From positions 1-64,000 of the forward strand of contig NZ_AJVC01000004.1 of assembly GCF_000261365.1 (NCBI RefSeq): 64,000 bases of DNA, read 5' to 3'. The translations under genes were made by a program, and so were the position numbers. Below are positions 1-64,000 of this stretch, one piece after another. The notes beneath the pieces are model-generated. The model was given only the letters and a program-made list of their open reading frames with translations. It searched no databases and was not told where the DNA came from. How positions within the stretch are numbered: position 1 is the stretch's first letter; each line of letters begins with the position of its first letter. This DNA comes from Herbaspirillum sp. GW103. GTDB taxonomy: Bacteria; Pseudomonadota; Gammaproteobacteria; Burkholderiales; Burkholderiaceae_D.

Positions 1-551
1 GCTGCTGCCCCCTGTGCCGTTGGCGATTCCTGTGTCGCTGACGTTGCAGGTGCGGCCGATGCTGCTGATGCTGGTGCTCCCTGTGCTACAGCTGATTCCG
101 GTGCCGCCGACGATGCAGGTGCGGTCGACGCAGCCGATGCTGCTGCCCCCTGTGCCGCTGGTGATTCTTGTGTCGCCGACGTTGCAGGCGCGGCCGATGC
201 AGTTGATGCTGCTGATGCTGTCCCCAGTACTGCTGGTGGTTCCGCTGTCACTGACGATGCTGGTGCAGCCGATGCTGCTGATGCTTCCTGTGCCGCTGGT
301 GATTCCTGTGTCGCTGACGATGCAGGTGCTGGAGAGTTCACTGGCGACTCCTGTACTGCTGTCTCTGCCGGCGACTCCGACACCGCTGGTACTGCCAGTT
401 TCACATCCGCGAGCAACGCCGTCTGCGCGCCCACCGGCACACTCAAGGCCGGGCCCAGGGTCAGCAATATGGCAGCATAGAGACGGTGCTTACGCAGAGC
501 GGCAGGCGGCATGATGCAGGCACGATTGTGCTGCTTCTTTTGATTCATCAT
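1..551 (-). CDS. Autotransporter-like secreted protein, N-terminal part (runs off left edge)
   Basis: About 183 codons are visible and the gene continues beyond the window start. It opens with two ATG codons after a GAGGAAGG ribosome site. Residues 1-43 form a long signal peptide whose core, LYAAILLTLGPALSVP, is almost identical to that of the 1396-residue autotransporter next door (LYAAVLLTLGPALSVP). The mature part seen here is a low-complexity Ala/Ser/Pro/Glu stretch of imperfect repeats around ATQESPAAQ and ASAASAAPA. It is probably a surface or secreted protein and a paralogue of the neighbour. No catalytic or barrel domain is in view, so the autotransporter call rests on the shared signal peptide and promoter element. 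Confidence 0.7.
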   Translation of the reverse strand, partial: MMNQKKQHNRACIMPPAALRKHRLYAAILLTLGPALSVPVGAQTALLADVKLAVPAVSESPAETAVQESPVNSPAPASSATQESPAAQEASAASAAPASSVTAEPPAVLGTASAASTASAAPATSATQESPAAQGAAASAASTAPASSAAPESAVAQGAPASAASAAPATSATQESPTAQGAA

Positions 552-657
552 CTTACCTTCCTCGATCTTGGGCGAGGCCATCGGGAAGCTAGACCCATCC
601 CCCGCCCTTGTTGTTATCCCTCCCTGCGTACCGGTTGAACCGGTTTTTGTAGGGAGG

Positions 658-701
658 CATTGTCGAGGGGCACTGCCTTTCTGGACATTGTCTTTTGGTG
701 C
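658..701 (-). promoter_or_regulatory. Twin GACAATG element, copy 1
   Basis: Read on the minus strand this holds CCAAAAGACAATG and, exactly 28 bases further on, a second GACAATG. It lies 107 bases upstream of the partial autotransporter start. The same pair with the same spacing precedes the two neighbouring related genes. Downstream of the second box, copies 1 and 2 also share CCCTACAAAAA and a duplicated CCGG. It is probably a regulator-binding region; the regulator is unknown. Confidence 0.6.
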
Positions 702-802
702 TAGCCAGGATGCAGCACCATGCGCCTTGATGCCTTGCGCGAGAATGGAAGGAGAGCGAGAAGCCGCCCTCAGCCAGGCTGCTGGGGGCGGCCGCGTGCA
801 GA

Positions 803-3800
803 TCAGAAGCGCCAGCTGGCCTTGAGCGCTGCGGACTGGTTGATGAAACCGCTGCGACCTTCCGCATCCAGGCGCAGCGAGATATCGGTGGCGGTGCTCA
901 ACTGGTGGCGATAGCTGATCCCCGCCTTGAACAACCATGCAGAACGTGCCGCACCGGGTGCGCTGAAGGCTTGGCCCGGCGTCCCGGCATAAGTGGCCAC
1001 CAGTTCGTCGCGCGCGTTGATGACATCGTAGCTGGCACCGACATGGGCGCTGATCTGCGAAGCCGTCGTGAGCGCATAGTTCAAGCGCGTACCCACACCC
1101 AGCAACAAGGCCTGGTTGCGCTTGCCCTGCACCGCCAGGCTCAGATCGCCTGCCCCGCTCTCGGCGTAGGACGGACTTTGCAGACGGGTGTAATCAAGCT
1201 GCAAGGCCGGTACTACGCTCAATGCTTCACCCAAGGGCAGCGTATGCGATACGTTTGCGCCCACGTGCGCACTCCAGCTGTCGTAGCGGCTGCTGGCCAC
1301 GCGGTTCAACCCGCCGAAGCGCAGCTCACGTGCCAGGCGGTTGCTGTTCCAGCCGGCGTCGGCCTGCCACGACAGCGCCAGCTCACCCAGCGGGACGCTG
1401 CCATAGACGGCCACCATGTTGGATTCGATACGGCTGCGGCTGCCGGTACCGGTGATGGCGGTGTTGCCGCTGGCACTGGTGCTGGCATAGGCGTAAGAAA
1501 ATCCAATGCGCCCGCTGTCCAGCTCCGCCTCGGTGCCCGCGGCCATGCCCCGGGTGCTGGCGCTGAAACCGGAGTCGCCATTGCGATCCCCCTGGTTCGA
1601 ACGCGATTCGAAAGGCATGAGCCAGACCTGGCGATCGCCACCGGCCTCGCCATAGCCCACGCCGCGCCCCGCACCGCCCATACCGCCGCCAGCGTTACCC
1701 GCATCAATGCGCGTGGCAATGACGCGATTGAGCGAAGCCAGGGTGCCACGGATGGCGTTGTCGCTGATGTTGCTGGGCAGGGTCTGAGCGGCGGCGCGCA
1801 GAACGCTGGTGGCGTCGGGCAGACGTCCCAGAGCAGTGACGACCTGCGCCATATCGGCGCTGGAGGGACGCTGGATCTGACGGTCCAGCACCGGCGCCAC
1901 CGCAGCCGCAGCAGTGGCGGCAGCGACTGCCATCGGAGTACGCACTGCCGGGGCTACTTTGACTGCGGGTGCTGGCGGTGCTGCCGGTGCTGCCGGTGCT
2001 GGCGGTACCACTACGGCCGCCGCTGCAGGCACGCTCGCGGTGGAGGTGCCGGATGCCGGTGCACTGACCACCGGCATGTTCGGAGCAACTGCACTGGAAG
2101 CAGGCGCGCTCGTTGCCGGTGTGCTCGCGGCAGGTGTACTGGAAGCAGGCGCACTCGTTACCGGTGTGCTCGCGGCAGGTGTACTGGTAGCAGGCGCGCT
2201 CGTTACCGGTGTACTCACGGCAGGTGTACTGGTAGCAGGCGCGCTCGTTACCGGTGTGCTCGTGGCAGGCGTACTGGTAGCAGGCGCGCTCGTTACCGGT
2301 GTGCTCGTGGCAGGCGTACTGGTAGCAGGCGCGCTCGTTACCGGTGTGCTCGTGGCAGGCGTACTGGTAGCAGGCGCACTCGTTACCGGTGTGCTCGCGG
2401 CAGGTGTACTGGTAGCAGGCGCACTCGTTACCGGTGTGCTCGCGGCAGGTGTGGTGGTGGCCGATGTGTTGGTGACAGGAGTAGCGGAGGCAGGTGTACT
2501 GGTCACCGCTGCGCTCGCCGCCGGTGTACCGGATTCAGATGTGCTTGCAGGCGTAGCGGCCGGCGCGAGCGTGTCATGGACCAGCTTGTCGATACTCACC
2601 GCACTGACGATATCGAGGTCCACGGCGTTGCTCGTCACCACGGGGTGGAAGTCGAACAGCAGCGAATTGTCCGAAACGTTCAGGCGCGGGGCGCTGAGGC
2701 TGCCGGCCGTGACCACGCCAGCCAGCTTCTGACCGTTGTTCAGCGTCGCAGCCTTGGCCACATCGACCGCCATCGCGGCGCCCGAGGCGAAGCTGGCCGC
2801 ATCGGTCACCACCAGCTTGCCGTATTGGGTGGCGCTGGCCACGCCTATCGTCAGGGTCTGTCCCGCCGTCTGGACGTAGCCTGGCACGCTCAGCGTGCCG
2901 GCCGCGATCGTCGTATTGCCGCTGTAGCTCACCGTACCGAGCACGCGCAGCGTCCCCTCGCCCTGCTTGACCAGGCTGCCCGGCGCGCTGCCATCGGCAA
3001 TGCCGTTGTTGAGCGTGAAGGTGAAAGCCTGAGTATCGATATTGCCCGTACCGCTGATGCGCACCGCATTGGCCAGGGTCAGACTGTCAGCGGCGGCGCG
3101 CAGGGTGGTGCCATCGCCCATGACCAGCGCGCCGCTGCCCAGCGCGGTGGATGAGGCCACGCCCAGCGTGCCGCCTTCCAGGCGGGTTCCGCCCGAATAA
3201 CTGTTGTTGCCCGACAGGGTCAGGCTGCCCTCGCCGGTCTTGACCAGGCTACCCACGTAGTCGGCATCGGTCTTCTTGCGCACGGCGTCGAGGTAGGCGG
3301 TCTGGCCGTTGTAGTTGCCCAGGGCCAGGTTGGCCGCGACGGTATTGGCATCGGTGGAGAGCATGTAGGTCAGCAATTGCTCCTTGCTCAGCAAAGGCCC
3401 GCTGCCGGACTGCTTCAGAATGGCGGCCGCCAGCGTGTTGGCGGTCACGGCCTTGTCGGCGTTCTGAAAGGCGGTATTGTCGGCCTTGCTCTTGCTGGCC
3501 TGATAGGCGGCGTTGAGTCGGGCCCGCGTCTGCACCAGCGCCAAGGCCGCATCGTAGTCACTGTCGACCTTCGCCGTGACGACCGCAGTGGCACTGTCGA
3601 GCGTCGCTTGCAATGTGGAGGGAGACAAAGCCTCCCAGGCGGCCAGTTGCGCCTTCTCTTCGCTCTTGCGCTGGATCAGCGCGGCTTCGGAAATGTCGTT
3701 GCTCCAGGTATCGGCCTTGCCTGCACCGATCCTGGCATTGAAGACGCCCAGCAACTGGCCGGGGCCGTAGAGAGCCTTGTTCAGATCCGGCAAGCCCCAG

Positions 3801-4993
3801 CCAAACATGGCGTTGGGAGCATCGGCCGGACCATCGCCGAGATGCTTGGCCGTAGTCAGCAGAATGGTGCGAATGGCCTGGTTGTCCAGCTCCGGATAAC
3901 GTTGCATCAGCAGGCCCAGCGCGCCCGTCACGTGGGGGGCCGCCATGGAGGTGCCGGAGGCGTTGACCAGGGAGGTATCGGAGGTGATGTTCAGGCTGGG
4001 AATAGTCGAGCCCGGTGCGGATACGCACCAGTACCTGGCCAGACCGCACTGGTTGGAAAAACTGGGCAGCGCCGAACTGGCATTGACCGCGGCTACCGCG
4101 ATCCAGTTCTGCTCCAGCTCCGGCCTGAAATACGGCAGCGCCGAGCGGATGTTGACGTTGGCCTTGCCGGTATTGCCGGCGGCCCAGACCATGAGCGCAT
4201 TGGACTCTTGCGCCACGTCGGCGGCCGCATCCAGCCAGCTCTTCTTGCCGCCGCCCTGCAGGCGCTGGTAGGAGGCCGCCACGCCGCCGATGCTGCCGAA
4301 ATCATCGCGTGAATCGGGGCTGCCCCAGCTGCTGTTGATCACGCGCACACCGGCGCTGGCGAGATTGCCGTAGGCCGCCTTGAAGTAGTTGTAGTCCATG
4401 TTCACGCCATAGACCGAACTGTCGGTGCCGTTGGTATTGGTAATGTAGTAGTCGCTGTCGAACGCCACGCCCAGGAAACCGGCGCCATTCTTGGATGCCG
4501 CGATGGTGCCGGAGACATGGCTGCCGTGCTTGTCGTTGAGGGAACTCAGGGCACCGGTGGTGCTGAAGGCGTCACCAGCCTTCCAGGGCTGCTTGCCATC
4601 CTGGTATTGCGATCCATCGTTGGCATAGGTCCCCACGACGGCCAGCGGCGTGGCGTTGCGGCCGACGAATTCGGCATGGGTCAGCAAGAGCCCCGAATCG
4701 ACCGAGCCCAGCTTGATGCCCAGGCCGGTGTAGCCCGCCGCATAGGCATATTGGGCATTCATGGCGCCCAGGCCCCAGTTGGTCTTGAACTCCTTGTTGT
4801 CGGCCCAGCTGGCCACGGCCGCTGCCGCATCGGTGCTGGTGCTGCCGTCATAGTTGACATAGCTCTGCGCCATCGCCGGCACGCTCAGGGCCGGGCCCAG
4901 GGTCAGCAATACGGCGGCATACAAGGCTTTTTTCTTGAAGACGGCCGGTGGCATCGGCGCGACTTGATGTAGCGACTTCTTGTTCTTCTTCAT
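803..4993 (-). CDS. Subtilisin-like serine protease autotransporter (type Va secretion)
   Basis: This 1396-residue protein would be exported by Sec and thread its passenger through its own outer-membrane barrel. Residues 1-43 are a long signal peptide ending in AMAQ. The S8 protease domain follows, with Asp99 in VDSG, His156 in HGSHVSG, Asn274 in AAGN and Ser349 in GTSMAAPHV, so the catalytic set is complete. Around residues 580-700 are passenger-associated repeats (GEGSLTLSGNNSYSGGT). A Pro/Thr/Ser/Ala linker made of 15-residue repeats comes next, then a beta-barrel domain ending in ASWRF with the terminal Phe typical of outer-membrane proteins. The ATG follows a GGAAGGGAAG ribosome site. 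It is likely a surface or released protease; the substrate cannot be read from sequence. Confidence 0.92.
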   Translation of the reverse strand: MKKNKKSLHQVAPMPPAVFKKKALYAAVLLTLGPALSVPAMAQSYVNYDGSTSTDAAAAVASWADNKEFKTNWGLGAMNAQYAYAAGYTGLGIKLGSVDSGLLLTHAEFVGRNATPLAVVGTYANDGSQYQDGKQPWKAGDAFSTTGALSSLNDKHGSHVSGTIAASKNGAGFLGVAFDSDYYITNTNGTDSSVYGVNMDYNYFKAAYGNLASAGVRVINSSWGSPDSRDDFGSIGGVAASYQRLQGGGKKSWLDAAADVAQESNALMVWAAGNTGKANVNIRSALPYFRPELEQNWIAVAAVNASSALPSFSNQCGLARYWCVSAPGSTIPSLNITSDTSLVNASGTSMAAPHVTGALGLLMQRYPELDNQAIRTILLTTAKHLGDGPADAPNAMFGWGLPDLNKALYGPGQLLGVFNARIGAGKADTWSNDISEAALIQRKSEEKAQLAAWEALSPSTLQATLDSATAVVTAKVDSDYDAALALVQTRARLNAAYQASKSKADNTAFQNADKAVTANTLAAAILKQSGSGPLLSKEQLLTYMLSTDANTVAANLALGNYNGQTAYLDAVRKKTDADYVGSLVKTGEGSLTLSGNNSYSGGTRLEGGTLGVASSTALGSGALVMGDGTTLRAAADSLTLANAVRISGTGNIDTQAFTFTLNNGIADGSAPGSLVKQGEGTLRVLGTVSYSGNTTIAAGTLSVPGYVQTAGQTLTIGVASATQYGKLVVTDAASFASGAAMAVDVAKAATLNNGQKLAGVVTAGSLSAPRLNVSDNSLLFDFHPVVTSNAVDLDIVSAVSIDKLVHDTLAPAATPASTSESGTPAASAAVTSTPASATPVTNTSATTTPAASTPVTSAPATSTPAASTPVTSAPATSTPATSTPVTSAPATSTPATSTPVTSAPATSTPATSTPVTSAPATSTPAVSTPVTSAPATSTPAASTPVTSAPASSTPAASTPATSAPASSAVAPNMPVVSAPASGTSTASVPAAAAVVVPPAPAAPAAPPAPAVKVAPAVRTPMAVAAATAAAAVAPVLDRQIQRPSSADMAQVVTALGRLPDATSVLRAAAQTLPSNISDNAIRGTLASLNRVIATRIDAGNAGGGMGGAGRGVGYGEAGGDRQVWLMPFESRSNQGDRNGDSGFSASTRGMAAGTEAELDSGRIGFSYAYASTSASGNTAITGTGSRSRIESNMVAVYGSVPLGELALSWQADAGWNSNRLARELRFGGLNRVASSRYDSWSAHVGANVSHTLPLGEALSVVPALQLDYTRLQSPSYAESGAGDLSLAVQGKRNQALLLGVGTRLNYALTTASQISAHVGASYDVINARDELVATYAGTPGQAFSAPGAARSAWLFKAGISYRHQLSTATDISLRLDAEGRSGFINQSAALKASWRF
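2101..2460 (-). repeat. Eight 45-bp tandem repeats inside the autotransporter
   Basis: Eight near-identical 45-bp units run without interruption. Each encodes the 15-residue unit TPVTSAPATSTPATS or a close variant on the minus strand. The array forms a Pro/Thr/Ser linker between passenger and barrel. Being in frame, copy-number changes would lengthen or shorten the linker without disrupting the gene. The array also creates long open frames on the opposite strand that I do not consider genes. Confidence 0.9.
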
Positions 4994-5109
4994 CTTCCCT
5001 TCCTAGGTCGATCGTGTGGAATTGGCCAGGAGATCGGGAATGCTTGCCCGCCCCCGCGCTGCGTGTCGTCGCCCCGGATGCCGGCTGATACCGGCTTTTT
5101 GTAGGGGCG

Positions 5110-5153
5110 CATTGTCGGGGGCCGACCAGGTTCTGCACATTGTCTTTTGGTGC
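5110..5153 (-). promoter_or_regulatory. Twin GACAATG element, copy 2
   Basis: Minus-strand CCAAAAGACAATG and a second GACAATG lie 28 bases apart, 117 bases upstream of the 1396-residue autotransporter start. It matches copies 1 and 3 in box sequence and spacing. Confidence 0.6.
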
Positions 5154-5266
5154 TGTTTGCACGCAGACAATGTGCTGTTTTTGGCATCACGCCAGGGCGT
5201 GATCAGAGGAAGGAAAAGACAAAAAAGAAGCGCAAGCCAGGTCAGCCGCGCTGACCGCAACCTGCT

Positions 5267-5794
5267 TCAGAAACGCCAGTTGGCGCGGATCCGATAGCTC
5301 ACGCTGGCCTTGAATGGCCAGGGCGGACGCGGCGTTCCGGGCACGGCCTCGGTCAGGGCGGCCAGGCCGTCGCGCTCGGCAAGGAGCTCGAAGCGACTGG
5401 CCGGATGGTGACTGCGTGGCGGCAGCGCACGCCCGCCGGAATGCAGCTGCGTGAGCACGCCTGACAATGAACGTTGACCAGGCTGGCCCGGCAGGGACAG
5501 ATCCAGATCAGCCACGCCAGCGGTGCCGAAGAATGTGTCTTGCCGACGCGAAGTACCGAGCTGCAGGCCGGGATCAAAGGTCCCCGGGACCAGGCCCAGG
5601 CCCGCCGCCAGATTGACGATGCCGGCCGTGGACGCCAGGCTGTGGCTATGGCCGCTGACCCGGTGCTGGGCCCTGGCGGCCAGGCCCAGCATCAGGCCCA
5701 GCACCAGCAGCATGAGGGCATTGCGCCAATAGGAAAGGAAGATCGCCGCAACATGCGGCGCGCCATGCTTGCTCAGGTTCTCACGATTGCTCAT
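5267..5794 (-). CDS. Short autotransporter barrel-fragment protein with signal peptide
   Basis: The preferred ATG at 5794 gives 175 residues. It has GAGGTGG upstream and puts the twin GACAATG element 116 bases away, as in the two paralogues; a GTG at 5893 would lie only 17 bases from it. Residues 1-43 contain a hydrophobic signal or anchor (LMLLVLGLMLGLAARAQ). The rest resembles the end of the neighbouring barrel: VPG..DPGLQLGTSR, then ADLDLSLPGQ, then RDGLAAL..AVPGTP, then FKASVSY, ending in the outer-membrane-type terminus RANWRF. It covers only a few barrel strands and no passenger. It is either a degenerate remnant or a small outer-membrane protein in its own right. Confidence 0.6.
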   Translation of the reverse strand: MSNRENLSKHGAPHVAAIFLSYWRNALMLLVLGLMLGLAARAQHRVSGHSHSLASTAGIVNLAAGLGLVPGTFDPGLQLGTSRRQDTFFGTAGVADLDLSLPGQPGQRSLSGVLTQLHSGGRALPPRSHHPASRFELLAERDGLAALTEAVPGTPRPPWPFKASVSYRIRANWRF

Positions 5795-5909
5795 CTGTTT
5801 GCCCACCTCGACGCTGCGGAATCGATCAGGGCAAACCACCATGCCGGATGCCCCGTCCTCGTTTTTTTTCATCCCCGGAGGGACGCTGCTCACCGCTTGT
5901 TATGTCGCG

Positions 5910-5953
5910 TATTGTCGGAGCACTGGGCGATTCTGGACACTGTCTTTTGGTGC
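5910..5953 (-). promoter_or_regulatory. Twin GACAATG element, copy 3
   Basis: Minus-strand CCAAAAGACAGTG and GACAATA lie 28 bases apart, 116 bases before the short barrel-fragment gene. Each box has one mismatch from the other copies, but the spacing and the flanking CCAAAAGACA are kept. Confidence 0.5.
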
Positions 5954-6030
5954 AGCTTCCGTAAAGAATATGTGAATTATTTTTCGTAAGCTCACCCACC
6001 CGGAAGATGAATCTTCTGTCGCAATGGCGC

Positions 6031-6063
6031 AAAAAAACCGGCAGCGCATCGAGGCGCTGCCGG
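6031..6063 (-). terminator. Intrinsic terminator of the emr efflux operon
   Basis: A perfect 10-bp stem, CCGGCAGCGC with GCGCTGCCGG, has a 6-base loop and is followed on the minus strand by seven T. It sits 24 bases past the stop codon of the outer membrane factor gene. Confidence 0.9.
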
Positions 6064-6086
6064 CGTGGGAGTGCGCTCGGGCGGAT

Positions 6087-7562
6087 TCAGCCCGGCTGGT
6101 CGGACCAGCCCAGTCCCAGCGCCTTCTGGATGCCCACGAAGCTGCGCGTGAGATTGGCCTCGGCCTGCAACAGGTTCTGTTGCGCGGTGAGTTGCTGGCG
6201 GGTGGTATCGAGCACCTCGATGAGCGTGCCGGTACCGGCTTGATAGCGTTGTCGCGCCAGCGCCAGCGCACGGTCGGCGGAGACCTTGGTACGTGCGAGG
6301 GTGGCCACGCTGATGCGACCATAGCGCATGCGCGAGAGCGCATCCTCGGCATCGCGCAGCGCTTCCAGCACGGCCTGGCGGTACTTCATCTCGGCTTCGT
6401 CACGCGCCCGTTCGGCTTGCGTGACGCGCGCCCTGGCGCGGCCAAAGTCGAGGAAATTCCAGCTCAGCATGGGGGCGCCGATGGCAGCGAAATCATCCAG
6501 GCGCGTCAGGTCCGATGGATGCGTGCCGCCCAGTCCGATGACACCAAAGAGCTTGAGGCTGGGATAGCGTGCCGCTTCGGCCTGGCCGATCCTGGCGGTA
6601 TCGGCGGCCAGCGTGCGCTCGGCCGCGCGCACGTCGGGCCGGCGACGCAACAGCGACACCGGATCGCCGACGGCGACCTGCTGCGGTGGCAGCGGCACCG
6701 GTGCGGTCGCGGCCAGTTCCGCATCGAGCGTGCCGGGCTCCTGCCCCAGCAGCGTGGCCAGCTGGTTGAGGTAGGCATCGCGCTCGGCCTGCAGGGGGAC
6801 CAGGTCGGCGCGGCTGGCATCGAGCTGGTTCTGCACACGCAACTGATCCAGCGACGAGGCGGTGCCGCGCTGGACCCGCTGGTCGGTCAGCTGCAGCATC
6901 TGCTCCTGCGCCTGCACCGCTTGCCGGCCCAGCGCCAGGCGCTGCTGGCGGTCGCGCAGGCTGATATAGGCGTTGCCCACCTCGGCGGCCAGGCTGACCT
7001 GTACATCGGCCAGCGAGGCTTGCGCGGCGTCCGCCGTCGCCGTGGCTGCCTGGACGGCGCGGCGGTGTGCGCCGAAGAGATCGATCTCCCAGCTGGCATC
7101 GAAGCCCACGCTGTAGAGATTGGCGCTGGTGGCCGAGCCATTGCCGGAGCTGGAACCGCCGGTCAGCGCCGCCAGATTGGCCGGTGGCAGGCGTGCGTGC
7201 GCCGCCAGCGCCGAGGCGCCCACGCTGGGCGCGGCGTTGGCCTGCTCCAGCGCCAGCCCGGCGCGCGACTGCTGCAGGCGGGCGCGTGCCACGCCAAGAT
7301 TCGGGTTGGCCTGCAAGGCGCGTTCGATGAGGCTGGTGAGCTCGGCATCACCCAGGGCTTGCCACCACTGGTTGATTGGCGCGGTGGTAGTCACGGTGTC
7401 GCCGCCGCGCACGAACTGCCTGGTGTGTGCGGCTTGCGGGGCGGCCTCGGGCGGGCCGACATAGTCCGGACCGAGGGCGCAGCCGGCCAGCAGAGCTGCC
7501 GCGGCCAGGGCGATGAGGCGCGTGGCCGGGAAGGAAGAAGAGGTCTTGTCCATGTTGTTCAT
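6087..7562 (-). CDS. Outer membrane efflux lipoprotein, NodT/OprM type
   Basis: This 491-residue protein is the outer-membrane channel of a tripartite drug exporter. It has a lipoprotein signal with lipobox LLAGC, then GPDYVGPP typical of the NodT/OprM family, and two outer-membrane efflux repeats with long coiled-coil stretches (for example ERALQANPNLGVARARLQ and LRDAEDALSRMRYGR). The start is ATG at 7562, which shares one base with the TGA of emrB (TGATG), implying translational coupling. It is the last gene of emrA-emrB-omf and is followed by a strong terminator. Confidence 0.92.
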   Translation of the reverse strand: MNNMDKTSSSFPATRLIALAAAALLAGCALGPDYVGPPEAAPQAAHTRQFVRGGDTVTTTAPINQWWQALGDAELTSLIERALQANPNLGVARARLQQSRAGLALEQANAAPSVGASALAAHARLPPANLAALTGGSSSGNGSATSANLYSVGFDASWEIDLFGAHRRAVQAATATADAAQASLADVQVSLAAEVGNAYISLRDRQQRLALGRQAVQAQEQMLQLTDQRVQRGTASSLDQLRVQNQLDASRADLVPLQAERDAYLNQLATLLGQEPGTLDAELAATAPVPLPPQQVAVGDPVSLLRRRPDVRAAERTLAADTARIGQAEAARYPSLKLFGVIGLGGTHPSDLTRLDDFAAIGAPMLSWNFLDFGRARARVTQAERARDEAEMKYRQAVLEALRDAEDALSRMRYGRISVATLARTKVSADRALALARQRYQAGTGTLIEVLDTTRQQLTAQQNLLQAEANLTRSFVGIQKALGLGWSDQPG

Positions 7563-9121
7563 CAATGAGAAGCCACCGGTGCGGCATGGGTCGGCAAGGG
7601 ACGCAGGAACAGCACCAGCGGTGTCACACACAGGATGGCCACGCCCAGCAGCCAGAACAGGTCGGCATAGGTCATGGTCAGCGCCTGGGCCTGGATGGTG
7701 CTGCCCATGAGCCGGATGGCCACATCCTGGCCGCCCAGCAGATGGCCTTGCGCAGCGATGGTGGATTGCACCAGCTCGGAATTGGCGTTGAGGCTTTCCT
7801 CCAGGCGGCGGCTGTGCAGCCACAGGCGCTGGTCCTGGATCACGGCGATGGCAGCCAGCGCCAGCGAGCCGCCAAGATTGCGCGCGGCGCTGTAGAGTCC
7901 GGAGGCATCGCCGGCCTGCGAGGGGGGCACCGAGCGGATCGCCGCCTGGTTCAGGAACAGCATCGCCAGCACGGTGCCCACCCCGCGCATGAGCTGCGAG
8001 GCCACGAAGGAGCCGCCGTAGGAGAGCGGACTGAGGTCGGTCTCGATGAAGGCCGAGGTCGCCAGCAGCAGGAAGCCCGTGCCGACGGCGATGCGGATGT
8101 CCACCAGCCGCATCAGCAAGGGCGTGAAGGGCATCATCAGGATCATCGGTACGCCCGAGAGCAGCACGATCCAGCCCGACTGCAAGGAGTTGTAGCCGGC
8201 GATGCCGGAGAGGAACTGCGGGATCACATAGGCCGTGCCATACAGCGCCACGCCCACGATCATGGCCATCATCACCACCGAGCCGAACTGGCGGTCACGC
8301 AAGAGCCGCAGTTGGATCACCGGATGGCGCGAGCGCACCTGGCCGATGGCCAGCAAGATGAAACCCAGCACGGAAGTGGCGGCCAGCCAGCGGATGTCGG
8401 GCGAGGAAAACCACTGCTCGCGCTCGCCCTCTTCGAGCACCACCGTCAGCCCGCCCAGCCCCAGCGCCAGCCCGGCAATGCCGAACCAGTCAGCCTGGCC
8501 GAACTGCTCGAACTTGGGACGCTCATAGGGGATCGCCACCAGCAGCAAGGTGATGAGGGCCGCGCCCACCGGCAGGTTGATGAAGAAGGCGTAGTGCCAG
8601 CTGACGTTCTCGGTGAGCCAGCCTCCCATCACCGGCCCCAGCACCGGCCCGAGAATGGCAGTAGCGCCGAACAGGGCATTGCCCACCGGCTGCTGCGCGC
8701 GCGGCAGCCGGGTGGCGATGATGGTCATGGCGGTCGGAATGAGCGCGCCGCCCGTGAAGCCCTGCCCGACCCGCCCCACGATCATCATCGGCAGCGTGGT
8801 CGAGAGACCGCACAGCACCGAGAACATCGTGAACAGGCCGGCTGCCGTCAGCAGCAGCACGCGCAGCCCCAGCAGCCGCTCCAGCCAGGCCGACATGGGG
8901 ATGATGACGATCTCGGCCACCAGATAGGCGGTGGCGATCCAGGTACCTTCGGTGCCGGAAGCACCAATCTCGCCCTGGATGGTGGGCAGCGAGGAATTGA
9001 CGATGGAGATGTCCAGCGTGGCCATGAGCGCGCCCAGCGTACCGGCGGCTACTGCCAGCCAGGCAGCGGCATCGGCCTTCTCTCCCTGGACGCCCTGCCC
9101 TGGCGACGCGGCGCTGCTCAC
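7562..9121 (-). CDS. emrB: DHA2-family multidrug efflux permease, EmrB/QacA type
   Basis: This 519-residue inner-membrane drug:proton antiporter has the 14-helix layout of the DHA2 branch of the major facilitator superfamily. Diagnostic segments include LDISIVNSSLPTIQG in helix 1 (the DHA2 motif around LDxTIVNVALP), GRVGQGFTGGALIP, and LGPVLGPVMGGWL corresponding to antiporter motif C. It overlaps emrA by four bases (ATGA) and the outer membrane factor by one, so the three are made as a unit. Control by the divergent MarR regulator is likely. The exported compounds cannot be inferred. Confidence 0.93.
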   Translation of the reverse strand: MSSAASPGQGVQGEKADAAAWLAVAAGTLGALMATLDISIVNSSLPTIQGEIGASGTEGTWIATAYLVAEIVIIPMSAWLERLLGLRVLLLTAAGLFTMFSVLCGLSTTLPMMIVGRVGQGFTGGALIPTAMTIIATRLPRAQQPVGNALFGATAILGPVLGPVMGGWLTENVSWHYAFFINLPVGAALITLLLVAIPYERPKFEQFGQADWFGIAGLALGLGGLTVVLEEGEREQWFSSPDIRWLAATSVLGFILLAIGQVRSRHPVIQLRLLRDRQFGSVVMMAMIVGVALYGTAYVIPQFLSGIAGYNSLQSGWIVLLSGVPMILMMPFTPLLMRLVDIRIAVGTGFLLLATSAFIETDLSPLSYGGSFVASQLMRGVGTVLAMLFLNQAAIRSVPPSQAGDASGLYSAARNLGGSLALAAIAVIQDQRLWLHSRRLEESLNANSELVQSTIAAQGHLLGGQDVAIRLMGSTIQAQALTMTYADLFWLLGVAILCVTPLVLFLRPLPTHAAPVASH

Positions 9122-10311
9122 TGCGGCTCCTTGCGGGTGGCGTTGATCTCGCTGTTGCGTTCGCGCAGATCGCGCAGTTCATCCTTGGCGGCGATGGTGT
9201 TGACCTCCACCGTCACCGACAGGCCGGCCACGAAGGCGCGGGTTTCTTCCGGGGTGGCATCGATGGCAATGCGCACCGGCACGCGCTGGACGATCTTGGT
9301 GAAGTTGCCCGTGGCGTTCTGCGGCGGCAGCAGCGAGAACTGCGCCCCGGTGCCCGGCGAGAGGCTGTCCACATGACCGTGGAACTCCACGCCCGGCAAG
9401 GCATCGACCTTGATGATGGCGGGCTGGCCGATGCGCATGATGCCGATCTGAGTCTCCTTGAAGTTGGCCGAGACGTAGAAGTGTGTCGGCACCACGGTCA
9501 TCATGCGCGTCCCCGGCGAGACGAACTGGCCGACCCGCACCTGCTTGTCGCCGATGCGGCCATCCACGCTGGCGCGGATCTCGGTATAGCCGAGGTTGAC
9601 GCTGGCGGCGTCATACTGCGCACGGGCGGTTTCGCCCTGGGCCTGGGCCTGGCGCACCTGCGCCTGCAGCGAGCGCACCCGCAGCCGGGCCGCATCCAGC
9701 GCCGCACGGCGCGCCGCCACGGTGCTGCGCGCCTGGGCCTGCTGGTTGCGCAGGCTGGTCAGGCGTTCGCGGGTCTCGGCGCCGGAGGCGGCCAGGGGCG
9801 TGTAGCGTTCCACTTCGGCGCTGGCGAAGCGGGCATCCTCGTCCGCCGAGGCCAGCTGTGCCTTGGCCTGGGCGATGGCGGCCTGCTGCTCGGCCAGCTG
9901 CGCCTTGGCAGCTTCCTCGCTGGCGGCGGCGGCATCGATCTGGGCCTTGGCCTGAGCCGCCTGCGCGGAATAATCACGGGCATCGATGCGTACCAGTGCC
10001 TGGCCGGCCTTGACGATCTGGTTGTCGGCCACCAGCACCTGGTCGACATAACCGGTGACCTTGGAGGAGACCGTCACGCTGTCGGCCTGGACGAAGGCAT
10101 CATTGGTGCTTTCGAGATACTTGCCACGGAACTGGTAGTACAGCACCCAGGCCGCTACGATGACCAGCACCAGCAAACCCAGCGTACGCAGGATGAAACG
10201 GGCACGCGGGCTCATGCGTTTCTTGGGAGCGCTGTTCTTGTCGTTACCGGGAGAGGAGGAATCTGGCTGGGATGGACTGGCTTCTGGTTTGCCGGGTGTG
10301 GCGTCGGTCAT
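9118..10311 (-). CDS. emrA: Membrane fusion protein of tripartite efflux, EmrA/HlyD type
   Basis: This 397-residue periplasmic adaptor links the EmrB permease to the outer-membrane channel. The N-terminus is cytoplasmic and Pro/Ser/Lys-rich, followed by one membrane helix (TLGLLVLVIVAAWVLYY, near residues 40-56). A biotinyl-lipoyl-like half (VSSKVTGYVDQVLVADNQIV), a long Ala/Gln-rich coiled-coil hairpin (about 110-220) and a second HlyD half (VDGRIGDKQVRVGQFVSPG) complete the family layout. It is first in the operon; its promoter must lie in the repeat-rich gap shared with marR. Confidence 0.93.
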   Translation of the reverse strand: MTDATPGKPEASPSQPDSSSPGNDKNSAPKKRMSPRARFILRTLGLLVLVIVAAWVLYYQFRGKYLESTNDAFVQADSVTVSSKVTGYVDQVLVADNQIVKAGQALVRIDARDYSAQAAQAKAQIDAAAASEEAAKAQLAEQQAAIAQAKAQLASADEDARFASAEVERYTPLAASGAETRERLTSLRNQQAQARSTVAARRAALDAARLRVRSLQAQVRQAQAQGETARAQYDAASVNLGYTEIRASVDGRIGDKQVRVGQFVSPGTRMMTVVPTHFYVSANFKETQIGIMRIGQPAIIKVDALPGVEFHGHVDSLSPGTGAQFSLLPPQNATGNFTKIVQRVPVRIAIDATPEETRAFVAGLSVTVEVNTIAAKDELRDLRERNSEINATRKEPQ

Positions 10312-10365
10312 CTTTTTTATCCTAATATCGGGGCGCGGAAGGTTTCAAACGGAATCCATACGGTG

Positions 10366-10464
10366 CCAGTACAGTGTTGGTGACTGGCAAGACACTTTGC
10401 CGTTGGGAAGCAATACAGTGCCAATACAGTGCCAAGACAGTGGCGATACAGCGTCAGTACGGTT
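10366..10464. repeat. Array of 11-bp phased direct repeats between emrA and marR
   Basis: Five consecutive 11-base units occupy 10410-10464: GCAATACAGTG, CCAATACAGTG, CCAAGACAGTG, GCGATACAGCG and TCAGTACGGTT. A sixth copy, CCAGTACAGTG, lies at 10366-10376. An 11-bp period places each copy on nearly the same helical face, as expected for cooperative regulator binding. The array lies in the divergent control region of emrAB and marR. Confidence 0.7.
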
Positions 10465-10492
10465 ATGCGCAAACCAAGGCAATAATTAATGA

Positions 10493-10513
10493 GGTACCAT
10501 ATGATATGGTATC
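10493..10513. promoter_or_regulatory. 21-bp palindrome, probable MarR operator
   Basis: The left half GGTACCATAT and the right half ATATGGTATC mirror each other around base 10503 with one mismatched pair. Its length and AT-rich centre fit operators bound by MarR dimers. It ends 10 bases before the preferred marR ATG, so it would overlap the leader and suggests autoregulation, and possibly control of emrAB. Confidence 0.7.
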
Positions 10514-10523
10514 TGGAAAAATC

Positions 10524-11048
10524 ATGTCTACAAGCTTTACAAACGATGACAGCAGCAGTGCCGCCGAGGCACTGCGCGACTTCTACATTCGCTCGCACCG
10601 CACGCTGGACAAGCTCATGGCCGGTGAAGGCGCCTCGCTGGCGCGCAACAAGATGCTCGGCCATATCGAGCGCAACAGCCCGGTGCGCGCGGCTGATCTG
10701 GCGACGGCCTTCGGTTTTGCGCCGCGCACCATCACCGAGGCCATTGATGCGCTGGAGCGCGACGGACTGGTCCGGCGCAGTGGCGACGCCAGCGACCGCC
10801 GGGTCAAATACATCGCTTTGACCGCGTCGGGCAAGGAAGTGCTGCGGGCCTCGGAGCCGGTGAAGAAAACCTTCATCGATGGACTGTTCGCTGCCTTGAG
10901 CGAAAAGGAGATCGCCAGCTTGACCACTGTCCTGGGCAAGCTCAACCATCGATTGGCGGAACTGGAAGAGGTCTATTCCGCGCCCCCCTCTGCGACAGCC
11001 GTTGCAACGGATGAGGTACCCGCCAGGCGCGGTCGAAAGAAAAGCTGA
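10524..11048 (+). CDS. MarR-family transcriptional regulator
   Basis: This 174-residue winged-helix regulator is divergent from the emr efflux operon and is probably its repressor. Features are helix-turn-helix residues in ADLATAFGFAPRTITEAIDAL, the wing DGLVRRSGDASDRRVKYIAL with the MarR signature D-x-R, and a basic C-terminus ending RRGRKKS. The ATG at 10524 was chosen because everything upstream in frame is the palindrome and the phased repeats; the in-frame ATG at 10506 lies inside the palindrome. The inducing ligand is unknown. Confidence 0.88.
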   Translation: MSTSFTNDDSSSAAEALRDFYIRSHRTLDKLMAGEGASLARNKMLGHIERNSPVRAADLATAFGFAPRTITEAIDALERDGLVRRSGDASDRRVKYIALTASGKEVLRASEPVKKTFIDGLFAALSEKEIASLTTVLGKLNHRLAELEEVYSAPPSATAVATDEVPARRGRKKS

Positions 11049-11062
11049 CACGGCAGAACAGA

Positions 11063-11092
11063 CAAAAAAAACGCTCCCGCCAGGGGAGCGCC
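11063..11092 (-). terminator. Intrinsic terminator for the proline iminopeptidase gene
   Basis: Minus strand: CGCTCCCC, loop TGGC, GGGAGCG, then eight T. It lies 50-80 bases past the iminopeptidase stop codon and just beyond the convergent marR stop. Confidence 0.85.
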
Positions 11093-11140
11093 AGAACATG
11101 CGGTATGGCGAGGGGTGAGACCGCCTTCAGCGCCGGGCCA

Positions 11141-12638
<1,498 letters not shown>

Positions 12639-12836
12639 GATGATTCTTTCCTTAAATGACAAATTGTCGCAATTTTCTTTGCATTAAATAATTTACATCG
12701 ATTTTTCATCACGAATAATGCCATAAATTCGGAAGCACCATTTTAATCCTCCGGCGTAAAGTTGATCCCGGCGATTCACCATGAATCGGACCAGATTCGG
12801 ACCCCTTTCGACCATCCACCTGAACCGGAGCACTCC
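12639..12836. promoter_or_regulatory. acdR-acdS divergent control region
   Basis: These 198 bases are AT-rich near the acdR end (runs such as GCATTAAATAATTTACATCG) compared with the surrounding genes, consistent with Lrp-type binding. I see no clean FNR box here; TTGATCCCGGCGATT matches only one half. The acdS ribosome site GGAG lies at 12826-12829. Confidence 0.5.
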
Positions 12837-13904
12837 ATGCTGGCACTCGACAAACTCTTCCCTCGCAAGACCCTGGGCTTCTTCCCCTCCCCCATCCACA
12901 AGCTGGAACGCTTGTCCGCCATGCTGGGCGTGGAAGTGTGGGCCAAGCGCGATGACGTCTCTTCCGGCCTGGCCTTCGGCGGCAACAAGATCCGCAAGCT
13001 TGAATGGCTGGTGGCCGATGCCCTGGCCAAGGGCTGCGACACCCTGGTTTCGATCGGCAACATCCAGTCCAACCACACGCGCCAGGTCTGCGCAGCGGCT
13101 GCTGCCGTGGGCATGAAGTCCTACACCGTGCAGGAAACCTGGCTGGAATGGGATGACCCGGTCTACGACAAGGTCGGCAACATCCTCCTGACCCGCATCA
13201 TGGGCGGCAACCCGATCATGGGCGGCTATGGCTACTCCACCACCGAGAAGGACACCTGGGCCCGCGCCCTGGAAGAAGTGCGCGCCAAGGGCGGCAAGCC
13301 CTATGCGATTCCGGCCGGTGCGTCGGATCACCCGCTGGGCGGCCTGGGCTATGCCAACTTCGCCGATGAAGTGGCGATGCAGGAACAGCAGCTGGGCATC
13401 TTCTTCGACAACATCGTGGTGGCGACCTGTACCGGTTCCACCCAGGCTGGCATGGTGGTCGGTTTCGCCGCCCAGGAAAAGCGCCGCCGCGTGATCGGCA
13501 TCGACACCGCCGATGACGAAGCCATGACCCGCCGCGCCGTCACCAAGATCGCCAACGACACCAGCGAGCTGATCGCCGCCAAGGGCGGCAAGCGTGTGGT
13601 GGTGCGCGACGCCGACATCGAGATCATCCCCGACTACAGCGGCCCGGCCTACGGCCTGCCGAGCGAGCAGACCATCGCCGCCATCCGCACCGCCGCCGAG
13701 ATGGAAGCCATGCTGACCGATCCGGTGTATGAAGGAAAATCCATCGACGGCTTGATCGACATGGCCAAGAAGGGCCATTTCAAGGGCCAGCGCGTACTGT
13801 ATGCCCACCTCGGTGGCGCACCGGCACTGAACGCTTATTACAAGGCCTTCGAAGATCCGGAAAACCTCACCAAGCTGGCGCGCGAAGCACGCTACAAGGA
13901 GTAA
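12837..13904 (+). CDS. acdS: 1-aminocyclopropane-1-carboxylate (ACC) deaminase
   Basis: This PLP enzyme opens ACC, the plant ethylene precursor, to 2-oxobutyrate and ammonia, and can lower ethylene in colonised plants. From the ATG at 12837 (GGAG upstream), Lys51 in GGNKIRKLEW is the PLP lysine and Ser78 in NIQSNH the conserved serine. The residues that separate true deaminases from D-cysteine desulfhydrases are also present: Glu299 in DPVYEGKS and Leu325 in LYAHLGG, equivalent to Glu295 and Leu322 of well-studied enzymes. At 355 residues it is about 17 longer than usual, by a C-terminal tail after NAYYKAF. Confidence 0.95.
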   Translation: MLALDKLFPRKTLGFFPSPIHKLERLSAMLGVEVWAKRDDVSSGLAFGGNKIRKLEWLVADALAKGCDTLVSIGNIQSNHTRQVCAAAAAVGMKSYTVQETWLEWDDPVYDKVGNILLTRIMGGNPIMGGYGYSTTEKDTWARALEEVRAKGGKPYAIPAGASDHPLGGLGYANFADEVAMQEQQLGIFFDNIVVATCTGSTQAGMVVGFAAQEKRRRVIGIDTADDEAMTRRAVTKIANDTSELIAAKGGKRVVVRDADIEIIPDYSGPAYGLPSEQTIAAIRTAAEMEAMLTDPVYEGKSIDGLIDMAKKGHFKGQRVLYAHLGGAPALNAYYKAFEDPENLTKLAREARYKE

Positions 13905-13946
13905 GCCGGAGCGCTCCGCGCAGGCGCATCGGCGCGCTGCACATCC

Positions 13947-13978
13947 AGCCCGTGCCTGCTCAAGCAGGCCGGGCTTGT
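13947..13978 (+). terminator. Hairpin after acdS
   Basis: AGCCCG-TGCCTGC, loop TCAA, GCAGGC-CGGGCT is followed by TTGTGTCATTTT. The stem is strong but the T-run is weak, so termination may be partial. Confidence 0.6.
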
Positions 13979-14038
13979 GTCATTTTGGGGCGCAAGTTCC
14001 CGCTGGCCGGCTCATTTTTTATTCATGTGCCTGCCCGC

Positions 14039-14052
14039 TTGATCGGCATCAA
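14039..14052 (+). promoter_or_regulatory. FNR box upstream of ompW
   Basis: TTGAT-CGGC-ATCAA is an exact match to the FNR/ANR consensus. It lies 60 bases before the ompW GTG start. In enterobacteria ompW is also FNR-controlled, and an fnr gene lies 2.4 kb downstream. Confidence 0.85.
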
Positions 14053-14111
14053 AGCCCGCAGAAAGCTTCACGCGTACCTTTCGGACATCCTCACTCGACA
14101 GGTAAAACACC

Positions 14112-14738
14112 GTGAAAAAAATCGTCACCCTCACTGCCGCCGTGGCCGCCCTGGCCTCCTCCTTTGCTGCTGCTCCCGTGTTCGCGCAGGAAGCCCAAGG
14201 CCCGTGGCTGGTGCGCGTACGCGCCGTCAACCTGAGCCCGGAAAACAAGTCCGACCCGGTCGGCGGCACCGGCGCCTCGGACCGCATCACCATCAACAAC
14301 AAGGTGATTCCCGAGTTCGACATCAGCTACTTCTTCACCCCGAACATCGCCACCGAACTGGTGCTGACCTATCCGCAAAAGCAGGACGTACGCCTGGACG
14401 GCACCAAGATCGGTACCTTCAAGCACCTGCCGCCGACCCTGACGCTGCAATACCACTTCATGCCTGAAGCGGCCTTCAGCCCCTACATCGGCGCCGGCAT
14501 CAACTACACCCGCATCTCCAGCGTCAGCCTCGCCAACGGCCTGCAACTGGATAGCAGCAGCGTCGGTGGCGCCCTGCAGATCGGTGCCGACTACAAGATC
14601 AACAAGAACTGGCTGATCAACTTCGACATCAAGAAGGTGCAGATCTCCAGCGACGTGAAGACCGCTGCCGGCACCAAGGTCAGCAACGTCAAGATTGATC
14701 CGTGGCTGATCGGCGTTGGCGTGGGTTACCGTTTCTAA
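14112..14738 (+). CDS. ompW: OmpW-family outer membrane protein
   Basis: This 208-residue, eight-stranded outer-membrane barrel is thought to pass small hydrophobic molecules. It starts at GTG after GACAGGTAA; residues 1-25 are a signal peptide ending VFAQ. Family features are WLVRVRAVNLSPENKSD near the N-terminus, PEFDISYFFTPNIATEL, YIGAGINYTRI and the aromatic terminus GVGVGYRF. A perfect FNR box precedes it, so higher expression at low oxygen is likely. A hairpin follows. Confidence 0.93.
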   Translation: MKKIVTLTAAVAALASSFAAAPVFAQEAQGPWLVRVRAVNLSPENKSDPVGGTGASDRITINNKVIPEFDISYFFTPNIATELVLTYPQKQDVRLDGTKIGTFKHLPPTLTLQYHFMPEAAFSPYIGAGINYTRISSVSLANGLQLDSSSVGGALQIGADYKINKNWLINFDIKKVQISSDVKTAAGTKVSNVKIDPWLIGVGVGYRF

Positions 14739-14759
14739 GGTATTCTTGCCGCACCCAAA

Positions 14760-14803
14760 CGGCGCGATCCGTCATCGATGATGACCGGTCGCGTTGTTTT
14801 TTG
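14760..14803 (+). terminator. Terminator after ompW
   Basis: An imperfect stem pairs CGCGATCCGTCATC with GATGATGACCGGTCGCG and is followed by TTGTTTTTTG, 20 bases past the ompW stop. Confidence 0.7.
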
Positions 14804-14943
14804 GGATCCGCGCTAACGTCCCGCCACCGGTTTTCCGGCCGCCATGTCTTGCAATGCCATCCGCCCCTTGCAGCGTTAGCTGGAGCAGTCTCCTGCGGCA
14901 TGCTCCCCCGTCCACCGTTTGATAGTAGGAAGAGGTAATTACG

Positions 14944-16062
14944 ATGTCGACGACTTCGCACCCCCACACCCCGGTCGCGCCTGGCGCACCGATGCCCCAT
15001 CGCAAGATCATCCGCTCCTGGGTGATCCCCATCAGCCAGCGCAGCACGGCCATCGCCCTGGCGCTGTCGGTACTGGACTTCTGCCTGTTCGGCGCCAGCC
15101 TGGCGGCCATCGTCTGGGCCCCCTGGCTGCTGGCCAAGATCGCCTTGGGCGTGGTCAATGGCTTCATCATCGGACGCCTGTTCATCCTCGGCCACGATGC
15201 CTGCCACCAGGCCTTCACGCCCAGCCGCAAGCTCAATACCTGGCTGGGCCGCCTGCTGTTCATGCCTTCGCTCACGCCCTATAGCCTCTGGGCCGTGGGC
15301 CACAACGTGGTGCACCACGGCTATACCAACCTGAAGGGTTTTGATTTCGTCTGGCAGCCGCGCTCGCTGGAAGAGTTCCGCGCCCTGCCGCGCTGGCGCC
15401 AGCGCCTGGAGCGCCTCTATCGCAGCGGCTTCGCTCCGGGTCTGTACTACATGGTCGACATGTGGTGGAAGCGCATGTACTTTCCCTCCAGGAAGCAGAT
15501 GCCGACCCGTCGTGCCGAATTCATGTGGGATGGCGTGCTGGTGACGGCCGTGGCGGCTGTCTGGATCGCCGGCCTGGCCTGGGCTGCGCAAGCCACCGAA
15601 CAATCCTTCTGGACCCTGCTGGTGACCGGTTTTGCGATTCCGCTGCTGTTCTGGAAGGCCATGATCGGCTTCGTGGTGTATGTGCACCATACGCATACCT
15701 CGGTGGCCTGGTATGAAGACAAGATCACCTGGGCTGCTGCGCAACCCTTCGTCTCCACCACCGTGCACCTGACCTTTGGCCGCTACTGGGGCGCGCTGCT
15801 GCATCACATCATGGAACACACCGCGCACCACGTGGACATGAGCGTGCCGCTGTATCGCCTGAAACAAGCCCAGAAGAAGCTGGAAACCATGCTGCCCGGC
15901 CGCATCGTGATCCAGCGCTTCTCCTGGCGCTGGTATTTCGATACCGCACGTCGCTGCAAGCTGTACGACTTCAAGCGCCTGTGCTGGACCGACTATCGCG
16001 GTCGTCCCACCAGCACGCCGCTGCCGCTGCCGGAAGTCAACAAGGCGACGGCCGAAGCCTGA
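14944..16062 (+). CDS. Membrane fatty acid desaturase
   Basis: This 372-residue integral-membrane di-iron desaturase carries the three histidine boxes: HDACHQ (near 94), HNVVHHGY (near 124) and HHIMEHTAHHVDM (near 287). At least four hydrophobic segments are visible. It has an AGAGGTAA ribosome site. It probably introduces double bonds into membrane acyl chains; regiospecificity cannot be read from sequence. It sits alone between ompW and fnr. Because desaturation needs oxygen, its position beside oxygen-sensing genes is notable, though I find no FNR box in front. Confidence 0.88.
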   Translation: MSTTSHPHTPVAPGAPMPHRKIIRSWVIPISQRSTAIALALSVLDFCLFGASLAAIVWAPWLLAKIALGVVNGFIIGRLFILGHDACHQAFTPSRKLNTWLGRLLFMPSLTPYSLWAVGHNVVHHGYTNLKGFDFVWQPRSLEEFRALPRWRQRLERLYRSGFAPGLYYMVDMWWKRMYFPSRKQMPTRRAEFMWDGVLVTAVAAVWIAGLAWAAQATEQSFWTLLVTGFAIPLLFWKAMIGFVVYVHHTHTSVAWYEDKITWAAAQPFVSTTVHLTFGRYWGALLHHIMEHTAHHVDMSVPLYRLKQAQKKLETMLPGRIVIQRFSWRWYFDTARRCKLYDFKRLCWTDYRGRPTSTPLPLPEVNKATAEA

Positions 16063-16435
16063 TCCGGCAGTGCCGGTCAACGCCTTCAGATCGCCACGAA
16101 GATACTGAAGTTTCAATAACAAGACGGTCGCATGGAAGGGCATTCGCGGGTCCCCGGTAACCCCGCGATACCGCCCACTTTCCCCCATCAAGGCCGCTTC
16201 TCTACACTGCGCTGTGCGCGCTTTCCAGTGCCGCTCAGGCACCGTCAGTTGTGATGGATTGCAGTGGAATTGCGCGTGACAACGCGGCCCCGCCAGTCGA
16301 TTGCGGCGATTACTTCGACCATGTTTGATCTGGGACAAGAAATGCCGTCTGATACGGGAATACTGTGCTTCCTATTACGTTCCGCGCACTTAAAATCGAG
16401 TCATTCGATTGCCACAAGTCCGCCGGGAACATCGT
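16063..16435. other. Non-coding gap upstream of fnr
   Basis: No gene is supported in these 373 bases. They hold the presumed fnr promoter and a weak FNR-like site. No clear terminator for the desaturase is visible. Confidence 0.5.
16325..16338 (+). promoter_or_regulatory. Weak FNR-like site upstream of fnr
   Basis: TTGAT-CTGG-GACAA matches the left half of the FNR consensus exactly and the right half with two mismatches. It lies 98 bases before the fnr start and could mediate autoregulation, but could also be chance. Confidence 0.35.
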
Positions 16436-17284
16436 ATGAACCAGCCTTGCCATTCCACTTCGCTCGCCGCTGGCGCCACCAACGCCACCGCTTCCCTGAC
16501 CTCATGCTCGCCGCTGACGGCCGCGCGTGAAGCCGCTGCCAGCTCCGCGCTGCGCAGTTGCACCGCCTGCGGCATGCACCAGCTGTGCCTGCCCATGGGT
16601 CTGGACGAATCCGACATGAAACGCCTGGACAAGATCATCGGCCGCCGCAAGGTCGCACGCGATGACTTCCTGTACCGTATCGGCGACCGTTTCACGGCAC
16701 TCTATGCAGTGCGCGTGGGACACTTCAAGACCTACCAGGAAAACCTCGACGGCGACCGCCAGATCACCGGCTTCCAGATGCCCGGCGAACTGCTGGGCAT
16801 GGATGCCATCAGCACCGAGCAGCATCAATGCGATGCGGTGGCCCTGCAGGACAGCGAAGTCTGCGAAATCCCGTTTGCACGCCTGGAACAGCTGTTCGGC
16901 CAGATTCCGCATCTGCTGCGTCATTTCCACCGCATGATGAGCCACGAGATCACCAGCGAACAGAACGTCATCATGCTGTTGGGGAACATGCGTGCGGAAC
17001 AGCGGTTTGCCGCTTTTCTGGTGAATTTGTCTTCACGTTACGCTGCACGCGGCTATTCCTCCACACGCTTCCAGCTGCGCATGACGCGCCAGGACGTCGG
17101 CAACTATCTGGGCCTGACCATCGAGAGCATCAGTCGCCTGATTTCCAAGTTCCGCAAGCAGGGTCTGCTGGCGGTGGAACAGCGCGATGTGGAAGTGGTC
17201 GACCTGGCCGCGCTCAAGCGCCTGGCTGCGGGCGTGGATGCCTGCACTCCGGTGGCGGCGGCAACCGCCCGCTCGGGCAGCTAA
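16436..17284 (+). CDS. fnr: FNR-type oxygen-sensing regulator with [4Fe-4S] cysteines
   Basis: This 282-residue CRP/FNR-family activator acts under low oxygen. From the ATG at 16436 the cluster ligands are Cys42, Cys45 and Cys51 (CTACGMHQLC) plus Cys132 in EQHQCDAV, matching the four-cysteine set of E. coli FNR. The HTH recognition helix reads TIESISRLISKF, with the Glu, Ser and Arg that contact TTGAT. The N-terminal tail is longer than in E. coli. A longer frame from TTG at 16409 lacks support. It faces the cbb3 cluster, and FNR boxes lie before ompW, ccoN and hemN, so these are probable targets. Confidence 0.93.
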   Translation: MNQPCHSTSLAAGATNATASLTSCSPLTAAREAAASSALRSCTACGMHQLCLPMGLDESDMKRLDKIIGRRKVARDDFLYRIGDRFTALYAVRVGHFKTYQENLDGDRQITGFQMPGELLGMDAISTEQHQCDAVALQDSEVCEIPFARLEQLFGQIPHLLRHFHRMMSHEITSEQNVIMLLGNMRAEQRFAAFLVNLSSRYAARGYSSTRFQLRMTRQDVGNYLGLTIESISRLISKFRKQGLLAVEQRDVEVVDLAALKRLAAGVDACTPVAAATARSGS

Positions 17285-17315
17285 GCGCTAGCGGCCCGAA
17301 AAGCGTCCGGGGTGC

Positions 17316-17573
17316 TCAGCCCTGGACGTAATGGCGCAGGCGCTCTCTTGGCAGCGCCCGCGTCAGCCGTACGGCCAGCAGGCCACATGCGGCAAAACTT
17401 CCCCAGAAACAGAAGAACCCTACGGTGTAGGCCGCCAGTGCTTCCCACTCATGGCCGGCTGCCATGGCCAGCTCCTCGGGATTGAACAGGGAAAAGAACA
17501 TTCCTTCGGCCGCGATGGCCATCAGGAAGGCGACCCAGCCCACGATGGCGAGATTGCGTTGTTGTTTGCGCAT
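17316..17573 (-). CDS. Small two-helix membrane protein downstream of fixH
   Basis: This 85-residue protein has two hydrophobic segments (AIVGWVAFLMAIAAEGMFF and AAYTVGFFCFWGSFAACGLL) and a basic C-terminus. AAGGAGAC precedes the ATG. It follows fixH by 75 bases on the same strand at the end of the cbb3 cluster, so a role in oxidase assembly or respiration is possible. I do not recognise the family. Confidence 0.75.
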   Translation of the reverse strand: MRKQQRNLAIVGWVAFLMAIAAEGMFFSLFNPEELAMAAGHEWEALAAYTVGFFCFWGSFAACGLLAVRLTRALPRERLRHYVQG

Positions 17574-17648
17574 GACTGTCTCCTTGATGCAGGAAGTTTC
17601 ATCCGTAGAGGGCCGGTCTTGAAGCCGGCTTCACTCCAGCTTAGCGCA

Positions 17649-18194
17649 TTATTCGGCCGGCGCGTAGGCCTCGGCATTCATTTCGATGCTGCGCTGTTGC
17701 GGCCACACCCAGGTACCGTGCAGGCGCCAGCGGTGGCTGCCATCTTCGGCTACCAGGCGCCAGCGCGCCTGTTCCATCTCCGCCAGCGGCACCGAGAAGC
17801 TGCCATCGGCGGCGGGGTGGACCATGAGCGTCCTGTCCTTGGCGGGCAGCGTCGGGTGCACCAGGTTCAGTACCAGGGTCTGCCCTTCTTCGCCGGTAGC
17901 AGGCGTCTGGCGCATCTGCAAGCGGCCCCGCAGCACCGCGCTGGCCGGATCATAGGCAATACCGATGGAGGCGCCCAGGCGCTGCGCTTCGTGATCGCGG
18001 CGCAGGTCCTTGTTGATGGCCTTGCCCTGCTTGTAGTAATCGTCGGCCACCAGCGCATCGGCGCGCGAAATGGCCAGCCAGGCAGTGAAGATGCCGGCCA
18101 CCACCACCACGGCCGGGCCGGACATCAACAGCCAGGGCCAGCGGTGACGGTACCAGGGAAGGGTGTTGCCAAGCTTGGGGGAGACGGTCTGCAT
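17649..18194 (-). CDS. fixH: FixH-family cbb3 oxidase assembly protein
   Basis: This 181-residue protein has one N-terminal membrane helix (WLLMSGPAVVVVAGIFTAWLA) followed by VADDYYKQGKAINKDLRRD, the FixH/CcoH signature, and a periplasmic beta domain with VHPTLPAKDRTL. It helps copper loading and assembly of cbb3 oxidase together with CcoI. The ATG at 18194 follows GAGAGGAAACC; the larger open frame extending into ccoG is a shadow. It lies 53 bases after ccoG. Confidence 0.9.
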   Translation of the reverse strand: MQTVSPKLGNTLPWYRHRWPWLLMSGPAVVVVAGIFTAWLAISRADALVADDYYKQGKAINKDLRRDHEAQRLGASIGIAYDPASAVLRGRLQMRQTPATGEEGQTLVLNLVHPTLPAKDRTLMVHPAADGSFSVPLAEMEQARWRLVAEDGSHRWRLHGTWVWPQQRSIEMNAEAYAPAE

Positions 18195-18247
18195 GGTTTC
18201 CTCTCGATATGACGTTGGGTTCATGTGAGCTGCGCCATTTCCTGCCG

Positions 18248-19723
18248 TCAGCGGCGCGGCACCAGGAAGACCGCCTTCTCGCTGACGTGCAGCGCGGGCT
18301 GGTCCTCGGCCTGCAATTCGATATGAATCTTGTTGGAGCCGGACTCGCCTGCCCCGTGCGGTGCCCTCACCCTGACCGGCACCATCAGGGCCTGGGTCGC
18401 AGCCAGTTCGATGGGACCGGCGGGATCGACCGTCAGACCATCGATGCCGGTGGCGCTGATGCGGTAGCGATGGCCGCGCTCGTCGGTATTGATGACCTGC
18501 AGGCGATAGACGTTTTCGATGATGCCATCTTCCACTTCGCGCCCCATCGAGCCGCGGTCGCGGATCACATCCAGCTTCAGCGGGGTGCGCACCACCAGCG
18601 AGCCCAGGAACAGCGCGATCACCGCCCCCAGGATGGCGGTGTAGATAAGGATGCGCGGACGGAACAGGCGACGCCGGATTTCCGGCGTCGAGAAGCCCTG
18701 CTCGATGGCGTTCTCGGTGGAATAGCGGATCAGGCCGCGCGGACGGTCGATCTTGTCCATCACGCTGTCGCAGGCATCGACGCAGGCGGCGCAACCGATG
18801 CACATGTATTGCAGGCCCTGGCGGATATCGATGCCGGTCGGGCAGACCTGGACGCACATGGTGCAGTCGATGCAATCGCCCGCCTTGCTGCCCTCCTGCA
18901 GCTTGGCCGCCTTGGCCGCCGGCATGCGTGGCTCGCCACGGGTGTCGTCGTAGGTAATGATGAGCGAGTCGCGGTCGAACATGGCGCTCTGGAAGCGCGC
19001 ATACGGGCACATGTACTTGCACACCTGCTCGCGCATCCAGCCGGCATTGCCGTAGGTGGCGAAGGCGTAGAAGACGATCCAGAAGCTTTCCCACGGGCCC
19101 AGCGCGAACTGCCCGATTTCCGGCAGCAGGTCGCGGATGGGCGAAAAGTAGCCGACGAAGCTGATGCCGGTCCACAGGCCCACGCTGCCCCAGGCCAGGT
19201 GCTTGGCGGACTTGCGCCAGAGCTTGTCGAACGACCAGGGCTGGCGGTCCAGACGCATGCGGGCGCTGCGGTTGCCTTCGATACGACGTTCAATCCACAG
19301 GAAGATCTCGGTGTAGACCGTCTGCGGGCAGGCATAGCCGCACCAGACGCGGCCGGCGATGGCAGTGAAGAGGAACAGGCTGAAGGCACAGATGATCAGC
19401 AATGCGGCCAGCCAGATGAAGTCCTGCGGCCACAGCACCAGGCCGAACAGGTAGAACTTGCGCGAGGCCAGATCGAACAGCACGGCCTGGCGCTCGTTCC
19501 AGTTGAGCCACGGCAGGCCGTAGAACACCAGCTGCGTCAGGAACACGCACAGCCAGCGCAGGCTGGCGAAGCGTCCTTGAATCTCGCGCGGGTAGATCGG
19601 TTCACGCGCGGCATACATGCGGATGACGGCATATTCATCCTTGCCGTCCTTGCGGGGCGCCTCCTCCTGGGATGGCGGGCCCTCTTCCTTGCCCTGCCTG
19701 GGTGTCATTGCGGCCTTGTTCAT
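18248..19723 (-). CDS. ccoG: CcoG/FixG/RdxA membrane ferredoxin-like protein for cbb3 assembly
   Basis: This 491-residue inner-membrane protein has helices near 55-75 and 95-115, then WCGYACPQTVYTEIF, further helices, and two [4Fe-4S] motifs: CIDCTMCVQVCPTG and CIGCAACVDACD. A C-terminal periplasmic immunoglobulin-like domain completes the family layout. CcoG is thought to reduce copper for delivery to cbb3 oxidase. It follows ccoP after a 146-base gap containing a large hairpin, so it may be expressed at a lower level than ccoNOQP. Confidence 0.95.
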   Translation of the reverse strand: MNKAAMTPRQGKEEGPPSQEEAPRKDGKDEYAVIRMYAAREPIYPREIQGRFASLRWLCVFLTQLVFYGLPWLNWNERQAVLFDLASRKFYLFGLVLWPQDFIWLAALLIICAFSLFLFTAIAGRVWCGYACPQTVYTEIFLWIERRIEGNRSARMRLDRQPWSFDKLWRKSAKHLAWGSVGLWTGISFVGYFSPIRDLLPEIGQFALGPWESFWIVFYAFATYGNAGWMREQVCKYMCPYARFQSAMFDRDSLIITYDDTRGEPRMPAAKAAKLQEGSKAGDCIDCTMCVQVCPTGIDIRQGLQYMCIGCAACVDACDSVMDKIDRPRGLIRYSTENAIEQGFSTPEIRRRLFRPRILIYTAILGAVIALFLGSLVVRTPLKLDVIRDRGSMGREVEDGIIENVYRLQVINTDERGHRYRISATGIDGLTVDPAGPIELAATQALMVPVRVRAPHGAGESGSNKIHIELQAEDQPALHVSEKAVFLVPRR

Positions 19724-19805
19724 GGTCTTGCCTGCTCTGCTTTCGCTCTCTGGAGCGCCCCTTGGCCGGGCGCGGTGATCATGGCCATCGGGCCATCACG
19801 AAGGA

Positions 19806-19846
19806 CGCCGGGGCCGCGCAGCTCTGTGTCTGCGTCGGCCCCGGCG
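19806..19846. other. Large hairpin between ccoP and ccoG
   Basis: The 11-base arms CGCCGGGGCCG and CGGCCCCGGCG pair perfectly around a 19-base loop. No T-run follows on the minus strand, so it is more likely an mRNA-stabilising or attenuating structure than a simple terminator. Confidence 0.6.
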
Positions 19847-19869
19847 CGGGTTCAACTACGCATGGCGTC

Positions 19870-20802
19870 CTACTTGGCCGCGGCGTTGCTGGGCTTGTTG
19901 GACAAGCTCCAGACATAGGCGGCCAGCACATGCACCTTGGGTTCGCCGAGGAATTCGCCAAAGGCCGGCATGGTGTTGTCACGTCCCTTGTTGATGGTTT
20001 CCTTGATGGTGTCGATGCTGCCGCCGTAGAGCCAGATCTTGTCCGACAGGTTGGGCGCGCCCAGGGCCTGGTTGCCCACGCCGCCAGGGCCGTGGCAGGC
20101 CATGCAGGCGGCGAACTTGGACTTGCCCAGCTCGGCCTTGATCGGGTCATGCGCCGAGTTGGACAGGCTCAGCACATAGTTGGCGACGTTGTCGACATCC
20201 TTGTCCGTCCCCACCGCAGCAGCCATGGGTGGCATGACGCCGTGACGGCCCTTGAGGATGGTTTCCTTGATGATCTCGGGTGTGCCGCCATGCAGCCAGT
20301 CGTTGTCGGTCAGGTTGGGGAAGCCCTTGTTGCCGCGCGCGTCCGAACCGTGGCACTGCGCGCAGTAGGTCAGGAACAGACGCTCGCCGATGGCATGGGC
20401 CTGCGGGTCGGCGGCCACTACCTTCAGATCCTTCTTGAGGTAGCTGTCGAAGAGCGGTCCGTACTTGGCTTCGGCCTGCTTGACGTCGGCATCATGCTCG
20501 CCGGTCGAACGCCAGCCCAGGGTGCCGGGCAGGTTGCCCAGGCCGGGATAGGCGATCAGGTAGCCCACCGAGAAGATGATGGTGATATAGAACAACCACA
20601 TCCACCAGCGCGGCAGCGGGTTGTTCAGTTCGGTCAGGTCTTCGTCCCAGACATGACCGGTGGTCGAACCGGCAATGGGCTGGTCGCCCTTCTTGACCTT
20701 CCAGCTGGACTGCTGCCACAGCAGCAGCGCGCAACCGGCGATACCCAGCACGGTCAGGACGATGATCCAGATATTCCAGAAACCATTGGTGAAATCAGCC
20801 AT
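19870..20802 (-). CDS. ccoP: cbb3 cytochrome oxidase diheme subunit CcoP
   Basis: This 310-residue membrane-anchored cytochrome c passes electrons to the oxidase core. It has two N-terminal helices (about 11-30 and 67-86). Heme motifs are CAQCH at 147-151 and CMACH at 233-237, with probable axial Met in GVMPPM and NTMPAF. The ATG at 20802 follows AAGGAGAC and overlaps the end of ccoQ by eight bases. Confidence 0.96.
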   Translation of the reverse strand: MADFTNGFWNIWIIVLTVLGIAGCALLLWQQSSWKVKKGDQPIAGSTTGHVWDEDLTELNNPLPRWWMWLFYITIIFSVGYLIAYPGLGNLPGTLGWRSTGEHDADVKQAEAKYGPLFDSYLKKDLKVVAADPQAHAIGERLFLTYCAQCHGSDARGNKGFPNLTDNDWLHGGTPEIIKETILKGRHGVMPPMAAAVGTDKDVDNVANYVLSLSNSAHDPIKAELGKSKFAACMACHGPGGVGNQALGAPNLSDKIWLYGGSIDTIKETINKGRDNTMPAFGEFLGEPKVHVLAAYVWSLSNKPSNAAAK

Positions 20803-20989
20803 GGCTTGTCTCCTTGTCGCTGCTGTCGGCCGCGGGCTGGCCGATGTCGCCATCGGCGAAGGGGATCATCTCGGCTTGCGTGAAGTCAGCGGGCTTGTGG
20901 CTGACATAGGTCCACCACAGGATGCCGGCAAAGGTGAGGAAGCTGATCAGCGTGATCAGGCTGCGTGGATCGGTCAACATTTCAATCAT
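20795..20989 (-). CDS. ccoQ: cbb3 oxidase small subunit CcoQ
   Basis: This 64-residue single-helix protein (ITLISFLTFAGILWWTYV) has the usual FixQ position between ccoO and ccoP. It probably stabilises the oxidase complex. It starts four bases after the ccoO stop and overlaps ccoP. Confidence 0.92.
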   Translation of the reverse strand: MIEMLTDPRSLITLISFLTFAGILWWTYVSHKPADFTQAEMIPFADGDIGQPAADSSDKETSHG

Positions 20990-20993
20990 GGTC

Positions 20994-21608
20994 TTATCTC
21001 TCCGCCTTGATCAGGACACCCAGGCCTTGCAGGTAGGCGATCAGCGCGTCCTGTTCGGTCTTGCCGACCAGCTCGGCCGGCGCATTCTTGATGTCTTCTT
21101 CGGTGTACGGGTCGCCGATGCGCTTCAAGGCCTTCATGCGCGAGACGATGTCGTAGTTGTCCAGCTTGGCCTGCTCCAGCCACGGATAGGCCGGCATGTT
21201 GGACTCCGGCACCACGTCACGCGGATTGTGCAGGTGGGCGCGATGCCATTCATCGCTGTAGCGGGTGCCGACCCGGGCCAGGTCCGGACCGGTACGCTTG
21301 GAGCCCCACTGGAAGGGGTGGTCATAGACCGATTCACCCGCCACCGAATAGTGGCCATAACGCTCGGTCTCGGCGCGCAAGGGGCGGATCATCTGCGAGT
21401 GGCAGTTGTAGCAGCCCTCGCGGATGTAGATGTCGCGGCCGGCCAAGCGCAGGGCCGAGTAGGGCTTCAAGCCGGCGATCGGTTCTGTGGTCGATTTCTG
21501 GAAGAACAGCGGCACGATCTCGGCCAGGCCACCCACACTGACCACCAGCAGCACCAGGCCGATGAGCAGCCAGGGGTTCTTCTCAATCCATTCATGCGAA
21601 AACTTCAT
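20994..21608 (-). CDS. ccoO: cbb3 oxidase monoheme subunit CcoO
   Basis: This 204-residue membrane cytochrome c has one N-terminal helix (about 13-34) and heme motif CYNCH at 66-70 followed by SQMIRPL. The later NMPAYPWL gives the probable Met ligand. The ATG at 21608 follows GGGGGAAAG and lies 12 bases after the ccoN stop. Confidence 0.96.
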
Positions 21609-21620
21609 ACTTTCCCCCAA

Positions 21621-23048
21621 TCAGTGCGCAGCGTTGGTCACGGCAGGAATCGGTGCGACAGCCAGTTCGGTGCCGCGCATGGTGCGCCAGGTGTTGTAGG
21701 CCATCACCAGCATGCCGGACAGATACATCAGGCCACCCATCAGACGAATGACGTAGTACGGGTAGGTCGCCTTGACGCCCTCGACGAAGGTATAGGTCAG
21801 GGTGCCGTCGGGATTGACCGCACGCCACATCAGGCCCTGCATCACCCCGGCGATCCACATGGCGGCGATGTAGAGCACGATGCCGATGGTGGCTACCCAG
21901 AAGTGGATCTCGATCAGATCCTTGCTCCACATCTGGGTCTTGCCCGACAGACGCGGGATCAGGTAATACATCGCTCCCATGGTGACGAAGCCAACCCAGC
22001 CCAAGGCACCGGAGTGCACGTGGCCGATGGTCCAGTCGGTGTAGTGGGACAAGGCGTTGACGGTCTTGATGGCCATCATCGGACCTTCAAAGGTGGACAT
22101 GCCATAGAAGGACAGCGAGACCACCAGGAACTTCAGGATGGGATCGGTACGCAGCTGGTGCCAGGCGCCCGACATGGTCATCATGCCGTTGATCATGCCG
22201 CCCCAGGACGGTGCCAGCAGGATCAGCGAGAACACCATGCCCAGCGACTGGGTCCAGTCAGGCAGCGCGGTGTAGTGCAGATGGTGCGGACCGGCCCACA
22301 TGTAGGTGAAGATCAGCGCCCAGAAGTGCACGATGGACAGGCGATAGGAGTACACCGGACGGTTGACCTGCTTGGGAATGAAGTAATACATCATCCCCAG
22401 GAAGCCGGCGGTCAGGAAGAAGCCCACCGCGTTGTGACCGTACCACCACTGGATCATGGCATCCTGCGCGCCGCTGTACATGGAGTAGGACTTGGTCAGC
22501 GTGGCCGGCATGGTCATGCCGTTGACGATGTGCAGGATGGCCACGGCGATGATGAAGGCACCGTAGAACCAGTTGGCCACGTAAATGTGCTTGACCTTGC
22601 GCTTGACGAGGGTGCCGAAGAACACCACGGCGTAAGCGACCCAGACGATGGCGATGAGAATGGTCAGGGGCCATTCCAGTTCGGCGTATTCCTTGCCGCG
22701 GGTCAGCCCCATGGGCAGCGTGATGGCCGCACCGACGATGACCAGCTGCCAGCCCCAGAAGGTGAAAGCGGCCAGGAAGTCGGAGAACAGCCGCACCTGG
22801 CAGGTCCGCTGGACGACGTAATACGAGGTAGCCATCAGCGCACAACCGCCGAAGGCAAAGATGACTGCGTTGGTATGCAGGGGACGCAGCCGGCCGAAGC
22901 TCAGCCAGGGAATCCCCATGTTCAATTCGGGCCATGCCAGCTGGGCGGCGATGATCACACCGACCAGCATACCGACTACGCCCCACAGGATGGTCGCCAC
23001 GGTAAATTGGCGCACAACCGTGTAGTTGTAGCTATTTTCTTTGCTCAC
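21621..23048 (-). CDS. ccoN: cbb3 oxidase catalytic subunit CcoN
   Basis: This 475-residue heme-copper oxidase subunit reduces oxygen with high affinity. It has 12 or so helices. Conserved segments include the heme-ligand region [32 protein letters not shown] with the copper-binding site, [10 protein letters not shown], and [15 protein letters not shown] with histidine ligands. I chose GTG at 23048 (protein starting MSKENSYNY) because GGGGAGAG lies just upstream; the longer frame to 23114 runs into the FNR box. It is first of ccoNOQP. Confidence 0.95.
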
Positions 23049-23113
23049 GAAACTCTCCCCACTTTGTTGAGTACTGTTCAATGCGAGCTTACGGGGCAAG
23101 CCTTCCAGGGGCA

Positions 23114-23127
23114 TTGACGTGTATCAA
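23114..23127 (-). promoter_or_regulatory. FNR box upstream of ccoN
   Basis: TTGAC-GTGT-ATCAA on the plus strand has one mismatch from the palindromic FNR consensus. It lies 66-79 bases before the ccoN GTG, between ccoS and ccoN, so ccoNOQP probably has its own low-oxygen promoter. Confidence 0.8.
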
Positions 23128-23200
23128 GTAGAAAGACAGCGGCAGAGAAATGCCGCAGATCGTGAGCCACAGGCCGCAGCGCGCGGCACGCAAGAGCGGC

Positions 23201-23374
23201 TCAGGAAGGATCGTGCCGACCCTGCGGCGCAGGGGTGTCATCGTCGTGGAGAATGCGCATGGCCGGGCCTTCGAGGTCATCGAACTGGCCGCCGTCGGAG
23301 GCGCGGAAGAACACCCAGATCGCCACGAACACCAGCAGCGTACTGAGCGGAATGAGCAGGTAGAGCGCCTCCAT
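23201..23374 (-). CDS. ccoS: cbb3 oxidase assembly protein CcoS
   Basis: This 57-residue protein starts MEALYLLIPLSTLLVF and has one helix followed by FFRASDGGQFDDLEGPA, the CcoS signature. Its ATG shares a base with the TGA of ccoI (TGATG). It is needed for cofactor insertion into cbb3 oxidase in other bacteria. Confidence 0.92.
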   Translation of the reverse strand: MEALYLLIPLSTLLVFVAIWVFFRASDGGQFDDLEGPAMRILHDDDTPAPQGRHDPS

Positions 23375-25896
23375 CACGCCCCTCCTGCCAGTGCTGGCCG
23401 AGGTGCCGATGTCGGCACCGTGACCGGCAGCGATGGGCGCGTGGCCCGACTCAGGCGCAAGGCATTGCCGACCACCAGCAGCGAGCTGGCCGACATGCCC
23501 ACCGCCGACATCCAGGGATCGAGCAGGCAGAAGGCTGCCGCCGGGATGGCGAGGAAATTGTAGAGGCTGGCCCACACCAGATTCTGGCGCACGATGCGCA
23601 TGGTGCGCCGAGCCATCTGCGCGCACTGCGCCACGGCAGACAAGCGGTCGCTCATGATGACGGCATCGGCACTAACCTGGGCCAGCGCCGCACCCTTGCC
23701 CATGGCGAAGGACACATCCCCGGCGCGCAGCATGGCGGCGTCGTTGATGCCATCGCCAACGATGGCCACCACCGCCCCGCCCTGCTGCAGTTCGCGCACC
23801 ACCTCCAGCTTGCGTTGCGGGGTACAGCCGGCAATCACTTCATCGATGCCGACGGCGGCCGCCACCTCGGCGCAGACGTCAGGCTGGTCACCGCTGAGCA
23901 GGATCACGCGCATGCCCTGCGCACGGAAGGCGGCCACCGTCTCTTCGGCATCGGCACGCAATGCGTCAGCCAGGTCGAAGCGCGCCAGCCAGCCATCGCT
24001 GTTGCCCAGATAGACCGACCCGGCAGCGGCGGCAGCGGGATGACTCAGCTCGGAAGGCAGCTGTGCTCCGGCAAGCTCGGCCACGAAACGACGCGCTCCC
24101 AGACGATGCGGTACGCCATCGATGAAGCAGTGCATGCCAGCACCGGTCACCGAACCCGGTTGCATCACCTCGCACGCCGCAACACCCTGGCGCCGCGCCT
24201 CGTCCACCAGTGCCCTGGCCAGTGGATGCAGGCTGCCGTGCTCCATGGCCGCTGCCAGCGACAAGGCCCGTGCTTGCGGGATGCGGCTCCACAAGGCTGT
24301 CAGTTGCGGCCGGCCCTGGGTGAGCGTCCCGGTCTTGTCGAAGAGAATGGTATCGGCGCGTTGCAAGGTTTCCAGTACATTGCCACGCACCACCAGGGTA
24401 CCTTCACGCAGCAGGCGATCCGTCGCGGCGGCCAGGGCCGAGGGCGTGGCCAGCGACAGCGCACACGGACAGGACACCACCAGAACGGCGATGGCCGTGG
24501 CCCAGGCGCGCGCAGGATCGATCAGGTGCCAGGTGAGAAACGTGATGGCCGCCAGCAGCAGCAAGGCCACCACGAAGCGCGAGGCCACGATGTCAGCCCA
24601 CTGCGCCAGGGCCGGCTTGCCCTGCCCGGCTTGCTCGGCCAGGCGGGTAATGGCGGCCAGCGTACTCTCGCGCGTGGTGCGCAGTACACGCAGCAGCACC
24701 GGCTGGCTCAGGTTGACGGCACCGCCCGGCGCCTCCTGGCCGGGCTGGAAAGTCTGCGGACGACTTTCGCCGGACAGCAGGGCCAGATCCAGTTCGGCCA
24801 GGCCTTCGAGCAGGCAGGCATCGGCGGCGATGGTATCGCCGGGACGGGCCAGAATGACGTCGCCGACCTGCAATTGCGCGGCTGCCACCAGCGTCGTCTC
24901 ACGTTGCTGCGGATAATCGCGCAGCACCAGCGCCGCCGCAGGAAAAGCCTGCTGCATGCGTTCCAGCGCCGCCGCCGACTTGCGTCGTGCGGCGGTTTCC
25001 AGATAGCGGCTGGCCAGCAGCAGGAAGATGAACATGCTCACGCTGTCGAACCAGATCTCGCCCTCCCCGCGCCAGGTGGCGATGGCGCTGCCGGCGAAGG
25101 CGGCGGCGATGCCAATGGCCACCGGCAGGTCCATGCCCGGCGCACGGGCGCGCAGACCTGCCCAGGCGCCGGTGAAGAACGGCAAGGCTGAATAGAACAC
25201 CGCCGGTATGGTGAGGAACAGGCTGGCCCAGCGCATCAGCGCCATCATGTCGGGATCGATGCCTTCATGCGTCATGTAGACCGGCACGGCATACATCATC
25301 ACCTGCATCATCGACAGGCCCGCGATGAACAACTGGCGGAACAGGCGGCGACCGGCGCGGCGCGCCTGTTCACCCTGGCGTAGCGGATCGAAGGGATAGG
25401 CGGTATAACCCAGGCCACGCAGACCGCGCAGGATGGTGGAAGTGGAACAAAGGGCGGGATCACGGCGGATGTGCAGCCGTGCACTGGCCACGTTGAGTTC
25501 GGCGATATGGATACCGGGCAGCCGCGCCAGGTATTTTTCGATCAGCCAGACGCAGGCGGCACAGCGCAAGCCGTCGATGGACAACACCAGTTCCTGCGCT
25601 TGGTCGGTTGTGCCAGAAACTTCACCATCGCCTGTCTGCACGGGCAGGTCCACCAGCGCCAGCTCGGGCGGCAGCAATTGTTCCGGGTCGACACGGGCTG
25701 AGGGAACGGTACGACGCAGGTAGAAATCTTCACATCCACTCTCGACGATGAGCCGGGCCACGCTCTGGCAGCCCACGCAGCACAGGGCGCGCTGAACACC
25801 GCCGATCTCCAGCCGCCACGACTCCCCCGCCGGCACCGGCTGGCCGCAGTGGAAACACAGGTTCGCCGCGTCACTTTCCTGCTTGCGCATGGTCAT
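23374..25896 (-). CDS. ccoI: Copper-exporting P1B-type ATPase CcoI/FixI
   Basis: This 840-residue ATPase supplies copper for cbb3 oxidase. In order: a cysteine-rich N-terminus (CFHCGQP, LCCVGCQ), a heavy-metal domain with CAAC at 112-115, membrane helices, LSGESRP in the actuator domain, VVSCPCALSLATPSA as the ion-binding helix, the phosphorylation site DKTGTLT, and GDGINDAAML. The ATG at 25896 overlaps the upstream stop as ATGA. A second ATG at 25890 is better spaced from GGAGG and could be the true start. It is translationally coupled to ccoS. Confidence 0.95.
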   Translation of the reverse strand: MTMRKQESDAANLCFHCGQPVPAGESWRLEIGGVQRALCCVGCQSVARLIVESGCEDFYLRRTVPSARVDPEQLLPPELALVDLPVQTGDGEVSGTTDQAQELVLSIDGLRCAACVWLIEKYLARLPGIHIAELNVASARLHIRRDPALCSTSTILRGLRGLGYTAYPFDPLRQGEQARRAGRRLFRQLFIAGLSMMQVMMYAVPVYMTHEGIDPDMMALMRWASLFLTIPAVFYSALPFFTGAWAGLRARAPGMDLPVAIGIAAAFAGSAIATWRGEGEIWFDSVSMFIFLLLASRYLETAARRKSAAALERMQQAFPAAALVLRDYPQQRETTLVAAAQLQVGDVILARPGDTIAADACLLEGLAELDLALLSGESRPQTFQPGQEAPGGAVNLSQPVLLRVLRTTRESTLAAITRLAEQAGQGKPALAQWADIVASRFVVALLLLAAITFLTWHLIDPARAWATAIAVLVVSCPCALSLATPSALAAATDRLLREGTLVVRGNVLETLQRADTILFDKTGTLTQGRPQLTALWSRIPQARALSLAAAMEHGSLHPLARALVDEARRQGVAACEVMQPGSVTGAGMHCFIDGVPHRLGARRFVAELAGAQLPSELSHPAAAAAGSVYLGNSDGWLARFDLADALRADAEETVAAFRAQGMRVILLSGDQPDVCAEVAAAVGIDEVIAGCTPQRKLEVVRELQQGGAVVAIVGDGINDAAMLRAGDVSFAMGKGAALAQVSADAVIMSDRLSAVAQCAQMARRTMRIVRQNLVWASLYNFLAIPAAAFCLLDPWMSAVGMSASSLLVVGNALRLSRATRPSLPVTVPTSAPRPALAGGA

Positions 25897-26747
25897 CCTC
25901 CATGTACCGGACTGACGCAGAATACGTCGATCCAGCCACGTGCGATTCCCAGGCCGCCTATTTCGGCAACGCGCAGCAACCCCAGCAAGCCGAAGGCCAG
26001 CACGATCACACCGGCGCTGCGCCGCACCCAGGCCCGCGCGACCAGCTGACGCAGGCGCGCACCCGACATGCCTGCCACCAGCAGCACCGGCAAGGTGCCG
26101 ACACCGAAGCTCAGCATGGTCAATGCGCCCTGCCAGGCACTACCGGCCATGAGTGCGGTGAGCAAGGCGCTGTAGACCATTCCGCACGGTAGCCATCCCC
26201 ACAGACTGCCCAGCAACACGGCCTTGGCGGGCGTATCGACCGGTACCAGCCGTGCCGCGTGCGGACGCAGGCGCGCCCACAAGCCGCTGCCCAGTTGCTC
26301 CATGCGTGACATGCCGCTCCACCATTGGGTCAGGTAGAGCCCCAGCAGGATCAGGATGAGATTGGTGATGACGTAGGCTACCGTCTGCGCCGGTGCCATC
26401 CAGCCCAGCACATCGGCGCCGCGCAGCAGACCGGCGGCGATGCCACCGGCCAGCGCACCCGCCAGCGTATAGCTGGACAGGCGTCCCAGGTTGTAACCCA
26501 GCACGCGTACCAGGTCTTGTCCGAAGGCCTGCAGCTGCGCCGGGCCAACGAAATGAAGAGGAATCACGCGAGGTGTGCCGCGCACCGGCTGAGCCGCCAT
26601 GACGCAGACCTGAGCCGGTGCCGGTGCTGGCCTGCCCGATGCACGGGCAGGTGCGGCCGAACTGAGCGCACCGACGATGCCGCCACACATGCCGATGCAA
26701 TGGACGCTGCCCATCAGGCCTACCAGGAAGATCGGCAGCAGGTTCAT
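25893..26747 (-). CDS. SafE/TauE-like membrane protein of the cbb3 assembly cluster
   Basis: This 284-residue protein has about six hydrophobic helices. It opens MNLLPIFLVGLMGSVHCIGMCGG, where the HCxGMCGG motif marks the sulfite exporter/urease-accessory-like family often found beside ccoI. A second motif, SLWGWLPCGMVYSAL, recurs in the second half. It probably takes part in copper or metal handling for the oxidase. The ATG at 26747 has a GGAG site, lies 11 bases after hemN and overlaps ccoI. Confidence 0.88.
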   Translation of the reverse strand: MNLLPIFLVGLMGSVHCIGMCGGIVGALSSAAPARASGRPAPAPAQVCVMAAQPVRGTPRVIPLHFVGPAQLQAFGQDLVRVLGYNLGRLSSYTLAGALAGGIAAGLLRGADVLGWMAPAQTVAYVITNLILILLGLYLTQWWSGMSRMEQLGSGLWARLRPHAARLVPVDTPAKAVLLGSLWGWLPCGMVYSALLTALMAGSAWQGALTMLSFGVGTLPVLLVAGMSGARLRQLVARAWVRRSAGVIVLAFGLLGLLRVAEIGGLGIARGWIDVFCVSPVHGG

Positions 26748-26758
26748 CGTGGCTCCGC

Positions 26759-28210
26759 TCAGACGGTCTGCGAATAGCGCTGCGGTGCGTCCTTGTCTTG
26801 GCTCGCAGCCTTCTCGCGATCCTGGGTCAGGTAACGATCGAACACCATGCAGATGTTGCGGATCAGCAGGCGCCCCTTGGGCTCGACGGTGATCCATTCA
26901 GGTTCGATCTTGATGAGGCCGTCTTGCTCCAGCAGCTTGAGCTTTGCCATCTCGGGTGCGAAGTATTCGCGGAAGACGATGGGATAGGCGATCTCCAGCG
27001 AGTTGATCGACAGTTCGAAATTGCACATCAGTCGCTGGATGATGAGCCGACGCAGCACGTCATCCATGCCCAGCTGGATCCCGCGTGCAATGGGCAAGGT
27101 GGAGTTTTCCAGACGGGCGTAATAGCCGTCCAGGGTCTTTTCGTTCTGGCTGTAGCTGCCGCCCACGGCGCTGATGGCCGAGACGCCGCAGGCCACCAGA
27201 TCGGTCTCCGAATGGGTGGAATAGCCCTGGAAGTTCCGATGCAGGCGGCCCTGCTGCTGGGCGATGGCGAGATCGTCGGTGGGCTTGGCGAAGTGATCCA
27301 TGCCGATGTAGACGTAACCCGCACCGGTCAGCTGGCGGATGCACAGCGAGAGCATGTCCAGCTTGCTGTCGGCGCTGGGCAGGTCTTCTTCCCTGATCTG
27401 GCGCTGGGTCTTGAACAGCGCCGGCATGTGCGCATAGTTGTAGACGGCGATGCGGTCGGGGCTGGCGGCGATGACCTTGGCCAGGGTGCGCGACATGGAC
27501 ATCACGTTCTGCTTGGGCAGTCCGTAGATCAGGTCGATGCTGACCGAGCGGAAGCCGGCATCACGCGCGGCGGCGATGATCTGCAGGGTCTGCTGCTCGG
27601 ACTGCACGCGGTTGACGGCCAGTTGCACCTCCGGATCGAAGTCCTGGACGCCCAGGCTGATGCGGTTGAATCCCTGCTGGCGCAGCTTGTGGACACGCTC
27701 CACCGAGACCGTGCGCGGATCGATTTCGATCGAATATTCGCCGACGTGATCCGGTGCCAGCGTGAAACTGTGGCGGATGTGGTCCATCAGGTCAGACATC
27801 TGCTCGTCCGACAGATAGGTCGGCGTACCGCCACCGAAGTGTAGCTGCTCCACCTGGTTCATGCCGGAGAACAGCGAGCCCTGCATGCTGATCTCGCGCT
27901 TGAGATAGCTCAGATAGAGTGCAGCCTTGGCGCGGTTCTTGGTGACGATCTTGTTGCAGGCACAGTAGTAACAGATGGTGTCGCAGAACGGAATGTGCAG
28001 ATACAGCGACAGTGCCCGCCAGGCGCTCATGTTGCGGCGGTCGGAGACCGCGTGCAGGTAGTCGGTGACGTCAAAGTCGCTGGAAAAGCGGTCTGCCGTC
28101 GGATAGGAGGTGTAACGCGGGCCACGCTGGTCCATTTTGCGCAGGACGGCCTTGTTCATGCCGGCGAGACTGGCGGAAGGATGCAGGGTGGACGGATGGG
28201 CGACTTGCAT
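26759..28210 (-). CDS. hemN: Oxygen-independent coproporphyrinogen III oxidase
   Basis: This 483-residue radical SAM enzyme converts coproporphyrinogen III to protoporphyrinogen IX without oxygen. The cluster motif CxxxCxxC is at Cys76, Cys80 and Cys83 (FCDTICYYC); GGGTPTYL and YNYAHMP follow as in HemN. The ATG at 28210 follows AGGAGC; the longer frame would cover the promoter. It is first in the cluster, behind a perfect FNR box, and would supply heme for cbb3 oxidase at low oxygen. Confidence 0.95.
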   Translation of the reverse strand: MQVAHPSTLHPSASLAGMNKAVLRKMDQRGPRYTSYPTADRFSSDFDVTDYLHAVSDRRNMSAWRALSLYLHIPFCDTICYYCACNKIVTKNRAKAALYLSYLKREISMQGSLFSGMNQVEQLHFGGGTPTYLSDEQMSDLMDHIRHSFTLAPDHVGEYSIEIDPRTVSVERVHKLRQQGFNRISLGVQDFDPEVQLAVNRVQSEQQTLQIIAAARDAGFRSVSIDLIYGLPKQNVMSMSRTLAKVIAASPDRIAVYNYAHMPALFKTQRQIREEDLPSADSKLDMLSLCIRQLTGAGYVYIGMDHFAKPTDDLAIAQQQGRLHRNFQGYSTHSETDLVACGVSAISAVGGSYSQNEKTLDGYYARLENSTLPIARGIQLGMDDVLRRLIIQRLMCNFELSINSLEIAYPIVFREYFAPEMAKLKLLEQDGLIKIEPEWITVEPKGRLLIRNICMVFDRYLTQDREKAASQDKDAPQRYSQTV

Positions 28211-28335
28211 GCGATGCTCCTGGCCGGCTGCCGCGCCGGACTGACGCGGCGCGCACATGCGCTGGGCCGCGAGCCCACCGGGCGAGCTGGTATTGACTGG
28301 AGCTTGCAGAATAGACAGATCCTTGCAGGATCGCA

Positions 28336-28349
28336 TTGATGTGCATCAA
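28336..28349 (-). promoter_or_regulatory. FNR box upstream of hemN
   Basis: TTGAT-GTGC-ATCAA is an exact consensus match 126 bases before the hemN ATG. It implies activation by the FNR protein encoded 11 kb away. Confidence 0.88.
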
Positions 28350-28453
28350 AGGGGCGGGCCTGTTGACCGGTGGATATCAGTTACGCCAGGGCTCAAGCAG
28401 TACAGCCGCATACCGGCGCCCGTTGGCTCAACCGTGCCACCAGCCTGAGCACC

Positions 28454-29989
28454 TCAGTGCTGAGCGCCTGCGCGGGCCTGTCCATAACAGGCCCGCAACG
28501 CGTGATAGTCGTAGTAGTGGCTGCGGGGCGCGATTCTGGCCTGATCACAGGACGACTTGAAATCCATCTCCCCCTCGTTGTACAGCAGTCGCACCAAGGT
28601 ACGCCCGGCGGCATTGGCAAACATGTCCCATTGCAGGTTGGCAGCCATCGGCGCAATCTGCGCGCCACGCCAGCCATTGCGAGCCGGCGCATAGGGTTCA
28701 CGCGCGTCAACCTGCTGCGCCGCACCGGGCAGGCCCAGCAACGTGGCCAGCGGTATGACGATCTCGGCATGGGCAAAGCGCAGCTTGGCCAGATGCTGGC
28801 GCTGACCACGGTCGATGGCGTCGGCCTCATCAAAGAAATCCTGCAGCAGGATGCGTCCCATGCGCGAAGTCACATCGCCCTGCTCTACCATTGCCGGCCC
28901 TTTGCTGTAGAAATCTTCAGCATCTTCGATTTCCGCGAAGACCTGCGCCGCCATCGGAGGCATGATGTTGTCGAAAACCTTCACATTGCTGCCAGCCCGC
29001 TCCAGTTCAGTACGCATCCCGGCACTGATGGCATAGAGGTCATACAGCGCCCTGGCTGCCTGCACACCACTGGCGATGACACTGCGGCCGTCGCCAGTCA
29101 GGGTATTGGTATGACGCCCATCCGCGCTGGTAAAGCTGAGCGTGCCGCTGTTGCTGAAACGATAGCTGCCCTGCTCCAGGCGCGTCAGGAAGTCTGCTCT
29201 GAACAGCCGCGACAGGACCGCATCGGCGGCGTCCTGCAAGCGCGGATCCTGGCCGATGCGCGCCAGTTGCGCCTGCAGCGCTGCCCCATGCAGATAGGCC
29301 TGGTAGGCGCGGCTATCCTTCCAGGTCTGCAGGCGCAGCGTGGTCGTCTGTGTCGGGGGATTCTTGGGCAAACGATGGAAATACAGCAGATAGGTATCCT
29401 TGGAAGGCCCCTCCACATGACCGCGCAAGCCCGGACGGGCGGCCAGCAACGACTGCGTAAAAGCCTCTGCACTATCCACCGCGCGATCCTTGCCCGAACT
29501 GACCACGACGACCTCGCGTGCACCTGAGCTGGCCTGGTCGAACAGGCCGGGCAGACGTTGCACCATCCGTCGTGCCAGCTCGATGTGCTCTTGCAGCCCG
29601 GCCAGGGTCTCGTTGCCATAGCCGGGCTCGCTGATTCCGGGCACACCCGCCCCCAGCAGAAAATTGGCCCGCAGCATGGCCTGCAAGGCCGGTCCCAGCG
29701 TCTGGCCCAGCGGGGTCAGTGCGTGCTCCTGCTCGGCCTGCTGCCACAGGCGATAGAGGGCCAGATCGGATTTCATCCCGGTCAGGCCACGAGAACCATG
29801 GCGCGCCAGCAACTGGGTGAACACCGGTGCATAGCCGGCAGGCACCGGTTCCAGGCTGGAGAGCGGCTGGCGCGGGGCATAAGGTGTCTTGGTCTGGCGA
29901 TCGTCACGATCAGCGGCCTGCGCCAGGCTGGCGGCCAGCAACAGGCCGATCAGCCAGGCACAGGCCCTGGCAGTTTTATGGAAGTTCAT
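28454..29989 (-). CDS. Histidine acid phosphatase, MINPP/phytase-like, exported
   Basis: This 511-residue protein starts at ATG 29989; an upstream in-frame codon at 30001 is possible. Residues 1-25 are a signal peptide ending AQA. The catalytic motif RHGSRG is at 63-68 and the distal FAHAEIVIP (near 406) supplies the proton-donor HAE of the multiple inositol polyphosphate phosphatase type. It probably removes phosphate from phosphorylated sugars or inositols in the periplasm. It directly follows a TonB-dependent receptor gene, suggesting joint use of a phosphorylated or chelating ligand. Substrate is not proven. Confidence 0.82.
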   Translation of the reverse strand: MNFHKTARACAWLIGLLLAASLAQAADRDDRQTKTPYAPRQPLSSLEPVPAGYAPVFTQLLARHGSRGLTGMKSDLALYRLWQQAEQEHALTPLGQTLGPALQAMLRANFLLGAGVPGISEPGYGNETLAGLQEHIELARRMVQRLPGLFDQASSGAREVVVVSSGKDRAVDSAEAFTQSLLAARPGLRGHVEGPSKDTYLLYFHRLPKNPPTQTTTLRLQTWKDSRAYQAYLHGAALQAQLARIGQDPRLQDAADAVLSRLFRADFLTRLEQGSYRFSNSGTLSFTSADGRHTNTLTGDGRSVIASGVQAARALYDLYAISAGMRTELERAGSNVKVFDNIMPPMAAQVFAEIEDAEDFYSKGPAMVEQGDVTSRMGRILLQDFFDEADAIDRGQRQHLAKLRFAHAEIVIPLATLLGLPGAAQQVDAREPYAPARNGWRGAQIAPMAANLQWDMFANAAGRTLVRLLYNEGEMDFKSSCDQARIAPRSHYYDYHALRACYGQARAGAQH

Positions 29990-30038
29990 GCCACCGATCA
30001 TGCGATATCAGCCTTTCCGGGTCGGGAACCCCTCACGC

Positions 30039-32153
30039 TCAGAAGTCGGCGCGCACGTTCAGGTTCAGGGTACGCGGCGCCCCCACGTTCAGGTAGGTTT
30101 CCTGATAGTAGGTCCAGTACTTGCGATTGGCCAGATTGGTGATGTTGGCGCTCCAGGTGGTCATGTGGCCACCGATACGGGTGCGATAGTTCAGACCTGC
30201 ATCGAACAGGCTGTAGGGAGAGAGCATGTTGGTATTGGCCGAATCCAGCGCCATGGTACCCACATACTGCGCGCCGGCATGCAGTGACAGGCCTGCCAGG
30301 GTCGGCACCCGGTAGCTTAGCTGCGCACCGGCCTGCACATCTGCCGCGCCGACGGCGCGCTTGCCATTGACCGCTGCTGCCGCATGGGTGACTTCGGAGC
30401 CCATCACCATCACGCTGCCATCCAGGCTCAGGTCCCGGGTGAGCTGTAGCGACGCATTGACTTCCACCCCGCGATAGATGCTCTGACCATCGGCCACATA
30501 GACGTTGGCGCTGTTGATGTACTGCGAGCCACGCTCGATGCGGAACAGCGCCAGGCTGCCGTTCCAGGCGTCGTGCTCGGTCTTGACGCCCACTTCTGCC
30601 TGCTTGCTCTTGATGGGAGCGAAGGTCTGGTTGGCATTGACCGTCGTAGTGGGCGCCGAGGCGCTTTGCTCCAGGGCCTCGGCATAGCTGACGTAGACCG
30701 TCGTATCGGCACGCGGCTTGAACATCACGGCGGCCGTCGGGCTCAGCGGGCTGGCAGTGAAGCGTGCACTGGCGGCGTTGGCGGTGGTGTAGGCGGTATC
30801 AATGTAATTGGTGTAACGCAGGCCGGCCAGCAACGACCAGCGCTCATCGAACTTCATCGTGTCGCTGGCGAAGAGCGCGGTCTGCGTGGTCCTTTCATCA
30901 CGATAGGTACCGCCGCTGTAGTTGACGCTATCGGCCGAGTAGATCGTCGGCGCATACAGGTTGCCGGTGCCGATGTAGGGCTTGGGCGTGGTCACGGAAG
31001 AAGTGGAAAGCAGGTTCTGGGCCATCGCACCGAACACGACTTCATGCTGCAGGAAGCCGGTGCTCACCTTGCCCTGCACCATGGCCTGTGCTTCGTTGAA
31101 TTCGTAGCCATGGTATTCGGATGTGAGGCGGTCGCGATAGTTGCCGCTATTGCTGGTGATGTAGTACTGATCCTTCTTGTAGACTCGCACCGATTCGGAA
31201 TGACGCACGGCGACGGTGGCCTTCCAGTCATCCGAGAGACGATAGTCGGCACTCAGCGTCACCAGGCGGTAATCCACATTGGTGTAGGAGCCATTGCTGT
31301 AGAGGCGCGTGCTGCCATCCAGCGCCGATGGGATCTTGAAGCCGCTGACGATGACATCGGTGCCACCGGTGGTGATGCGCCGCTGGTAGAGGGCATCGAG
31401 CCTGACGGTCAGGTCGCTGCTCAGCCGTGCATCGAAGGAGGCACCGATGGATTGGCGGTTGATGCTGCCGTGATCGGCCTCGGTATCGCCGCTCTCGTTG
31501 ACCAGGTTGATGCGGTAGCCCAAGCGCTGGTCCTCGCCCAGACGACCTCCGGCGTCGACGTGTTCCTTCCACGTCCCGCCACTGGCATAGCCGAGATCGG
31601 TAGCGAGAAAAGCGTCATCGGTCGGACGCTTGGTGACGTAGTTGACGATGCCCCCCGGCGAGCCAAACCCGTACATGAAACCGGACAAGCCCTTGAGCAC
31701 CTCCACCTGCTCGAACATCTCCAGCGGCATCTCGGTGCCCCGATTGATGTTGGCCAGGCCATCGATCTTGTAGCCGTTCAGGTCGTCCAGGCGCAGCCCG
31801 CGTATCGCAATGGTGGCCGGGTGAGTGCCGTTGACCGGACTGCTGTTGCTGACGCTGGCGTCGTACTTCAGCACTTCGGCAAGCGAGGTGGCCTGGCGGT
31901 CTTCGATCTCGTCGCTCGTGACGGCGCGCGTGGAGAACGGCGTCTCCAGTTCGGAACGCTCGCCGAGGGCTCCTCCGCTGACCTGCTCGGCCAGCTTCTT
32001 CTTGTCGGCGCTGTCGGTCACGGTGATCTGGGGCAGCACGCTGTCATCGGCCTGTGCCAGCAGCGGGCCGCTACTGCCCAGCAGCAGACCGGCGCCCAAC
32101 AAGGCGCGCCGCATGGTGGAAGGACGGGGGGTAGCAATACGTCTGGAAATCAT
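30039..32153 (-). CDS. TonB-dependent outer membrane receptor, siderophore type
   Basis: This 704-residue receptor has a signal peptide to about residue 35, a possible TonB box in VLPQITVTD, and a plug with ATSLAEVLKYDASV and EQVEVLKGLSGFMYGFGSPGG. A 22-strand barrel follows, with the conserved ITNLANRKYWTYY near the end and terminal Phe. The plug sequence resembles FhuE/FpvA-type siderophore receptors. It lies between exbD (129-base gap) and the phosphatase. The ligand is unknown. I see no clear Fur box. Confidence 0.9.
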   Translation of the reverse strand: MISRRIATPRPSTMRRALLGAGLLLGSSGPLLAQADDSVLPQITVTDSADKKKLAEQVSGGALGERSELETPFSTRAVTSDEIEDRQATSLAEVLKYDASVSNSSPVNGTHPATIAIRGLRLDDLNGYKIDGLANINRGTEMPLEMFEQVEVLKGLSGFMYGFGSPGGIVNYVTKRPTDDAFLATDLGYASGGTWKEHVDAGGRLGEDQRLGYRINLVNESGDTEADHGSINRQSIGASFDARLSSDLTVRLDALYQRRITTGGTDVIVSGFKIPSALDGSTRLYSNGSYTNVDYRLVTLSADYRLSDDWKATVAVRHSESVRVYKKDQYYITSNSGNYRDRLTSEYHGYEFNEAQAMVQGKVSTGFLQHEVVFGAMAQNLLSTSSVTTPKPYIGTGNLYAPTIYSADSVNYSGGTYRDERTTQTALFASDTMKFDERWSLLAGLRYTNYIDTAYTTANAASARFTASPLSPTAAVMFKPRADTTVYVSYAEALEQSASAPTTTVNANQTFAPIKSKQAEVGVKTEHDAWNGSLALFRIERGSQYINSANVYVADGQSIYRGVEVNASLQLTRDLSLDGSVMVMGSEVTHAAAAVNGKRAVGAADVQAGAQLSYRVPTLAGLSLHAGAQYVGTMALDSANTNMLSPYSLFDAGLNYRTRIGGHMTTWSANITNLANRKYWTYYQETYLNVGAPRTLNLNVRADF

Positions 32154-32282
32154 CTTGAACTCGCAGTGGATGGAAGTGAGGAATTTGGCCTTGCTTTTTT
32201 ATGGTCTGAATCCGGGCATGCCCGATCAGCCTTTGGTATCGATTGAATCTGATCTGTCTGTCTGCCTGGCTGCCTGGCTACC

Positions 32283-32696
32283 TTATGGCCGCGGATCGGT
32301 CACGAAGCCGATCTTGGCCAGCCCGCCAGCCTGTGCCATGGCCATCACCTGCGCCACCTTTTCATAAGGCGTGGTGCGGGCCGCGCGCAGATGCAGTTCC
32401 GGTGGCTGCGACCGGGCCGCCGCGGCGCCGATGCGGGCCTTCAGTTGCGCCATGTCGACCGGTTCGTCATTCCAGAAGGTCTTGCCCTGGGCATCGATGG
32501 CCAGGTTGATGCTGTCCGGCTTGAGCGTATCGGGCTGGGCTGTGGCACGCGGCAGGTCGATTTTTACCGCGTTGTTCATGACCGGAACGGTGATGATGAA
32601 GATGATCAGCAGCACCAGCATCACATCCACCAGCGGGGTGGTGTTGATCTCGGGGTTGAAGTCGTCGTCCGATTCGGACAGGGATCCCATGCCCAT
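32283..32696 (-). CDS. exbD: ExbD proton-channel subunit
   Basis: This 137-residue protein has one helix (VDVMLVLLIIFIITVPVM) preceded by DFNPEINTTPLVDVM with the essential Asp, and a periplasmic domain. The ATG at 32696 shares a base with the exbB stop (TGATG), which decides this start over the GTG at 32699. It works with ExbB and TonB to energise the outer-membrane receptor. Confidence 0.93.
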   Translation of the reverse strand: MGMGSLSESDDDFNPEINTTPLVDVMLVLLIIFIITVPVMNNAVKIDLPRATAQPDTLKPDSINLAIDAQGKTFWNDEPVDMAQLKARIGAAAARSQPPELHLRAARTTPYEKVAQVMAMAQAGGLAKIGFVTDPRP

Positions 32697-33430
32697 CACG
32701 CTGCTCCCTGGACGCGCAGGTGCATCGTATGGGACTGTTGCGGCCCGGCACCGGAGGCATCGGCGCGAGCGCCAGTGACGAACAGCGCATGCAGTTCGAA
32801 TCCGAACTTGTTCAGGCGCGCGATGATGCTCTTGTTGCCACGCAGGAGCGCGTTGTAGCCGAAGGTGGCGGGAATGGCGACGGCCAGGCCCAACGCCGTC
32901 ATGATCAGGGCCTCGCCCACCGGGCCGGCCACCTTGTCGATGCTGGCCTGGCCGCTGCTGCCGATGGAGACCAGGGCGTGATAAATGCCCCAGACCGTTC
33001 CGAACAAGCCCACGAAAGGGGCCGTCGAGCCGACCGAGGCGAGGACGGCCATGCCCGACTGCAAACTGGCCGAGGCCTCATCGATGGCCTGGCGCAACGA
33101 CAGTGTGACCCATTCGCTGACCGGCAGACGATCCTGCAACTGGCCCTGATGGATCGTGTGATGATCCACCGCCCCTTGCCCGGCACTGGCGAGCGCGACG
33201 AAGGGATTGTCCCGCCCCAGGCAAGAGACGCCGGCAGCGACGTTGTCAGCCTGCCAGAAGGCGTGACCGGCGGCCTGTGCCGGGGCGCGATAGCGCAACA
33301 ACTGCAGGGCCTTGGTCAGAATGACGTACCACGAGGCCATCGACATCATCGTCAGCAGAATCGCCACCGCCTTGGTGACGACATCGCCTTGCGACCACAA
33401 GGCCGTGAGGCCGTAGGGACTTGCATCCAT
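32696..33430 (-). CDS. exbB: ExbB/TolQ-type proton-channel subunit
   Basis: This 244-residue protein has three helices (near residues 18-38, 130-150 and 170-195) and the conserved GSTAPFVGLFGTVWGI and ALIMTALGLAVAIPATFGYN. It lies 22 bases after tonB and overlaps exbD, forming a dedicated TonB energising complex. Confidence 0.93.
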   Translation of the reverse strand: MDASPYGLTALWSQGDVVTKAVAILLTMMSMASWYVILTKALQLLRYRAPAQAAGHAFWQADNVAAGVSCLGRDNPFVALASAGQGAVDHHTIHQGQLQDRLPVSEWVTLSLRQAIDEASASLQSGMAVLASVGSTAPFVGLFGTVWGIYHALVSIGSSGQASIDKVAGPVGEALIMTALGLAVAIPATFGYNALLRGNKSIIARLNKFGFELHALFVTGARADASGAGPQQSHTMHLRVQGAA

Positions 33431-33452
33431 TGTTGATTCCTTTCTGGCTGGA

Positions 33453-34235
33453 TTACTGCGTCAATTGAAATTTGATCGGCACGACGACATAGGCAGACTG
33501 TGCCCGGCCCTGCTCTACATAAGGCTGAAAGCGGGCCTGCGCGACCGCCACGCGTGCTGCCTGGTCGAGGCTGGCGATGCCCGAGGATTTTTCCAATGCA
33601 ATCTGTTCCACGCTGCCCTGGGCATTGATCAACACGCGCAGCAGCACTTCACCTTCGTCGCCACGACGACGGGCAGCGGCGGGATAAACCGGTTGCGGGG
33701 CGGTGAGGTATTGCACGCCGCTGGTGATGACGGGCGGACTGGATGGGCGGGACACTGCCGCTACCGGTGCAGCGGCAGCGCTCGCGGCGGCAGGCGCAGA
33801 CGAGGATGATGCAGAAGCGGCTGGCGCAGTCACGGCGGCCACGGGAGGCGCCAAGGTCGGCGCTGCGCTCACGGGAAGGGATACGGGCATGGCTGCCTGG
33901 TGGGCGCGCGGCGTTGGCGCGGGCCGCACGTGCACGGTGCGTACCGGCGGTGCGGGCGCCGGTAGCGCAGAAGGACGGACTGGCTGGGGTGCAGGCTCGA
34001 AGAGCGCCAGCATCACGGTGCTCGGTACCGGTGGTGTAATGGCGGGAGGTGACAGCGGACGCATCTGCAGCGCCAGCCACAGCACACCAAGATGCGCTGC
34101 GATCACCAGCAGCGCCGGCCGGACCGTCCGCCACCGGTCCGCTGCTGGCCAGGCGCGCCAAGCCGGTGAAGCAGCCGCTGCCACGGCCATGCCGGCAGCG
34201 GTGCGCTGAGGAAAATGAGGGAGAGATGACAACAT
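33453..34235 (-). CDS. tonB: TonB-family energy transducer
   Basis: This 260-residue protein has an N-terminal helix (RPALLVIAAHLGVLWLAL, near 40-57), a long Pro/Ala/Ser-rich periplasmic spacer, and a C-terminal TonB domain with YPAAARRRGDEGEVLLRV and ARFQPYVEQGRA. It is first of tonB-exbB-exbD-receptor-phosphatase. Start choice is uncertain; a later Met (MAVAAAA) is possible. Confidence 0.9.
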   Translation of the reverse strand: MLSSLPHFPQRTAAGMAVAAAASPAWRAWPAADRWRTVRPALLVIAAHLGVLWLALQMRPLSPPAITPPVPSTVMLALFEPAPQPVRPSALPAPAPPVRTVHVRPAPTPRAHQAAMPVSLPVSAAPTLAPPVAAVTAPAASASSSSAPAAASAAAAPVAAVSRPSSPPVITSGVQYLTAPQPVYPAAARRRGDEGEVLLRVLINAQGSVEQIALEKSSGIASLDQAARVAVAQARFQPYVEQGRAQSAYVVVPIKFQLTQ

Positions 34236-34400
34236 GACTCGCGCCGCAGGGTACGGCGTTGCTTTGAAAAAAGCAGGAGTCTAGGCAGTCATGATGACCT
34301 TGCCGTTACGCTTGTGTGACAACGGCGTCAGGAAGGGCGTCGCCGATGTAAAACTTTGTAAGCCACCCCCTCCCCAACGGAGCTTCCCGCGCGACGAACG

Positions 34401-35294
34401 TCAAGGGTCCCGGCGTCCCGCCGTCGCCCGCCAGCACAGGATCGACCCGGCACACACCAGCGCGGCCCCCACCCAGAAAGAGGGCGGCAAGGGGGCTCGC
34501 AGCAGCAGCGCCGACAGCGCCGATGAAAACACCGGAATGAAATACGAGGCCCCCGCCAGCACCGTCACGTTGCCATGCAGAATGCCGATGTTCCAGGCTG
34601 CATAGCCCAGCCCCATGGCAGCCGAGGCCAGCACCAGATAGACCGCTGCGGGGATACTGAAGGATAGTTCATCGACATGCCCACCCAGCAAGACCTTCAC
34701 CCACAAGGCCAGTGCCACCAGCATGAAGAAAGGAGTCACGCCGTTCTTGCCCCCGGCGATGCGCGTGGTGACGGTACAGTAGGCGGCCCAGATGAGGGCG
34801 CCGATGAAAGCCAGGCCATAGCTCAGCGGATTGTCCTGGATGTTGATGAGCATGCCGGGCAGATCCAGCCCCTGGTCGCCGCCCAGCACCCAGCAGATCC
34901 CCAGCATGGACAGGATGAACCCGGGCACCACCAGCAGCGTGGCGCGCTGCCCGCCGAACAGGATGGCCGCCACCAGCGTAAAGGTCGGCCACAGGTAGTT
35001 GACCATGCCGACCTCGATGGCCTGGCGGCCACTATGCGCATAACCGATGGAAAGCGACAGGCACAGCTCATAGGCCACGAACAGCACACTGCCCCACGCC
35101 AGATACCGGCGCGGAAAGCTCGACAGCCGCGGGAAACCCACCGACACCATCAGGATCAGCGACGCCACCGTATAGATCGCCGCCGCGCCGCCGGTGGCGC
35201 CGAGATGTTCGCTCACGCCCCGGATCAGGCCCACGATGGCGCTCCACAGGACCACGGCGCTCAGTCCGATCAGGGTTGCCTTCTTGCTGTTCAT
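34401..35294 (-). CDS. yddG: YddG-like aromatic amino acid exporter (DMT superfamily)
   Basis: This 297-residue, ten-helix DMT transporter has two EamA halves. Features fitting YddG are VVLWSAIVGLIRGVSEHLG, YELCLSLSIGYAHSGRQAIE and NYLWPTFTLVAAI. It probably exports aromatic amino acids or related compounds. The ATG at 35294 has AGGTG just upstream. It is divergent from the YhhQ-like gene. Confidence 0.85.
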   Translation of the reverse strand: MNSKKATLIGLSAVVLWSAIVGLIRGVSEHLGATGGAAAIYTVASLILMVSVGFPRLSSFPRRYLAWGSVLFVAYELCLSLSIGYAHSGRQAIEVGMVNYLWPTFTLVAAILFGGQRATLLVVPGFILSMLGICWVLGGDQGLDLPGMLINIQDNPLSYGLAFIGALIWAAYCTVTTRIAGGKNGVTPFFMLVALALWVKVLLGGHVDELSFSIPAAVYLVLASAAMGLGYAAWNIGILHGNVTVLAGASYFIPVFSSALSALLLRAPLPPSFWVGAALVCAGSILCWRATAGRRDP

Positions 35295-35486
35295 TACACC
35301 TGCCCAAAAGCGCAAGAGTGTACCTCATGGGCCACGCTGCCTGTCCTGCAGCGGCGGGCGAGCCAAGCCCCGCCCCCGCTGCCGTGATAGAATCCTGCCC
35401 CTTCTGTCCGCGCTTGAGTGGCCGTCGCCCACCTGGCCGGACGTGTTCCATGGGTTCCCTCGCCCCCATTCATCAAAAAGGTTCAT

Positions 35487-36143
35487 ATGACGACTCTCGA
35501 CCTGCGCCGCCACGCTGCGCTGCTGACCTGGCTATCTCTGTTCCACCTGGTGGTGATCACCTCCAGCAATTACCTGGTGCAACTGCCGGTTTCCATTTTC
35601 GGCCTGCATACCACCTGGGGCGCCTTCAGTTTTCCCTTCATATTCCTGGCGACCGATCTGACGGTGCGATTCTTCGGCGCCCCGCTGGCCCGCCGCATCA
35701 TCTTTGCCGTGATGCTGCCGGCGCTGTTCATTTCCTATGGCATCTCGGCGCTGTTCTACATGGGGCAGTGGCAGGGCTTCGGCACGCTGGCGCATTTCAA
35801 CCTCTTCGTGGCGCGCATCGCGGCGGCCAGCTTCACGGCCTATGTACTGGGACAAGTGCTGGACGTACAGGTCTTCAACCGCCTGCGCGCCTCGCGCCAC
35901 TGGTGGCTGGCGCCGTCGGTATCGATGATCTTCGGTAACGCCAGCGATACCATCGCCTTTTTCTCCATCGCCTTCTGGCGTAGCAGCGATCCCTTCATGG
36001 CCACGCACTGGGTGGAAATCGCGCTGGTCGACTACGGCTTCAAAATCGCCATCAGCCTGCTGTTCTTCCTGCCGGCCTATGGCGCCCTGATGTCGTTCCT
36101 GAAGAGCTGGTTCGCCCGCCCTCTGGCCGCCGATCCGGCCTAA
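35487..36143 (+). CDS. Queuosine-precursor transporter, YhhQ/DUF165 type
   Basis: This 218-residue membrane protein has six or so helices. Family hallmarks are FHLVVITSSNYLVQLPV, AFSFPFIFLATDLTVRFFG and FGNASDTIAFFSIAFW. YhhQ imports the tRNA-modification precursors preQ0 and preQ1. The ATG at 35487 was preferred because the longer frame begins in the promoter of the divergent gene. I looked for a preQ1 riboswitch upstream and did not see one. Confidence 0.88.
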   Translation: MTTLDLRRHAALLTWLSLFHLVVITSSNYLVQLPVSIFGLHTTWGAFSFPFIFLATDLTVRFFGAPLARRIIFAVMLPALFISYGISALFYMGQWQGFGTLAHFNLFVARIAAASFTAYVLGQVLDVQVFNRLRASRHWWLAPSVSMIFGNASDTIAFFSIAFWRSSDPFMATHWVEIALVDYGFKIAISLLFFLPAYGALMSFLKSWFARPLAADPA

Positions 36144-36239
36144 GGCCTGCAGCGATTTCCATCCGGCGGTAAACTTGCGGCTTTTGCGCGCTCTGCCCGG
36201 GCGCGCCCTCCTCCTCTCCACTCTCCACCTGGACTGCGC

Positions 36240-37397
36240 ATGAACTGGCCCCTGTTTGCCCTTGCCGTTGCCGCCTTTGGTATCGGTACCACTGAATTCG
36301 TCATCATGGGCTTGCTGCCCGACGTCGCGCGCGATCTGGGGGTGAGCGCACCGGCCGCCGGCATGCTGGTCTCGGGCTATGCCCTGGGCGTGGCCGCTGG
36401 CGCCCCCATCCTCGCCATCCTCACCGCCAGATGGCCGCGCAAGCAGGCGCTGGTGGGGCTGATGTGCCTCTTCATCCTGGGCAACGTGCTGTGCGCGGTA
36501 GCGCCCAATTACGTCTTCCTGATGGTGGCGCGGGTGGTCACTGCCTTCTGCCATGCGGCCTTCTTCGGCATCGGCTCGGTGGTAGCCGCAGAACTGGTCG
36601 CGCCGCACAAGCGCGCCCAGGCGGTGGCACTGATGTTCACCGGCCTGACGGTGGCCAACATCCTTGGCGTACCGCTGGGTACGGCCTTCGGCCATGCGGC
36701 GGGCTGGCGCTCCACCTTCGGCGTGGTGACCGGGATCGGGGTGCTGGCCGCCATCATGCTGTGGACCATGCTGCCCAGGAAGATCCCCATGCAGGCCGGC
36801 AATATCTTCCAGGAGTTCCGCTCCATCATCGATACTCGCGTACAGCTCTCGCTGCTGACCTCCACGCTGGCCTCGATCAGCATGTTCAGCGTGATCACTT
36901 ATATCGCCTACATCCTGCTGGATGTGACCGGTTTCACCACCCGGCAAGAGAGCTGGGTGCTGCTGCTTTTCGGTGCCGGCATCACCGTGGGCGGGCTGGT
37001 CGGTGGCAAGCTGGCGGACTGGAAACTCATGCCGGTGATGTGCGGCGTGTTCCTCTGCATCGCCGTGGTACTGGGACTGTTCTCCTTCACCAGCCACTAC
37101 AAGTGGCCGACGCTGGTCACCATGTTTGCCTGGGGCGCCTTCGCCTTCGCGGTGGTACCGGGCGCGCAGATCCGCGTCCTCGATACCGCGCGTGGCGCGC
37201 CCAACCTGGCCTCCACCCTCAACCAGGGCGCCTTCAATCTGGGCAACGCCACCGGCGCCTGGGTCGGCGGCGTGGCGATCTCGGCGGGACTGCCCCTGAC
37301 CGATTTACCTTTGATCGGCTCGATCTTCGCCCTGCTGGGACTGCTAACGGTGGCCTTCTCGGCCTCGCTGGACAAGCGCGTGCGCGCCCCGGCCTGA
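36240..37397 (+). CDS. MFS transporter, DHA1 family (AraJ/YdhP-like efflux)
   Basis: This 385-residue, 12-helix transporter opens MNWPLFALAVAAFGIGTTEF. It has the typical DHA1 stretches EFVIMGLLPDVARDLGVS, FCHAAFFGIGSVVAAELV and GVPLGTAFGHAAGWRSTF. It resembles the AraJ/YdhP branch of sugar or drug exporters. Its substrate is unknown. It appears monocistronic, with a terminator after it. Confidence 0.88.
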   Translation: MNWPLFALAVAAFGIGTTEFVIMGLLPDVARDLGVSAPAAGMLVSGYALGVAAGAPILAILTARWPRKQALVGLMCLFILGNVLCAVAPNYVFLMVARVVTAFCHAAFFGIGSVVAAELVAPHKRAQAVALMFTGLTVANILGVPLGTAFGHAAGWRSTFGVVTGIGVLAAIMLWTMLPRKIPMQAGNIFQEFRSIIDTRVQLSLLTSTLASISMFSVITYIAYILLDVTGFTTRQESWVLLLFGAGITVGGLVGGKLADWKLMPVMCGVFLCIAVVLGLFSFTSHYKWPTLVTMFAWGAFAFAVVPGAQIRVLDTARGAPNLASTLNQGAFNLGNATGAWVGGVAISAGLPLTDLPLIGSIFALLGLLTVAFSASLDKRVRAPA

Positions 37398-37417
37398 TCA
37401 ACCACGACGCCAGCAAG

Positions 37418-37455
37418 AAGGCGCTTGTCCCTCGCGGGAAAAGCGCCTTTTCTTC
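37418..37455 (+). terminator. Intrinsic terminator after the MFS gene
   Basis: AAGGCGCTT pairs perfectly with AAGCGCCTT, followed by TTCTTC. Because the stem is flanked by A on one side and T on the other, it may also act for the convergent argE. Confidence 0.8.
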
Positions 37456-37479
37456 ATTGCGGCAACGACAGCGGCGCCG

Positions 37480-38682
37480 TCAAGCCGCCGTCAGATGTGC
37501 CGAAGCGATGAAGTTGTCGAAGAAACCTTCACATCTGGCCAATTGCTCCAGCGTGACGAACTCATTAGGCTTGTGGGCATGGACGATGTCGCCCGGTCCG
37601 CAGATCACGGCCGGCATGCCGGCCTGGCCGAACAGCCCGCCTTCGGTACCGAACCCGACCTTGCGTGCACGTTCGCTGCCCAGGATGCGCAACGCCGAGC
37701 TCACCAGCGGATCATCGGGTGGCGTGCTCATGCCGGGATAGGCCGTGAGGGTCTCGAATTCGATGCGTCCTTGCGCGCCCTCGATCTGCATCTGCGGCAG
37801 CAGTTCCTGCTCGGCATAGCGCCTGACTTCCTCGAACACCTCCGCCGGATCGATACCAGGCAGGAAGCGATGCTCGAAGACGAACTCGGCCTTGTCCGGA
37901 ATGATGTTGGGCGCATTGCCGCCGTTGGAAAGCGTGGTGACGATGGAAGAGTACGGTACGTCGAAGTCGTAATCCTGCGCCTCCGAATTGCGTACGCGCA
38001 GGGCGATCTCGCGGATCTTCAGCTGCATCATGGCGGCATAGTCGATGCTGTTGATGCCCAGGTGCGGGCAGGAGGAATGGGCTGCATGACCATGCACCGA
38101 GCAGCGATAGGATCGCTTGCCCTTGTGCGCGATGACGGGCTGCATCATGGTGGGCTCACCGATGATGACGCCGGTGGGCCGGATGTCGTTCTGCTGCAGA
38201 TCGGCCAGCAGCTCGCGTACCCCGAGGCAGCCGACCTCTTCATCGTAGGAGAAAGAGAAGTGCAGCGGCGTGTGCAGCCTGTCCTGGGCGATGGCGGGCA
38301 GGCGCGCCAGGCAGACCGCGATGAAACCCTTCATGTCGCAAGCACCGCGACCGAATAGTTTGCCATCGGCCACGCGCGCCACGAAGGGATCGGAATCCCA
38401 GTTCTGGCCGGTGACCGGCACCACATCGGTGTGGCCGGAGAAGACTGTTCCGTAGTGTCCGGGACCAGCGTCGCCCAGGGTAGCGAAGAGGTTGGCCTTG
38501 CGCCGTTGCGCATCGTAGGTCAGACGGGTGGTGGCGCCGTGGCGCTCCAGGGTGTCGCGCACCCATTCGATGAGGCCGAGGTTGGATTCGCGGCTGATGG
38601 TGTTGAAGCCGATGAGGGTCTTGAGGATATCCAGCGTCGCCTGGGTCGGGGCCGCAGCGGCTGATGTCAGTGGTGCATTCAT
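37480..38682 (-). CDS. argE: Acetylornithine deacetylase (M20 peptidase)
   Basis: This 400-residue cytosolic zinc hydrolase makes ornithine in arginine synthesis. It shows the M20 metal site: GHTDVVPVTG, FGRGACDMKGF with bridging Asp, and SYDEEVGCLGVREL with the catalytic Glu pair; GEPTMMQPVIAHKG and CGPGDIVHAHKPNE follow. The ATG at 38682 (MNAPLTS) was chosen over a TTG at 38703. It stands alone. Confidence 0.92.
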   Translation of the reverse strand: MNAPLTSAAAAPTQATLDILKTLIGFNTISRESNLGLIEWVRDTLERHGATTRLTYDAQRRKANLFATLGDAGPGHYGTVFSGHTDVVPVTGQNWDSDPFVARVADGKLFGRGACDMKGFIAVCLARLPAIAQDRLHTPLHFSFSYDEEVGCLGVRELLADLQQNDIRPTGVIIGEPTMMQPVIAHKGKRSYRCSVHGHAAHSSCPHLGINSIDYAAMMQLKIREIALRVRNSEAQDYDFDVPYSSIVTTLSNGGNAPNIIPDKAEFVFEHRFLPGIDPAEVFEEVRRYAEQELLPQMQIEGAQGRIEFETLTAYPGMSTPPDDPLVSSALRILGSERARKVGFGTEGGLFGQAGMPAVICGPGDIVHAHKPNEFVTLEQLARCEGFFDNFIASAHLTAA

Positions 38683-39203
38683 GATGATGGTTTGCCTGTT
38701 CAAATCCGGAACGCCGGGCCATCGGACAGGAGGACAGATGGCGTGGGGGTTCCCTCAGAAGTGCAGCAAGCGGCGTGCCACGGCCTGCCCCTGCTGGCAT
38801 GGCGGCCAGCCGAGGCAGACGGCGCGGCTGCAGATCCCTGCGCCTGGTTCCCTGCCGTCTCATCGGACGGGATCGGCATTGATCCGGGGGATCGCTACCC
38901 TGCACGTGAAGGACTTAGCTTACACCGCAATACATGGCGTGGTTGGAGAGATGAAGGATTTTCACGGCTGGGGGCGGGGATGCGCGCTGGCGAGCTTGCC
39001 CTGTCATGGCCCATCGAACAGGCCGGACGGCCTGCTCGACCGCGAAGCCGGGCCGTATCAGGAAAATCCTGCTAGGCGCTTTTGCGCATTTTTGTCAGAC
39101 TGCTGCTGAAGTTTTGTGCCGGGAGAGGCGCCCGCAGAGGCCAGCATGGATTCCCGCAGCACAGGAATGGTGATCAGGGTCACTACAAGAGAAGGACAAG
39201 ACC
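38683..39203. other. Gap between argE and the receiver gene
   Basis: I support no gene here. An open frame at 38738-39109 (+) has AGGAGGA before its ATG but gives a basic, Cys/His/Pro-scattered sequence with no protein-like pattern. The region presumably holds the two divergent promoters. Confidence 0.5.
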
Positions 39204-39659
39204 ATGAAGCCGCCGATCATATTGATGATTGAGTCGAACGGCGAAGCAGTGGAGCTGGCGCGTTTTGCGCTCTGGCGCCAGAATTTTCACTGTGTATTGC
39301 AGTGGTATGACGAAGCAGACGCTGCCATCGAGCGACTGTTGCCACGCCGCCAGGAAGGGCAGGTGCAGTTACCGGGCATGATTTTCCTCGATCCGGGCAT
39401 GATGGAGAACAATGGCCTGGACTTCATCGAGGCCATGAGGGTGGGCCGCAACACGCGCGCGGTACCGATCGTGGTGTTTCCTGACAGTGATTACCCGCCG
39501 GAGATGCCGGCGCTGCTGGAAGCCGGTGCTGTGGAATATCTGCTCAAACCCGAGACGGCCCAGCAATACATGGATGTGGTAGTTGACCGTGCGCGGCGCT
39601 GGAGCAAGCGACGGCGCCGACGCGATTCGGCTGCGGTGAAGGCTGACGGGGATGGCTAG
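39204..39659 (+). CDS. Stand-alone response-regulator receiver domain
   Basis: This 151-residue protein has one receiver fold of the Rcp1-like type: acidic pocket MIESNGEAVELA, phosphoacceptor Asp in MIFLDPGMMENNGLDF, PIVVFPDS and LLKPET with the conserved Lys. One acidic-pocket residue is replaced (MIES rather than the usual DD). The C-terminus is strongly basic (KRRRRRDS). No output domain and no kinase gene are nearby, so it probably passes signals by protein contact. A terminator follows. Confidence 0.85.
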   Translation: MKPPIILMIESNGEAVELARFALWRQNFHCVLQWYDEADAAIERLLPRRQEGQVQLPGMIFLDPGMMENNGLDFIEAMRVGRNTRAVPIVVFPDSDYPPEMPALLEAGAVEYLLKPETAQQYMDVVVDRARRWSKRRRRRDSAAVKADGDG

Positions 39660-39672
39660 CGGCCCGACAAGA

Positions 39673-39707
39673 ACGCCGCGATCCTCGCAGGTCGCGGCGT
39701 TTTTTCT
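39673..39707 (+). terminator. Intrinsic terminator after the receiver gene
   Basis: ACGCCGCGA pairs with TCGCGGCGT around ATCCTCGCAGG and is followed by TTTTTC, 14 bases past the stop. Confidence 0.9.
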
Positions 39708-39741
39708 TGTGCCCGCACGCATGCCGGGGCAAAGTTGACGC

Positions 39742-39984
39742 TTATTTCTTCACGCGCGTGCTGATGTGGCCATCGAACTCACGCTGCGCTGCTTCCAGCC
39801 TCTTGAGGGCTTCCTGCCAGGGGTGGTAGTCGGCTTCCGTGAGCCAGGAACCGTCAGGATTCTGTTTCCACTGTTCCAGCTTGGCGGTCATTTTTTCATA
39901 TTCTTCCAACTGGGCGACCAGTAGCGATTCCATTTGCGTCTTCAGCTCTTCAGCGCGGGTGATCCAGGGATCCTGTTCTGACAT
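39742..39984 (-). CDS. Small coiled-coil protein of unknown function
   Basis: This 80-residue soluble protein is rich in Glu, Gln and Lys, with a heptad-like helix (AEELKTQMESLLVAQLEEYE), then a WLTEADYHPWQEAL segment and another helix. It has GAGAG before the ATG. I recognise no family. Convergent with the receiver gene across its terminator. Confidence 0.7.
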   Translation of the reverse strand: MSEQDPWITRAEELKTQMESLLVAQLEEYEKMTAKLEQWKQNPDGSWLTEADYHPWQEALKRLEAAQREFDGHISTRVKK

Positions 39985-40125
39985 GGGCGACTCTCTTTCG
40001 TCATGAATGAAGGTGCGGGAATGTTAACACGACCGCCAGCGTGTAATGAGCCACTAAAAAACCAGCACTAACTCTGCATCAAGGTCCAAGTTATGTATTC
40101 GTGTTTACAATCCAGAATGCACTGC

Positions 40126-40308
40126 ATGGACAGCGCAACCCTCATCAAACTACTCAAGGCCGACAGCTGGGCTCTGGTGCATACGGTCGGCTCGCACCAC
40201 CAGTTCAAACACCCGAGCAAGCCCGGCAAGGTGACGGCACCACATCCCAAGAAGGATCTGCCGCTGCCCGCGCAGAACAGCATTCTCAAGCAAGTCGGCC
40301 TGAAGTGA
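40126..40308 (+). CDS. hicA: HicA-family mRNA interferase toxin
   Basis: This 60-residue protein has the small double-stranded RNA-binding fold of HicA, with catalytic His in VGSHHQFKHP and the terminal KDLPLPAQNSILKQVGL typical of the family. An upstream in-frame codon at 40093 is less likely. It would cleave mRNA when free of HicB. The partner hicB follows after 17 bases but is short. Confidence 0.88.
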   Translation: MDSATLIKLLKADSWALVHTVGSHHQFKHPSKPGKVTAPHPKKDLPLPAQNSILKQVGLK

Positions 40309-40325
40309 GGCCAACAGGAGAACTC

Positions 40326-40577
40326 ATGCTCTACCCCCTCTACGTCCACAAGGATGCCGAAAGCGCCTACGGCGCGGCCTTTCCGGATTTTCCCGGTTGC
40401 TTTGCTGGCGCGGACAAACTGCAGGACCTGCCTGCCGCTGCGCAGGAGACCGTGGAAGCCCACTTCCATGGCGAGACCGAGCCCATTCCGCATCCGAGCG
40501 TTCCCGAGCACTGGGCCGGCGATAAGCAATTCCAAGGCGCCTACTGGTGGCCGAGCTCCATGGGAAAAACGATGTAG
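40326..40577 (+). CDS. hicB: HicB antitoxin, C-terminally shortened
   Basis: This 83-residue protein starts MLYPLYVHKDAESAYGA and continues with FPDFPGCFAGADKL and VEAHFHGETEPIP, a clear HicB RNase H-like domain. Usual HicB proteins of this type continue to 120-140 residues with a ribbon-helix-helix or HTH DNA-binding end. Here the frame stops after YWWPSSMGKTM, so the DNA-binding part is missing. The N-terminal domain may still neutralise HicA, but autorepression would be lost. AGGAGAA precedes the ATG. A 34-bp repeat begins 42 bases past the stop. Confidence 0.8.
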   Translation: MLYPLYVHKDAESAYGAAFPDFPGCFAGADKLQDLPAAAQETVEAHFHGETEPIPHPSVPEHWAGDKQFQGAYWWPSSMGKTM

Positions 40578-40619
40578 CTGAGAAGCTTTTGATCGCTTCT
40601 AGCGGCATGTCTCTAAAAC

Positions 40620-40653
40620 TGGTTGCGGCGGCGCGATTTGCCCGTTATCTACC
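40620..40653. repeat. 34-bp direct repeat, left copy
   Basis: It begins TGGTTGCGG and ends CCGTTATCTACC; 31 of 34 bases match the right copy at 42099-42132 in the same orientation. The pair brackets the lysE/lrp cassette. Confidence 0.75.
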
Positions 40654-40676
40654 CTTTAGAATCAAATAGCCACCTA

Positions 40677-41300
40677 TCAAATCACCAGGTGCAGAAGCGA
40701 TCCGAACGCGTAAAGTGCGAAACCGATCAAGATCAAACCGGAGAGTCGCGATACCCATGTCGTGAAGCTTTCCGGTAACCGCTGCCGCATCATCGCCACG
40801 CCACCGCTCAGGAAAAACCACCACAGAATCGATCCCAGGAACACGCCCGCTACGACAAGCGTTGCATTGAGCCCGCCGGCAGCCTCTGCCAATCCGAGAC
40901 CTGCAAACATCGCCGCGAAGGAAAGAATGGTCGCCGGATTGCTGATCGTCAGAAGAAAAGTCGCCGCCACTGTCCCGAGCAAATCGCGCGTACCAAGCTG
41001 CGCCGCCGCCCGTTTGGGTCCGGGCGTCAGATTTTTCCAGCCGAGCCAAAGCATGAACAGGCCGCCAATCAACTTGAGAGGCACATCGATCATTGCCAAT
41101 ACGGCGGCAAAAGCGGAAAAACCAATCGCCGCCAGACCCGCATAAAAAGCATCCGCAGCCGCCGTTCCCAACCCTCCAGCCACGCCGGACCAAAAACCAC
41201 GTTCGAGGGTGCGAGTAATGCACAAAGCACCGATTGGCCCCAGCGGGGCCGCTACCGCCAGACCGAGAAGCAGGCCTTTTCCCAGCAGCAGAATCTCCAT
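40677..41300 (-). CDS. LysE/RhtB-family amino acid exporter
   Basis: This 207-residue, six-helix protein has the LysE signature AVAAPLGPIGALCITRTLERGF near the start and TFLLTISNPATILSFAAMF in the middle. It probably exports amino acids. Its ATG shares one base with the stop of the upstream lrp-type gene (TGATG), so regulator and exporter are co-translated. Confidence 0.88.
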   Translation of the reverse strand: MEILLLGKGLLLGLAVAAPLGPIGALCITRTLERGFWSGVAGGLGTAAADAFYAGLAAIGFSAFAAVLAMIDVPLKLIGGLFMLWLGWKNLTPGPKRAAAQLGTRDLLGTVAATFLLTISNPATILSFAAMFAGLGLAEAAGGLNATLVVAGVFLGSILWWFFLSGGVAMMRQRLPESFTTWVSRLSGLILIGFALYAFGSLLHLVI

Positions 41301-41755
41301 CAGACCATTCCTTCCTTCAAAATAAAGGGACCATCCACGACAGACGACAAGGCGATAATCGTCTCGGAACGGGCGAGATAGCCATGCTTTTTCATGTCAG
41401 CCAGAAAGTCCTCAATCCCTGCTAGCGACCGCGTATGGATTTTGATGAGATAAGACCATGGGCCGGTTACGTGATGACACTCCGCGATAGCAACATGTGC
41501 GGCCGCATAACTGCGGAACGCAGCCTCATCGGCTTGAGGCGCAAGGGCAATCCAGACAAAGGCAAGAATCGGCAAATCCAGCAAATGCGGATCTGCATCA
41601 ACAGTCGTGCGGCGGATCGCGCCGTTTGCGGTTAGGCGGCGAATACGTTCATTGACGGCCGATGTAGACAGCCCCACCGCGCTACTAACATCTGCCAGAG
41701 AGCGCCGTGCGTCTTTCGCCAGAAATCCGATTATTTTGCGGTCAGTATCATCCAT
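41300..41755 (-). CDS. Lrp/AsnC-family regulator paired with LysE exporter
   Basis: This 151-residue protein has an HTH (DRKIIGFLAKDARRSLADVS, SSAVGLSTSAVNERIRRL) and a RAM domain (HVTGPWSYLIKIHTRSL). The ATG at 41755 (MDDTDRK) is preferred to the GTG at 41761. It probably senses an amino acid and controls the downstream exporter. It differs clearly in sequence from the acdR protein. Confidence 0.87.
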   Translation of the reverse strand: MDDTDRKIIGFLAKDARRSLADVSSAVGLSTSAVNERIRRLTANGAIRRTTVDADPHLLDLPILAFVWIALAPQADEAAFRSYAAAHVAIAECHHVTGPWSYLIKIHTRSLAGIEDFLADMKKHGYLARSETIIALSSVVDGPFILKEGMV

Positions 41756-42053
41756 GACCACATTATTTATTGTTTAAGTATATTTTTCAATAAAATTTTC
41801 TTAACGAGGCATGATTCGCGTGACTGCGATCATAGAGATGAGAAGAGCCTCAAGGCTAGCCCTACGGTGCATGCCGCGTGGACGCACTGCTCAAGAACTC
41901 GAAGACTCCGGAAAAGGAAAAACTTGAACTGGCGTTGTTGGCCGCTTGAGGAGATTGGGCTCGAAGCAACACTGGCGTAGCTGAATGCCGTAGCCACTGA
42001 GTTATAACTAAGCAGCTTTGATCTGAGGCATAAGGTGGCCACCGCCCGAAAAG

Positions 42054-42092
42054 CAAAAAACCGCTATCGACCAAGGCTGATAACGGTTTTCT
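42054..42092 (-). terminator. Bidirectional hairpin with T-runs
   Basis: AACCGTTATC and GATAGCGGTT pair with one mismatch. On the minus strand TTTTTTGC follows, so it can terminate the 290-residue gene. It lies just beside the right 34-bp repeat. Confidence 0.7.
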
Positions 42093-42098
42093 GAGATT

Positions 42099-42132
42099 TG
42101 GTTGCGGGGGCGGGATTTGTCCGTTATCTACC
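42099..42132. repeat. 34-bp direct repeat, right copy
   Basis: It matches the left copy at 31 of 34 positions. Read on the minus strand, its last part (AAATCCCGCCCCCGCAACCA) resembles the 3' end of a tRNA gene, and a terminator-like hairpin follows, as behind many tRNA genes. The rest of a tRNA is not present. Confidence 0.7.
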
Positions 42133-42165
42133 ATTCAGGATACGATGAAGTCACATCGCGCTGAG

Positions 42166-43038
42166 CTAAAGCGCCGCCCCTTTGTTTCCGCCATGCAATT
42201 TCTGCAACTGCACCTTTACCTCACGATCACGGCGGGCTTTCTCTTTTTTCTCCGCAGCCTCGGCTAGCACGATCTCGATGGCCATTCTCAAGATCGGCAA
42301 CGCCTTCTCACAAGTCGCGTTATCCCACTGATGGACGCCTTCGCTGAGCACAGGATAAAGTTCAGGCGTATCCGCCAAAAACTGAGGGATTCGTTCCCCA
42401 AGCATCTTGATACGGTCTTTGAATTTAGCGGATACAAATCGTTCTTTATCAAAATCCTTTTCTTCGGACTCGGCTTCCACCGACGCTGCTGCCACAAGAT
42501 TTTCGACTACCCGCCGAAGGTAGAGGAACGATGCGACGTTAAAACCATATGAAGCGAGAATTCCTGCCTCGCGATATTCTCTTCGAGAAATTTCATCCAG
42601 TAGCTCCTCTCTAACAGCAGTTGCAGGAAGCATGTCCGCCATTGACGGATATTGGCCGACCTTTCTCAGAGTCAACAAGTTTTTGTCGAAATAGAAATTA
42701 ACCTCAAATAGGTGTTGTGGATTCCGCGAACATGCATACTGAATAATAAAGCGTGCTGGATCAAGCCACCATTGGTTTGGGTCGCCATAATGACCTGCAG
42801 TATGAACCTTCACTTTATTCGTTGTAATTGCCACCCAGTCCGCGTCAACGCTGCGCTGCCAAGTCGTGTCTTTTTTGCAGAAGGGGCAATAATTATCGAC
42901 GTTCGCCGAAGTGTGACCGAGGTGGAGTGACCTCGCGTATTTACCCATGCTTTCGAGCTTTGCATCAGCAACAGATGTATAGAGCGGTGCCTTAAAGAGC
43001 AAATCAACAGGAGCATATTCCAAGGTCTGCGACTTCAT
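42166..43038 (-). CDS. Unrecognised 290-residue protein with CPFC motif
   Basis: A strong AAGGGGGGAGG ribosome site precedes the ATG. The N-terminal half has YCPFCKKDTTW (near 50-60) and a later lone Cys in YACSRNP, a pattern that might bind zinc with other residues. The C-terminal half is helical and charged (ASFLYLRRVVENLVAAASVE, then FKDRIKMLGERIPQFL) and ends in a Lys/Arg-rich coiled coil. The shape recalls DUF4145-like proteins of defence or accessory islands, but I cannot assign it. It lies in lower-GC DNA. Confidence 0.8.
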   Translation of the reverse strand: MKSQTLEYAPVDLLFKAPLYTSVADAKLESMGKYARSLHLGHTSANVDNYCPFCKKDTTWQRSVDADWVAITTNKVKVHTAGHYGDPNQWWLDPARFIIQYACSRNPQHLFEVNFYFDKNLLTLRKVGQYPSMADMLPATAVREELLDEISRREYREAGILASYGFNVASFLYLRRVVENLVAAASVEAESEEKDFDKERFVSAKFKDRIKMLGERIPQFLADTPELYPVLSEGVHQWDNATCEKALPILRMAIEIVLAEAAEKKEKARRDREVKVQLQKLHGGNKGAAL

Positions 43039-43447
43039 CCTCCCCCCTTATCTTGTCAAATTGAATATTATTTTACCTCATGCGGTAGGATGACTTTTTG
43101 CATACCTTTAAAGGGGTTGCTCAAAACGTTCCCCAAAAGACAACAATCTTCCATTTCTCTACAGCAGATATAATTCAATGGCTGAGCTGATGCACAGCTC
43201 GGCGGGCGGAATGCAATCCGCTATTAGGTGATTGAAAGCTTGATCTGGAAGTATGGAGAACGGGTCGCACCCGGGGTGGGCTAGGCCTGCTGAAACGCGT
43301 AATTCATGCGGATGGTGATGGTGGACATGAGCTGATCAGCCGCGACGAGGAAAACTCCAAATCATAACGGCTGAGCTTGTCGCTATTCTAGATATTGGGA
43401 CAAGCGGGCGCCTGGTCAAGGCGCCTTAAAAAAATGACGAGCTAATC
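43039..43447. other. Non-coding stretch right of the 290-residue gene
   Basis: No gene is supported. Near 43406-43424 GGCGCC occurs twice around TGGTCAA and is followed by TTAAAAAAA, a possible terminator-like dyad. Confidence 0.4.
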
Positions 43448-43465
43448 GCTCGTGCCGGCACGAGC
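43448..43465. repeat. 18-bp perfect palindrome
   Basis: GCTCGTGCC and GGCACGAGC form a perfect inverted repeat with no spacer, 18 bases before the 30-codon frame. It could be an operator or a recombination site. Confidence 0.6.
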
Positions 43466-43483
43466 TTTCTCCGGACCAAAATC

Positions 43484-43576
43484 ATGGCGAAAGTTAGTGT
43501 AAAGGTGGATGTGAAAGTCGATGCGGCAAAATGCCTCTGGTATGCGCTGCTTATCGTTCTGATCATCGTGACCTAA
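43484..43576 (+). CDS. Possible 30-residue single-helix membrane peptide
   Basis: This ATG frame encodes a polar half (MAKVSVKVDVKVDAAK) and a hydrophobic helix (CLWYALLIVLIIVT), then stops. It lies between an 18-bp palindrome and a perfect hairpin, which looks like a small transcription unit. The ribosome site is weak. Short hydrophobic peptides of this shape occur as type I toxins and as regulators of membrane proteins, but composition alone cannot prove it. Confidence 0.4.
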   Translation: MAKVSVKVDVKVDAAKCLWYALLIVLIIVT

Positions 43577-43583
43577 GGAAGAA

Positions 43584-43607
43584 GGCGTGACGGCTTGCCG
43601 TCACGCC
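43584..43607 (+). terminator. Perfect hairpin after the 30-residue frame
   Basis: GGCGTGACGG, loop CTTG, CCGTCACGCC is a 10-bp perfect stem. CTAACGCCTTT follows, a weak T-run. Confidence 0.55.
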
Positions 43608-43639
43608 TAACGCCTTTAAACCCGCCTTTTGCTTCTGCG

Positions 43640-43858
43640 CTACCTCTGTCCCGCAAGCTCCTTCATTTGCTCTGCGCGGTGGTACTTGTCGATGCAGGCG
43701 TTGAGGTCCCGCACGATGTCATCGCCCTCGAGGGCGAAATCGAGAAGAACATCAGCAGCCGCTGGCAGTAGGTCGGCTCTCGCTTCTCGATCCCCAGCGG
43801 CGGCAGCTTGGGCAGCGGCGGCTGCACTAGCCGCGTCGACGGCGACTGACAGGCGCAC
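43640..43858 (-). CDS. Doubtful short gene or gene remnant
   Basis: This GTG frame gives 72 residues with protein-like composition (LLDFALEGDDIVRDLNAC, then KYHRAEQMKELAG). The reading frame stays open for another 60 codons upstream without a good start, through FAKKIPLRNSKTSCLRPGA. That suggests the C-terminal end of a gene whose beginning is lost, rather than an intact gene. Confidence 0.3.
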   Translation of the reverse strand: MRLSVAVDAASAAAAAQAAAAGDREARADLLPAAADVLLDFALEGDDIVRDLNACIDKYHRAEQMKELAGQR

Positions 43859-44051
43859 AGCACCAGGGCGGAGGCAGCTCGTTTTGGAATTGCGGAGCGG
43901 AATTTTCTTAGCGAAATACGAATGTGGCTCCCGATCCTGATACAGTTTGCGATGCCCGCTACCGGCCGAGGCTGTGTAAAAACACCTTCCGGAATTTGAG
44001 GGACACGATTGCTGTTTGATAATTTGATAACCAAACTGATTTGGGGGAAAA

Positions 44052-45125
44052 GTGGCCGTAAAAATTTATGCCTTTTATAACAATAAAGGTGGCGTAGGAA
44101 AAACTACGCTCGCACAAAATGCAGCTTGCCTGTATGCAGAGCAGAACCCGGATAAGCTCGTGCTAGTTGTTGATCTTTGCCCGCAGGCGAATATCTCCCA
44201 GTTTTTGTTAGGCGGAGGCCATCACGGCTACAACGCGAATCAAAAACTGCAAGCGCAGGCAACACGCCGGAACATTGTTGGTTTTATGGACTGGTTGCTT
44301 ACGGGGAACTCTGCTTTTACCAGCCTCACTACCAGCTATCTCACACAAGTTCTACCGCTCAATCCGCAGGTAAGTAAAAATCTCTATTTAATTGCTGGTG
44401 ATTCATTCCTAGAGTCCCAAACATTGGCACTCAATTTCGCAACGATGAATCCTGGTAATGTCATGGCTTGGCAGGAGTATGTAACAGCAATACGCCGTCT
44501 TTGCGATTTGGAGCTTCAAAACTCTGCGTACAAAGAGATGACGGTATTTATCGATTGCAATCCGAGCTTCTCGATTTATACGCAGATGGCACTGGTTTCT
44601 TCGGATGCGCTGGTTATTCCGATGATGCCTGACTTTAGTTCGCTCGAAGGCATTAAGGGAATTTTGATGTTGCTGTACGGGAAATACCCTTCGGCAGCGG
44701 TGCGAAATTACGCAAGTAAAGTTGTGACTTTCTCGCGGCAGATTCAAACTTTTGGGCTAAATTTGCCAAAAATATTTGAGTTACCGTTTAATAATTTCAC
44801 GGTAAACGCAGGTGTTGCTACAGCGTTTGATGCAGTGAGAGAGGAATTGATCGACTACGTGCATCAGCAATATGTTAGTGATCCGTCAATCTTCTGGCCG
44901 CCAGCCGCTCCGGTGAAAACGAAGCAGGAGTTCGAAGCTCTCTATATCTCGAACGTCAAAGATTTCCACACTGCCGGCAAGGTCTCGTCCAGTCTCGGAA
45001 TCCCTATCCATCGTCTTCCAAACCAGACAAATTACGTGATGCCAAATGGCGACAACGTGAATATTCCATCGAGGAATTACGCCGTTTCTTTGCAGCATGT
45101 TCAAGACTTTGTCGCAAAGTTGTAA
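44052..45125 (+). CDS. Orphan ParA/Soj-like ATPase
   Basis: This 357-residue P-loop ATPase has a deviant Walker A, NNKGGVGKTT (10-19), VLVVDLCPQANISQ as Walker A-prime, and FIDCNPSFS as Walker B. It starts at GTG after GGGGGAAAA. The C-terminal 100 residues are unusual for chromosomal ParA. No parB and no centromere-like repeats are nearby, so plasmid or prophage origin, or a non-partition role, is likely. Base composition is lower in GC than the core. Confidence 0.85.
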   Translation: MAVKIYAFYNNKGGVGKTTLAQNAACLYAEQNPDKLVLVVDLCPQANISQFLLGGGHHGYNANQKLQAQATRRNIVGFMDWLLTGNSAFTSLTTSYLTQVLPLNPQVSKNLYLIAGDSFLESQTLALNFATMNPGNVMAWQEYVTAIRRLCDLELQNSAYKEMTVFIDCNPSFSIYTQMALVSSDALVIPMMPDFSSLEGIKGILMLLYGKYPSAAVRNYASKVVTFSRQIQTFGLNLPKIFELPFNNFTVNAGVATAFDAVREELIDYVHQQYVSDPSIFWPPAAPVKTKQEFEALYISNVKDFHTAGKVSSSLGIPIHRLPNQTNYVMPNGDNVNIPSRNYAVSLQHVQDFVAKL

Positions 45126-45601
45126 ACGCGTGACTGTCTGAAAGGTTGCTCCGAGATACACCACTGCCCATTCTACGCATGCGCCCTCCCGGCGCGCATG
45201 CGTCGTCCGCGAAAATGCCTCCTGAGTGCGTCAAAATGCGTCAGATTTTATGCCCGTCTGGCGGGGCGCCGGGCCAGGATGGGCAAGCTTCGGCGCCTGA
45301 CGCAAATTTGAGTCAAAACCGACCTATGTAGCGGGCAGGCGCGGGGTGGGGGCAACTGCGCGCGCCGACTCCGATACGCTTTAAAGTTGTTGTTTTAATA
45401 ATCTCTCCCGCATGTACGGGCTGCGATGACCTGGTGAGCCACAGATCTGGCCTGGGCCAGCATCGACGAGTTTGTCGCATTTGAGAGGCTGGTCCGTTAC
45501 TCGTCAGAGAAAAAATACATGGACACCCGAAGGCGGTGAAGAACAAGTCGAAGCCGCTTTCTGCTGGCTTTCATTGCCGGGTCAGTGGGACAAGCATACC
45601 T
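45126..45601. other. Gap between parA-like gene and ndvB
   Basis: I see no intact gene in these 476 bases. One inverted repeat (GCATGCGC/GCGCGCATGC) lies near 45177-45202. A 31-codon open stretch near 45445-45537 ending SSEKKYMDTRRR has no start and may be a remnant. Confidence 0.4.
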
Positions 45602-48600
45602 TCACACCGTAGCCACCAGCCGATGCTCACCCGGTGTGACGGGCACTCGCAATGCGCCACCATCGCAGGTGAGTGGCATGCCGTCCAGTTCAGCTGCCGA
45701 GATACCGACGCAGCGCATCCCCGGCGATTCGACCTGGATGATGTAGCGTGCCGCACCCAAGACGATTTTTGCCTCAAAGCCAGGCCATCCGGCTGGAATA
45801 CACGGATCGAGGATTAACACCTCGCCTTCGCGGCGAATGCCTAGAATCCCCTCCATACCCGCACGGTGCATCCAGCCGGCGGCACCGGTGTACCAGGTCC
45901 AGCCGCCCCGGCCCTCGTGCGGCGATACCGAATACACATCCGCAGCCACCACGTACGGTTCCACGCGGTAGCGCGCCGTCTGAGCAGGTGTCCGAGCATG
46001 GTTGATAGGATTGACCAGAGCGAACAGGGCATGGGCGTGCTCGCCCGCCTGCGGGTCGCCGCGTAACTGCGTGAACGCTAGGATGGCCCACATGGCCGCG
46101 TGGCTGTATTGACCTCCATTCTCACGTAAGCCCGGCGGGTAACCCAAGATGTAGCCAGGGTCGCTCTGTGTGTGGTCAAAAGGTGGGGTAAAGAGCAACG
46201 CCAGCCCCGCCTCTGGCAGCACCAGGTGCGAGCGCAGCGAGTCCATCGCCATCTGTGCGTGGCCAGGATCGGCGACTCCTGACAGTACGGCCCAGGATTG
46301 GGCGATCGAATCGATGCGGCATTCCTCGCTGTGGCGGCTGCCCAGCCACGTGCCATCGTCGAATATGGCGCGCCGATACCAGGCGCCGTCCCAGGCCTCG
46401 CGCTCCAGCGAGGCCGTCACAGATTGGACATGGCTCCGCCAGCGCGCGGCACGAGTGGGGTCGCGTTCCTCTGCCAGAGGAGCGAATAGGATCAGTGTGC
46501 GTACCTGCAGCCAGCCGAGCCAAACGCTCTGCCCCCGGCCTTCCTGGCCCACACGATTCATGCCATCGTTCCAATCGCCGGTCCCCATCAGCGGCAGCCC
46601 TAATTCGCCAGTGAGGTCGATACTCTGGTCCAATGCGCGCGCGCAGTGCTCAAACAGCGTTGTAGAGATGCCTGCAGGCATCGGCTGGAAAAAGGCATCA
46701 TGTTCGCCTACCTGCAGCGCGGGGCCGTCCAGGAAGGCGATGGATTCGTCAAGTACCGCTGTATCGCCCGAGACGATCACATAGCTGGCCGCGGCGAAAG
46801 CCAACCAGATGCGGTCGTCCGAGATTCGCGTGCGCACGCCTTGGCCCGAATGCGGCAGCCACCAATGTTGCACGTCACCTTCGAGGAACTGACGGCCTGC
46901 AGCGCGCAGCAAGTGTTGACGCGTTTCTTCAGGCCGCGCGAATGTGAGCGCCATGCCATCCTGCAGTTGGTCTCGAAAGCCGTAGGCACCGCTGGCCTGA
47001 TAGAACGCCGAGCGGGCCCAGATGCGGCAGGCCAGCGTCTGGTAGAGAAGCCAACCGTTGAGCAGGATGTCCATCGCGCGGTCTGGCGTGCGCACTTGCA
47101 CGGCACCGAGCAGCCCTTCCCAATGGTCACGCACCCGCTGCAGTTCGGCCTCCAGATCAGTCTCACGCCAGCGCGCCGCTAGTTCCAAACTTTCCTGCGC
47201 GCTGCCGCATTGCCCGAGTAGAGCGATGATGTCTACCGACTCGCCGGGCCGCAGCACTAGGCTGCACTGCAGCACAGCGCAGGGATCCAGGCCCGCACCC
47301 ACCGTACCGGATAGGGACGCCTGGCTCTGCAATGCAGCGGGTGCCGCCAGACTGCCGCGATGGCCAAGGAATTCCTTACGGTCAGCGGTCCAAGCGGTCT
47401 GCCGGCCCCCGAGATCGGCGAAAGCGACTCTACCCGGAAAGGCTGTGCTCCAGGGATTGCGCGCCAGCAGCACGCCGCTGGCTGCATCGATCTCGGTAAG
47501 GATGAAGGGTGCGCAAACCGCACGCGAGGCGCCCAACACCCATTCTGCATAGGCCGTGACGGATAGGCGCCGCGTCTGTGGGCTGAGATTGTGTAAGGTG
47601 AGGCGCGACACCTTAATTGGGTCGTCCAGTGGCACGAACTGCAGCAGTTCAAGCGCGATACCGTGCGCCTCGTGCGTGAAGCGGCTATAGCCATGACCGT
47701 GGCGTGCAACGTAGGTACCGCCGTCGCGGATTGGCTGCGCTGTAGGGCTCCAGAGCTCGCCGCTCGACTCGTCTCGTACGAAGAACGCCTCGCCGGTCGG
47801 ATCGATCACTGGATCGTTGGACCATGGGGTAAGTTGATTCTCACGGCTGTTACCAGCCCAAGTACTTGCGCTGCCATCGGCCGAGACCTGGAAGCCGAAG
47901 GCAGGGTTGGCGATGACGTTGATCCAGGGGGCGGGGGTGGTCTGTCCGTCGGTGAGTACGGTGACGTATTCGCGACCGTCCTGATCGAAGCCACCGAGTC
48001 CGTTGAAGAACTCCAGCCGCGCCGTGTCTGTGCTCTGCCCCTGCCTCGTCAGGTTGGAAGATTGGGTATAGGTAGCTAATTCGAGCGCCGCACTCGCGTA
48101 GTGCACCGTCTCCGGCAGGAGACCGATTTGCCGAGCGATGTCGCCCCGACGCGCTAGCAGCAGCACGCGAGCTGCTGAATGCAGTAAGGCCCGGGCTGAC
48201 ACATCCATCAGATCTGCGCGCAGTGTATGGACCACCCCCTGGGCTATCGTCTCGTCGTGTGGTCGAAGGGGCGACTGGCTCCGGCGCACGGCCGTTTCGA
48301 TAGCGGACTGCAGATCCTGCACATAAGAGGAAGCTCGCTCATTAACGATCACCAGATCGACGCTCAGCCCCTTCATTCGCCAGTACTCGTGCGCACGAAG
48401 TAGTTGGCGCACCTGAGCAATATCCTCGATGTCATCGATTCGCAACACCACGATTGGCAAGTCGCCGGAGACCGAGTGCCGCCACAAGCCCGACTGCGGG
48501 CCTGCACCACGAGCGATCTCCTCGGCCGGTGGGCGGAAGCGTGTATCCGCATAGAGGATAGGTGCCGCCAGCCGCTGGAAGTCTGCGGCTTCGTCGGCTT

Positions 48601-51600
48601 CGACGCCGATGTGTCGCAACTGTACCTGGGCCTGGGTCCAGGCCAAGGTCCGAGCACGCTCGAAGGCGCTACGGTCATGGTGCTGGTCCACCAATTCCAG
48701 TAGCGCTTCGCGAGTAGGCGCCACCAGCGTCCAGAAGGCCAGGCGCGCCATACGACCGGGCGCGATACGCACGCGGTGTCGCACCGAGAAAACCGGATCG
48801 AGTACCGTACCGGCCGTACCAGACAGCATGGCTCCGTCCGCCATGGCTTGCGCCGTGGCGGATGTACGACCTCGGCCCAGGAACCGTGCCCGGTCGGATT
48901 CGTACTGCACGGGTGCCGTGACGATGCCTTCGACCACGGCGAAGTGTGCGGCCCAGATCCGCTGCTCGTGCGGCCCGCGAGGGCGTCGCGTAGCGATTAG
49001 GGCACCGAACTCTGGGAGATATTCAGTCTGCACGAACATCTTGGAGAAGGCCGGATGGGCATCATCACCCGCGGGCGACGCCAACACCACCTCAGAGTAA
49101 GAGGTGAGTTCGATTTCACGAGTCTTGCGGCCTGTATTGACGACTGTGACGCGGCGTACCTCGCCGTCAACTTCGGCGGACACCAGCACCTCCATTGTGG
49201 TCGTCAGGCTGCCGTCGTGCCGCGTAAAGGCGGCGTGATCCTCGGCGAAGACTACCTCGTAGCTGTCGGGTGACATGGCCAGCGGCTGCGCCGCAGCGGA
49301 CCATATCTGACCGGTATCCGTGTCACGTAGATAGACGTAGGCGCCCCAGTCGTCGCGGGTCGCGTCTTCGCGCCAGCGCGTCACAGCCAACTCACGCCAG
49401 CGGCTGTAGCCAGCACCCGCTGCGGTGAGCATGACGGCATAACGCCCGTTGGACAGCAGGTGCGTAGCAGGGGCCGCCGTAACAGACGGGTCTATGTGCC
49501 GTACCGCATGTAAGTCACCATGTGGATTGGTTGCGCCAGACAGCACCTCTTCAGCGCGCGCACGCGCCACAGAGACGAGGCGCGGCATACGCTCGTGCAA
49601 CAGCAATTCGCAGGCCTGGATCATCGGTTCACGATGGAAGCGTTCCCGCATGCGAGCGCCCTGGAGCGTATTGGCGATTGCGACAAGTGTCATGCCCTGG
49701 TGATGCGCCATAAAGCTGCGTACGATGGCGACCTGCGACCCGCCGGGCAGGCGGGCACGGGTGAAGTCCAGCGCCTCGTAAAAGCCATAGCGCCCGAGCG
49801 CACCAAGCGTCTGCAGGTACTCAAAGTTGCGTTGTGCGAGCGGTGCATCGACCATGGTAGCGAGACCGGTCGCGTAAGGCGCGATCACCAGATCCTGAGC
49901 CAGCCCCCGTTTTAGGCCCAGGCCTGGCACGCCAAAGTTGGAGTACTGGTAAGTGAATTCCAGGTCGCGAGCGTTGTACGCCGACTCGGAGATGCCCCAC
50001 GGCACGCTCATCCGCCGACCGTAGGCCATCTGGTGCTGCACGATCAGGCGATTGGTCTGCTCCAGTAGGCTACCTGCCGGTGCGCGCATCACCAGCGAGG
50101 GCATCAGATACTCGAACATCGACCCTGACCAAGATACCAGGGCCGATCCACGTCCTACGGGGATGGCTGTCCGATCCAAGCGGAACCAGTGGCGCGTGGA
50201 TACGTCGCCCTTGGCGATTGAGAAGAGGCTGGCTAGTCGCGCCTCAGAGGCTAGTAAGTCGTAGCAGTTGGGATCGAGCACGTTCTCCACTGCGGCATAA
50301 CCTATGGAAAGCAGTTTGCGTTCAGGATCCAACAAAAAGGCGAAGTCCATCCCTAGCGCTAGCGCACGCGCCTGTTGCGCCAACGCCTGCCAGCGGGCAT
50401 CGATAGCATTCGCCGCGACGCCGAATGACTTAGCGTCGCGTGCCTGTTGCTCGATCCGCCCTTGCAGCGCATTGGTCCAGAATAGCAGGTCGTCACCTTC
50501 CGCTTGTATTGCTGGGACCAGCGCCTGCGCTTCTTCTGCCGCCTTATCGGCCAGGCGCTGAAATACCGGAAGTGGCATGCTGGCAGGATCGTGGAACCCT
50601 GCCTCGATCTCGGCAAGAACGCTCAGCAGTCGCTGTCCCTGTGCCCCTTGGGTCGAAGGTTTAGCAGACGCCGACTCCCGGGCTAGCGCGAGTGCGTCGC
50701 TCGCACCCTCCGTCCAATCCGTCGACAGCGACGCACCCATCCATTCTTCGCAGGCATTAGCCAGTACGATCAAGTGGCCGGCGAGGTTACCGCTGTCCAC
50801 AGACGACACATAGGCCGGTGCAAGCACCTGGTTCGTGCGCGTGTCATACCAGTTGTAGAAATGGCCTCGGAACCTTTCCAATGTCTGCAAGCTGACGAAA
50901 GCCGCTTCCAGGCGCTCGCAAGTCTGCAGGGCACCAGCCCAGCCAAAATCGCGGGCCGCCACCGTCGACAGCAAGTACAAGCCTATGTTGGTAGGCGAGG
51001 TGCGGTGAGCGATCACTGGCTTCGGATCTTCCTGAAAATTGTCCGGTGGAAGCATGTGCTCAGCCGGCGTCACGAAGGTTTCGAAAAAACGCCAAGTGCG
51101 ACGTGCAGTAAGCCGCAGGGCCAAGGTATCTGTGAGTTCGGGCGCACCGGGTGTCACGATCGGCGGACGGCGGCTGACGCGCCAGGCCAAGACCGGCGCT
51201 GCGACCCAGAGCGCCGACAGCGGCAACGCAATTGCGCATGCTGCAGGAAAGAACACGCTAACGCCCATGGCGAATACTAGGGCCAACAGCACGCCACCGG
51301 CCATCTGGCCATAGAAGCCAGTTATACCGGGGCGCGGGCGAGCGGCGGACTGGGCTGCGGTTGTCCATTCCAGCAGATGCCGATGCGTCGCGTAGAGTCT
51401 GATCAGGGTACGCGTAATAGCATCCATCGTGCGCCAGGTCTGATCCGGAAGCAGAGCTAGCGTCCAGAGTGTCTGCATTACGGCTAACCGAAGATCGCTG
51501 GCCAACCGGCGTAGTTGGCTACCCAGCCCGATGCCCGCGCGCGTTGGCGCTAGTCCGGAGATGTGGGGCAGAAAGAACGGCACTGCCAGTGCCAGTACCA

Positions 51601-54163
51601 GCATCCCCATGGCTTGTAATGATTGAGGCCAGGGCAACCAAGCGCACAGCGCTAGAGCCAGTAGGCTCGTGGGCGCCAGCAGGGAGCGCCGCAAGTTGTC
51701 GATCATTTTCCAGCGGCCCACTGGCGGTAGGGTCGCACCTGAATGGCGTCGCCCGAGTATCCAGGGCATGAGTTGCCAGTCGCCGCGCGTCCAGCGGTGT
51801 TGGCGCCTGGCAGCGACGTCGTAGCGGGCAGGGAATTCTTCGACCACTTCGACGTCCGAGGCAAGCCCCGCGCGAGCGAACACGCCTTCGAACAGGTCGT
51901 GGCTAAGCATCGTGTTCTCAGGAATACGACCAGCAAGCGCTGCCTCGAAGGCATCGACGTCGTAGATGCCTTTACCGGTGTAGGATCCCTCACCGAAAAG
52001 GTCCTGGTAAACGTCAGACACGGCGGACGCGTAGGGGTCCATGCCACCCGAACCGGCCGAAATGCGCTGATAGAACGATCCCTCGCGGCCCAATGGCAGT
52101 GTTGGTGTCACGCGTGGTTGCAAGATGGCGTAACCGCCCACTACACGCTGTTCAGCATTGTTCCAGCGCACACAGTTCAAGGGGTGAGCCATCTTGCCGA
52201 TCAGGCGCAGCGCTGCGTCACGGGGCAGTCGGGTGTCGGCGTCCAACGTGATGACGTAGCGCACTCTGGCAAGGATCTCGGGTTGATGAGCTTTGTCGGC
52301 AGCACCACCCAGCGACATAAAACTGGTGTCAGTTGCGCCGCGCAATAATCGATTGAGTTCATGGAGCTTTCCACGCTTACGCTCCCATCCCATCCATCGG
52401 TTTTCGCTTGCGTTGAATCGGCGCTGCCGGTGCAACAGGTAAAAGCGCTTACCACCTGGTGCTGGTCCATACCGTTGGTTAAGTGCGTCGATGGCATCCT
52501 GCGCAATGCCGATCAGGTAGGCGTCGCCGTCTAGCACTTCCGAATCTGCATCAAGGCCGTCCGATAGCAGAGCAAAAGATAGGTCACCACCGGCACCAGA
52601 CAGATGGTGAACTTCAAGGCTCTCGATATGCCGGCGCAGTTCCGCCTCGCCGGAGAGCAGCGTGGGCACGACAACTAGTGTGCGCAAATGGGTTGGAACC
52701 CCGTCGGCCAGCGCCAAAGCCGGGAGCGTCACTGCGCCAGCGCGGGACGCAATTGCGCGCTGGACCAGCGCTGTGGCTACCTCGGTCGCGGGAATGAATG
52801 CGGCCATCGCGAGCACCGCCAGCAGCCCTGTGGGAGCTATCGTCAAGCTGCCGATGCCAAACATGGCCCAGAACGCGAGACCCAGCAGCATGGCCGCAAG
52901 CGCGAGGATGGCGGTCACGTATCCGCTAAGCCCCACGCGGACGCTAAAACGGTCGATGCGAAGAACCAGTGGCGGCCGGAATCCGATGGCATGCTCTAAT
53001 TCGCTGCGTCCCTCGGCGATCAGGTAATGACCGGGATCTATCCTGCTGGAGTTCTGGACGAGAAGCTCGGGCGACTTCGGCGAAGCCGCCTGCGCCAGCG
53101 CCAACGCTCGCTCAACAATAGCGAGTTCGGATAACGGTGATCCCCGAGCCAGTTGCTCGATCGCCGTACGGTAGCGATTGCGTGTGGGGAAATCCATCTC
53201 CGCGAAGGTGCTGCTAGCGCGCAGACGCGTGTCCACTAAGCTAGTGCTCTCGAACATATCTGCCCAGTCGATATCAGACATCAGGCGCATGCTGGTGATG
53301 ACGTTGCGCACCGAGACGTTGGAGGCACCCTGACGCTGCTGTGCATGCAGGATAGCCTGGTCAGCATCCGTGCCCTGGTCACGCAGACGCTCATCCAGCC
53401 ACTGTAGGGCAGGCGTGACGCGCGGGTCCTGGTCGCGCAGACGCTTGGCGAGCTGTGCCGCGAAAAGTTCGGACACAGGGCTGCTCGCGCGCGTGGCGAT
53501 ATCCTGGTTCAACGCGGCATAGGCTGCGCCCGGTTCCAGCAAGCGGTCGGCGAGCCTTTGGGCATCGGCGCGCGCCGCGCGTCCGACAGTGATCTGATCG
53601 GCCAATCGGCGCAAGTTCTCCACCAGCACGATACGTAGGGTGATCGCCACAGCCCATAGTTCGCTGATGTCCAGTGGTTGGACCTCCTGGTAGGCTGCAA
53701 TAAAGCGGCGGAGGACGGCAGGATCGAAGTGGCTGTCGGTGTGGGCGACGAATGCCCACGCAATTCCGAAGACGCGTGGATAGCCCGCCAACGGACCATC
53801 TGCCAGCTTGGGCAACTGCCTATAGTAGCCGGGCGGTAGGTCAGTGCGAATCTCGCGCACCTGCGCTTCAACAACGTGATAGTTATCCAGCAGCCATTCA
53901 GCGGCCGGGACTACACGGCGTCCAGCAGCCACTTCTGCGGCACCTGCGCGATAGGCCAGCAGCAGATCAACGGCGTTTTCGCGCAACCGATTGTGCAACG
54001 ACCGAACCCGAGGTGGATGGATGCTAACTAACTGAGCCGTCGCGAGGCTGCGCGCATGCTGCTCTAGGCGCTCGATGCCGAACAGTTCCTCGCGCACAGG
54101 TGCGGTATCGGCCCACGGATCTGGGGCGGAGCGTTGGGACGCAAATTGAAAAAATCGGCGCAT
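45602..54163 (-). CDS. ndvB: Cyclic beta-1,2-glucan synthase
   Basis: This 2853-residue inner-membrane protein belongs to the NdvB/ChvB family, which starts, extends, cyclises and trims periplasmic beta-1,2-glucans. The N-terminal third has membrane helices near 415-475, a glycosyltransferase 84 region with VITLDADTRLP (near 640), and further helices near 860-1000. The C-terminal half is a glycoside phosphorylase (GH94) region with GTGDWNDGMNRVG (near 2530) and GGWTWYTGAAGWMH. Length matches the family. AAAGG precedes the ATG. No export gene (ndvA/chvA) is adjacent. Such glucans serve osmotic adaptation and host interaction. Confidence 0.95.
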   Translation of the reverse strand: MRRFFQFASQRSAPDPWADTAPVREELFGIERLEQHARSLATAQLVSIHPPRVRSLHNRLRENAVDLLLAYRAGAAEVAAGRRVVPAAEWLLDNYHVVEAQVREIRTDLPPGYYRQLPKLADGPLAGYPRVFGIAWAFVAHTDSHFDPAVLRRFIAAYQEVQPLDISELWAVAITLRIVLVENLRRLADQITVGRAARADAQRLADRLLEPGAAYAALNQDIATRASSPVSELFAAQLAKRLRDQDPRVTPALQWLDERLRDQGTDADQAILHAQQRQGASNVSVRNVITSMRLMSDIDWADMFESTSLVDTRLRASSTFAEMDFPTRNRYRTAIEQLARGSPLSELAIVERALALAQAASPKSPELLVQNSSRIDPGHYLIAEGRSELEHAIGFRPPLVLRIDRFSVRVGLSGYVTAILALAAMLLGLAFWAMFGIGSLTIAPTGLLAVLAMAAFIPATEVATALVQRAIASRAGAVTLPALALADGVPTHLRTLVVVPTLLSGEAELRRHIESLEVHHLSGAGGDLSFALLSDGLDADSEVLDGDAYLIGIAQDAIDALNQRYGPAPGGKRFYLLHRQRRFNASENRWMGWERKRGKLHELNRLLRGATDTSFMSLGGAADKAHQPEILARVRYVITLDADTRLPRDAALRLIGKMAHPLNCVRWNNAEQRVVGGYAILQPRVTPTLPLGREGSFYQRISAGSGGMDPYASAVSDVYQDLFGEGSYTGKGIYDVDAFEAALAGRIPENTMLSHDLFEGVFARAGLASDVEVVEEFPARYDVAARRQHRWTRGDWQLMPWILGRRHSGATLPPVGRWKMIDNLRRSLLAPTSLLALALCAWLPWPQSLQAMGMLVLALAVPFFLPHISGLAPTRAGIGLGSQLRRLASDLRLAVMQTLWTLALLPDQTWRTMDAITRTLIRLYATHRHLLEWTTAAQSAARPRPGITGFYGQMAGGVLLALVFAMGVSVFFPAACAIALPLSALWVAAPVLAWRVSRRPPIVTPGAPELTDTLALRLTARRTWRFFETFVTPAEHMLPPDNFQEDPKPVIAHRTSPTNIGLYLLSTVAARDFGWAGALQTCERLEAAFVSLQTLERFRGHFYNWYDTRTNQVLAPAYVSSVDSGNLAGHLIVLANACEEWMGASLSTDWTEGASDALALARESASAKPSTQGAQGQRLLSVLAEIEAGFHDPASMPLPVFQRLADKAAEEAQALVPAIQAEGDDLLFWTNALQGRIEQQARDAKSFGVAANAIDARWQALAQQARALALGMDFAFLLDPERKLLSIGYAAVENVLDPNCYDLLASEARLASLFSIAKGDVSTRHWFRLDRTAIPVGRGSALVSWSGSMFEYLMPSLVMRAPAGSLLEQTNRLIVQHQMAYGRRMSVPWGISESAYNARDLEFTYQYSNFGVPGLGLKRGLAQDLVIAPYATGLATMVDAPLAQRNFEYLQTLGALGRYGFYEALDFTRARLPGGSQVAIVRSFMAHHQGMTLVAIANTLQGARMRERFHREPMIQACELLLHERMPRLVSVARARAEEVLSGATNPHGDLHAVRHIDPSVTAAPATHLLSNGRYAVMLTAAGAGYSRWRELAVTRWREDATRDDWGAYVYLRDTDTGQIWSAAAQPLAMSPDSYEVVFAEDHAAFTRHDGSLTTTMEVLVSAEVDGEVRRVTVVNTGRKTREIELTSYSEVVLASPAGDDAHPAFSKMFVQTEYLPEFGALIATRRPRGPHEQRIWAAHFAVVEGIVTAPVQYESDRARFLGRGRTSATAQAMADGAMLSGTAGTVLDPVFSVRHRVRIAPGRMARLAFWTLVAPTREALLELVDQHHDRSAFERARTLAWTQAQVQLRHIGVEADEAADFQRLAAPILYADTRFRPPAEEIARGAGPQSGLWRHSVSGDLPIVVLRIDDIEDIAQVRQLLRAHEYWRMKGLSVDLVIVNERASSYVQDLQSAIETAVRRSQSPLRPHDETIAQGVVHTLRADLMDVSARALLHSAARVLLLARRGDIARQIGLLPETVHYASAALELATYTQSSNLTRQGQSTDTARLEFFNGLGGFDQDGREYVTVLTDGQTTPAPWINVIANPAFGFQVSADGSASTWAGNSRENQLTPWSNDPVIDPTGEAFFVRDESSGELWSPTAQPIRDGGTYVARHGHGYSRFTHEAHGIALELLQFVPLDDPIKVSRLTLHNLSPQTRRLSVTAYAEWVLGASRAVCAPFILTEIDAASGVLLARNPWSTAFPGRVAFADLGGRQTAWTADRKEFLGHRGSLAAPAALQSQASLSGTVGAGLDPCAVLQCSLVLRPGESVDIIALLGQCGSAQESLELAARWRETDLEAELQRVRDHWEGLLGAVQVRTPDRAMDILLNGWLLYQTLACRIWARSAFYQASGAYGFRDQLQDGMALTFARPEETRQHLLRAAGRQFLEGDVQHWWLPHSGQGVRTRISDDRIWLAFAAASYVIVSGDTAVLDESIAFLDGPALQVGEHDAFFQPMPAGISTTLFEHCARALDQSIDLTGELGLPLMGTGDWNDGMNRVGQEGRGQSVWLGWLQVRTLILFAPLAEERDPTRAARWRSHVQSVTASLEREAWDGAWYRRAIFDDGTWLGSRHSEECRIDSIAQSWAVLSGVADPGHAQMAMDSLRSHLVLPEAGLALLFTPPFDHTQSDPGYILGYPPGLRENGGQYSHAAMWAILAFTQLRGDPQAGEHAHALFALVNPINHARTPAQTARYRVEPYVVAADVYSVSPHEGRGGWTWYTGAAGWMHRAGMEGILGIRREGEVLILDPCIPAGWPGFEAKIVLGAARYIIQVESPGMRCVGISAAELDGMPLTCDGGALRVPVTPGEHRLVATV

Positions 54164-54305
54164 GTTGGCCTTTCAGGGCACCGCGGGGAGAGACGCCCCG
54201 CGATAAACCCGCCGTGAAGAAGCTAGGCCGTATAGCCCCGGGGGCAAAGGCTAGGCGATGTGGCCCAGCGGTTGTCAGGATTTTTATGATTAAGAACCGT
54301 TTTCA

Positions 54306-54407
54306 CTACAGTCCTTGATGAGCGCGCTGCACCGGGACTGCTGGCACTGGTTTTTTCTTAGGTTTTTTCGGCTCTCGGTTGCCGCGCTTTTGCTCTTTTT
54401 CTGCCAT
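54306..54407 (-). CDS. Tiny basic protein, 33 residues
   Basis: The frame MAEKEQKRGNREPKKPKKK continues with a Pro/Val-rich tail ending HQGL. AGGAG lies just before the ATG. Short Lys/Arg-rich proteins of the form MAKEQKRGNREAKKPK are found in other proteobacteria as conserved hypotheticals. It is fully disordered and might bind nucleic acid. Its leader shares a 20-bp element with the gene at 55322-55519. Confidence 0.75.
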   Translation of the reverse strand: MAEKEQKRGNREPKKPKKKPVPAVPVQRAHQGL

Positions 54408-54413
54408 GGGAAA

Positions 54414-54433
54414 CTCCTACTATTGGGATATCG
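54414..54433 (-). promoter_or_regulatory. Shared leader element, copy A
   Basis: Minus-strand CGATATCCC-AATAGTAGGAG, ending in the ribosome site of the 33-residue gene. A near-identical element precedes the 65-residue gene 1.1 kb away. Confidence 0.5.
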
Positions 54434-54518
54434 GCCCGTTATCACGGGCAAGGTGCACAACCATTCAACAAAAATTGCTGGCGTGTGCGTCAGGAAAGGG
54501 CCTGGATCAGCGATTCAC

Positions 54519-54824
54519 TTACACATCGAGATGATCATCCAGCGGGGTTATCGCAAACAATTGTCCTTTCCACGGCTCAATCGATTCATCGAAAATTGAA
54601 ATCGACATTTCCTTTGAGCCCGTAGATTCACGAATAAATTGAGCTATTGCTTTTCGACAGACGATAATCTGACTTTCTAGATTGATAGGTGCGTTTCGAA
54701 TTTGAAACTCTGTTCGTGTGCGGCTGCTTCCTAAACCACTAGTTACTTCAATAACCTCGATCTTCCCAATCCGCAGCCATACGAAGCCAGCCTCATGGCC
54801 TCTATCTTCGAAATGAAATCGCAT
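54519..54824 (-). CDS. Unrecognised 101-residue protein
   Basis: GAGGAGA precedes the ATG. The sequence alternates strands and helices (VWLRIGKIEVIEV, then LESQIIVCRKAIAQFI) and looks like a folded alpha/beta domain. No family is recognised. It starts just after a terminator hairpin, so it probably has its own promoter. Confidence 0.75.
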   Translation of the reverse strand: MRFHFEDRGHEAGFVWLRIGKIEVIEVTSGLGSSRTRTEFQIRNAPINLESQIIVCRKAIAQFIRESTGSKEMSISIFDESIEPWKGQLFAITPLDDHLDV

Positions 54825-54841
54825 GTCAATCTCCTCATTTA

Positions 54842-54868
54842 AAAAGGCCGCAACTGCGGCCCCTTTAA
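54842..54868 (-). terminator. Intrinsic terminator of the 80-residue gene
   Basis: Minus strand GGGGCCGCA, then GTTGCGGCC and TTTTTAAAT: a GC-rich stem with a T-run, 30 bases past the stop at 54898. Confidence 0.8.
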
Positions 54869-54897
54869 TAAATTGGACTGCCTGCCCACATACAACA

Positions 54898-55140
54898 TTA
54901 CCGCGAGCGATCAGCCTTCTCGGTCTCTCTCATGTAGTTCCTTCGATAGATGTCACCCCCTTCATAGCGGCGTGGGCCAGCGTCACTTTGCTGATCAGCT
55001 TGCTCTTGCTTTCTCTTCTCGCCATCGCGTGAAGAATAGCGACCATCGTTAGATCTCGACGTCTTCTCCTTATGGGGAGTAAATCCTTGCTGCTCCAGTC
55101 GATGAGAGCCTTGGGTCTTATTGAAGTTTGACACGATCAT
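54898..55140 (-). CDS. Hydrophilic 80-residue protein
   Basis: It is very rich in Arg, Lys, Glu, Gln, Asp and Ser (GEKRKQEQADQQSDAG), with no hydrophobic core, so probably disordered. The weak ribosome site CGAAAGA precedes the ATG. A terminator follows. Composition resembles desiccation- or stress-linked hydrophilic proteins; function unknown. Confidence 0.65.
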   Translation of the reverse strand: MIVSNFNKTQGSHRLEQQGFTPHKEKTSRSNDGRYSSRDGEKRKQEQADQQSDAGPRRYEGGDIYRRNYMRETEKADRSR

Positions 55141-55321
55141 TCTTTCGTATCGCGGTCAGGTTAAGGATTCAATGGAACAGGCCGCGATGTCCGTTGTCGC
55201 GATATTTGATCGCGAAAATCATTCAATTAAAATGCTGTCCATCCATATTAATGAATGAAAAATGACGTGAAAGACAAGGGCAACAATTGAGGCTCTCTGT
55301 CCGACGGATAACGGACGAGAT

Positions 55322-55519
55322 CTAGTCCACTTGAATCGCTAGTCCTTCCGACTCAGCTGCTAAGATTGCTTGTTGATCTCGAACAGCGTCGGCTCCGAAG
55401 ATTTGGCTGGCAGCCAATTTCTCATCATTTCTCGTCGACAAGTCCGCCTCAATACCTTTTTCTGGTGAGGAAACAGTCTTTATGAAAGAAAACTCACGCC
55501 ACCGGTTTACCTTGCTCAT
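55322..55519 (-). CDS. Unrecognised 65-residue protein
   Basis: AGGAGAAG precedes the ATG. The sequence MSKVNRWREFSFIKTV, then a charged middle and AVRDQQAILAAESEG, suggests a small helical protein. No family is recognised. It shares a 20-bp leader element with the 33-residue gene. Confidence 0.7.
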   Translation of the reverse strand: MSKVNRWREFSFIKTVSSPEKGIEADLSTRNDEKLAASQIFGADAVRDQQAILAAESEGLAIQVD

Positions 55520-55524
55520 AACTT

Positions 55525-55545
55525 CTCCTACTCATAGGGATATCG
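55525..55545 (-). promoter_or_regulatory. Shared leader element, copy B
   Basis: Minus-strand CGATATCCC-TATGAGTAGGAG, one base longer than copy A and otherwise nearly identical, ending in the ribosome site of the 65-residue gene. Confidence 0.5.
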
Positions 55546-55594
55546 CACTGGACTCAGGCAATACCATCAAAGGTTACAAAGGCGCGTACAACTA

Positions 55595-55834
55595 CTATGC
55601 ATGCAAAATCGGCTTCAGATTAAAACGTGTAATTACCGCTTCGCACATGTTGACGCCCTGCTCAAGCAATACCGCTTCCGCGCGGTAAACTCCTGCGAGA
55701 TTCTTCTTTGAAAAAATCTGATGATCGCGTCGTTGAATCGAAATGCTATTCATTTGCCACCCATCTGAGTGGTGCGAATATCTGAGCTCGTAGGAAAAGT
55801 TTCCGGAGCTGTCTACATTTTGAAAAATGGACAT
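55595..55834 (-). CDS. Unrecognised 79-residue protein
   Basis: An AGGATTC site precedes the ATG. The sequence has strand-like stretches (NFSYELRYSHHSDGWQMNSI) and a helix (GVYRAEAVLLEQGVNMCEAVI). It looks like a compact folded protein; no family recognised. Confidence 0.65.
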   Translation of the reverse strand: MSIFQNVDSSGNFSYELRYSHHSDGWQMNSISIQRRDHQIFSKKNLAGVYRAEAVLLEQGVNMCEAVITRFNLKPILHA

Positions 55835-56006
55835 AAGAATCCTGAGTTAGGGTGGCATTTCTGGCGACTTGGTCGGCTACCTGGGATAGTATTTTTATTC
55901 GAATTCGCCCTGGAAGTTCGCAAGCCGATATTCGGCATCGATCAATTTCTCTCCATACCTAACCTTTACTTAGTCCACGGATGCTTCACAGCCAGCCGTT
56001 GCAAGA

Positions 56007-56267
56007 TCAGTCGCGGGAAACTGTTTTTTTCACCAATGTAAGGTGGTCTTTATTAGGCTTTTCATATAGCCCTTTAGCGGCTTCTTGCTGCTGAGATTGG
56101 GAGCCATTACGTTCGACATCGCTAGCCGGTTTACGAATGCGATCCTCGCCCCCCCCTACTTGCTCTTGGTTCGGTTTATGCCCTTGATGCTGCTGCGGAT
56201 GTCCGCGTGGCGACAAATGTTCTCGGCCTTCGTTTCTTTGATCCACAGGTAGTTTGGTATCTGACAT
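56007..56267 (-). CDS. Disordered hydrophilic 86-residue protein
   Basis: The ATG at 56267 follows AAGGAC; the longer frame to 56384 has no support. The protein is rich in Gln, His, Pro, Asn and Arg (SPRGHPQQHQGHKPNQEQVG) with no hydrophobic core. Similar in character to the 80-residue protein nearby. Function unknown. Confidence 0.65.
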   Translation of the reverse strand: MSDTKLPVDQRNEGREHLSPRGHPQQHQGHKPNQEQVGGGEDRIRKPASDVERNGSQSQQQEAAKGLYEKPNKDHLTLVKKTVSRD

Positions 56268-56397
56268 ATTCGTCCTTTGTGTATTGTCTATGTATAAGAG
56301 TTTCAGGTCTGGGAAGATCCTCCGCATGGGCTGCCCATCGGTTCGGCGGCACCCAAAAATAGGCGTCACAATCCGAGATTTCATTTCAATTTCTCAG

Positions 56398-56616
56398 CTA
56401 TTTTTTAATCTTTACCGACGTGACCCGTCGAAAGCTGTTCGGACTCATCGGCCACCCTAGCTTCTTTTCACGAAAGCTCTGCGCCTTTGCACTAAGAGTT
56501 GTGGAGTCTTTGATCTCGTTATTTTCAAAATAACAGTCGCCGTGTTCTCGTCGATGCTTATCTATTGCTTCCACAATTTCGTCGCTGTTAAAGCGGCCAT
56601 TAGAGTAATTTCGCAT
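56398..56616 (-). CDS. Unrecognised 72-residue protein
   Basis: GGAGGAAG lies just before the ATG at 56616, deciding it over a longer frame. Features are DEIVEAIDKHRREHGDCYF and a C-terminal LGWPMSPNSFRRVTS that could be part of a small nucleic-acid-binding fold. No family assigned. Confidence 0.7.
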   Translation of the reverse strand: MRNYSNGRFNSDEIVEAIDKHRREHGDCYFENNEIKDSTTLSAKAQSFREKKLGWPMSPNSFRRVTSVKIKK

Positions 56617-56785
56617 TTCTTCCTCCAGGCAGGAACAGGTGAATGAAATAAGACGCTCGATGCCTTCGCTCAACTTCAAGAAAGTTTTGGCGAGAGCCAA
56701 ACTTCTGGCCCCAAGCAAGGTGGCGGCACCAAATTCGGAATACTAAAACCGGTTTGCGGACGATGTATATGCGCACTTTCGCGCT

Positions 56786-56992
56786 CTAGTCCTCAGACGA
56801 AATGGGAGGCCTTGGGTTACAAAGGTCGTTTGTCTTTCCACGACTACGCGCGAGGTCCTCAAGAACTTGCTGAATGCATTCGATATCCGCAAGCTGCCCC
56901 GAATAGTCTACGTAGAGGGCACTTCCCGCAACCAGAAAATTTTGGTAATCGGGAACCGGCTCCGTCATTCGAAAGCGATTCATCTTGTTCAT
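56786..56992 (-). CDS. Unrecognised 68-residue protein
   Basis: GGAGAATC precedes the ATG at 56992 (MNKMNRFRM). A hydrophobic patch (FLVAGSALYVDYSG) is followed by a helix (ADIECIQQVLEDLARSR) and a polar tail. No family recognised. Confidence 0.65.
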   Translation of the reverse strand: MNKMNRFRMTEPVPDYQNFLVAGSALYVDYSGQLADIECIQQVLEDLARSRGKTNDLCNPRPPISSED

Positions 56993-57292
56993 ATGATTCT
57001 CCAATTGGAAAGATAGCAAAGCATCTCAACGGAGGGACTCAGTGAACTGAAGAGGCGGCAGAGTCGGGATGGGGAAAACGAATCAAGCGAGCTTTTTACC
57101 TAGCCTTGATTCGCAAAGGGATGCACAGACCTTACTCCCATTACTTCTCTAAAACGGAAATGCACCTCATTTATTTTTCTATCGGTGGGATCATAGTGAT
57201 AGCGTCGAGACATGCTCCTGTCCAATTATTTTCCCGACGCAGTAAAGGGCGCAGAAATCGTGTTCAAATGGCACCTCTCAATAGGAGATCTA

Positions 57293-57460
57293 ATGAAGAA
57301 GCGATTTAACGAAAGCACTGCCAGCCTCAAAGAGCTAACAACAACTATGCCGATGAGCTCAACGGTTCACGCAGAAATTTTACGAAGGAGGGTTGTTATT
57401 AGACGGCTCGTCGAAGATGCAAGAGAAGAAACGAAGCTAAGACGAAGTGATCTCGCGTAA
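57293..57460 (+). CDS. Unrecognised 55-residue protein
   Basis: AGGAGATC precedes the ATG at 57293. The protein is largely helical and basic (AEILRRRVVIRRLVEDAREE, then TKLRRSDLA). It is one of the few plus-strand genes in this group. No family recognised. Confidence 0.65.
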   Translation: MKKRFNESTASLKELTTTMPMSSTVHAEILRRRVVIRRLVEDAREETKLRRSDLA

Positions 57461-57567
57461 TTTTTAGGGCCGATCTTCGATTTTTTACGGTCGGGCCCAT
57501 CGCGTGAAGCACCCGAGGACCTACGCAACGATAACAGAAACTAAAAGTGAGCTATATAGAATCCCTT

Positions 57568-57945
57568 CTACTGAACAGCTTTAACGGTCGAGACCACTTC
57601 AGCGAAGAGACAGGGTTTTACAAGCAACGCGTCAAAAACCTCCAATGCTCTCCAAGAGTTTTTCAAAGGGGTCGCACTCAGGAGAACAATCGGAATGGAA
57701 GAAAATCGCGGGTTATTTTTGAGTAAGGTCGCCAACTCGAACCCATCCATGATCGGCATTCGCAAATCTGTCAAAACAACGTTCACAGAATCATCAGACC
57801 CCATCATTAGGTCATAGGCTTCTCGACCGTTTGTAGCTTCCAGAACGCGGTAACCCTCATTTTTAAACACCTCTGAAAAGATGGTCCGAACATCGACATT
57901 GTCCTCGACAAGTAATATTGTGCGCCCTCGAAACAATCCGTCCAT
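57568..57945 (-). CDS. Stand-alone response-regulator receiver
   Basis: The 125-residue protein starts at ATG 57945 after GGGAGGGG. Receiver motifs are complete: ILLVEDNVDV (acidic pair), VVLTDLRMPIMDGFE (phosphoacceptor Asp), PIVLLSATPL (Ser/Thr) and LLVKPCL (Lys). There is no output domain. It lies among the small unknown genes and may set their activity by protein contact. No kinase gene is nearby. Confidence 0.88.
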   Translation of the reverse strand: MDGLFRGRTILLVEDNVDVRTIFSEVFKNEGYRVLEATNGREAYDLMMGSDDSVNVVLTDLRMPIMDGFELATLLKNNPRFSSIPIVLLSATPLKNSWRALEVFDALLVKPCLFAEVVSTVKAVQ

Positions 57946-58359
57946 GCCCCCCTCCCAAATAGTGGCCATGGGTCCAGAGTCGGATATCAGAGGGCTACTA
58001 ATAGTATGAGAAAAAATCTGCCTTATGAACATCAGGCAATTCGCTAAAACGGAGAATCTATCTCCGACAGACACGTAGGATTAATGGATGAAGCTCTGTG
58101 GGGAGCGCATCAAATAGCAATAACCTAGAAATGATGTCCCGTTAAAGGCGTGCGCAGAAGTAGTTGCACTTTCGCAGGTCTAGAGGATTATCAGTTGCTA
58201 CAACCTGAAAAGGATCGGAGCCACACGTAGTAATTCATCGCGGCAGCGTAAGAGCTCCCGGGCTTCGGCTATCGGCGTATGTCCGACTCACTAGCCTGAG
58301 CGATTCTCGATTGCGACGGCTCAGACAGCTCATAACCGGCTGCGACTTTTCCCGCCACA
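57946..58359. other. Intergenic gap with no supported gene
   Basis: These 414 bases contain only very short frames. They probably include the promoter of the receiver gene. No clear repeat or RNA gene was seen. Confidence 0.45.
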
Positions 58360-58656
58360 TTAGCATCTGGTGACCGCGCCCAATTGCCCCTTGTTCGAGT
58401 GTTCTTCATTCTCGCCCGCTGCGTTTTCCTGGATGAGCTCCTTGGTAGTGATCGTTATGTGCCATTTTTCTGCACTCATATGGCGGGCTCCGTCAGATGC
58501 TTTACTGTCTATGTAGCGCCCATTTCCAACAAGCAAAATAGTCACGAATACACAGCCAATAATCGATAATGTGAGGCAAACATTAAGCAAACCATATCTA
58601 CCTCCAGACATCGTTTGGTAGTCAAAAAACGGCCAGTCAGGTAGAAAATAGGACAT
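58360..58656 (-). CDS. Small membrane protein, 98 residues
   Basis: One helix (NVCLTLSIIGCVFVTILLVG, near 26-45) has a short N-terminal region and a polar C-terminal part (EKWHITITTKELIQEN). AAGGCGG precedes the ATG. No family recognised. Confidence 0.6.
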   Translation of the reverse strand: MSYFLPDWPFFDYQTMSGGRYGLLNVCLTLSIIGCVFVTILLVGNGRYIDSKASDGARHMSAEKWHITITTKELIQENAAGENEEHSNKGQLGAVTRC

Positions 58657-58746
58657 GGGGGAATCCGCCTTGGATTACCCATAGCGGCTTGGCATCGGAA
58701 GCTACGGCTTATCGCCCAGAAGCGGGCTATGTGACGAGGATATTAG

Positions 58747-59070
58747 ATGAGCGCGAAATACATCAAACAAGAAATGGAGAGACAACTTGAGTCTGCACGA
58801 GATGCTGTGGTGGATGAAGTGAGTTTCATCAATTTTCTGAATGTACTCTCCGCAGACTGGTTCGCAGAAACTGAATTACACGCGGCTTTACTTCCATCAC
58901 CATACTCTTCGGGTGTATTGGGCTGGAAGAACGGCAATATCGGTGCATTTCTAAATGCCTCCGTTCGTTGGGTGGAGAATTCAAGAAATGGTCCCCATTT
59001 CTATGAAGTTTCAATAAATCCCTGGCGTAAGGTTGCCGATATCCTGTTAATGGGGAAGACTTACGAATAG
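58747..59070 (+). CDS. Unrecognised 107-residue protein
   Basis: A GAGGA site precedes the ATG. The N-terminal helix (MSAKYIKQEMERQLESARDA) leads into an apparently folded region with four Trp residues (SADWFAE, LGWKNGN, VRWVENS, NPWRKV). No family recognised. Confidence 0.7.
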   Translation: MSAKYIKQEMERQLESARDAVVDEVSFINFLNVLSADWFAETELHAALLPSPYSSGVLGWKNGNIGAFLNASVRWVENSRNGPHFYEVSINPWRKVADILLMGKTYE

Positions 59071-59125
59071 GATGGAATATCTTCTCCCAGCCAAGAGTAG
59101 GCATTCTGCAATGGTGAAACGCCAG

Positions 59126-59848
59126 CTACAATTTTTCTTGGCTCATACGCTTTTCCAAATCTGCCGCAGCTTCCCTCCGTTCGCTGTAGCGGTCGGTCAG
59201 ATACGGTGAGACATCTCTAGTCAGCAGGGTGAACTTGAAAAGCTCCTCCATTACATCGACGACCCGCTCATAGTAGGGCGAAGCCTTCATCCTGCCGGCA
59301 TCGTCGAATTCTTGGTATGCCTTGGCGACCGACGACTGGTTTGGAATCGTCAGCATCCGCATCCAGCGTCCGAGCACGCGCATCTGATTGACCGCGTTGA
59401 ATGACTGGGAGCCACCCGATACTTCCATTACGGCGAGCGTTTTACCCTGGGTCGGCCGAATCGCCCCTTGCGACAACGGAATCCAGTCGATCTGTGCTTT
59501 CATGATGCCGGTCATGGCGCCGTGGCGTTCGGGTGAGCACCAGACCATTCCCTCGGACCAGTTGGCCAGGTCGCGCAGCTCTACAACTTTCGGGTGCGTA
59601 TCCGGCTCGCCGTCGGGCAAGGGCAGGCCGCGCGGATCGAAAATCCTGGCCTCGCCGCCAAATGCCTCCAGCAGACGTGCCGCTTCCATCGTCAACAGCC
59701 GGCTGTATGAGCGCTCCCTGATGGAGCCGTAAAGCAATAGGAAGCGCGGCCGATGGCTAGATGCGCCGACTTCTTTAAAGCCGTCAATCGCCGGGACCTG
59801 GAACTCGCCTGCCGTGATGTTCGGCAGGTCACTGAGCCGGTGCGACAC
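59126..59848 (-). CDS. arsH: Arsenical resistance flavoprotein ArsH
   Basis: This 240-residue NADPH-dependent FMN reductase-type protein is linked to resistance to organoarsenicals. The flavodoxin-like signature [16 protein letters not shown] is near the N-terminus; [21 protein letters not shown] and [18 protein letters not shown] follow. I chose the GTG at 59848 because GGAGGG lies just upstream, inside the end of arsC, giving a 20-base overlap. It is the last gene of arsRBCH. Confidence 0.93.
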
Positions 59849-60257
59849 GTTGTCCCTCCGCGTTGACCACGACTTCACCGTCCTCTTTGGTAAATGGCCC
59901 CTGCTGCGGATTGGGCAGGATATCCAGCACCAGCTCCGACGGGCGGCACAGGCGAGTGCCGTTGGTTGTCACCACAAACGGCCGGTTGATCAGGATGGGG
60001 TGCGCCAGCATGGCATCCAGCAGCTTGTCGTCCGTAAGATCGAGCTTATCCAGTCCCAGCTCCGCGTAGGGCGTGCCCTTTTGGCGAATCGCCCCGCGTA
60101 CGCTCAGCCCGGCATCTTTGATCATCTTTGCCAGTTGCTCCCGGCTTGGCGGATGCTGCAGATATTCAATGATAGTTGGCTCTTCCCCGCTATTGCGGAT
60201 CATGGCCAGAGTGTTACGGGATGTACCGCAAGCAGGATTGTGATAGATGGTGGTCAT
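59829..60257 (-). CDS. arsC: Arsenate reductase, glutaredoxin-linked
   Basis: This 142-residue enzyme reduces arsenate to arsenite. Catalytic Cys10 is in [10 protein letters not shown]; the conserved arginines are in GAIRQKG, INRPFVV and CRPSELV. Length matches the E. coli plasmid type. It lies 27 bases after arsB and overlaps arsH. Confidence 0.95.
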
Positions 60258-60284
60258 GACGTTTCCAGGGTGATGTGTTAGGTT

Positions 60285-61565
60285 CTATTGGAGGCGGATC
60301 GCCAGCGCTGCGAGCGTGACAAGCAGCACTGGCATCGTGAGTACAGCACCGACGCGGAAGTAGTATCTCCACGAGATATACAGTTTCTTCTGGTCAAGCA
60401 CGTGTAGCCAAAGCAAGGTCGCCAAGCTGCCGATTGGCGTGATCTTCGGCCCGAGGTCGCAGCCAATCACGTTGGCGTAGACCATGGCTTCGCGTACCAC
60501 GCCATGCGCCGTTGTGGCGTCGATGGATAGTGCACCGACCAGCACGGTCGGCATGTTGTTCATGATGGAAGACAAGATTGCCGTCACGAAGCCGGTTCCC
60601 AGCGTTGCGGTCCAGAGCCCTTGTTCCGCCAGACCATTCAGTACCTGTGTCAGCAGATTCGTCAGTCCCGCGTTACGCAGGCCATAAACCACCAGGTACA
60701 TGCCGAGGGAGAAGAAGACGATCTGCCACGGTGCGCCCTTGATCACCTCTCTCGTCGCGATCACATGCCCCCGTGCGGCCACTGCGAGAAGAATCGACGC
60801 GCCAGCGGCGGCTACCGCGCTGATAGGAACACCCAAGCCTTCCAGCCAAAAGAAGCCCAGGAGGAGCAGCCCAAGCACCCACCAGCCAGCTGTAAAGGTA
60901 GCTTTGTCACGTATTGCCGTAGCCGGGGCGTCTAGCTGCGAAACGTCGTAATTCTTTGGAATATCCTTGCGGAAGAAGAAAAAAAGCGCCAAAAGCGTAG
61001 CGGCTAGCGCGGCCAGGTCGACCGGGACCATGACGCCGGCATACTGCGCAAAACTGAGCTTAAAGTAATCGGCCGAAACGATGTTGACCAGGTTTGATAC
61101 CACCAACGGCAAGCTGGCTGTGTCAGCGACGAAGCCCGCCGCCATAACGAAAGCTAGGGTCGCTTGCGGCGAGAACCGCAGCGCCTGAAGCATGGCAATG
61201 ACGATGGGCGTCAGGATCAGTGCGGCACCGTCGTTGGCAAAGATCGCCGATACAGTGGCGCCCAGCAGGACCAACAATACGAACAGGCGCTGGCCGTTAC
61301 CTCTTCCCCAGCGAGCCACATGAAGCGCCGCCCATTCAAAAAAACCAGCCTTGTCCAGCAGCAGACTGATGATGATGATGGAAATGAAGGTCGCAGTAGC
61401 ATTCCAGACGATGTGCCACACCGTTGGAATATCAGCCCAATGGATTACGCCCAAGGACAACGCCACGACTGCGCCTCCGCAAGCGCTCCAACCAATGCCC
61501 AGACCCCGGGGCTGCCAAATGACCAGCACCAATGTAATCAGGAAAATGAAAAACGCTACCAGCAT
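60285..61565 (-). CDS. arsB: ArsB arsenite/antimonite efflux permease
   Basis: This 426-residue inner-membrane protein has 11-12 helices. Family segments include [37 protein letters not shown] and [18 protein letters not shown]. It exports arsenite. A GGAG site precedes the ATG. It follows arsR by 12 bases. Confidence 0.95.
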
Positions 61566-61577
61566 GCTTACTCCGCA

Positions 61578-61913
61578 TCAAGTAGTAGCAGCTGATGGTG
61601 GACAGCGTGCACTAACTGGAGAGCAGGGATTGCCACCGCAGCAGTTCTCGGTGAGAAAGCCGAGAACCTCGTTCATGACGTCGTAATTGGCCGCATAGAT
61701 GACGAAACGCCCCTCCTGCCGCGACGTCACCAGGCCTGCGTGTGACAGCTCCTTCATGTGAAAGGACAGCGAAGATGGTGCGATGTCAAGCGCCTCGCCA
61801 ATCTTGCTCGCTGCACAGCCGTCCGGCCCGACCTGAACCAGATGGCGAAAGATGCCCAGACGGGACTCTTGGGCCAACGCGCTAAGCGCGGCGATAACGG
61901 ATTTTGTTTCCAT
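61578..61913 (-). CDS. arsR: ArsR-family arsenic-responsive repressor
   Basis: This 111-residue winged-helix protein has the HTH CAASKIGEALDIAPSSLSFHMKEL and wing VTSRQEGRFVIYAA. Candidate As(III) ligands are Cys91, Cys92 and Cys97 in ENCCGGNPC, placing it in the C-terminal-cysteine type rather than the classical CVCD type. The ATG at 61913 follows GAGGCAGG. It lies directly behind a perfect operator palindrome. Confidence 0.92.
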   Translation of the reverse strand: METKSVIAALSALAQESRLGIFRHLVQVGPDGCAASKIGEALDIAPSSLSFHMKELSHAGLVTSRQEGRFVIYAANYDVMNEVLGFLTENCCGGNPCSPVSARCPPSAATT

Positions 61914-61934
61914 GGCCTGCCTCATTAATTCGAT

Positions 61935-61954
61935 ATTTCAATTATTATTGAAAT
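61935..61954 (-). promoter_or_regulatory. ArsR operator palindrome
   Basis: ATTTCAAT-TATT-ATTGAAAT is a perfect 20-bp inverted repeat 22 bases before the arsR ATG. It matches the usual position and shape of ArsR binding sites. Confidence 0.85.
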
Positions 61955-62037
61955 GACAGGCCTGTGCAATAAAATTTTCCGCACCAAACCAATATGCGCT
62001 GCTGTAAAAATCTGCCACTCAGGCCTGTGGAAGACGC

Positions 62038-62255
62038 ACGCGGAGATCAAACGCTGCTTGTTTACCTTCGTGACAATGCCCGAGATTATTGATGCCCACC
62101 GCATCACCGGAGAAGATTGCTTTCTTGTTCGGATCCTGGTTGAAGAGATGGCGCAGCTGGAAGCCGCTATCGACACCTTGGCAAAGTTTGAGCCTGTTAC
62201 TACTTCAGTAATTTTGGCAAGTTACCCATCGAAAGCTATCGTTTCGAGAACTTGA
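62038..62255 (+). pseudogene. Fragment of an Lrp/AsnC-family regulator
   Basis: The frame carries only the C-terminal RAM domain: FVTMPEIIDAHRITGEDCFL, then EEMAQLEAAIDTLAKFEPVT and TSVILASYPSKA. The N-terminal HTH is absent and the sequence upstream is the ars operator. It is probably a truncated, non-functional gene divergent from arsR. Confidence 0.8.
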
Positions 62256-62368
62256 ATCTCATTTATCATCGGGTCTGTGATAACTATGATCCGAGTCCCC
62301 AGCAGATCTTCGTCTACACTCTTGAGATATTCTATTCGGCAAAAAAGTTGTTCCGCAACGGAGAAAAA

Positions 62369-62617
62369 ATGCTTGAATTACGGCCCAGCTGTGAATGCTG
62401 CGATAAAGACCTCCCGCCAGAATCGACTGAGGCAAGGATTTGTTCCTTCGAATGCACCTTCTGTACTGATTGCACTATCGACATATTGAAAGGCAGTTGC
62501 CCTAATTGCGGCGGCGAACTGGTCGCACGTCCTCGAAGGCCCGTGGAAAAGCTCGTGAATAGTCCAGCAACGACTGAGCGAGTGTTCAAGCAAGGCGGTT
62601 GTAAAGGGAGTGCTTAA
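62369..62617 (+). CDS. DUF1272 cysteine-rich zinc-ribbon protein
   Basis: This 82-residue protein, MLELRPSCECCDKDLPPEST onward, has paired cysteines CECC, CSFECTFCTDC and CPNC, then GGELVARPRRP and a tail NSPATTERVF, matching DUF1272. It probably binds zinc. GGAG precedes the ATG. The Lrp fragment upstream may have been its original partner. Function unknown. Confidence 0.88.
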   Translation: MLELRPSCECCDKDLPPESTEARICSFECTFCTDCTIDILKGSCPNCGGELVARPRRPVEKLVNSPATTERVFKQGGCKGSA

Positions 62618-62777
62618 AGGTACGCGACAAGCCGCTCTGCGTAGATTCTGGACGGCTGTGACCGTTCCCACCACGGCAACCTGCTAGTTGACCAAAATAG
62701 CCAGGCTTGACTGACCTGAGATGATTTTTCTAATCACCGATACTTGAGTTATCTATGCTAACGCCAAGGAAAACTCA

Positions 62778-63175
62778 ATGAAGAATGCATTTACGGACGA
62801 ACAGATCATCAGCATCTTGAAGGAAGCCGAGAGCAGATGGATTCCGACAGTAGATCTGTGCCAAACGGCACAACATTACGGAGCAGGATTTTTACCGCTG
62901 CAGAAATGAGTTTTGCGGTATAGATGTCTCGCATGCGTAGTGACTCAGAAATCTAGAATCCAAAAACGACAAGCTTAAACGCTTGGTAACCGAGCAGTTG
63001 CTGCCAATGGCTTGAAGTGGGCAAACCGAAAAATGATGGCCACCGCGGTCGGCACGAAGCACTGGAAAGCAATACGTGACGGGAGCTATCGCAGCACAAG
63101 GCATGTCGTTATTTGGACTTGAGCCGACGGGTGGCGGGAGAACAATACAGGCACCACCTCGAAATGCGCTGATAT
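62778..63175 (+). mobile_element. Decayed IS3-family transposase remnant
   Basis: The frame starts NAFTDEQIISILKEAES, the usual OrfA beginning of IS3-group elements, then shifts. Other frames read FYRCRNEFCGIDVSHA and LRNLESKNDKLKRLVTEQLL, and a piece near 63090-63130 reads LSQHKACRYLDLSRR like the N-terminus of OrfB. Several stops and frameshifts interrupt it, so it is inactive. I could not define its ends. Confidence 0.82.
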
Positions 63176-63260
63176 CAACATTACCGCAGGCACAGCTAAC
63201 AAAATTAAAGTCGCTAGTAACTATAAAAACGATAAGGCTCTCACCAGTACCCAGTCAAAA

Positions 63261-63785
63261 CTACATTTGAGCTGGTATCTTGTAGAGCAGCCATCCGCAT
63301 AACAGCGCGAGCGCAAAAGCCAAAACTCGCAGCGCGATTATCTCCCTTTGAGCACGTCCGAAAGATGCGTCCTTTTCAATGCAAGCCGGACATCCAAGTT
63401 GATGTTGCACTCTTTCACTGTGTGCTTTCACCACCTCTGGCACCGCAACCGGACCTGCTTTGGCAGCACCAGCCGAAATCCATTCCTCTAGCGTTTCTTT
63501 CACGGTCGAATAATGCTCAATCGGGAGCTCGCGGAAATATCGAATTCCAAAGTCTTTCATAAAGACCTTATAAATTTCGACTTCCTTTTCACCGGAAATG
63601 GCAGACAACTCTTTCACTAATACGTTGATTCTTTTCCGCTGGAATTCAGTGATCCGTGGAGGATCTTCCGCGTCTATTACTTCACTCGAATTCCGAGTAC
63701 CAATGGTCGTTGGGCCACTGATACTATGCACATTCCCATTGATGAGCTGAGAAACGTTTCCGCGAATATTAATTTTCCCTACCAT
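63261..63785 (-). CDS. Unrecognised membrane-anchored protein with N-terminal GxVxQxIxG motif
   Basis: This 174-residue protein starts at ATG 63785 with AGGG five bases upstream. It opens MVGKINIRGNVSQLINGNVH, continues with a helical middle (ITEFQRKRINVLVKELSAIS), a CPAC pair in HQLGCPACIEKD, and one C-terminal helix (IALRVLAFALALLCGWLLY). The N-terminal motif recurs in the upstream partial gene. Short Gly/Asn beta motifs of this kind occur in proteins of bacterial conflict systems, but I cannot assign the family. Confidence 0.75.
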   Translation of the reverse strand: MVGKINIRGNVSQLINGNVHSISGPTTIGTRNSSEVIDAEDPPRITEFQRKRINVLVKELSAISGEKEVEIYKVFMKDFGIRYFRELPIEHYSTVKETLEEWISAGAAKAGPVAVPEVVKAHSERVQHQLGCPACIEKDASFGRAQREIIALRVLAFALALLCGWLLYKIPAQM

Positions 63786-63854
63786 TACCACCCTACTTCG
63801 TAAAAATAACCCTCAACGCAGCCATCTATCACATCGAAGAGGCACTACTCCATT

Positions 63855-64000
63855 TCATGACTTTTTCTTAGACGGGGCTTTGACCATCTGAGGGCCCACG
63901 ACCTTCTTAAAGGTCTCCCCGTGAATTTGTTGTCCGACGCCGCCGTGAATGGTGATGTTCGCTCGACCTTTGGGAACGGACGCAGGTTTGTCTGTATCGC
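63855..64000 (-). CDS. C-terminal end of an unrecognised protein (runs off right edge)
   Basis: The last 48 codons are visible: DTDKPASVPKGRANITIHGG, then VGQQIHGETFKKVVGPQ and a basic end KAPSKKKS. The segment ITIHGGVGQQIHG matches the N-terminal motif of the next gene position for position. The two genes are 69 bases apart on one strand and probably form an operon. Confidence 0.65.
   Translation of the reverse strand, partial: DTDKPASVPKGRANITIHGGVGQQIHGETFKKVVGPQMVKAPSKKKS

Follow-up and report, generated by a model that had tools for sequence, protein, structure and literature searches.

The paired GACAAT hexamers that precede three autotransporter-related genes of Herbaspirillum sp. GW103 most likely constitute an activator-controlled promoter that serves, in the genus Herbaspirillum, a small family of surface proteins of the outer membrane. 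The element is real and ordinary in kind, and apparently undescribed so far: among the literature matches listed, judged by title and the beginning of the abstract, none deals with such an element in Herbaspirillum, the string GACAATGTCC included. The analysis resolves, base by base, what is probably a promoter of surface-protein genes in a genus with plant-associated members, and the element offers a concrete DNA bait for a regulator search.

The element and its genes in the window

The window, i.e. the whole 64,000-nucleotide stretch that was analysed (contig NZ_AJVC01000004.1), contains three copies of the element at the places where the initial annotation had located them, all on the strand of their genes. 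The relevant features are as follows.

3..551, minus strand: gene 1, truncated at the contig edge: the first part of a probable autotransporter whose repetitive passenger is rich in Ser/Ala/Pro/Glu, the β-domain lying outside the window
630..644, minus strand: hairpin in the gene 1 leader, downstream of element 1, weak covariation
658..701, minus strand: element 1, before gene 1 (GCACCA 701-696, GACAAT 692-687, AGA 682-680, GACAAT 664-659)
803..4993, minus strand: gene 2, subtilase (S8) autotransporter of 1396 residues (PF00082, E 4.1e-45; PF03797, E 1.1e-38)
5080..5095, minus strand: hairpin in the gene 2 leader, downstream of element 2, weak covariation
5110..5153, minus strand: element 2, before gene 2 (GCACCA 5153-5148, GACAAT 5144-5139, AGA 5134-5132, GACAAT 5116-5111)
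5267..5794, minus strand: gene 3, 175-residue protein whose resemblance to the gene 2 β-domain is limited to roughly the final 100-130 residues of the latter
5910..5953, minus strand: element 3, before gene 3 (GCACCA 5953-5948, GACAGT 5944-5939, AGA 5934-5932, GACAAT 5916-5911)
6037..6064, minus strand: site resembling an intrinsic terminator (11 pairs and a T run), following the efflux operon that lies upstream

In all three copies the two hexamers are separated by exactly 28 bp, as had been claimed, with the first box of element 3 reading GACAGT and its second GACAATA, and the low end of the element lies 107, 117 and 116 bases before the ATGs at 551, 4993 and 5794, respectively. The conserved part runs past the first box in both directions, with GCACCA upstream and AGA downstream, such that the full footprint, GYACYA-N3-GACAAT-N4-AGA-N15-GACAAT, is larger than the two boxes initially described. 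Elements 1 and 2 are also similar over a stretch beyond the second box. A search with CACCAAAAGACANTGTNCAGAA, allowing up to three mismatches, returned three matches in the window, whereas 100 shuffles gave none, and the exact long pattern occurs three times in the 5.05-Mb genome, each time at a window copy, with no match for the reversed control. On its own, the loose form GACAATG-N21-GACAATG (three mismatches allowed at most) does not reach significance in the window: it has 7 matches against 4.8 expected, and 20 of 100 shuffled sequences yield at least as many.

Genes 1, 2 and 3 are related to one another, genes 1 and 2 being similar in leader and signal peptide. Gene 2 displays the complete autotransporter organization, comprising a passenger and a C-terminal β-domain. 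The N-terminal region of gene 1 shows 48-72% identity to family members over 18-46 residues, and its probable assignment as an autotransporter rests, for the β-domain, on the homologue in genome G025, which matches PF03797 at E 4.5e-37. Gene 3 has no Pfam match, even at E 10; when compared with gene 2 alone (blastp, composition correction off), 39 of 129 residues are identical (E 8e-13). Judged from their sequences, genes 1 and 3 appear to be unusual relatives, one with a repetitive low-complexity passenger and the other a putative 175-residue β-domain remnant. Since the terminator-like site at 6064-6037 lies upstream, gene 3 probably depends on a promoter of its own between there and position 5794.

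Conservation across Herbaspirillum genomes

The search of related genomes that the initial annotation had proposed as its own test revealed an orthologue of the subtilase autotransporter in 9 of 34 Herbaspirillum genomes, and the element lies upstream of it in all nine. In total 14 sites were identified, each preceding a gene of the autotransporter family, which bears out the suggested association with a small set of surface proteins. In the profile search of the 34 genomes these sites score E 3.2e-6 or better and the next match 0.035; the profile was trained on 13 of the 14, and the tests on sites outside the respective training sets are that of G019 (E 3.2e-6 in the profile search) and that of the distant group (scored with a matrix built from 9 other sites). 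No further site rose above noise among the 150 first-look candidates scored per genome (of ~1,300-2,700). A wider pattern search gave three stray matches (G004, G006 and G238), taken as chance, the reversed control producing 8 matches in 7 of 392 genomes. Thirteen stretches from outside Herbaspirillum were likewise taken as chance.

The spacing is 28 bp at 13 of the 14 sites and 29 at one (G025 gene 1, omitted from column counts and between-group identities). The second box reads GACAAT at 13 sites and is altered to CACACT in G019, a site left out of site alignments A1 and A2; the two boxes are the identical hexamer GACAAT at 11. GYACYA accompanies the first box at 14/14 sites and AGA at 13/14, while the second box has neither. 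The view of two equivalent boxes is not supported: the first belongs to a 22-bp unit, GYACYA-N3-GACAAT-N4-AGA, whereas the second consists of the hexamer alone, in the position expected of a -10 element. The observation that spacers differ while boxes stay holds for the boxes and their spacing, but not in the sense that only two boxes are kept, as GYACYA and AGA are conserved too.

Comparison of the eight close-group with the three distant-group sites gave mean identities of 0.92 for GCACCA, 1.00 for GACAAT, 1.00 for AGA and 0.96 for the second GACAAT, against 0.22 for N3, 0.22 for N4, 0.37 for the spacer and 0.26 for the upstream flank. In the three distant orthologues flanks and spacer are therefore near chance identity and the leader is doubled, yet boxes and spacing are kept, which supports the proposed selection on both and upholds an impression gained from a single raw sequence. 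The supposedly fixed distance of 107-117 bp to the gene is confined to close relatives, the interval being about 247-301 bases in G010, G011 and G012; measured from the first box, the distance to the ATG ranges from 141 to 335 bases across sites. The comparison between groups also speaks against the idea that the copies are mere tandem duplicates, alike without function, which the kinship of the three genes and the shared leader and signal peptide of genes 1 and 2 would suggest and which we find barely credible, given boxes retained between close and distant groups on a near-chance background of flank and spacer.

A proposed activator-dependent promoter and competing readings

The reading we prefer, at about an even chance, is that of an activator-dependent promoter in which the upstream 22 bp serve as an operator with its centre near -40, at the place of a presumably missing -35 element, and the second GACAAT serves as the -10 hexamer. 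The element would then be a 43-bp promoter common to autotransporter genes that form a tandem family. Its activator, a DNA-binding protein, would occupy GYACYA-N3-GACAAT-N4-AGA and contact RNA polymerase, which would take the second GACAAT as its -10 hexamer and start transcription about 7-9 bases past it, near the conserved C-Y-A-C-AAAA. Given such a start, the activator site would span roughly -51 to -28, with its centre near -40, covering the place of the presumably absent -35. With the activator over that place, the spacing between operator and -10 would have to stay rigid while the bases between would be free. If the second box is indeed the -10, the sites display this class II arrangement, with a free spacer and an interval of 28 bp in 13 of 14 cases and 29 in the other.

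The fixed bases on a near-chance background between close and distant groups also speak for this promoter. Further arguments are the constant spacing despite a variable distance to the ATG, the restriction of GYACYA and AGA to the first box, the terminator-like site at 6064-6037, the gap in E value between the 14 sites and the next profile match, and the lack of conserved RNA pairing within the element. The second box of G019, although altered, still has A as its second and T as its sixth base, the most important positions of a -10 hexamer. A search for σ70 pairs over positions 1-8000 found none, although shuffles average only 1.0, and the bases at the -35 place are TGTCCA, TATTAA and similar. 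Against the promoter reading, an identical hexamer at both boxes would rarely arise for a -10 by chance, the second box is nearly invariant although -10 hexamers usually tolerate change, and its surroundings are C/G-rich.

The matching hexamers make a serious rival of the original proposal that one regulator, as a dimer or tetramer, recognizes the two GACAAT boxes as a direct repeat and activates or represses the genes, which we regard as possible and somewhat doubtful. It agrees with the rigid spacing as well, and with an additional copy, inverted and about 9-12 bp long, upstream in the gene 2 promoters of G000, G024 and G019, but that copy was seen at just 3 of the 14 sites. The full motif of a direct-repeat operator is not found in both copies: GYACYA and AGA surround the first box only, so the second would be at most a partial site. 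Moreover, 28 bp correspond to ~2.7 helical turns, and this spacing would place the copies on different faces of the DNA.

An alternative sigma factor, reading the first box or CAGAA as a -35-like and the second box as a -10-like element, would account for the rigid spacing, the strong conservation of both parts and the lack of a σ70 pair. This is unlikely, as a sigma factor would normally have more promoters than the candidates scored in the 34 genomes yielded, and as the gap between the hexamers is 22 bases, which exceeds that usual for σ70 or ECF promoters. It seems similarly improbable that a dedicated and hitherto undescribed Herbaspirillum regulator or sigma factor reads GACAAT twice, 28 bp apart, as operator and as -10, for one surface-protein family only, with the element travelling with each tandem gene copy.

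It is very unlikely that the boxes act at the RNA level, as part of an mRNA leader with a structured or regulatory role. In eight aligned close-group sites a hairpin follows the second box (93.8% of cells pair; covariation score reached by 19 of 500 shuffles), but its number of pairs changed on both sides is reached in 108 of 500 shuffles and its number of further pair types in 404 of 500, and in the distant group the same boxes go with a leader that is longer and different. An RNA element was rejected, the window having no Rfam match at the gathering score and the 13 aligned sites no conserved pairing within the element. In the gene 2 leader, an upstream open reading frame starting with the ATG contained in GACAATG was dropped, its frame and length varying by eye; it appears open, likewise by eye, in several gene 2 leaders, and the ATG is missing in G019, G010 gene 1, G000 gene 3 and the three distant sites.

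Candidates for the regulator of the proposed promoter were sought among neighbouring genes. AraC-type helix-turn-helix domains gave 29 matches in the genome, all of them outside the window; on the same contig the closest is ~300 kb away. The LysR gene beside the G028 autotransporter is no strong candidate, since it lies tail to tail with it and adjoins a peptide ABC transporter. An Lrp/AsnC gene is located at 12177-12662.

Comparison with known systems

AraC I1-I2 and the HrpB hrpII box, TTCG-N16-TTCG, are paired-half-site operators with repeats about two helical turns apart. The Herbaspirillum element resembles them in its direct repeats, fixed spacing and location upstream of the genes concerned. 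In contrast, their motif is present in both halves at ~two turns, whereas here the interval is 28 bp and only the hexamer is common to both.

On the promoter reading, the element also resembles in layout the class II activator-dependent σ70 promoters of MarA/SoxS/Rob/RamA (marbox), which likewise have a single asymmetric forward operator over the -35 place and a free spacer to the -10. According to PMC12052159, class II marboxes run in forward orientation and overlap the -35 hexamer, and PMC8811837 gives the RamA site at micF as CACT-7X-AAA near -41; the comparable register here is CAC(C/T)-N7-AAT in most sites. Likeness to the marbox was discarded as evidence, as the consensus matched 9-11 of 14 positions and 8-95% of 300 shuffles per site do as well; the -11 forward register was best or equal best in 14/14 sites, ties going to the first register met.

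At the protein level, gene 2 conforms to the subtilase autotransporters of type V secretion, such as Ssp of Serratia marcescens (PMC9977779), in combining an S8 passenger with a β-domain. Genes 1 and 3 differ from these, the former in its low-complexity repetitive passenger and the latter as a probable 175-residue β-domain remnant.

The twin-box element and the genes behind it

The three twin-box sites of the initial annotation were confirmed on the minus strand, which is the coding strand of the genes that they precede. The element, GYACYA-N3-GACAAT-N4-AGA-N15-GACAAT, displays a box-to-box spacing of 28 bp in the three copies (GACA(A/G)T, then GACAAT), and lies 107, 117 and 116 bases before the ATG codons at 551, 4993 and 5794 (genes 1, 2 and 3, respectively).

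658-701, minus strand: element upstream of gene 1
5110-5153, minus strand: element upstream of gene 2
5910-5953, minus strand: element upstream of gene 3
6064-6037: terminator-like site after the upstream efflux operon
6087-10311: operon for an outer-membrane factor, an MFS pump and an HlyD-type adaptor
45602-54163, minus strand: 2853-residue gene with GH94 and glucoamylase domains, like cyclic beta-glucan synthases

A search of the 5.05-Mb genome with the long form of the pattern gave three hits, and its reversed control none. Within the window, CACCAAAAGACANTGTNCAGAA was matched 3 times when up to 3 mismatches were allowed, and never in 100 shuffles. At the same tolerance the loose twin-hexamer pattern alone is not significant in the window (7 matches vs 4.8 expected).

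Gene 2 encodes a subtilase autotransporter, with a Thr/Pro/Ala-rich tandem-repeat linker visible by eye ahead of the beta-domain (2100-2500). Gene 1 is cut because the window starts at the first base of its contig, C4; its start shares 48-72% identity over 18-46 residues with signal-peptide regions of the autotransporter family, and in Herbaspirillum genome G025 its counterpart combines repetitive protein sequence with an autotransporter beta-domain. By eye, gene 1 appears repeat-like as far as the contig edge (3-450). For gene 3, similarity is confined to the last part of the beta-domain (39/129 residues identical, E 8e-13 with gene 2 as the sole subject), and there is no Pfam match. Its dN/dS between the source genome and genome G024, 0.54 over 166 codons compared with 0.21 for the first 431 codons of gene 2, suggests weaker constraint, and gene 3 may therefore be a shrunken copy. 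"Three autotransporter-related genes" is fair wording, provided it is borne in mind that the window holds only part of gene 1. The outer-membrane factor and MFS pump adjoin the autotransporter in 8/8 regions fetched from relatives.

Conservation, spacing and gene association of the element

Orthologues of the subtilase autotransporter were found in 9 of the 34 genus genomes (69-100% identity to a 390-residue query piece; the next-best match reached 44% over part of the query), and at an E cut-off of 1e-60 the 6 matching genomes among 145 of the family all belong to Herbaspirillum. The element is present upstream in all 9 genomes with an orthologue; the initial annotation had named a lack of conservation there as refuting. 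Including paralogues there are 14 sites, of gene 2 type in the 9 genomes, gene 1 type in the source genome, G025 and G010, and gene 3 type in the source genome and G024. Box spacing is 28 in 13 of these and 29 in the gene 1 site of G025. GACAAT pairs with up to 1 mismatch were tallied for all spacings between 16 and 45 in the window and in eight further regions chosen because they hold the locus; 12 of the 25 pairs had spacing 28, and every other spacing accounted for at most 4. A 13-site sequence profile recovered all 14 sites in the 34 genomes at E 3.2e-6 or better (next 0.035), including the G019 site outside the profile, whose second box is CACACT; the search scored 150 first-look candidates per genome and may miss weak further sites.

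Across an 84,980-species collection a 42-base form of the element pattern matched 18 stretches, 5 from Herbaspirillum (6 sites; H. frisingense, H. huttiense and H. aquaticum among them) and 13 from scattered groups. With up to 1 mismatch, 11 of 392 family genomes matched, comprising 8 Herbaspirillum autotransporter loci and 3 strays; the reversed control gave 8 hits.

The autotransporter of a distant group (G010, G011 and G012) is 69-73% identical to gene 2, and the distance from box 1 to the ATG there is 281-335 bases, vs 141-153 in the other 11 sites. Between the distant group and 8 close-group sites, mean identity is 0.92 for GCACCA, 1.00 for the first GACAAT, 1.00 for AGA and 0.96 for the second GACAAT. 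The bases in between are at 0.22 (N3), 0.22 (N4) and 0.37 (spacer). The 14 bases that follow box 2 reach 0.56, the upstream flank 0.26 and the sequence beyond on the downstream side 0.32. The contrast is less sharp between the close group and the gene 3 sites (N3 1.00, N4 0.72, first GACAAT 0.83). A 9-site matrix built without the distant group ranked the distant-group site first in 2 of 3 regions; in the remaining one it came second, behind another element. The next score was lower by about 25 bits or more. Because the boxes are kept while flanks and spacer diverge between the groups, we read the conserved block, from these alignments, as a footprint of base contacts and not a duplication leftover.

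The gene 1 type copy of G010 (L031:13398-15291) is broken about 18 codons past its start by what reads like an insertion-sequence transposase gene, with the upstream element intact. The long leaders of the distant-group gene 2 orthologues (fetched regions L029, L030 and L031) hold a possible leader peptide in 3/3, located behind GGGAGACTCC, which opens with M(R/E)EGCVLS and later contains AVGCRSPP. Box 1 is preceded by an inverted copy of GACAATGTG(CAG) at 5166-5174 and in regions L032 and L035, the gene 2 promoters concerned being those of the source genome and G024 (21 bases between arms) and G019 (further away); it was not seen in the remaining sites of the 14.

Probable promoter architecture and leader

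The terminator-like site after the efflux operon means that gene 3 probably needs its own promoter within the next 240 bases, where element 3 is the conserved block. No sigma-70 hexamer pair was found in 1-8000, where only 1.0 is expected. Two positions of a -10 hexamer, one A and one T, matter most; the second GACAAT matches at both, and so does the altered CACACT. The second GACAAT would serve as the -10 hexamer, with transcription starting 7-9 bases past it, so that GYACYA-GACAAT-AGA would occupy about -51 to -28, with its centre near -40, covering the -35 position. With an activator bound to this upstream part, the element would be organised like a class II activator promoter. This fits the rigid spacing, the free spacer bases and the variable leader, and the element, whose conservation, spacing and gene association are established, is most likely a promoter of this type.

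The initial annotation had instead placed one regulator on both boxes. GACAAT stands at both in 11/14 sites, in favour of such a regulator, but GYACYA and AGA surround only the first, and 28 bp corresponds to about 2.7 turns. This reading is less likely than the activator promoter, though a serious alternative. The observation of the initial annotation stands, and its interpretation is supported in part.

Downstream of box 2, a hairpin was aligned in 8 sites, all of gene 1 or gene 2 type and excluding G019, the two gene 3 sites and the distant group, with the inner stem paired in 97.9% of cells and the outer stem largely before the putative transcription start. The covariation score was reached by 19/500 shuffles, the count of two-sided pair changes by 108 and the count of further pair types by 404, which points weakly to a leader hairpin. 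The hairpins at 630-644 and 5080-5095, followed by T runs, resemble by sequence plus-strand intrinsic terminators facing the genes, and as such could stop antisense transcripts.

Relation to known activator sites

AraC-type HTH domains gave 29 matches in the genome, 28 above the curated cut-off, and none inside the window. A MarA-like site agrees at 9-11 of 14 positions, a level reached by 8-95% of shuffles, and the family is not claimed. In the marbox scan the same forward register was best or equal best in 14/14 sites.

The element is a real cis-element of a generally known kind and, judging by the titles and the starts of abstracts of the literature entries listed, apparently undescribed. 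PMC12052159 describes class II marboxes as forward sites that overlap the -35 hexamer, and PMC8811837 places the RamA site at micF near -41. The likeness to class II marbox promoters would lie in a putative forward operator over the -35 place.
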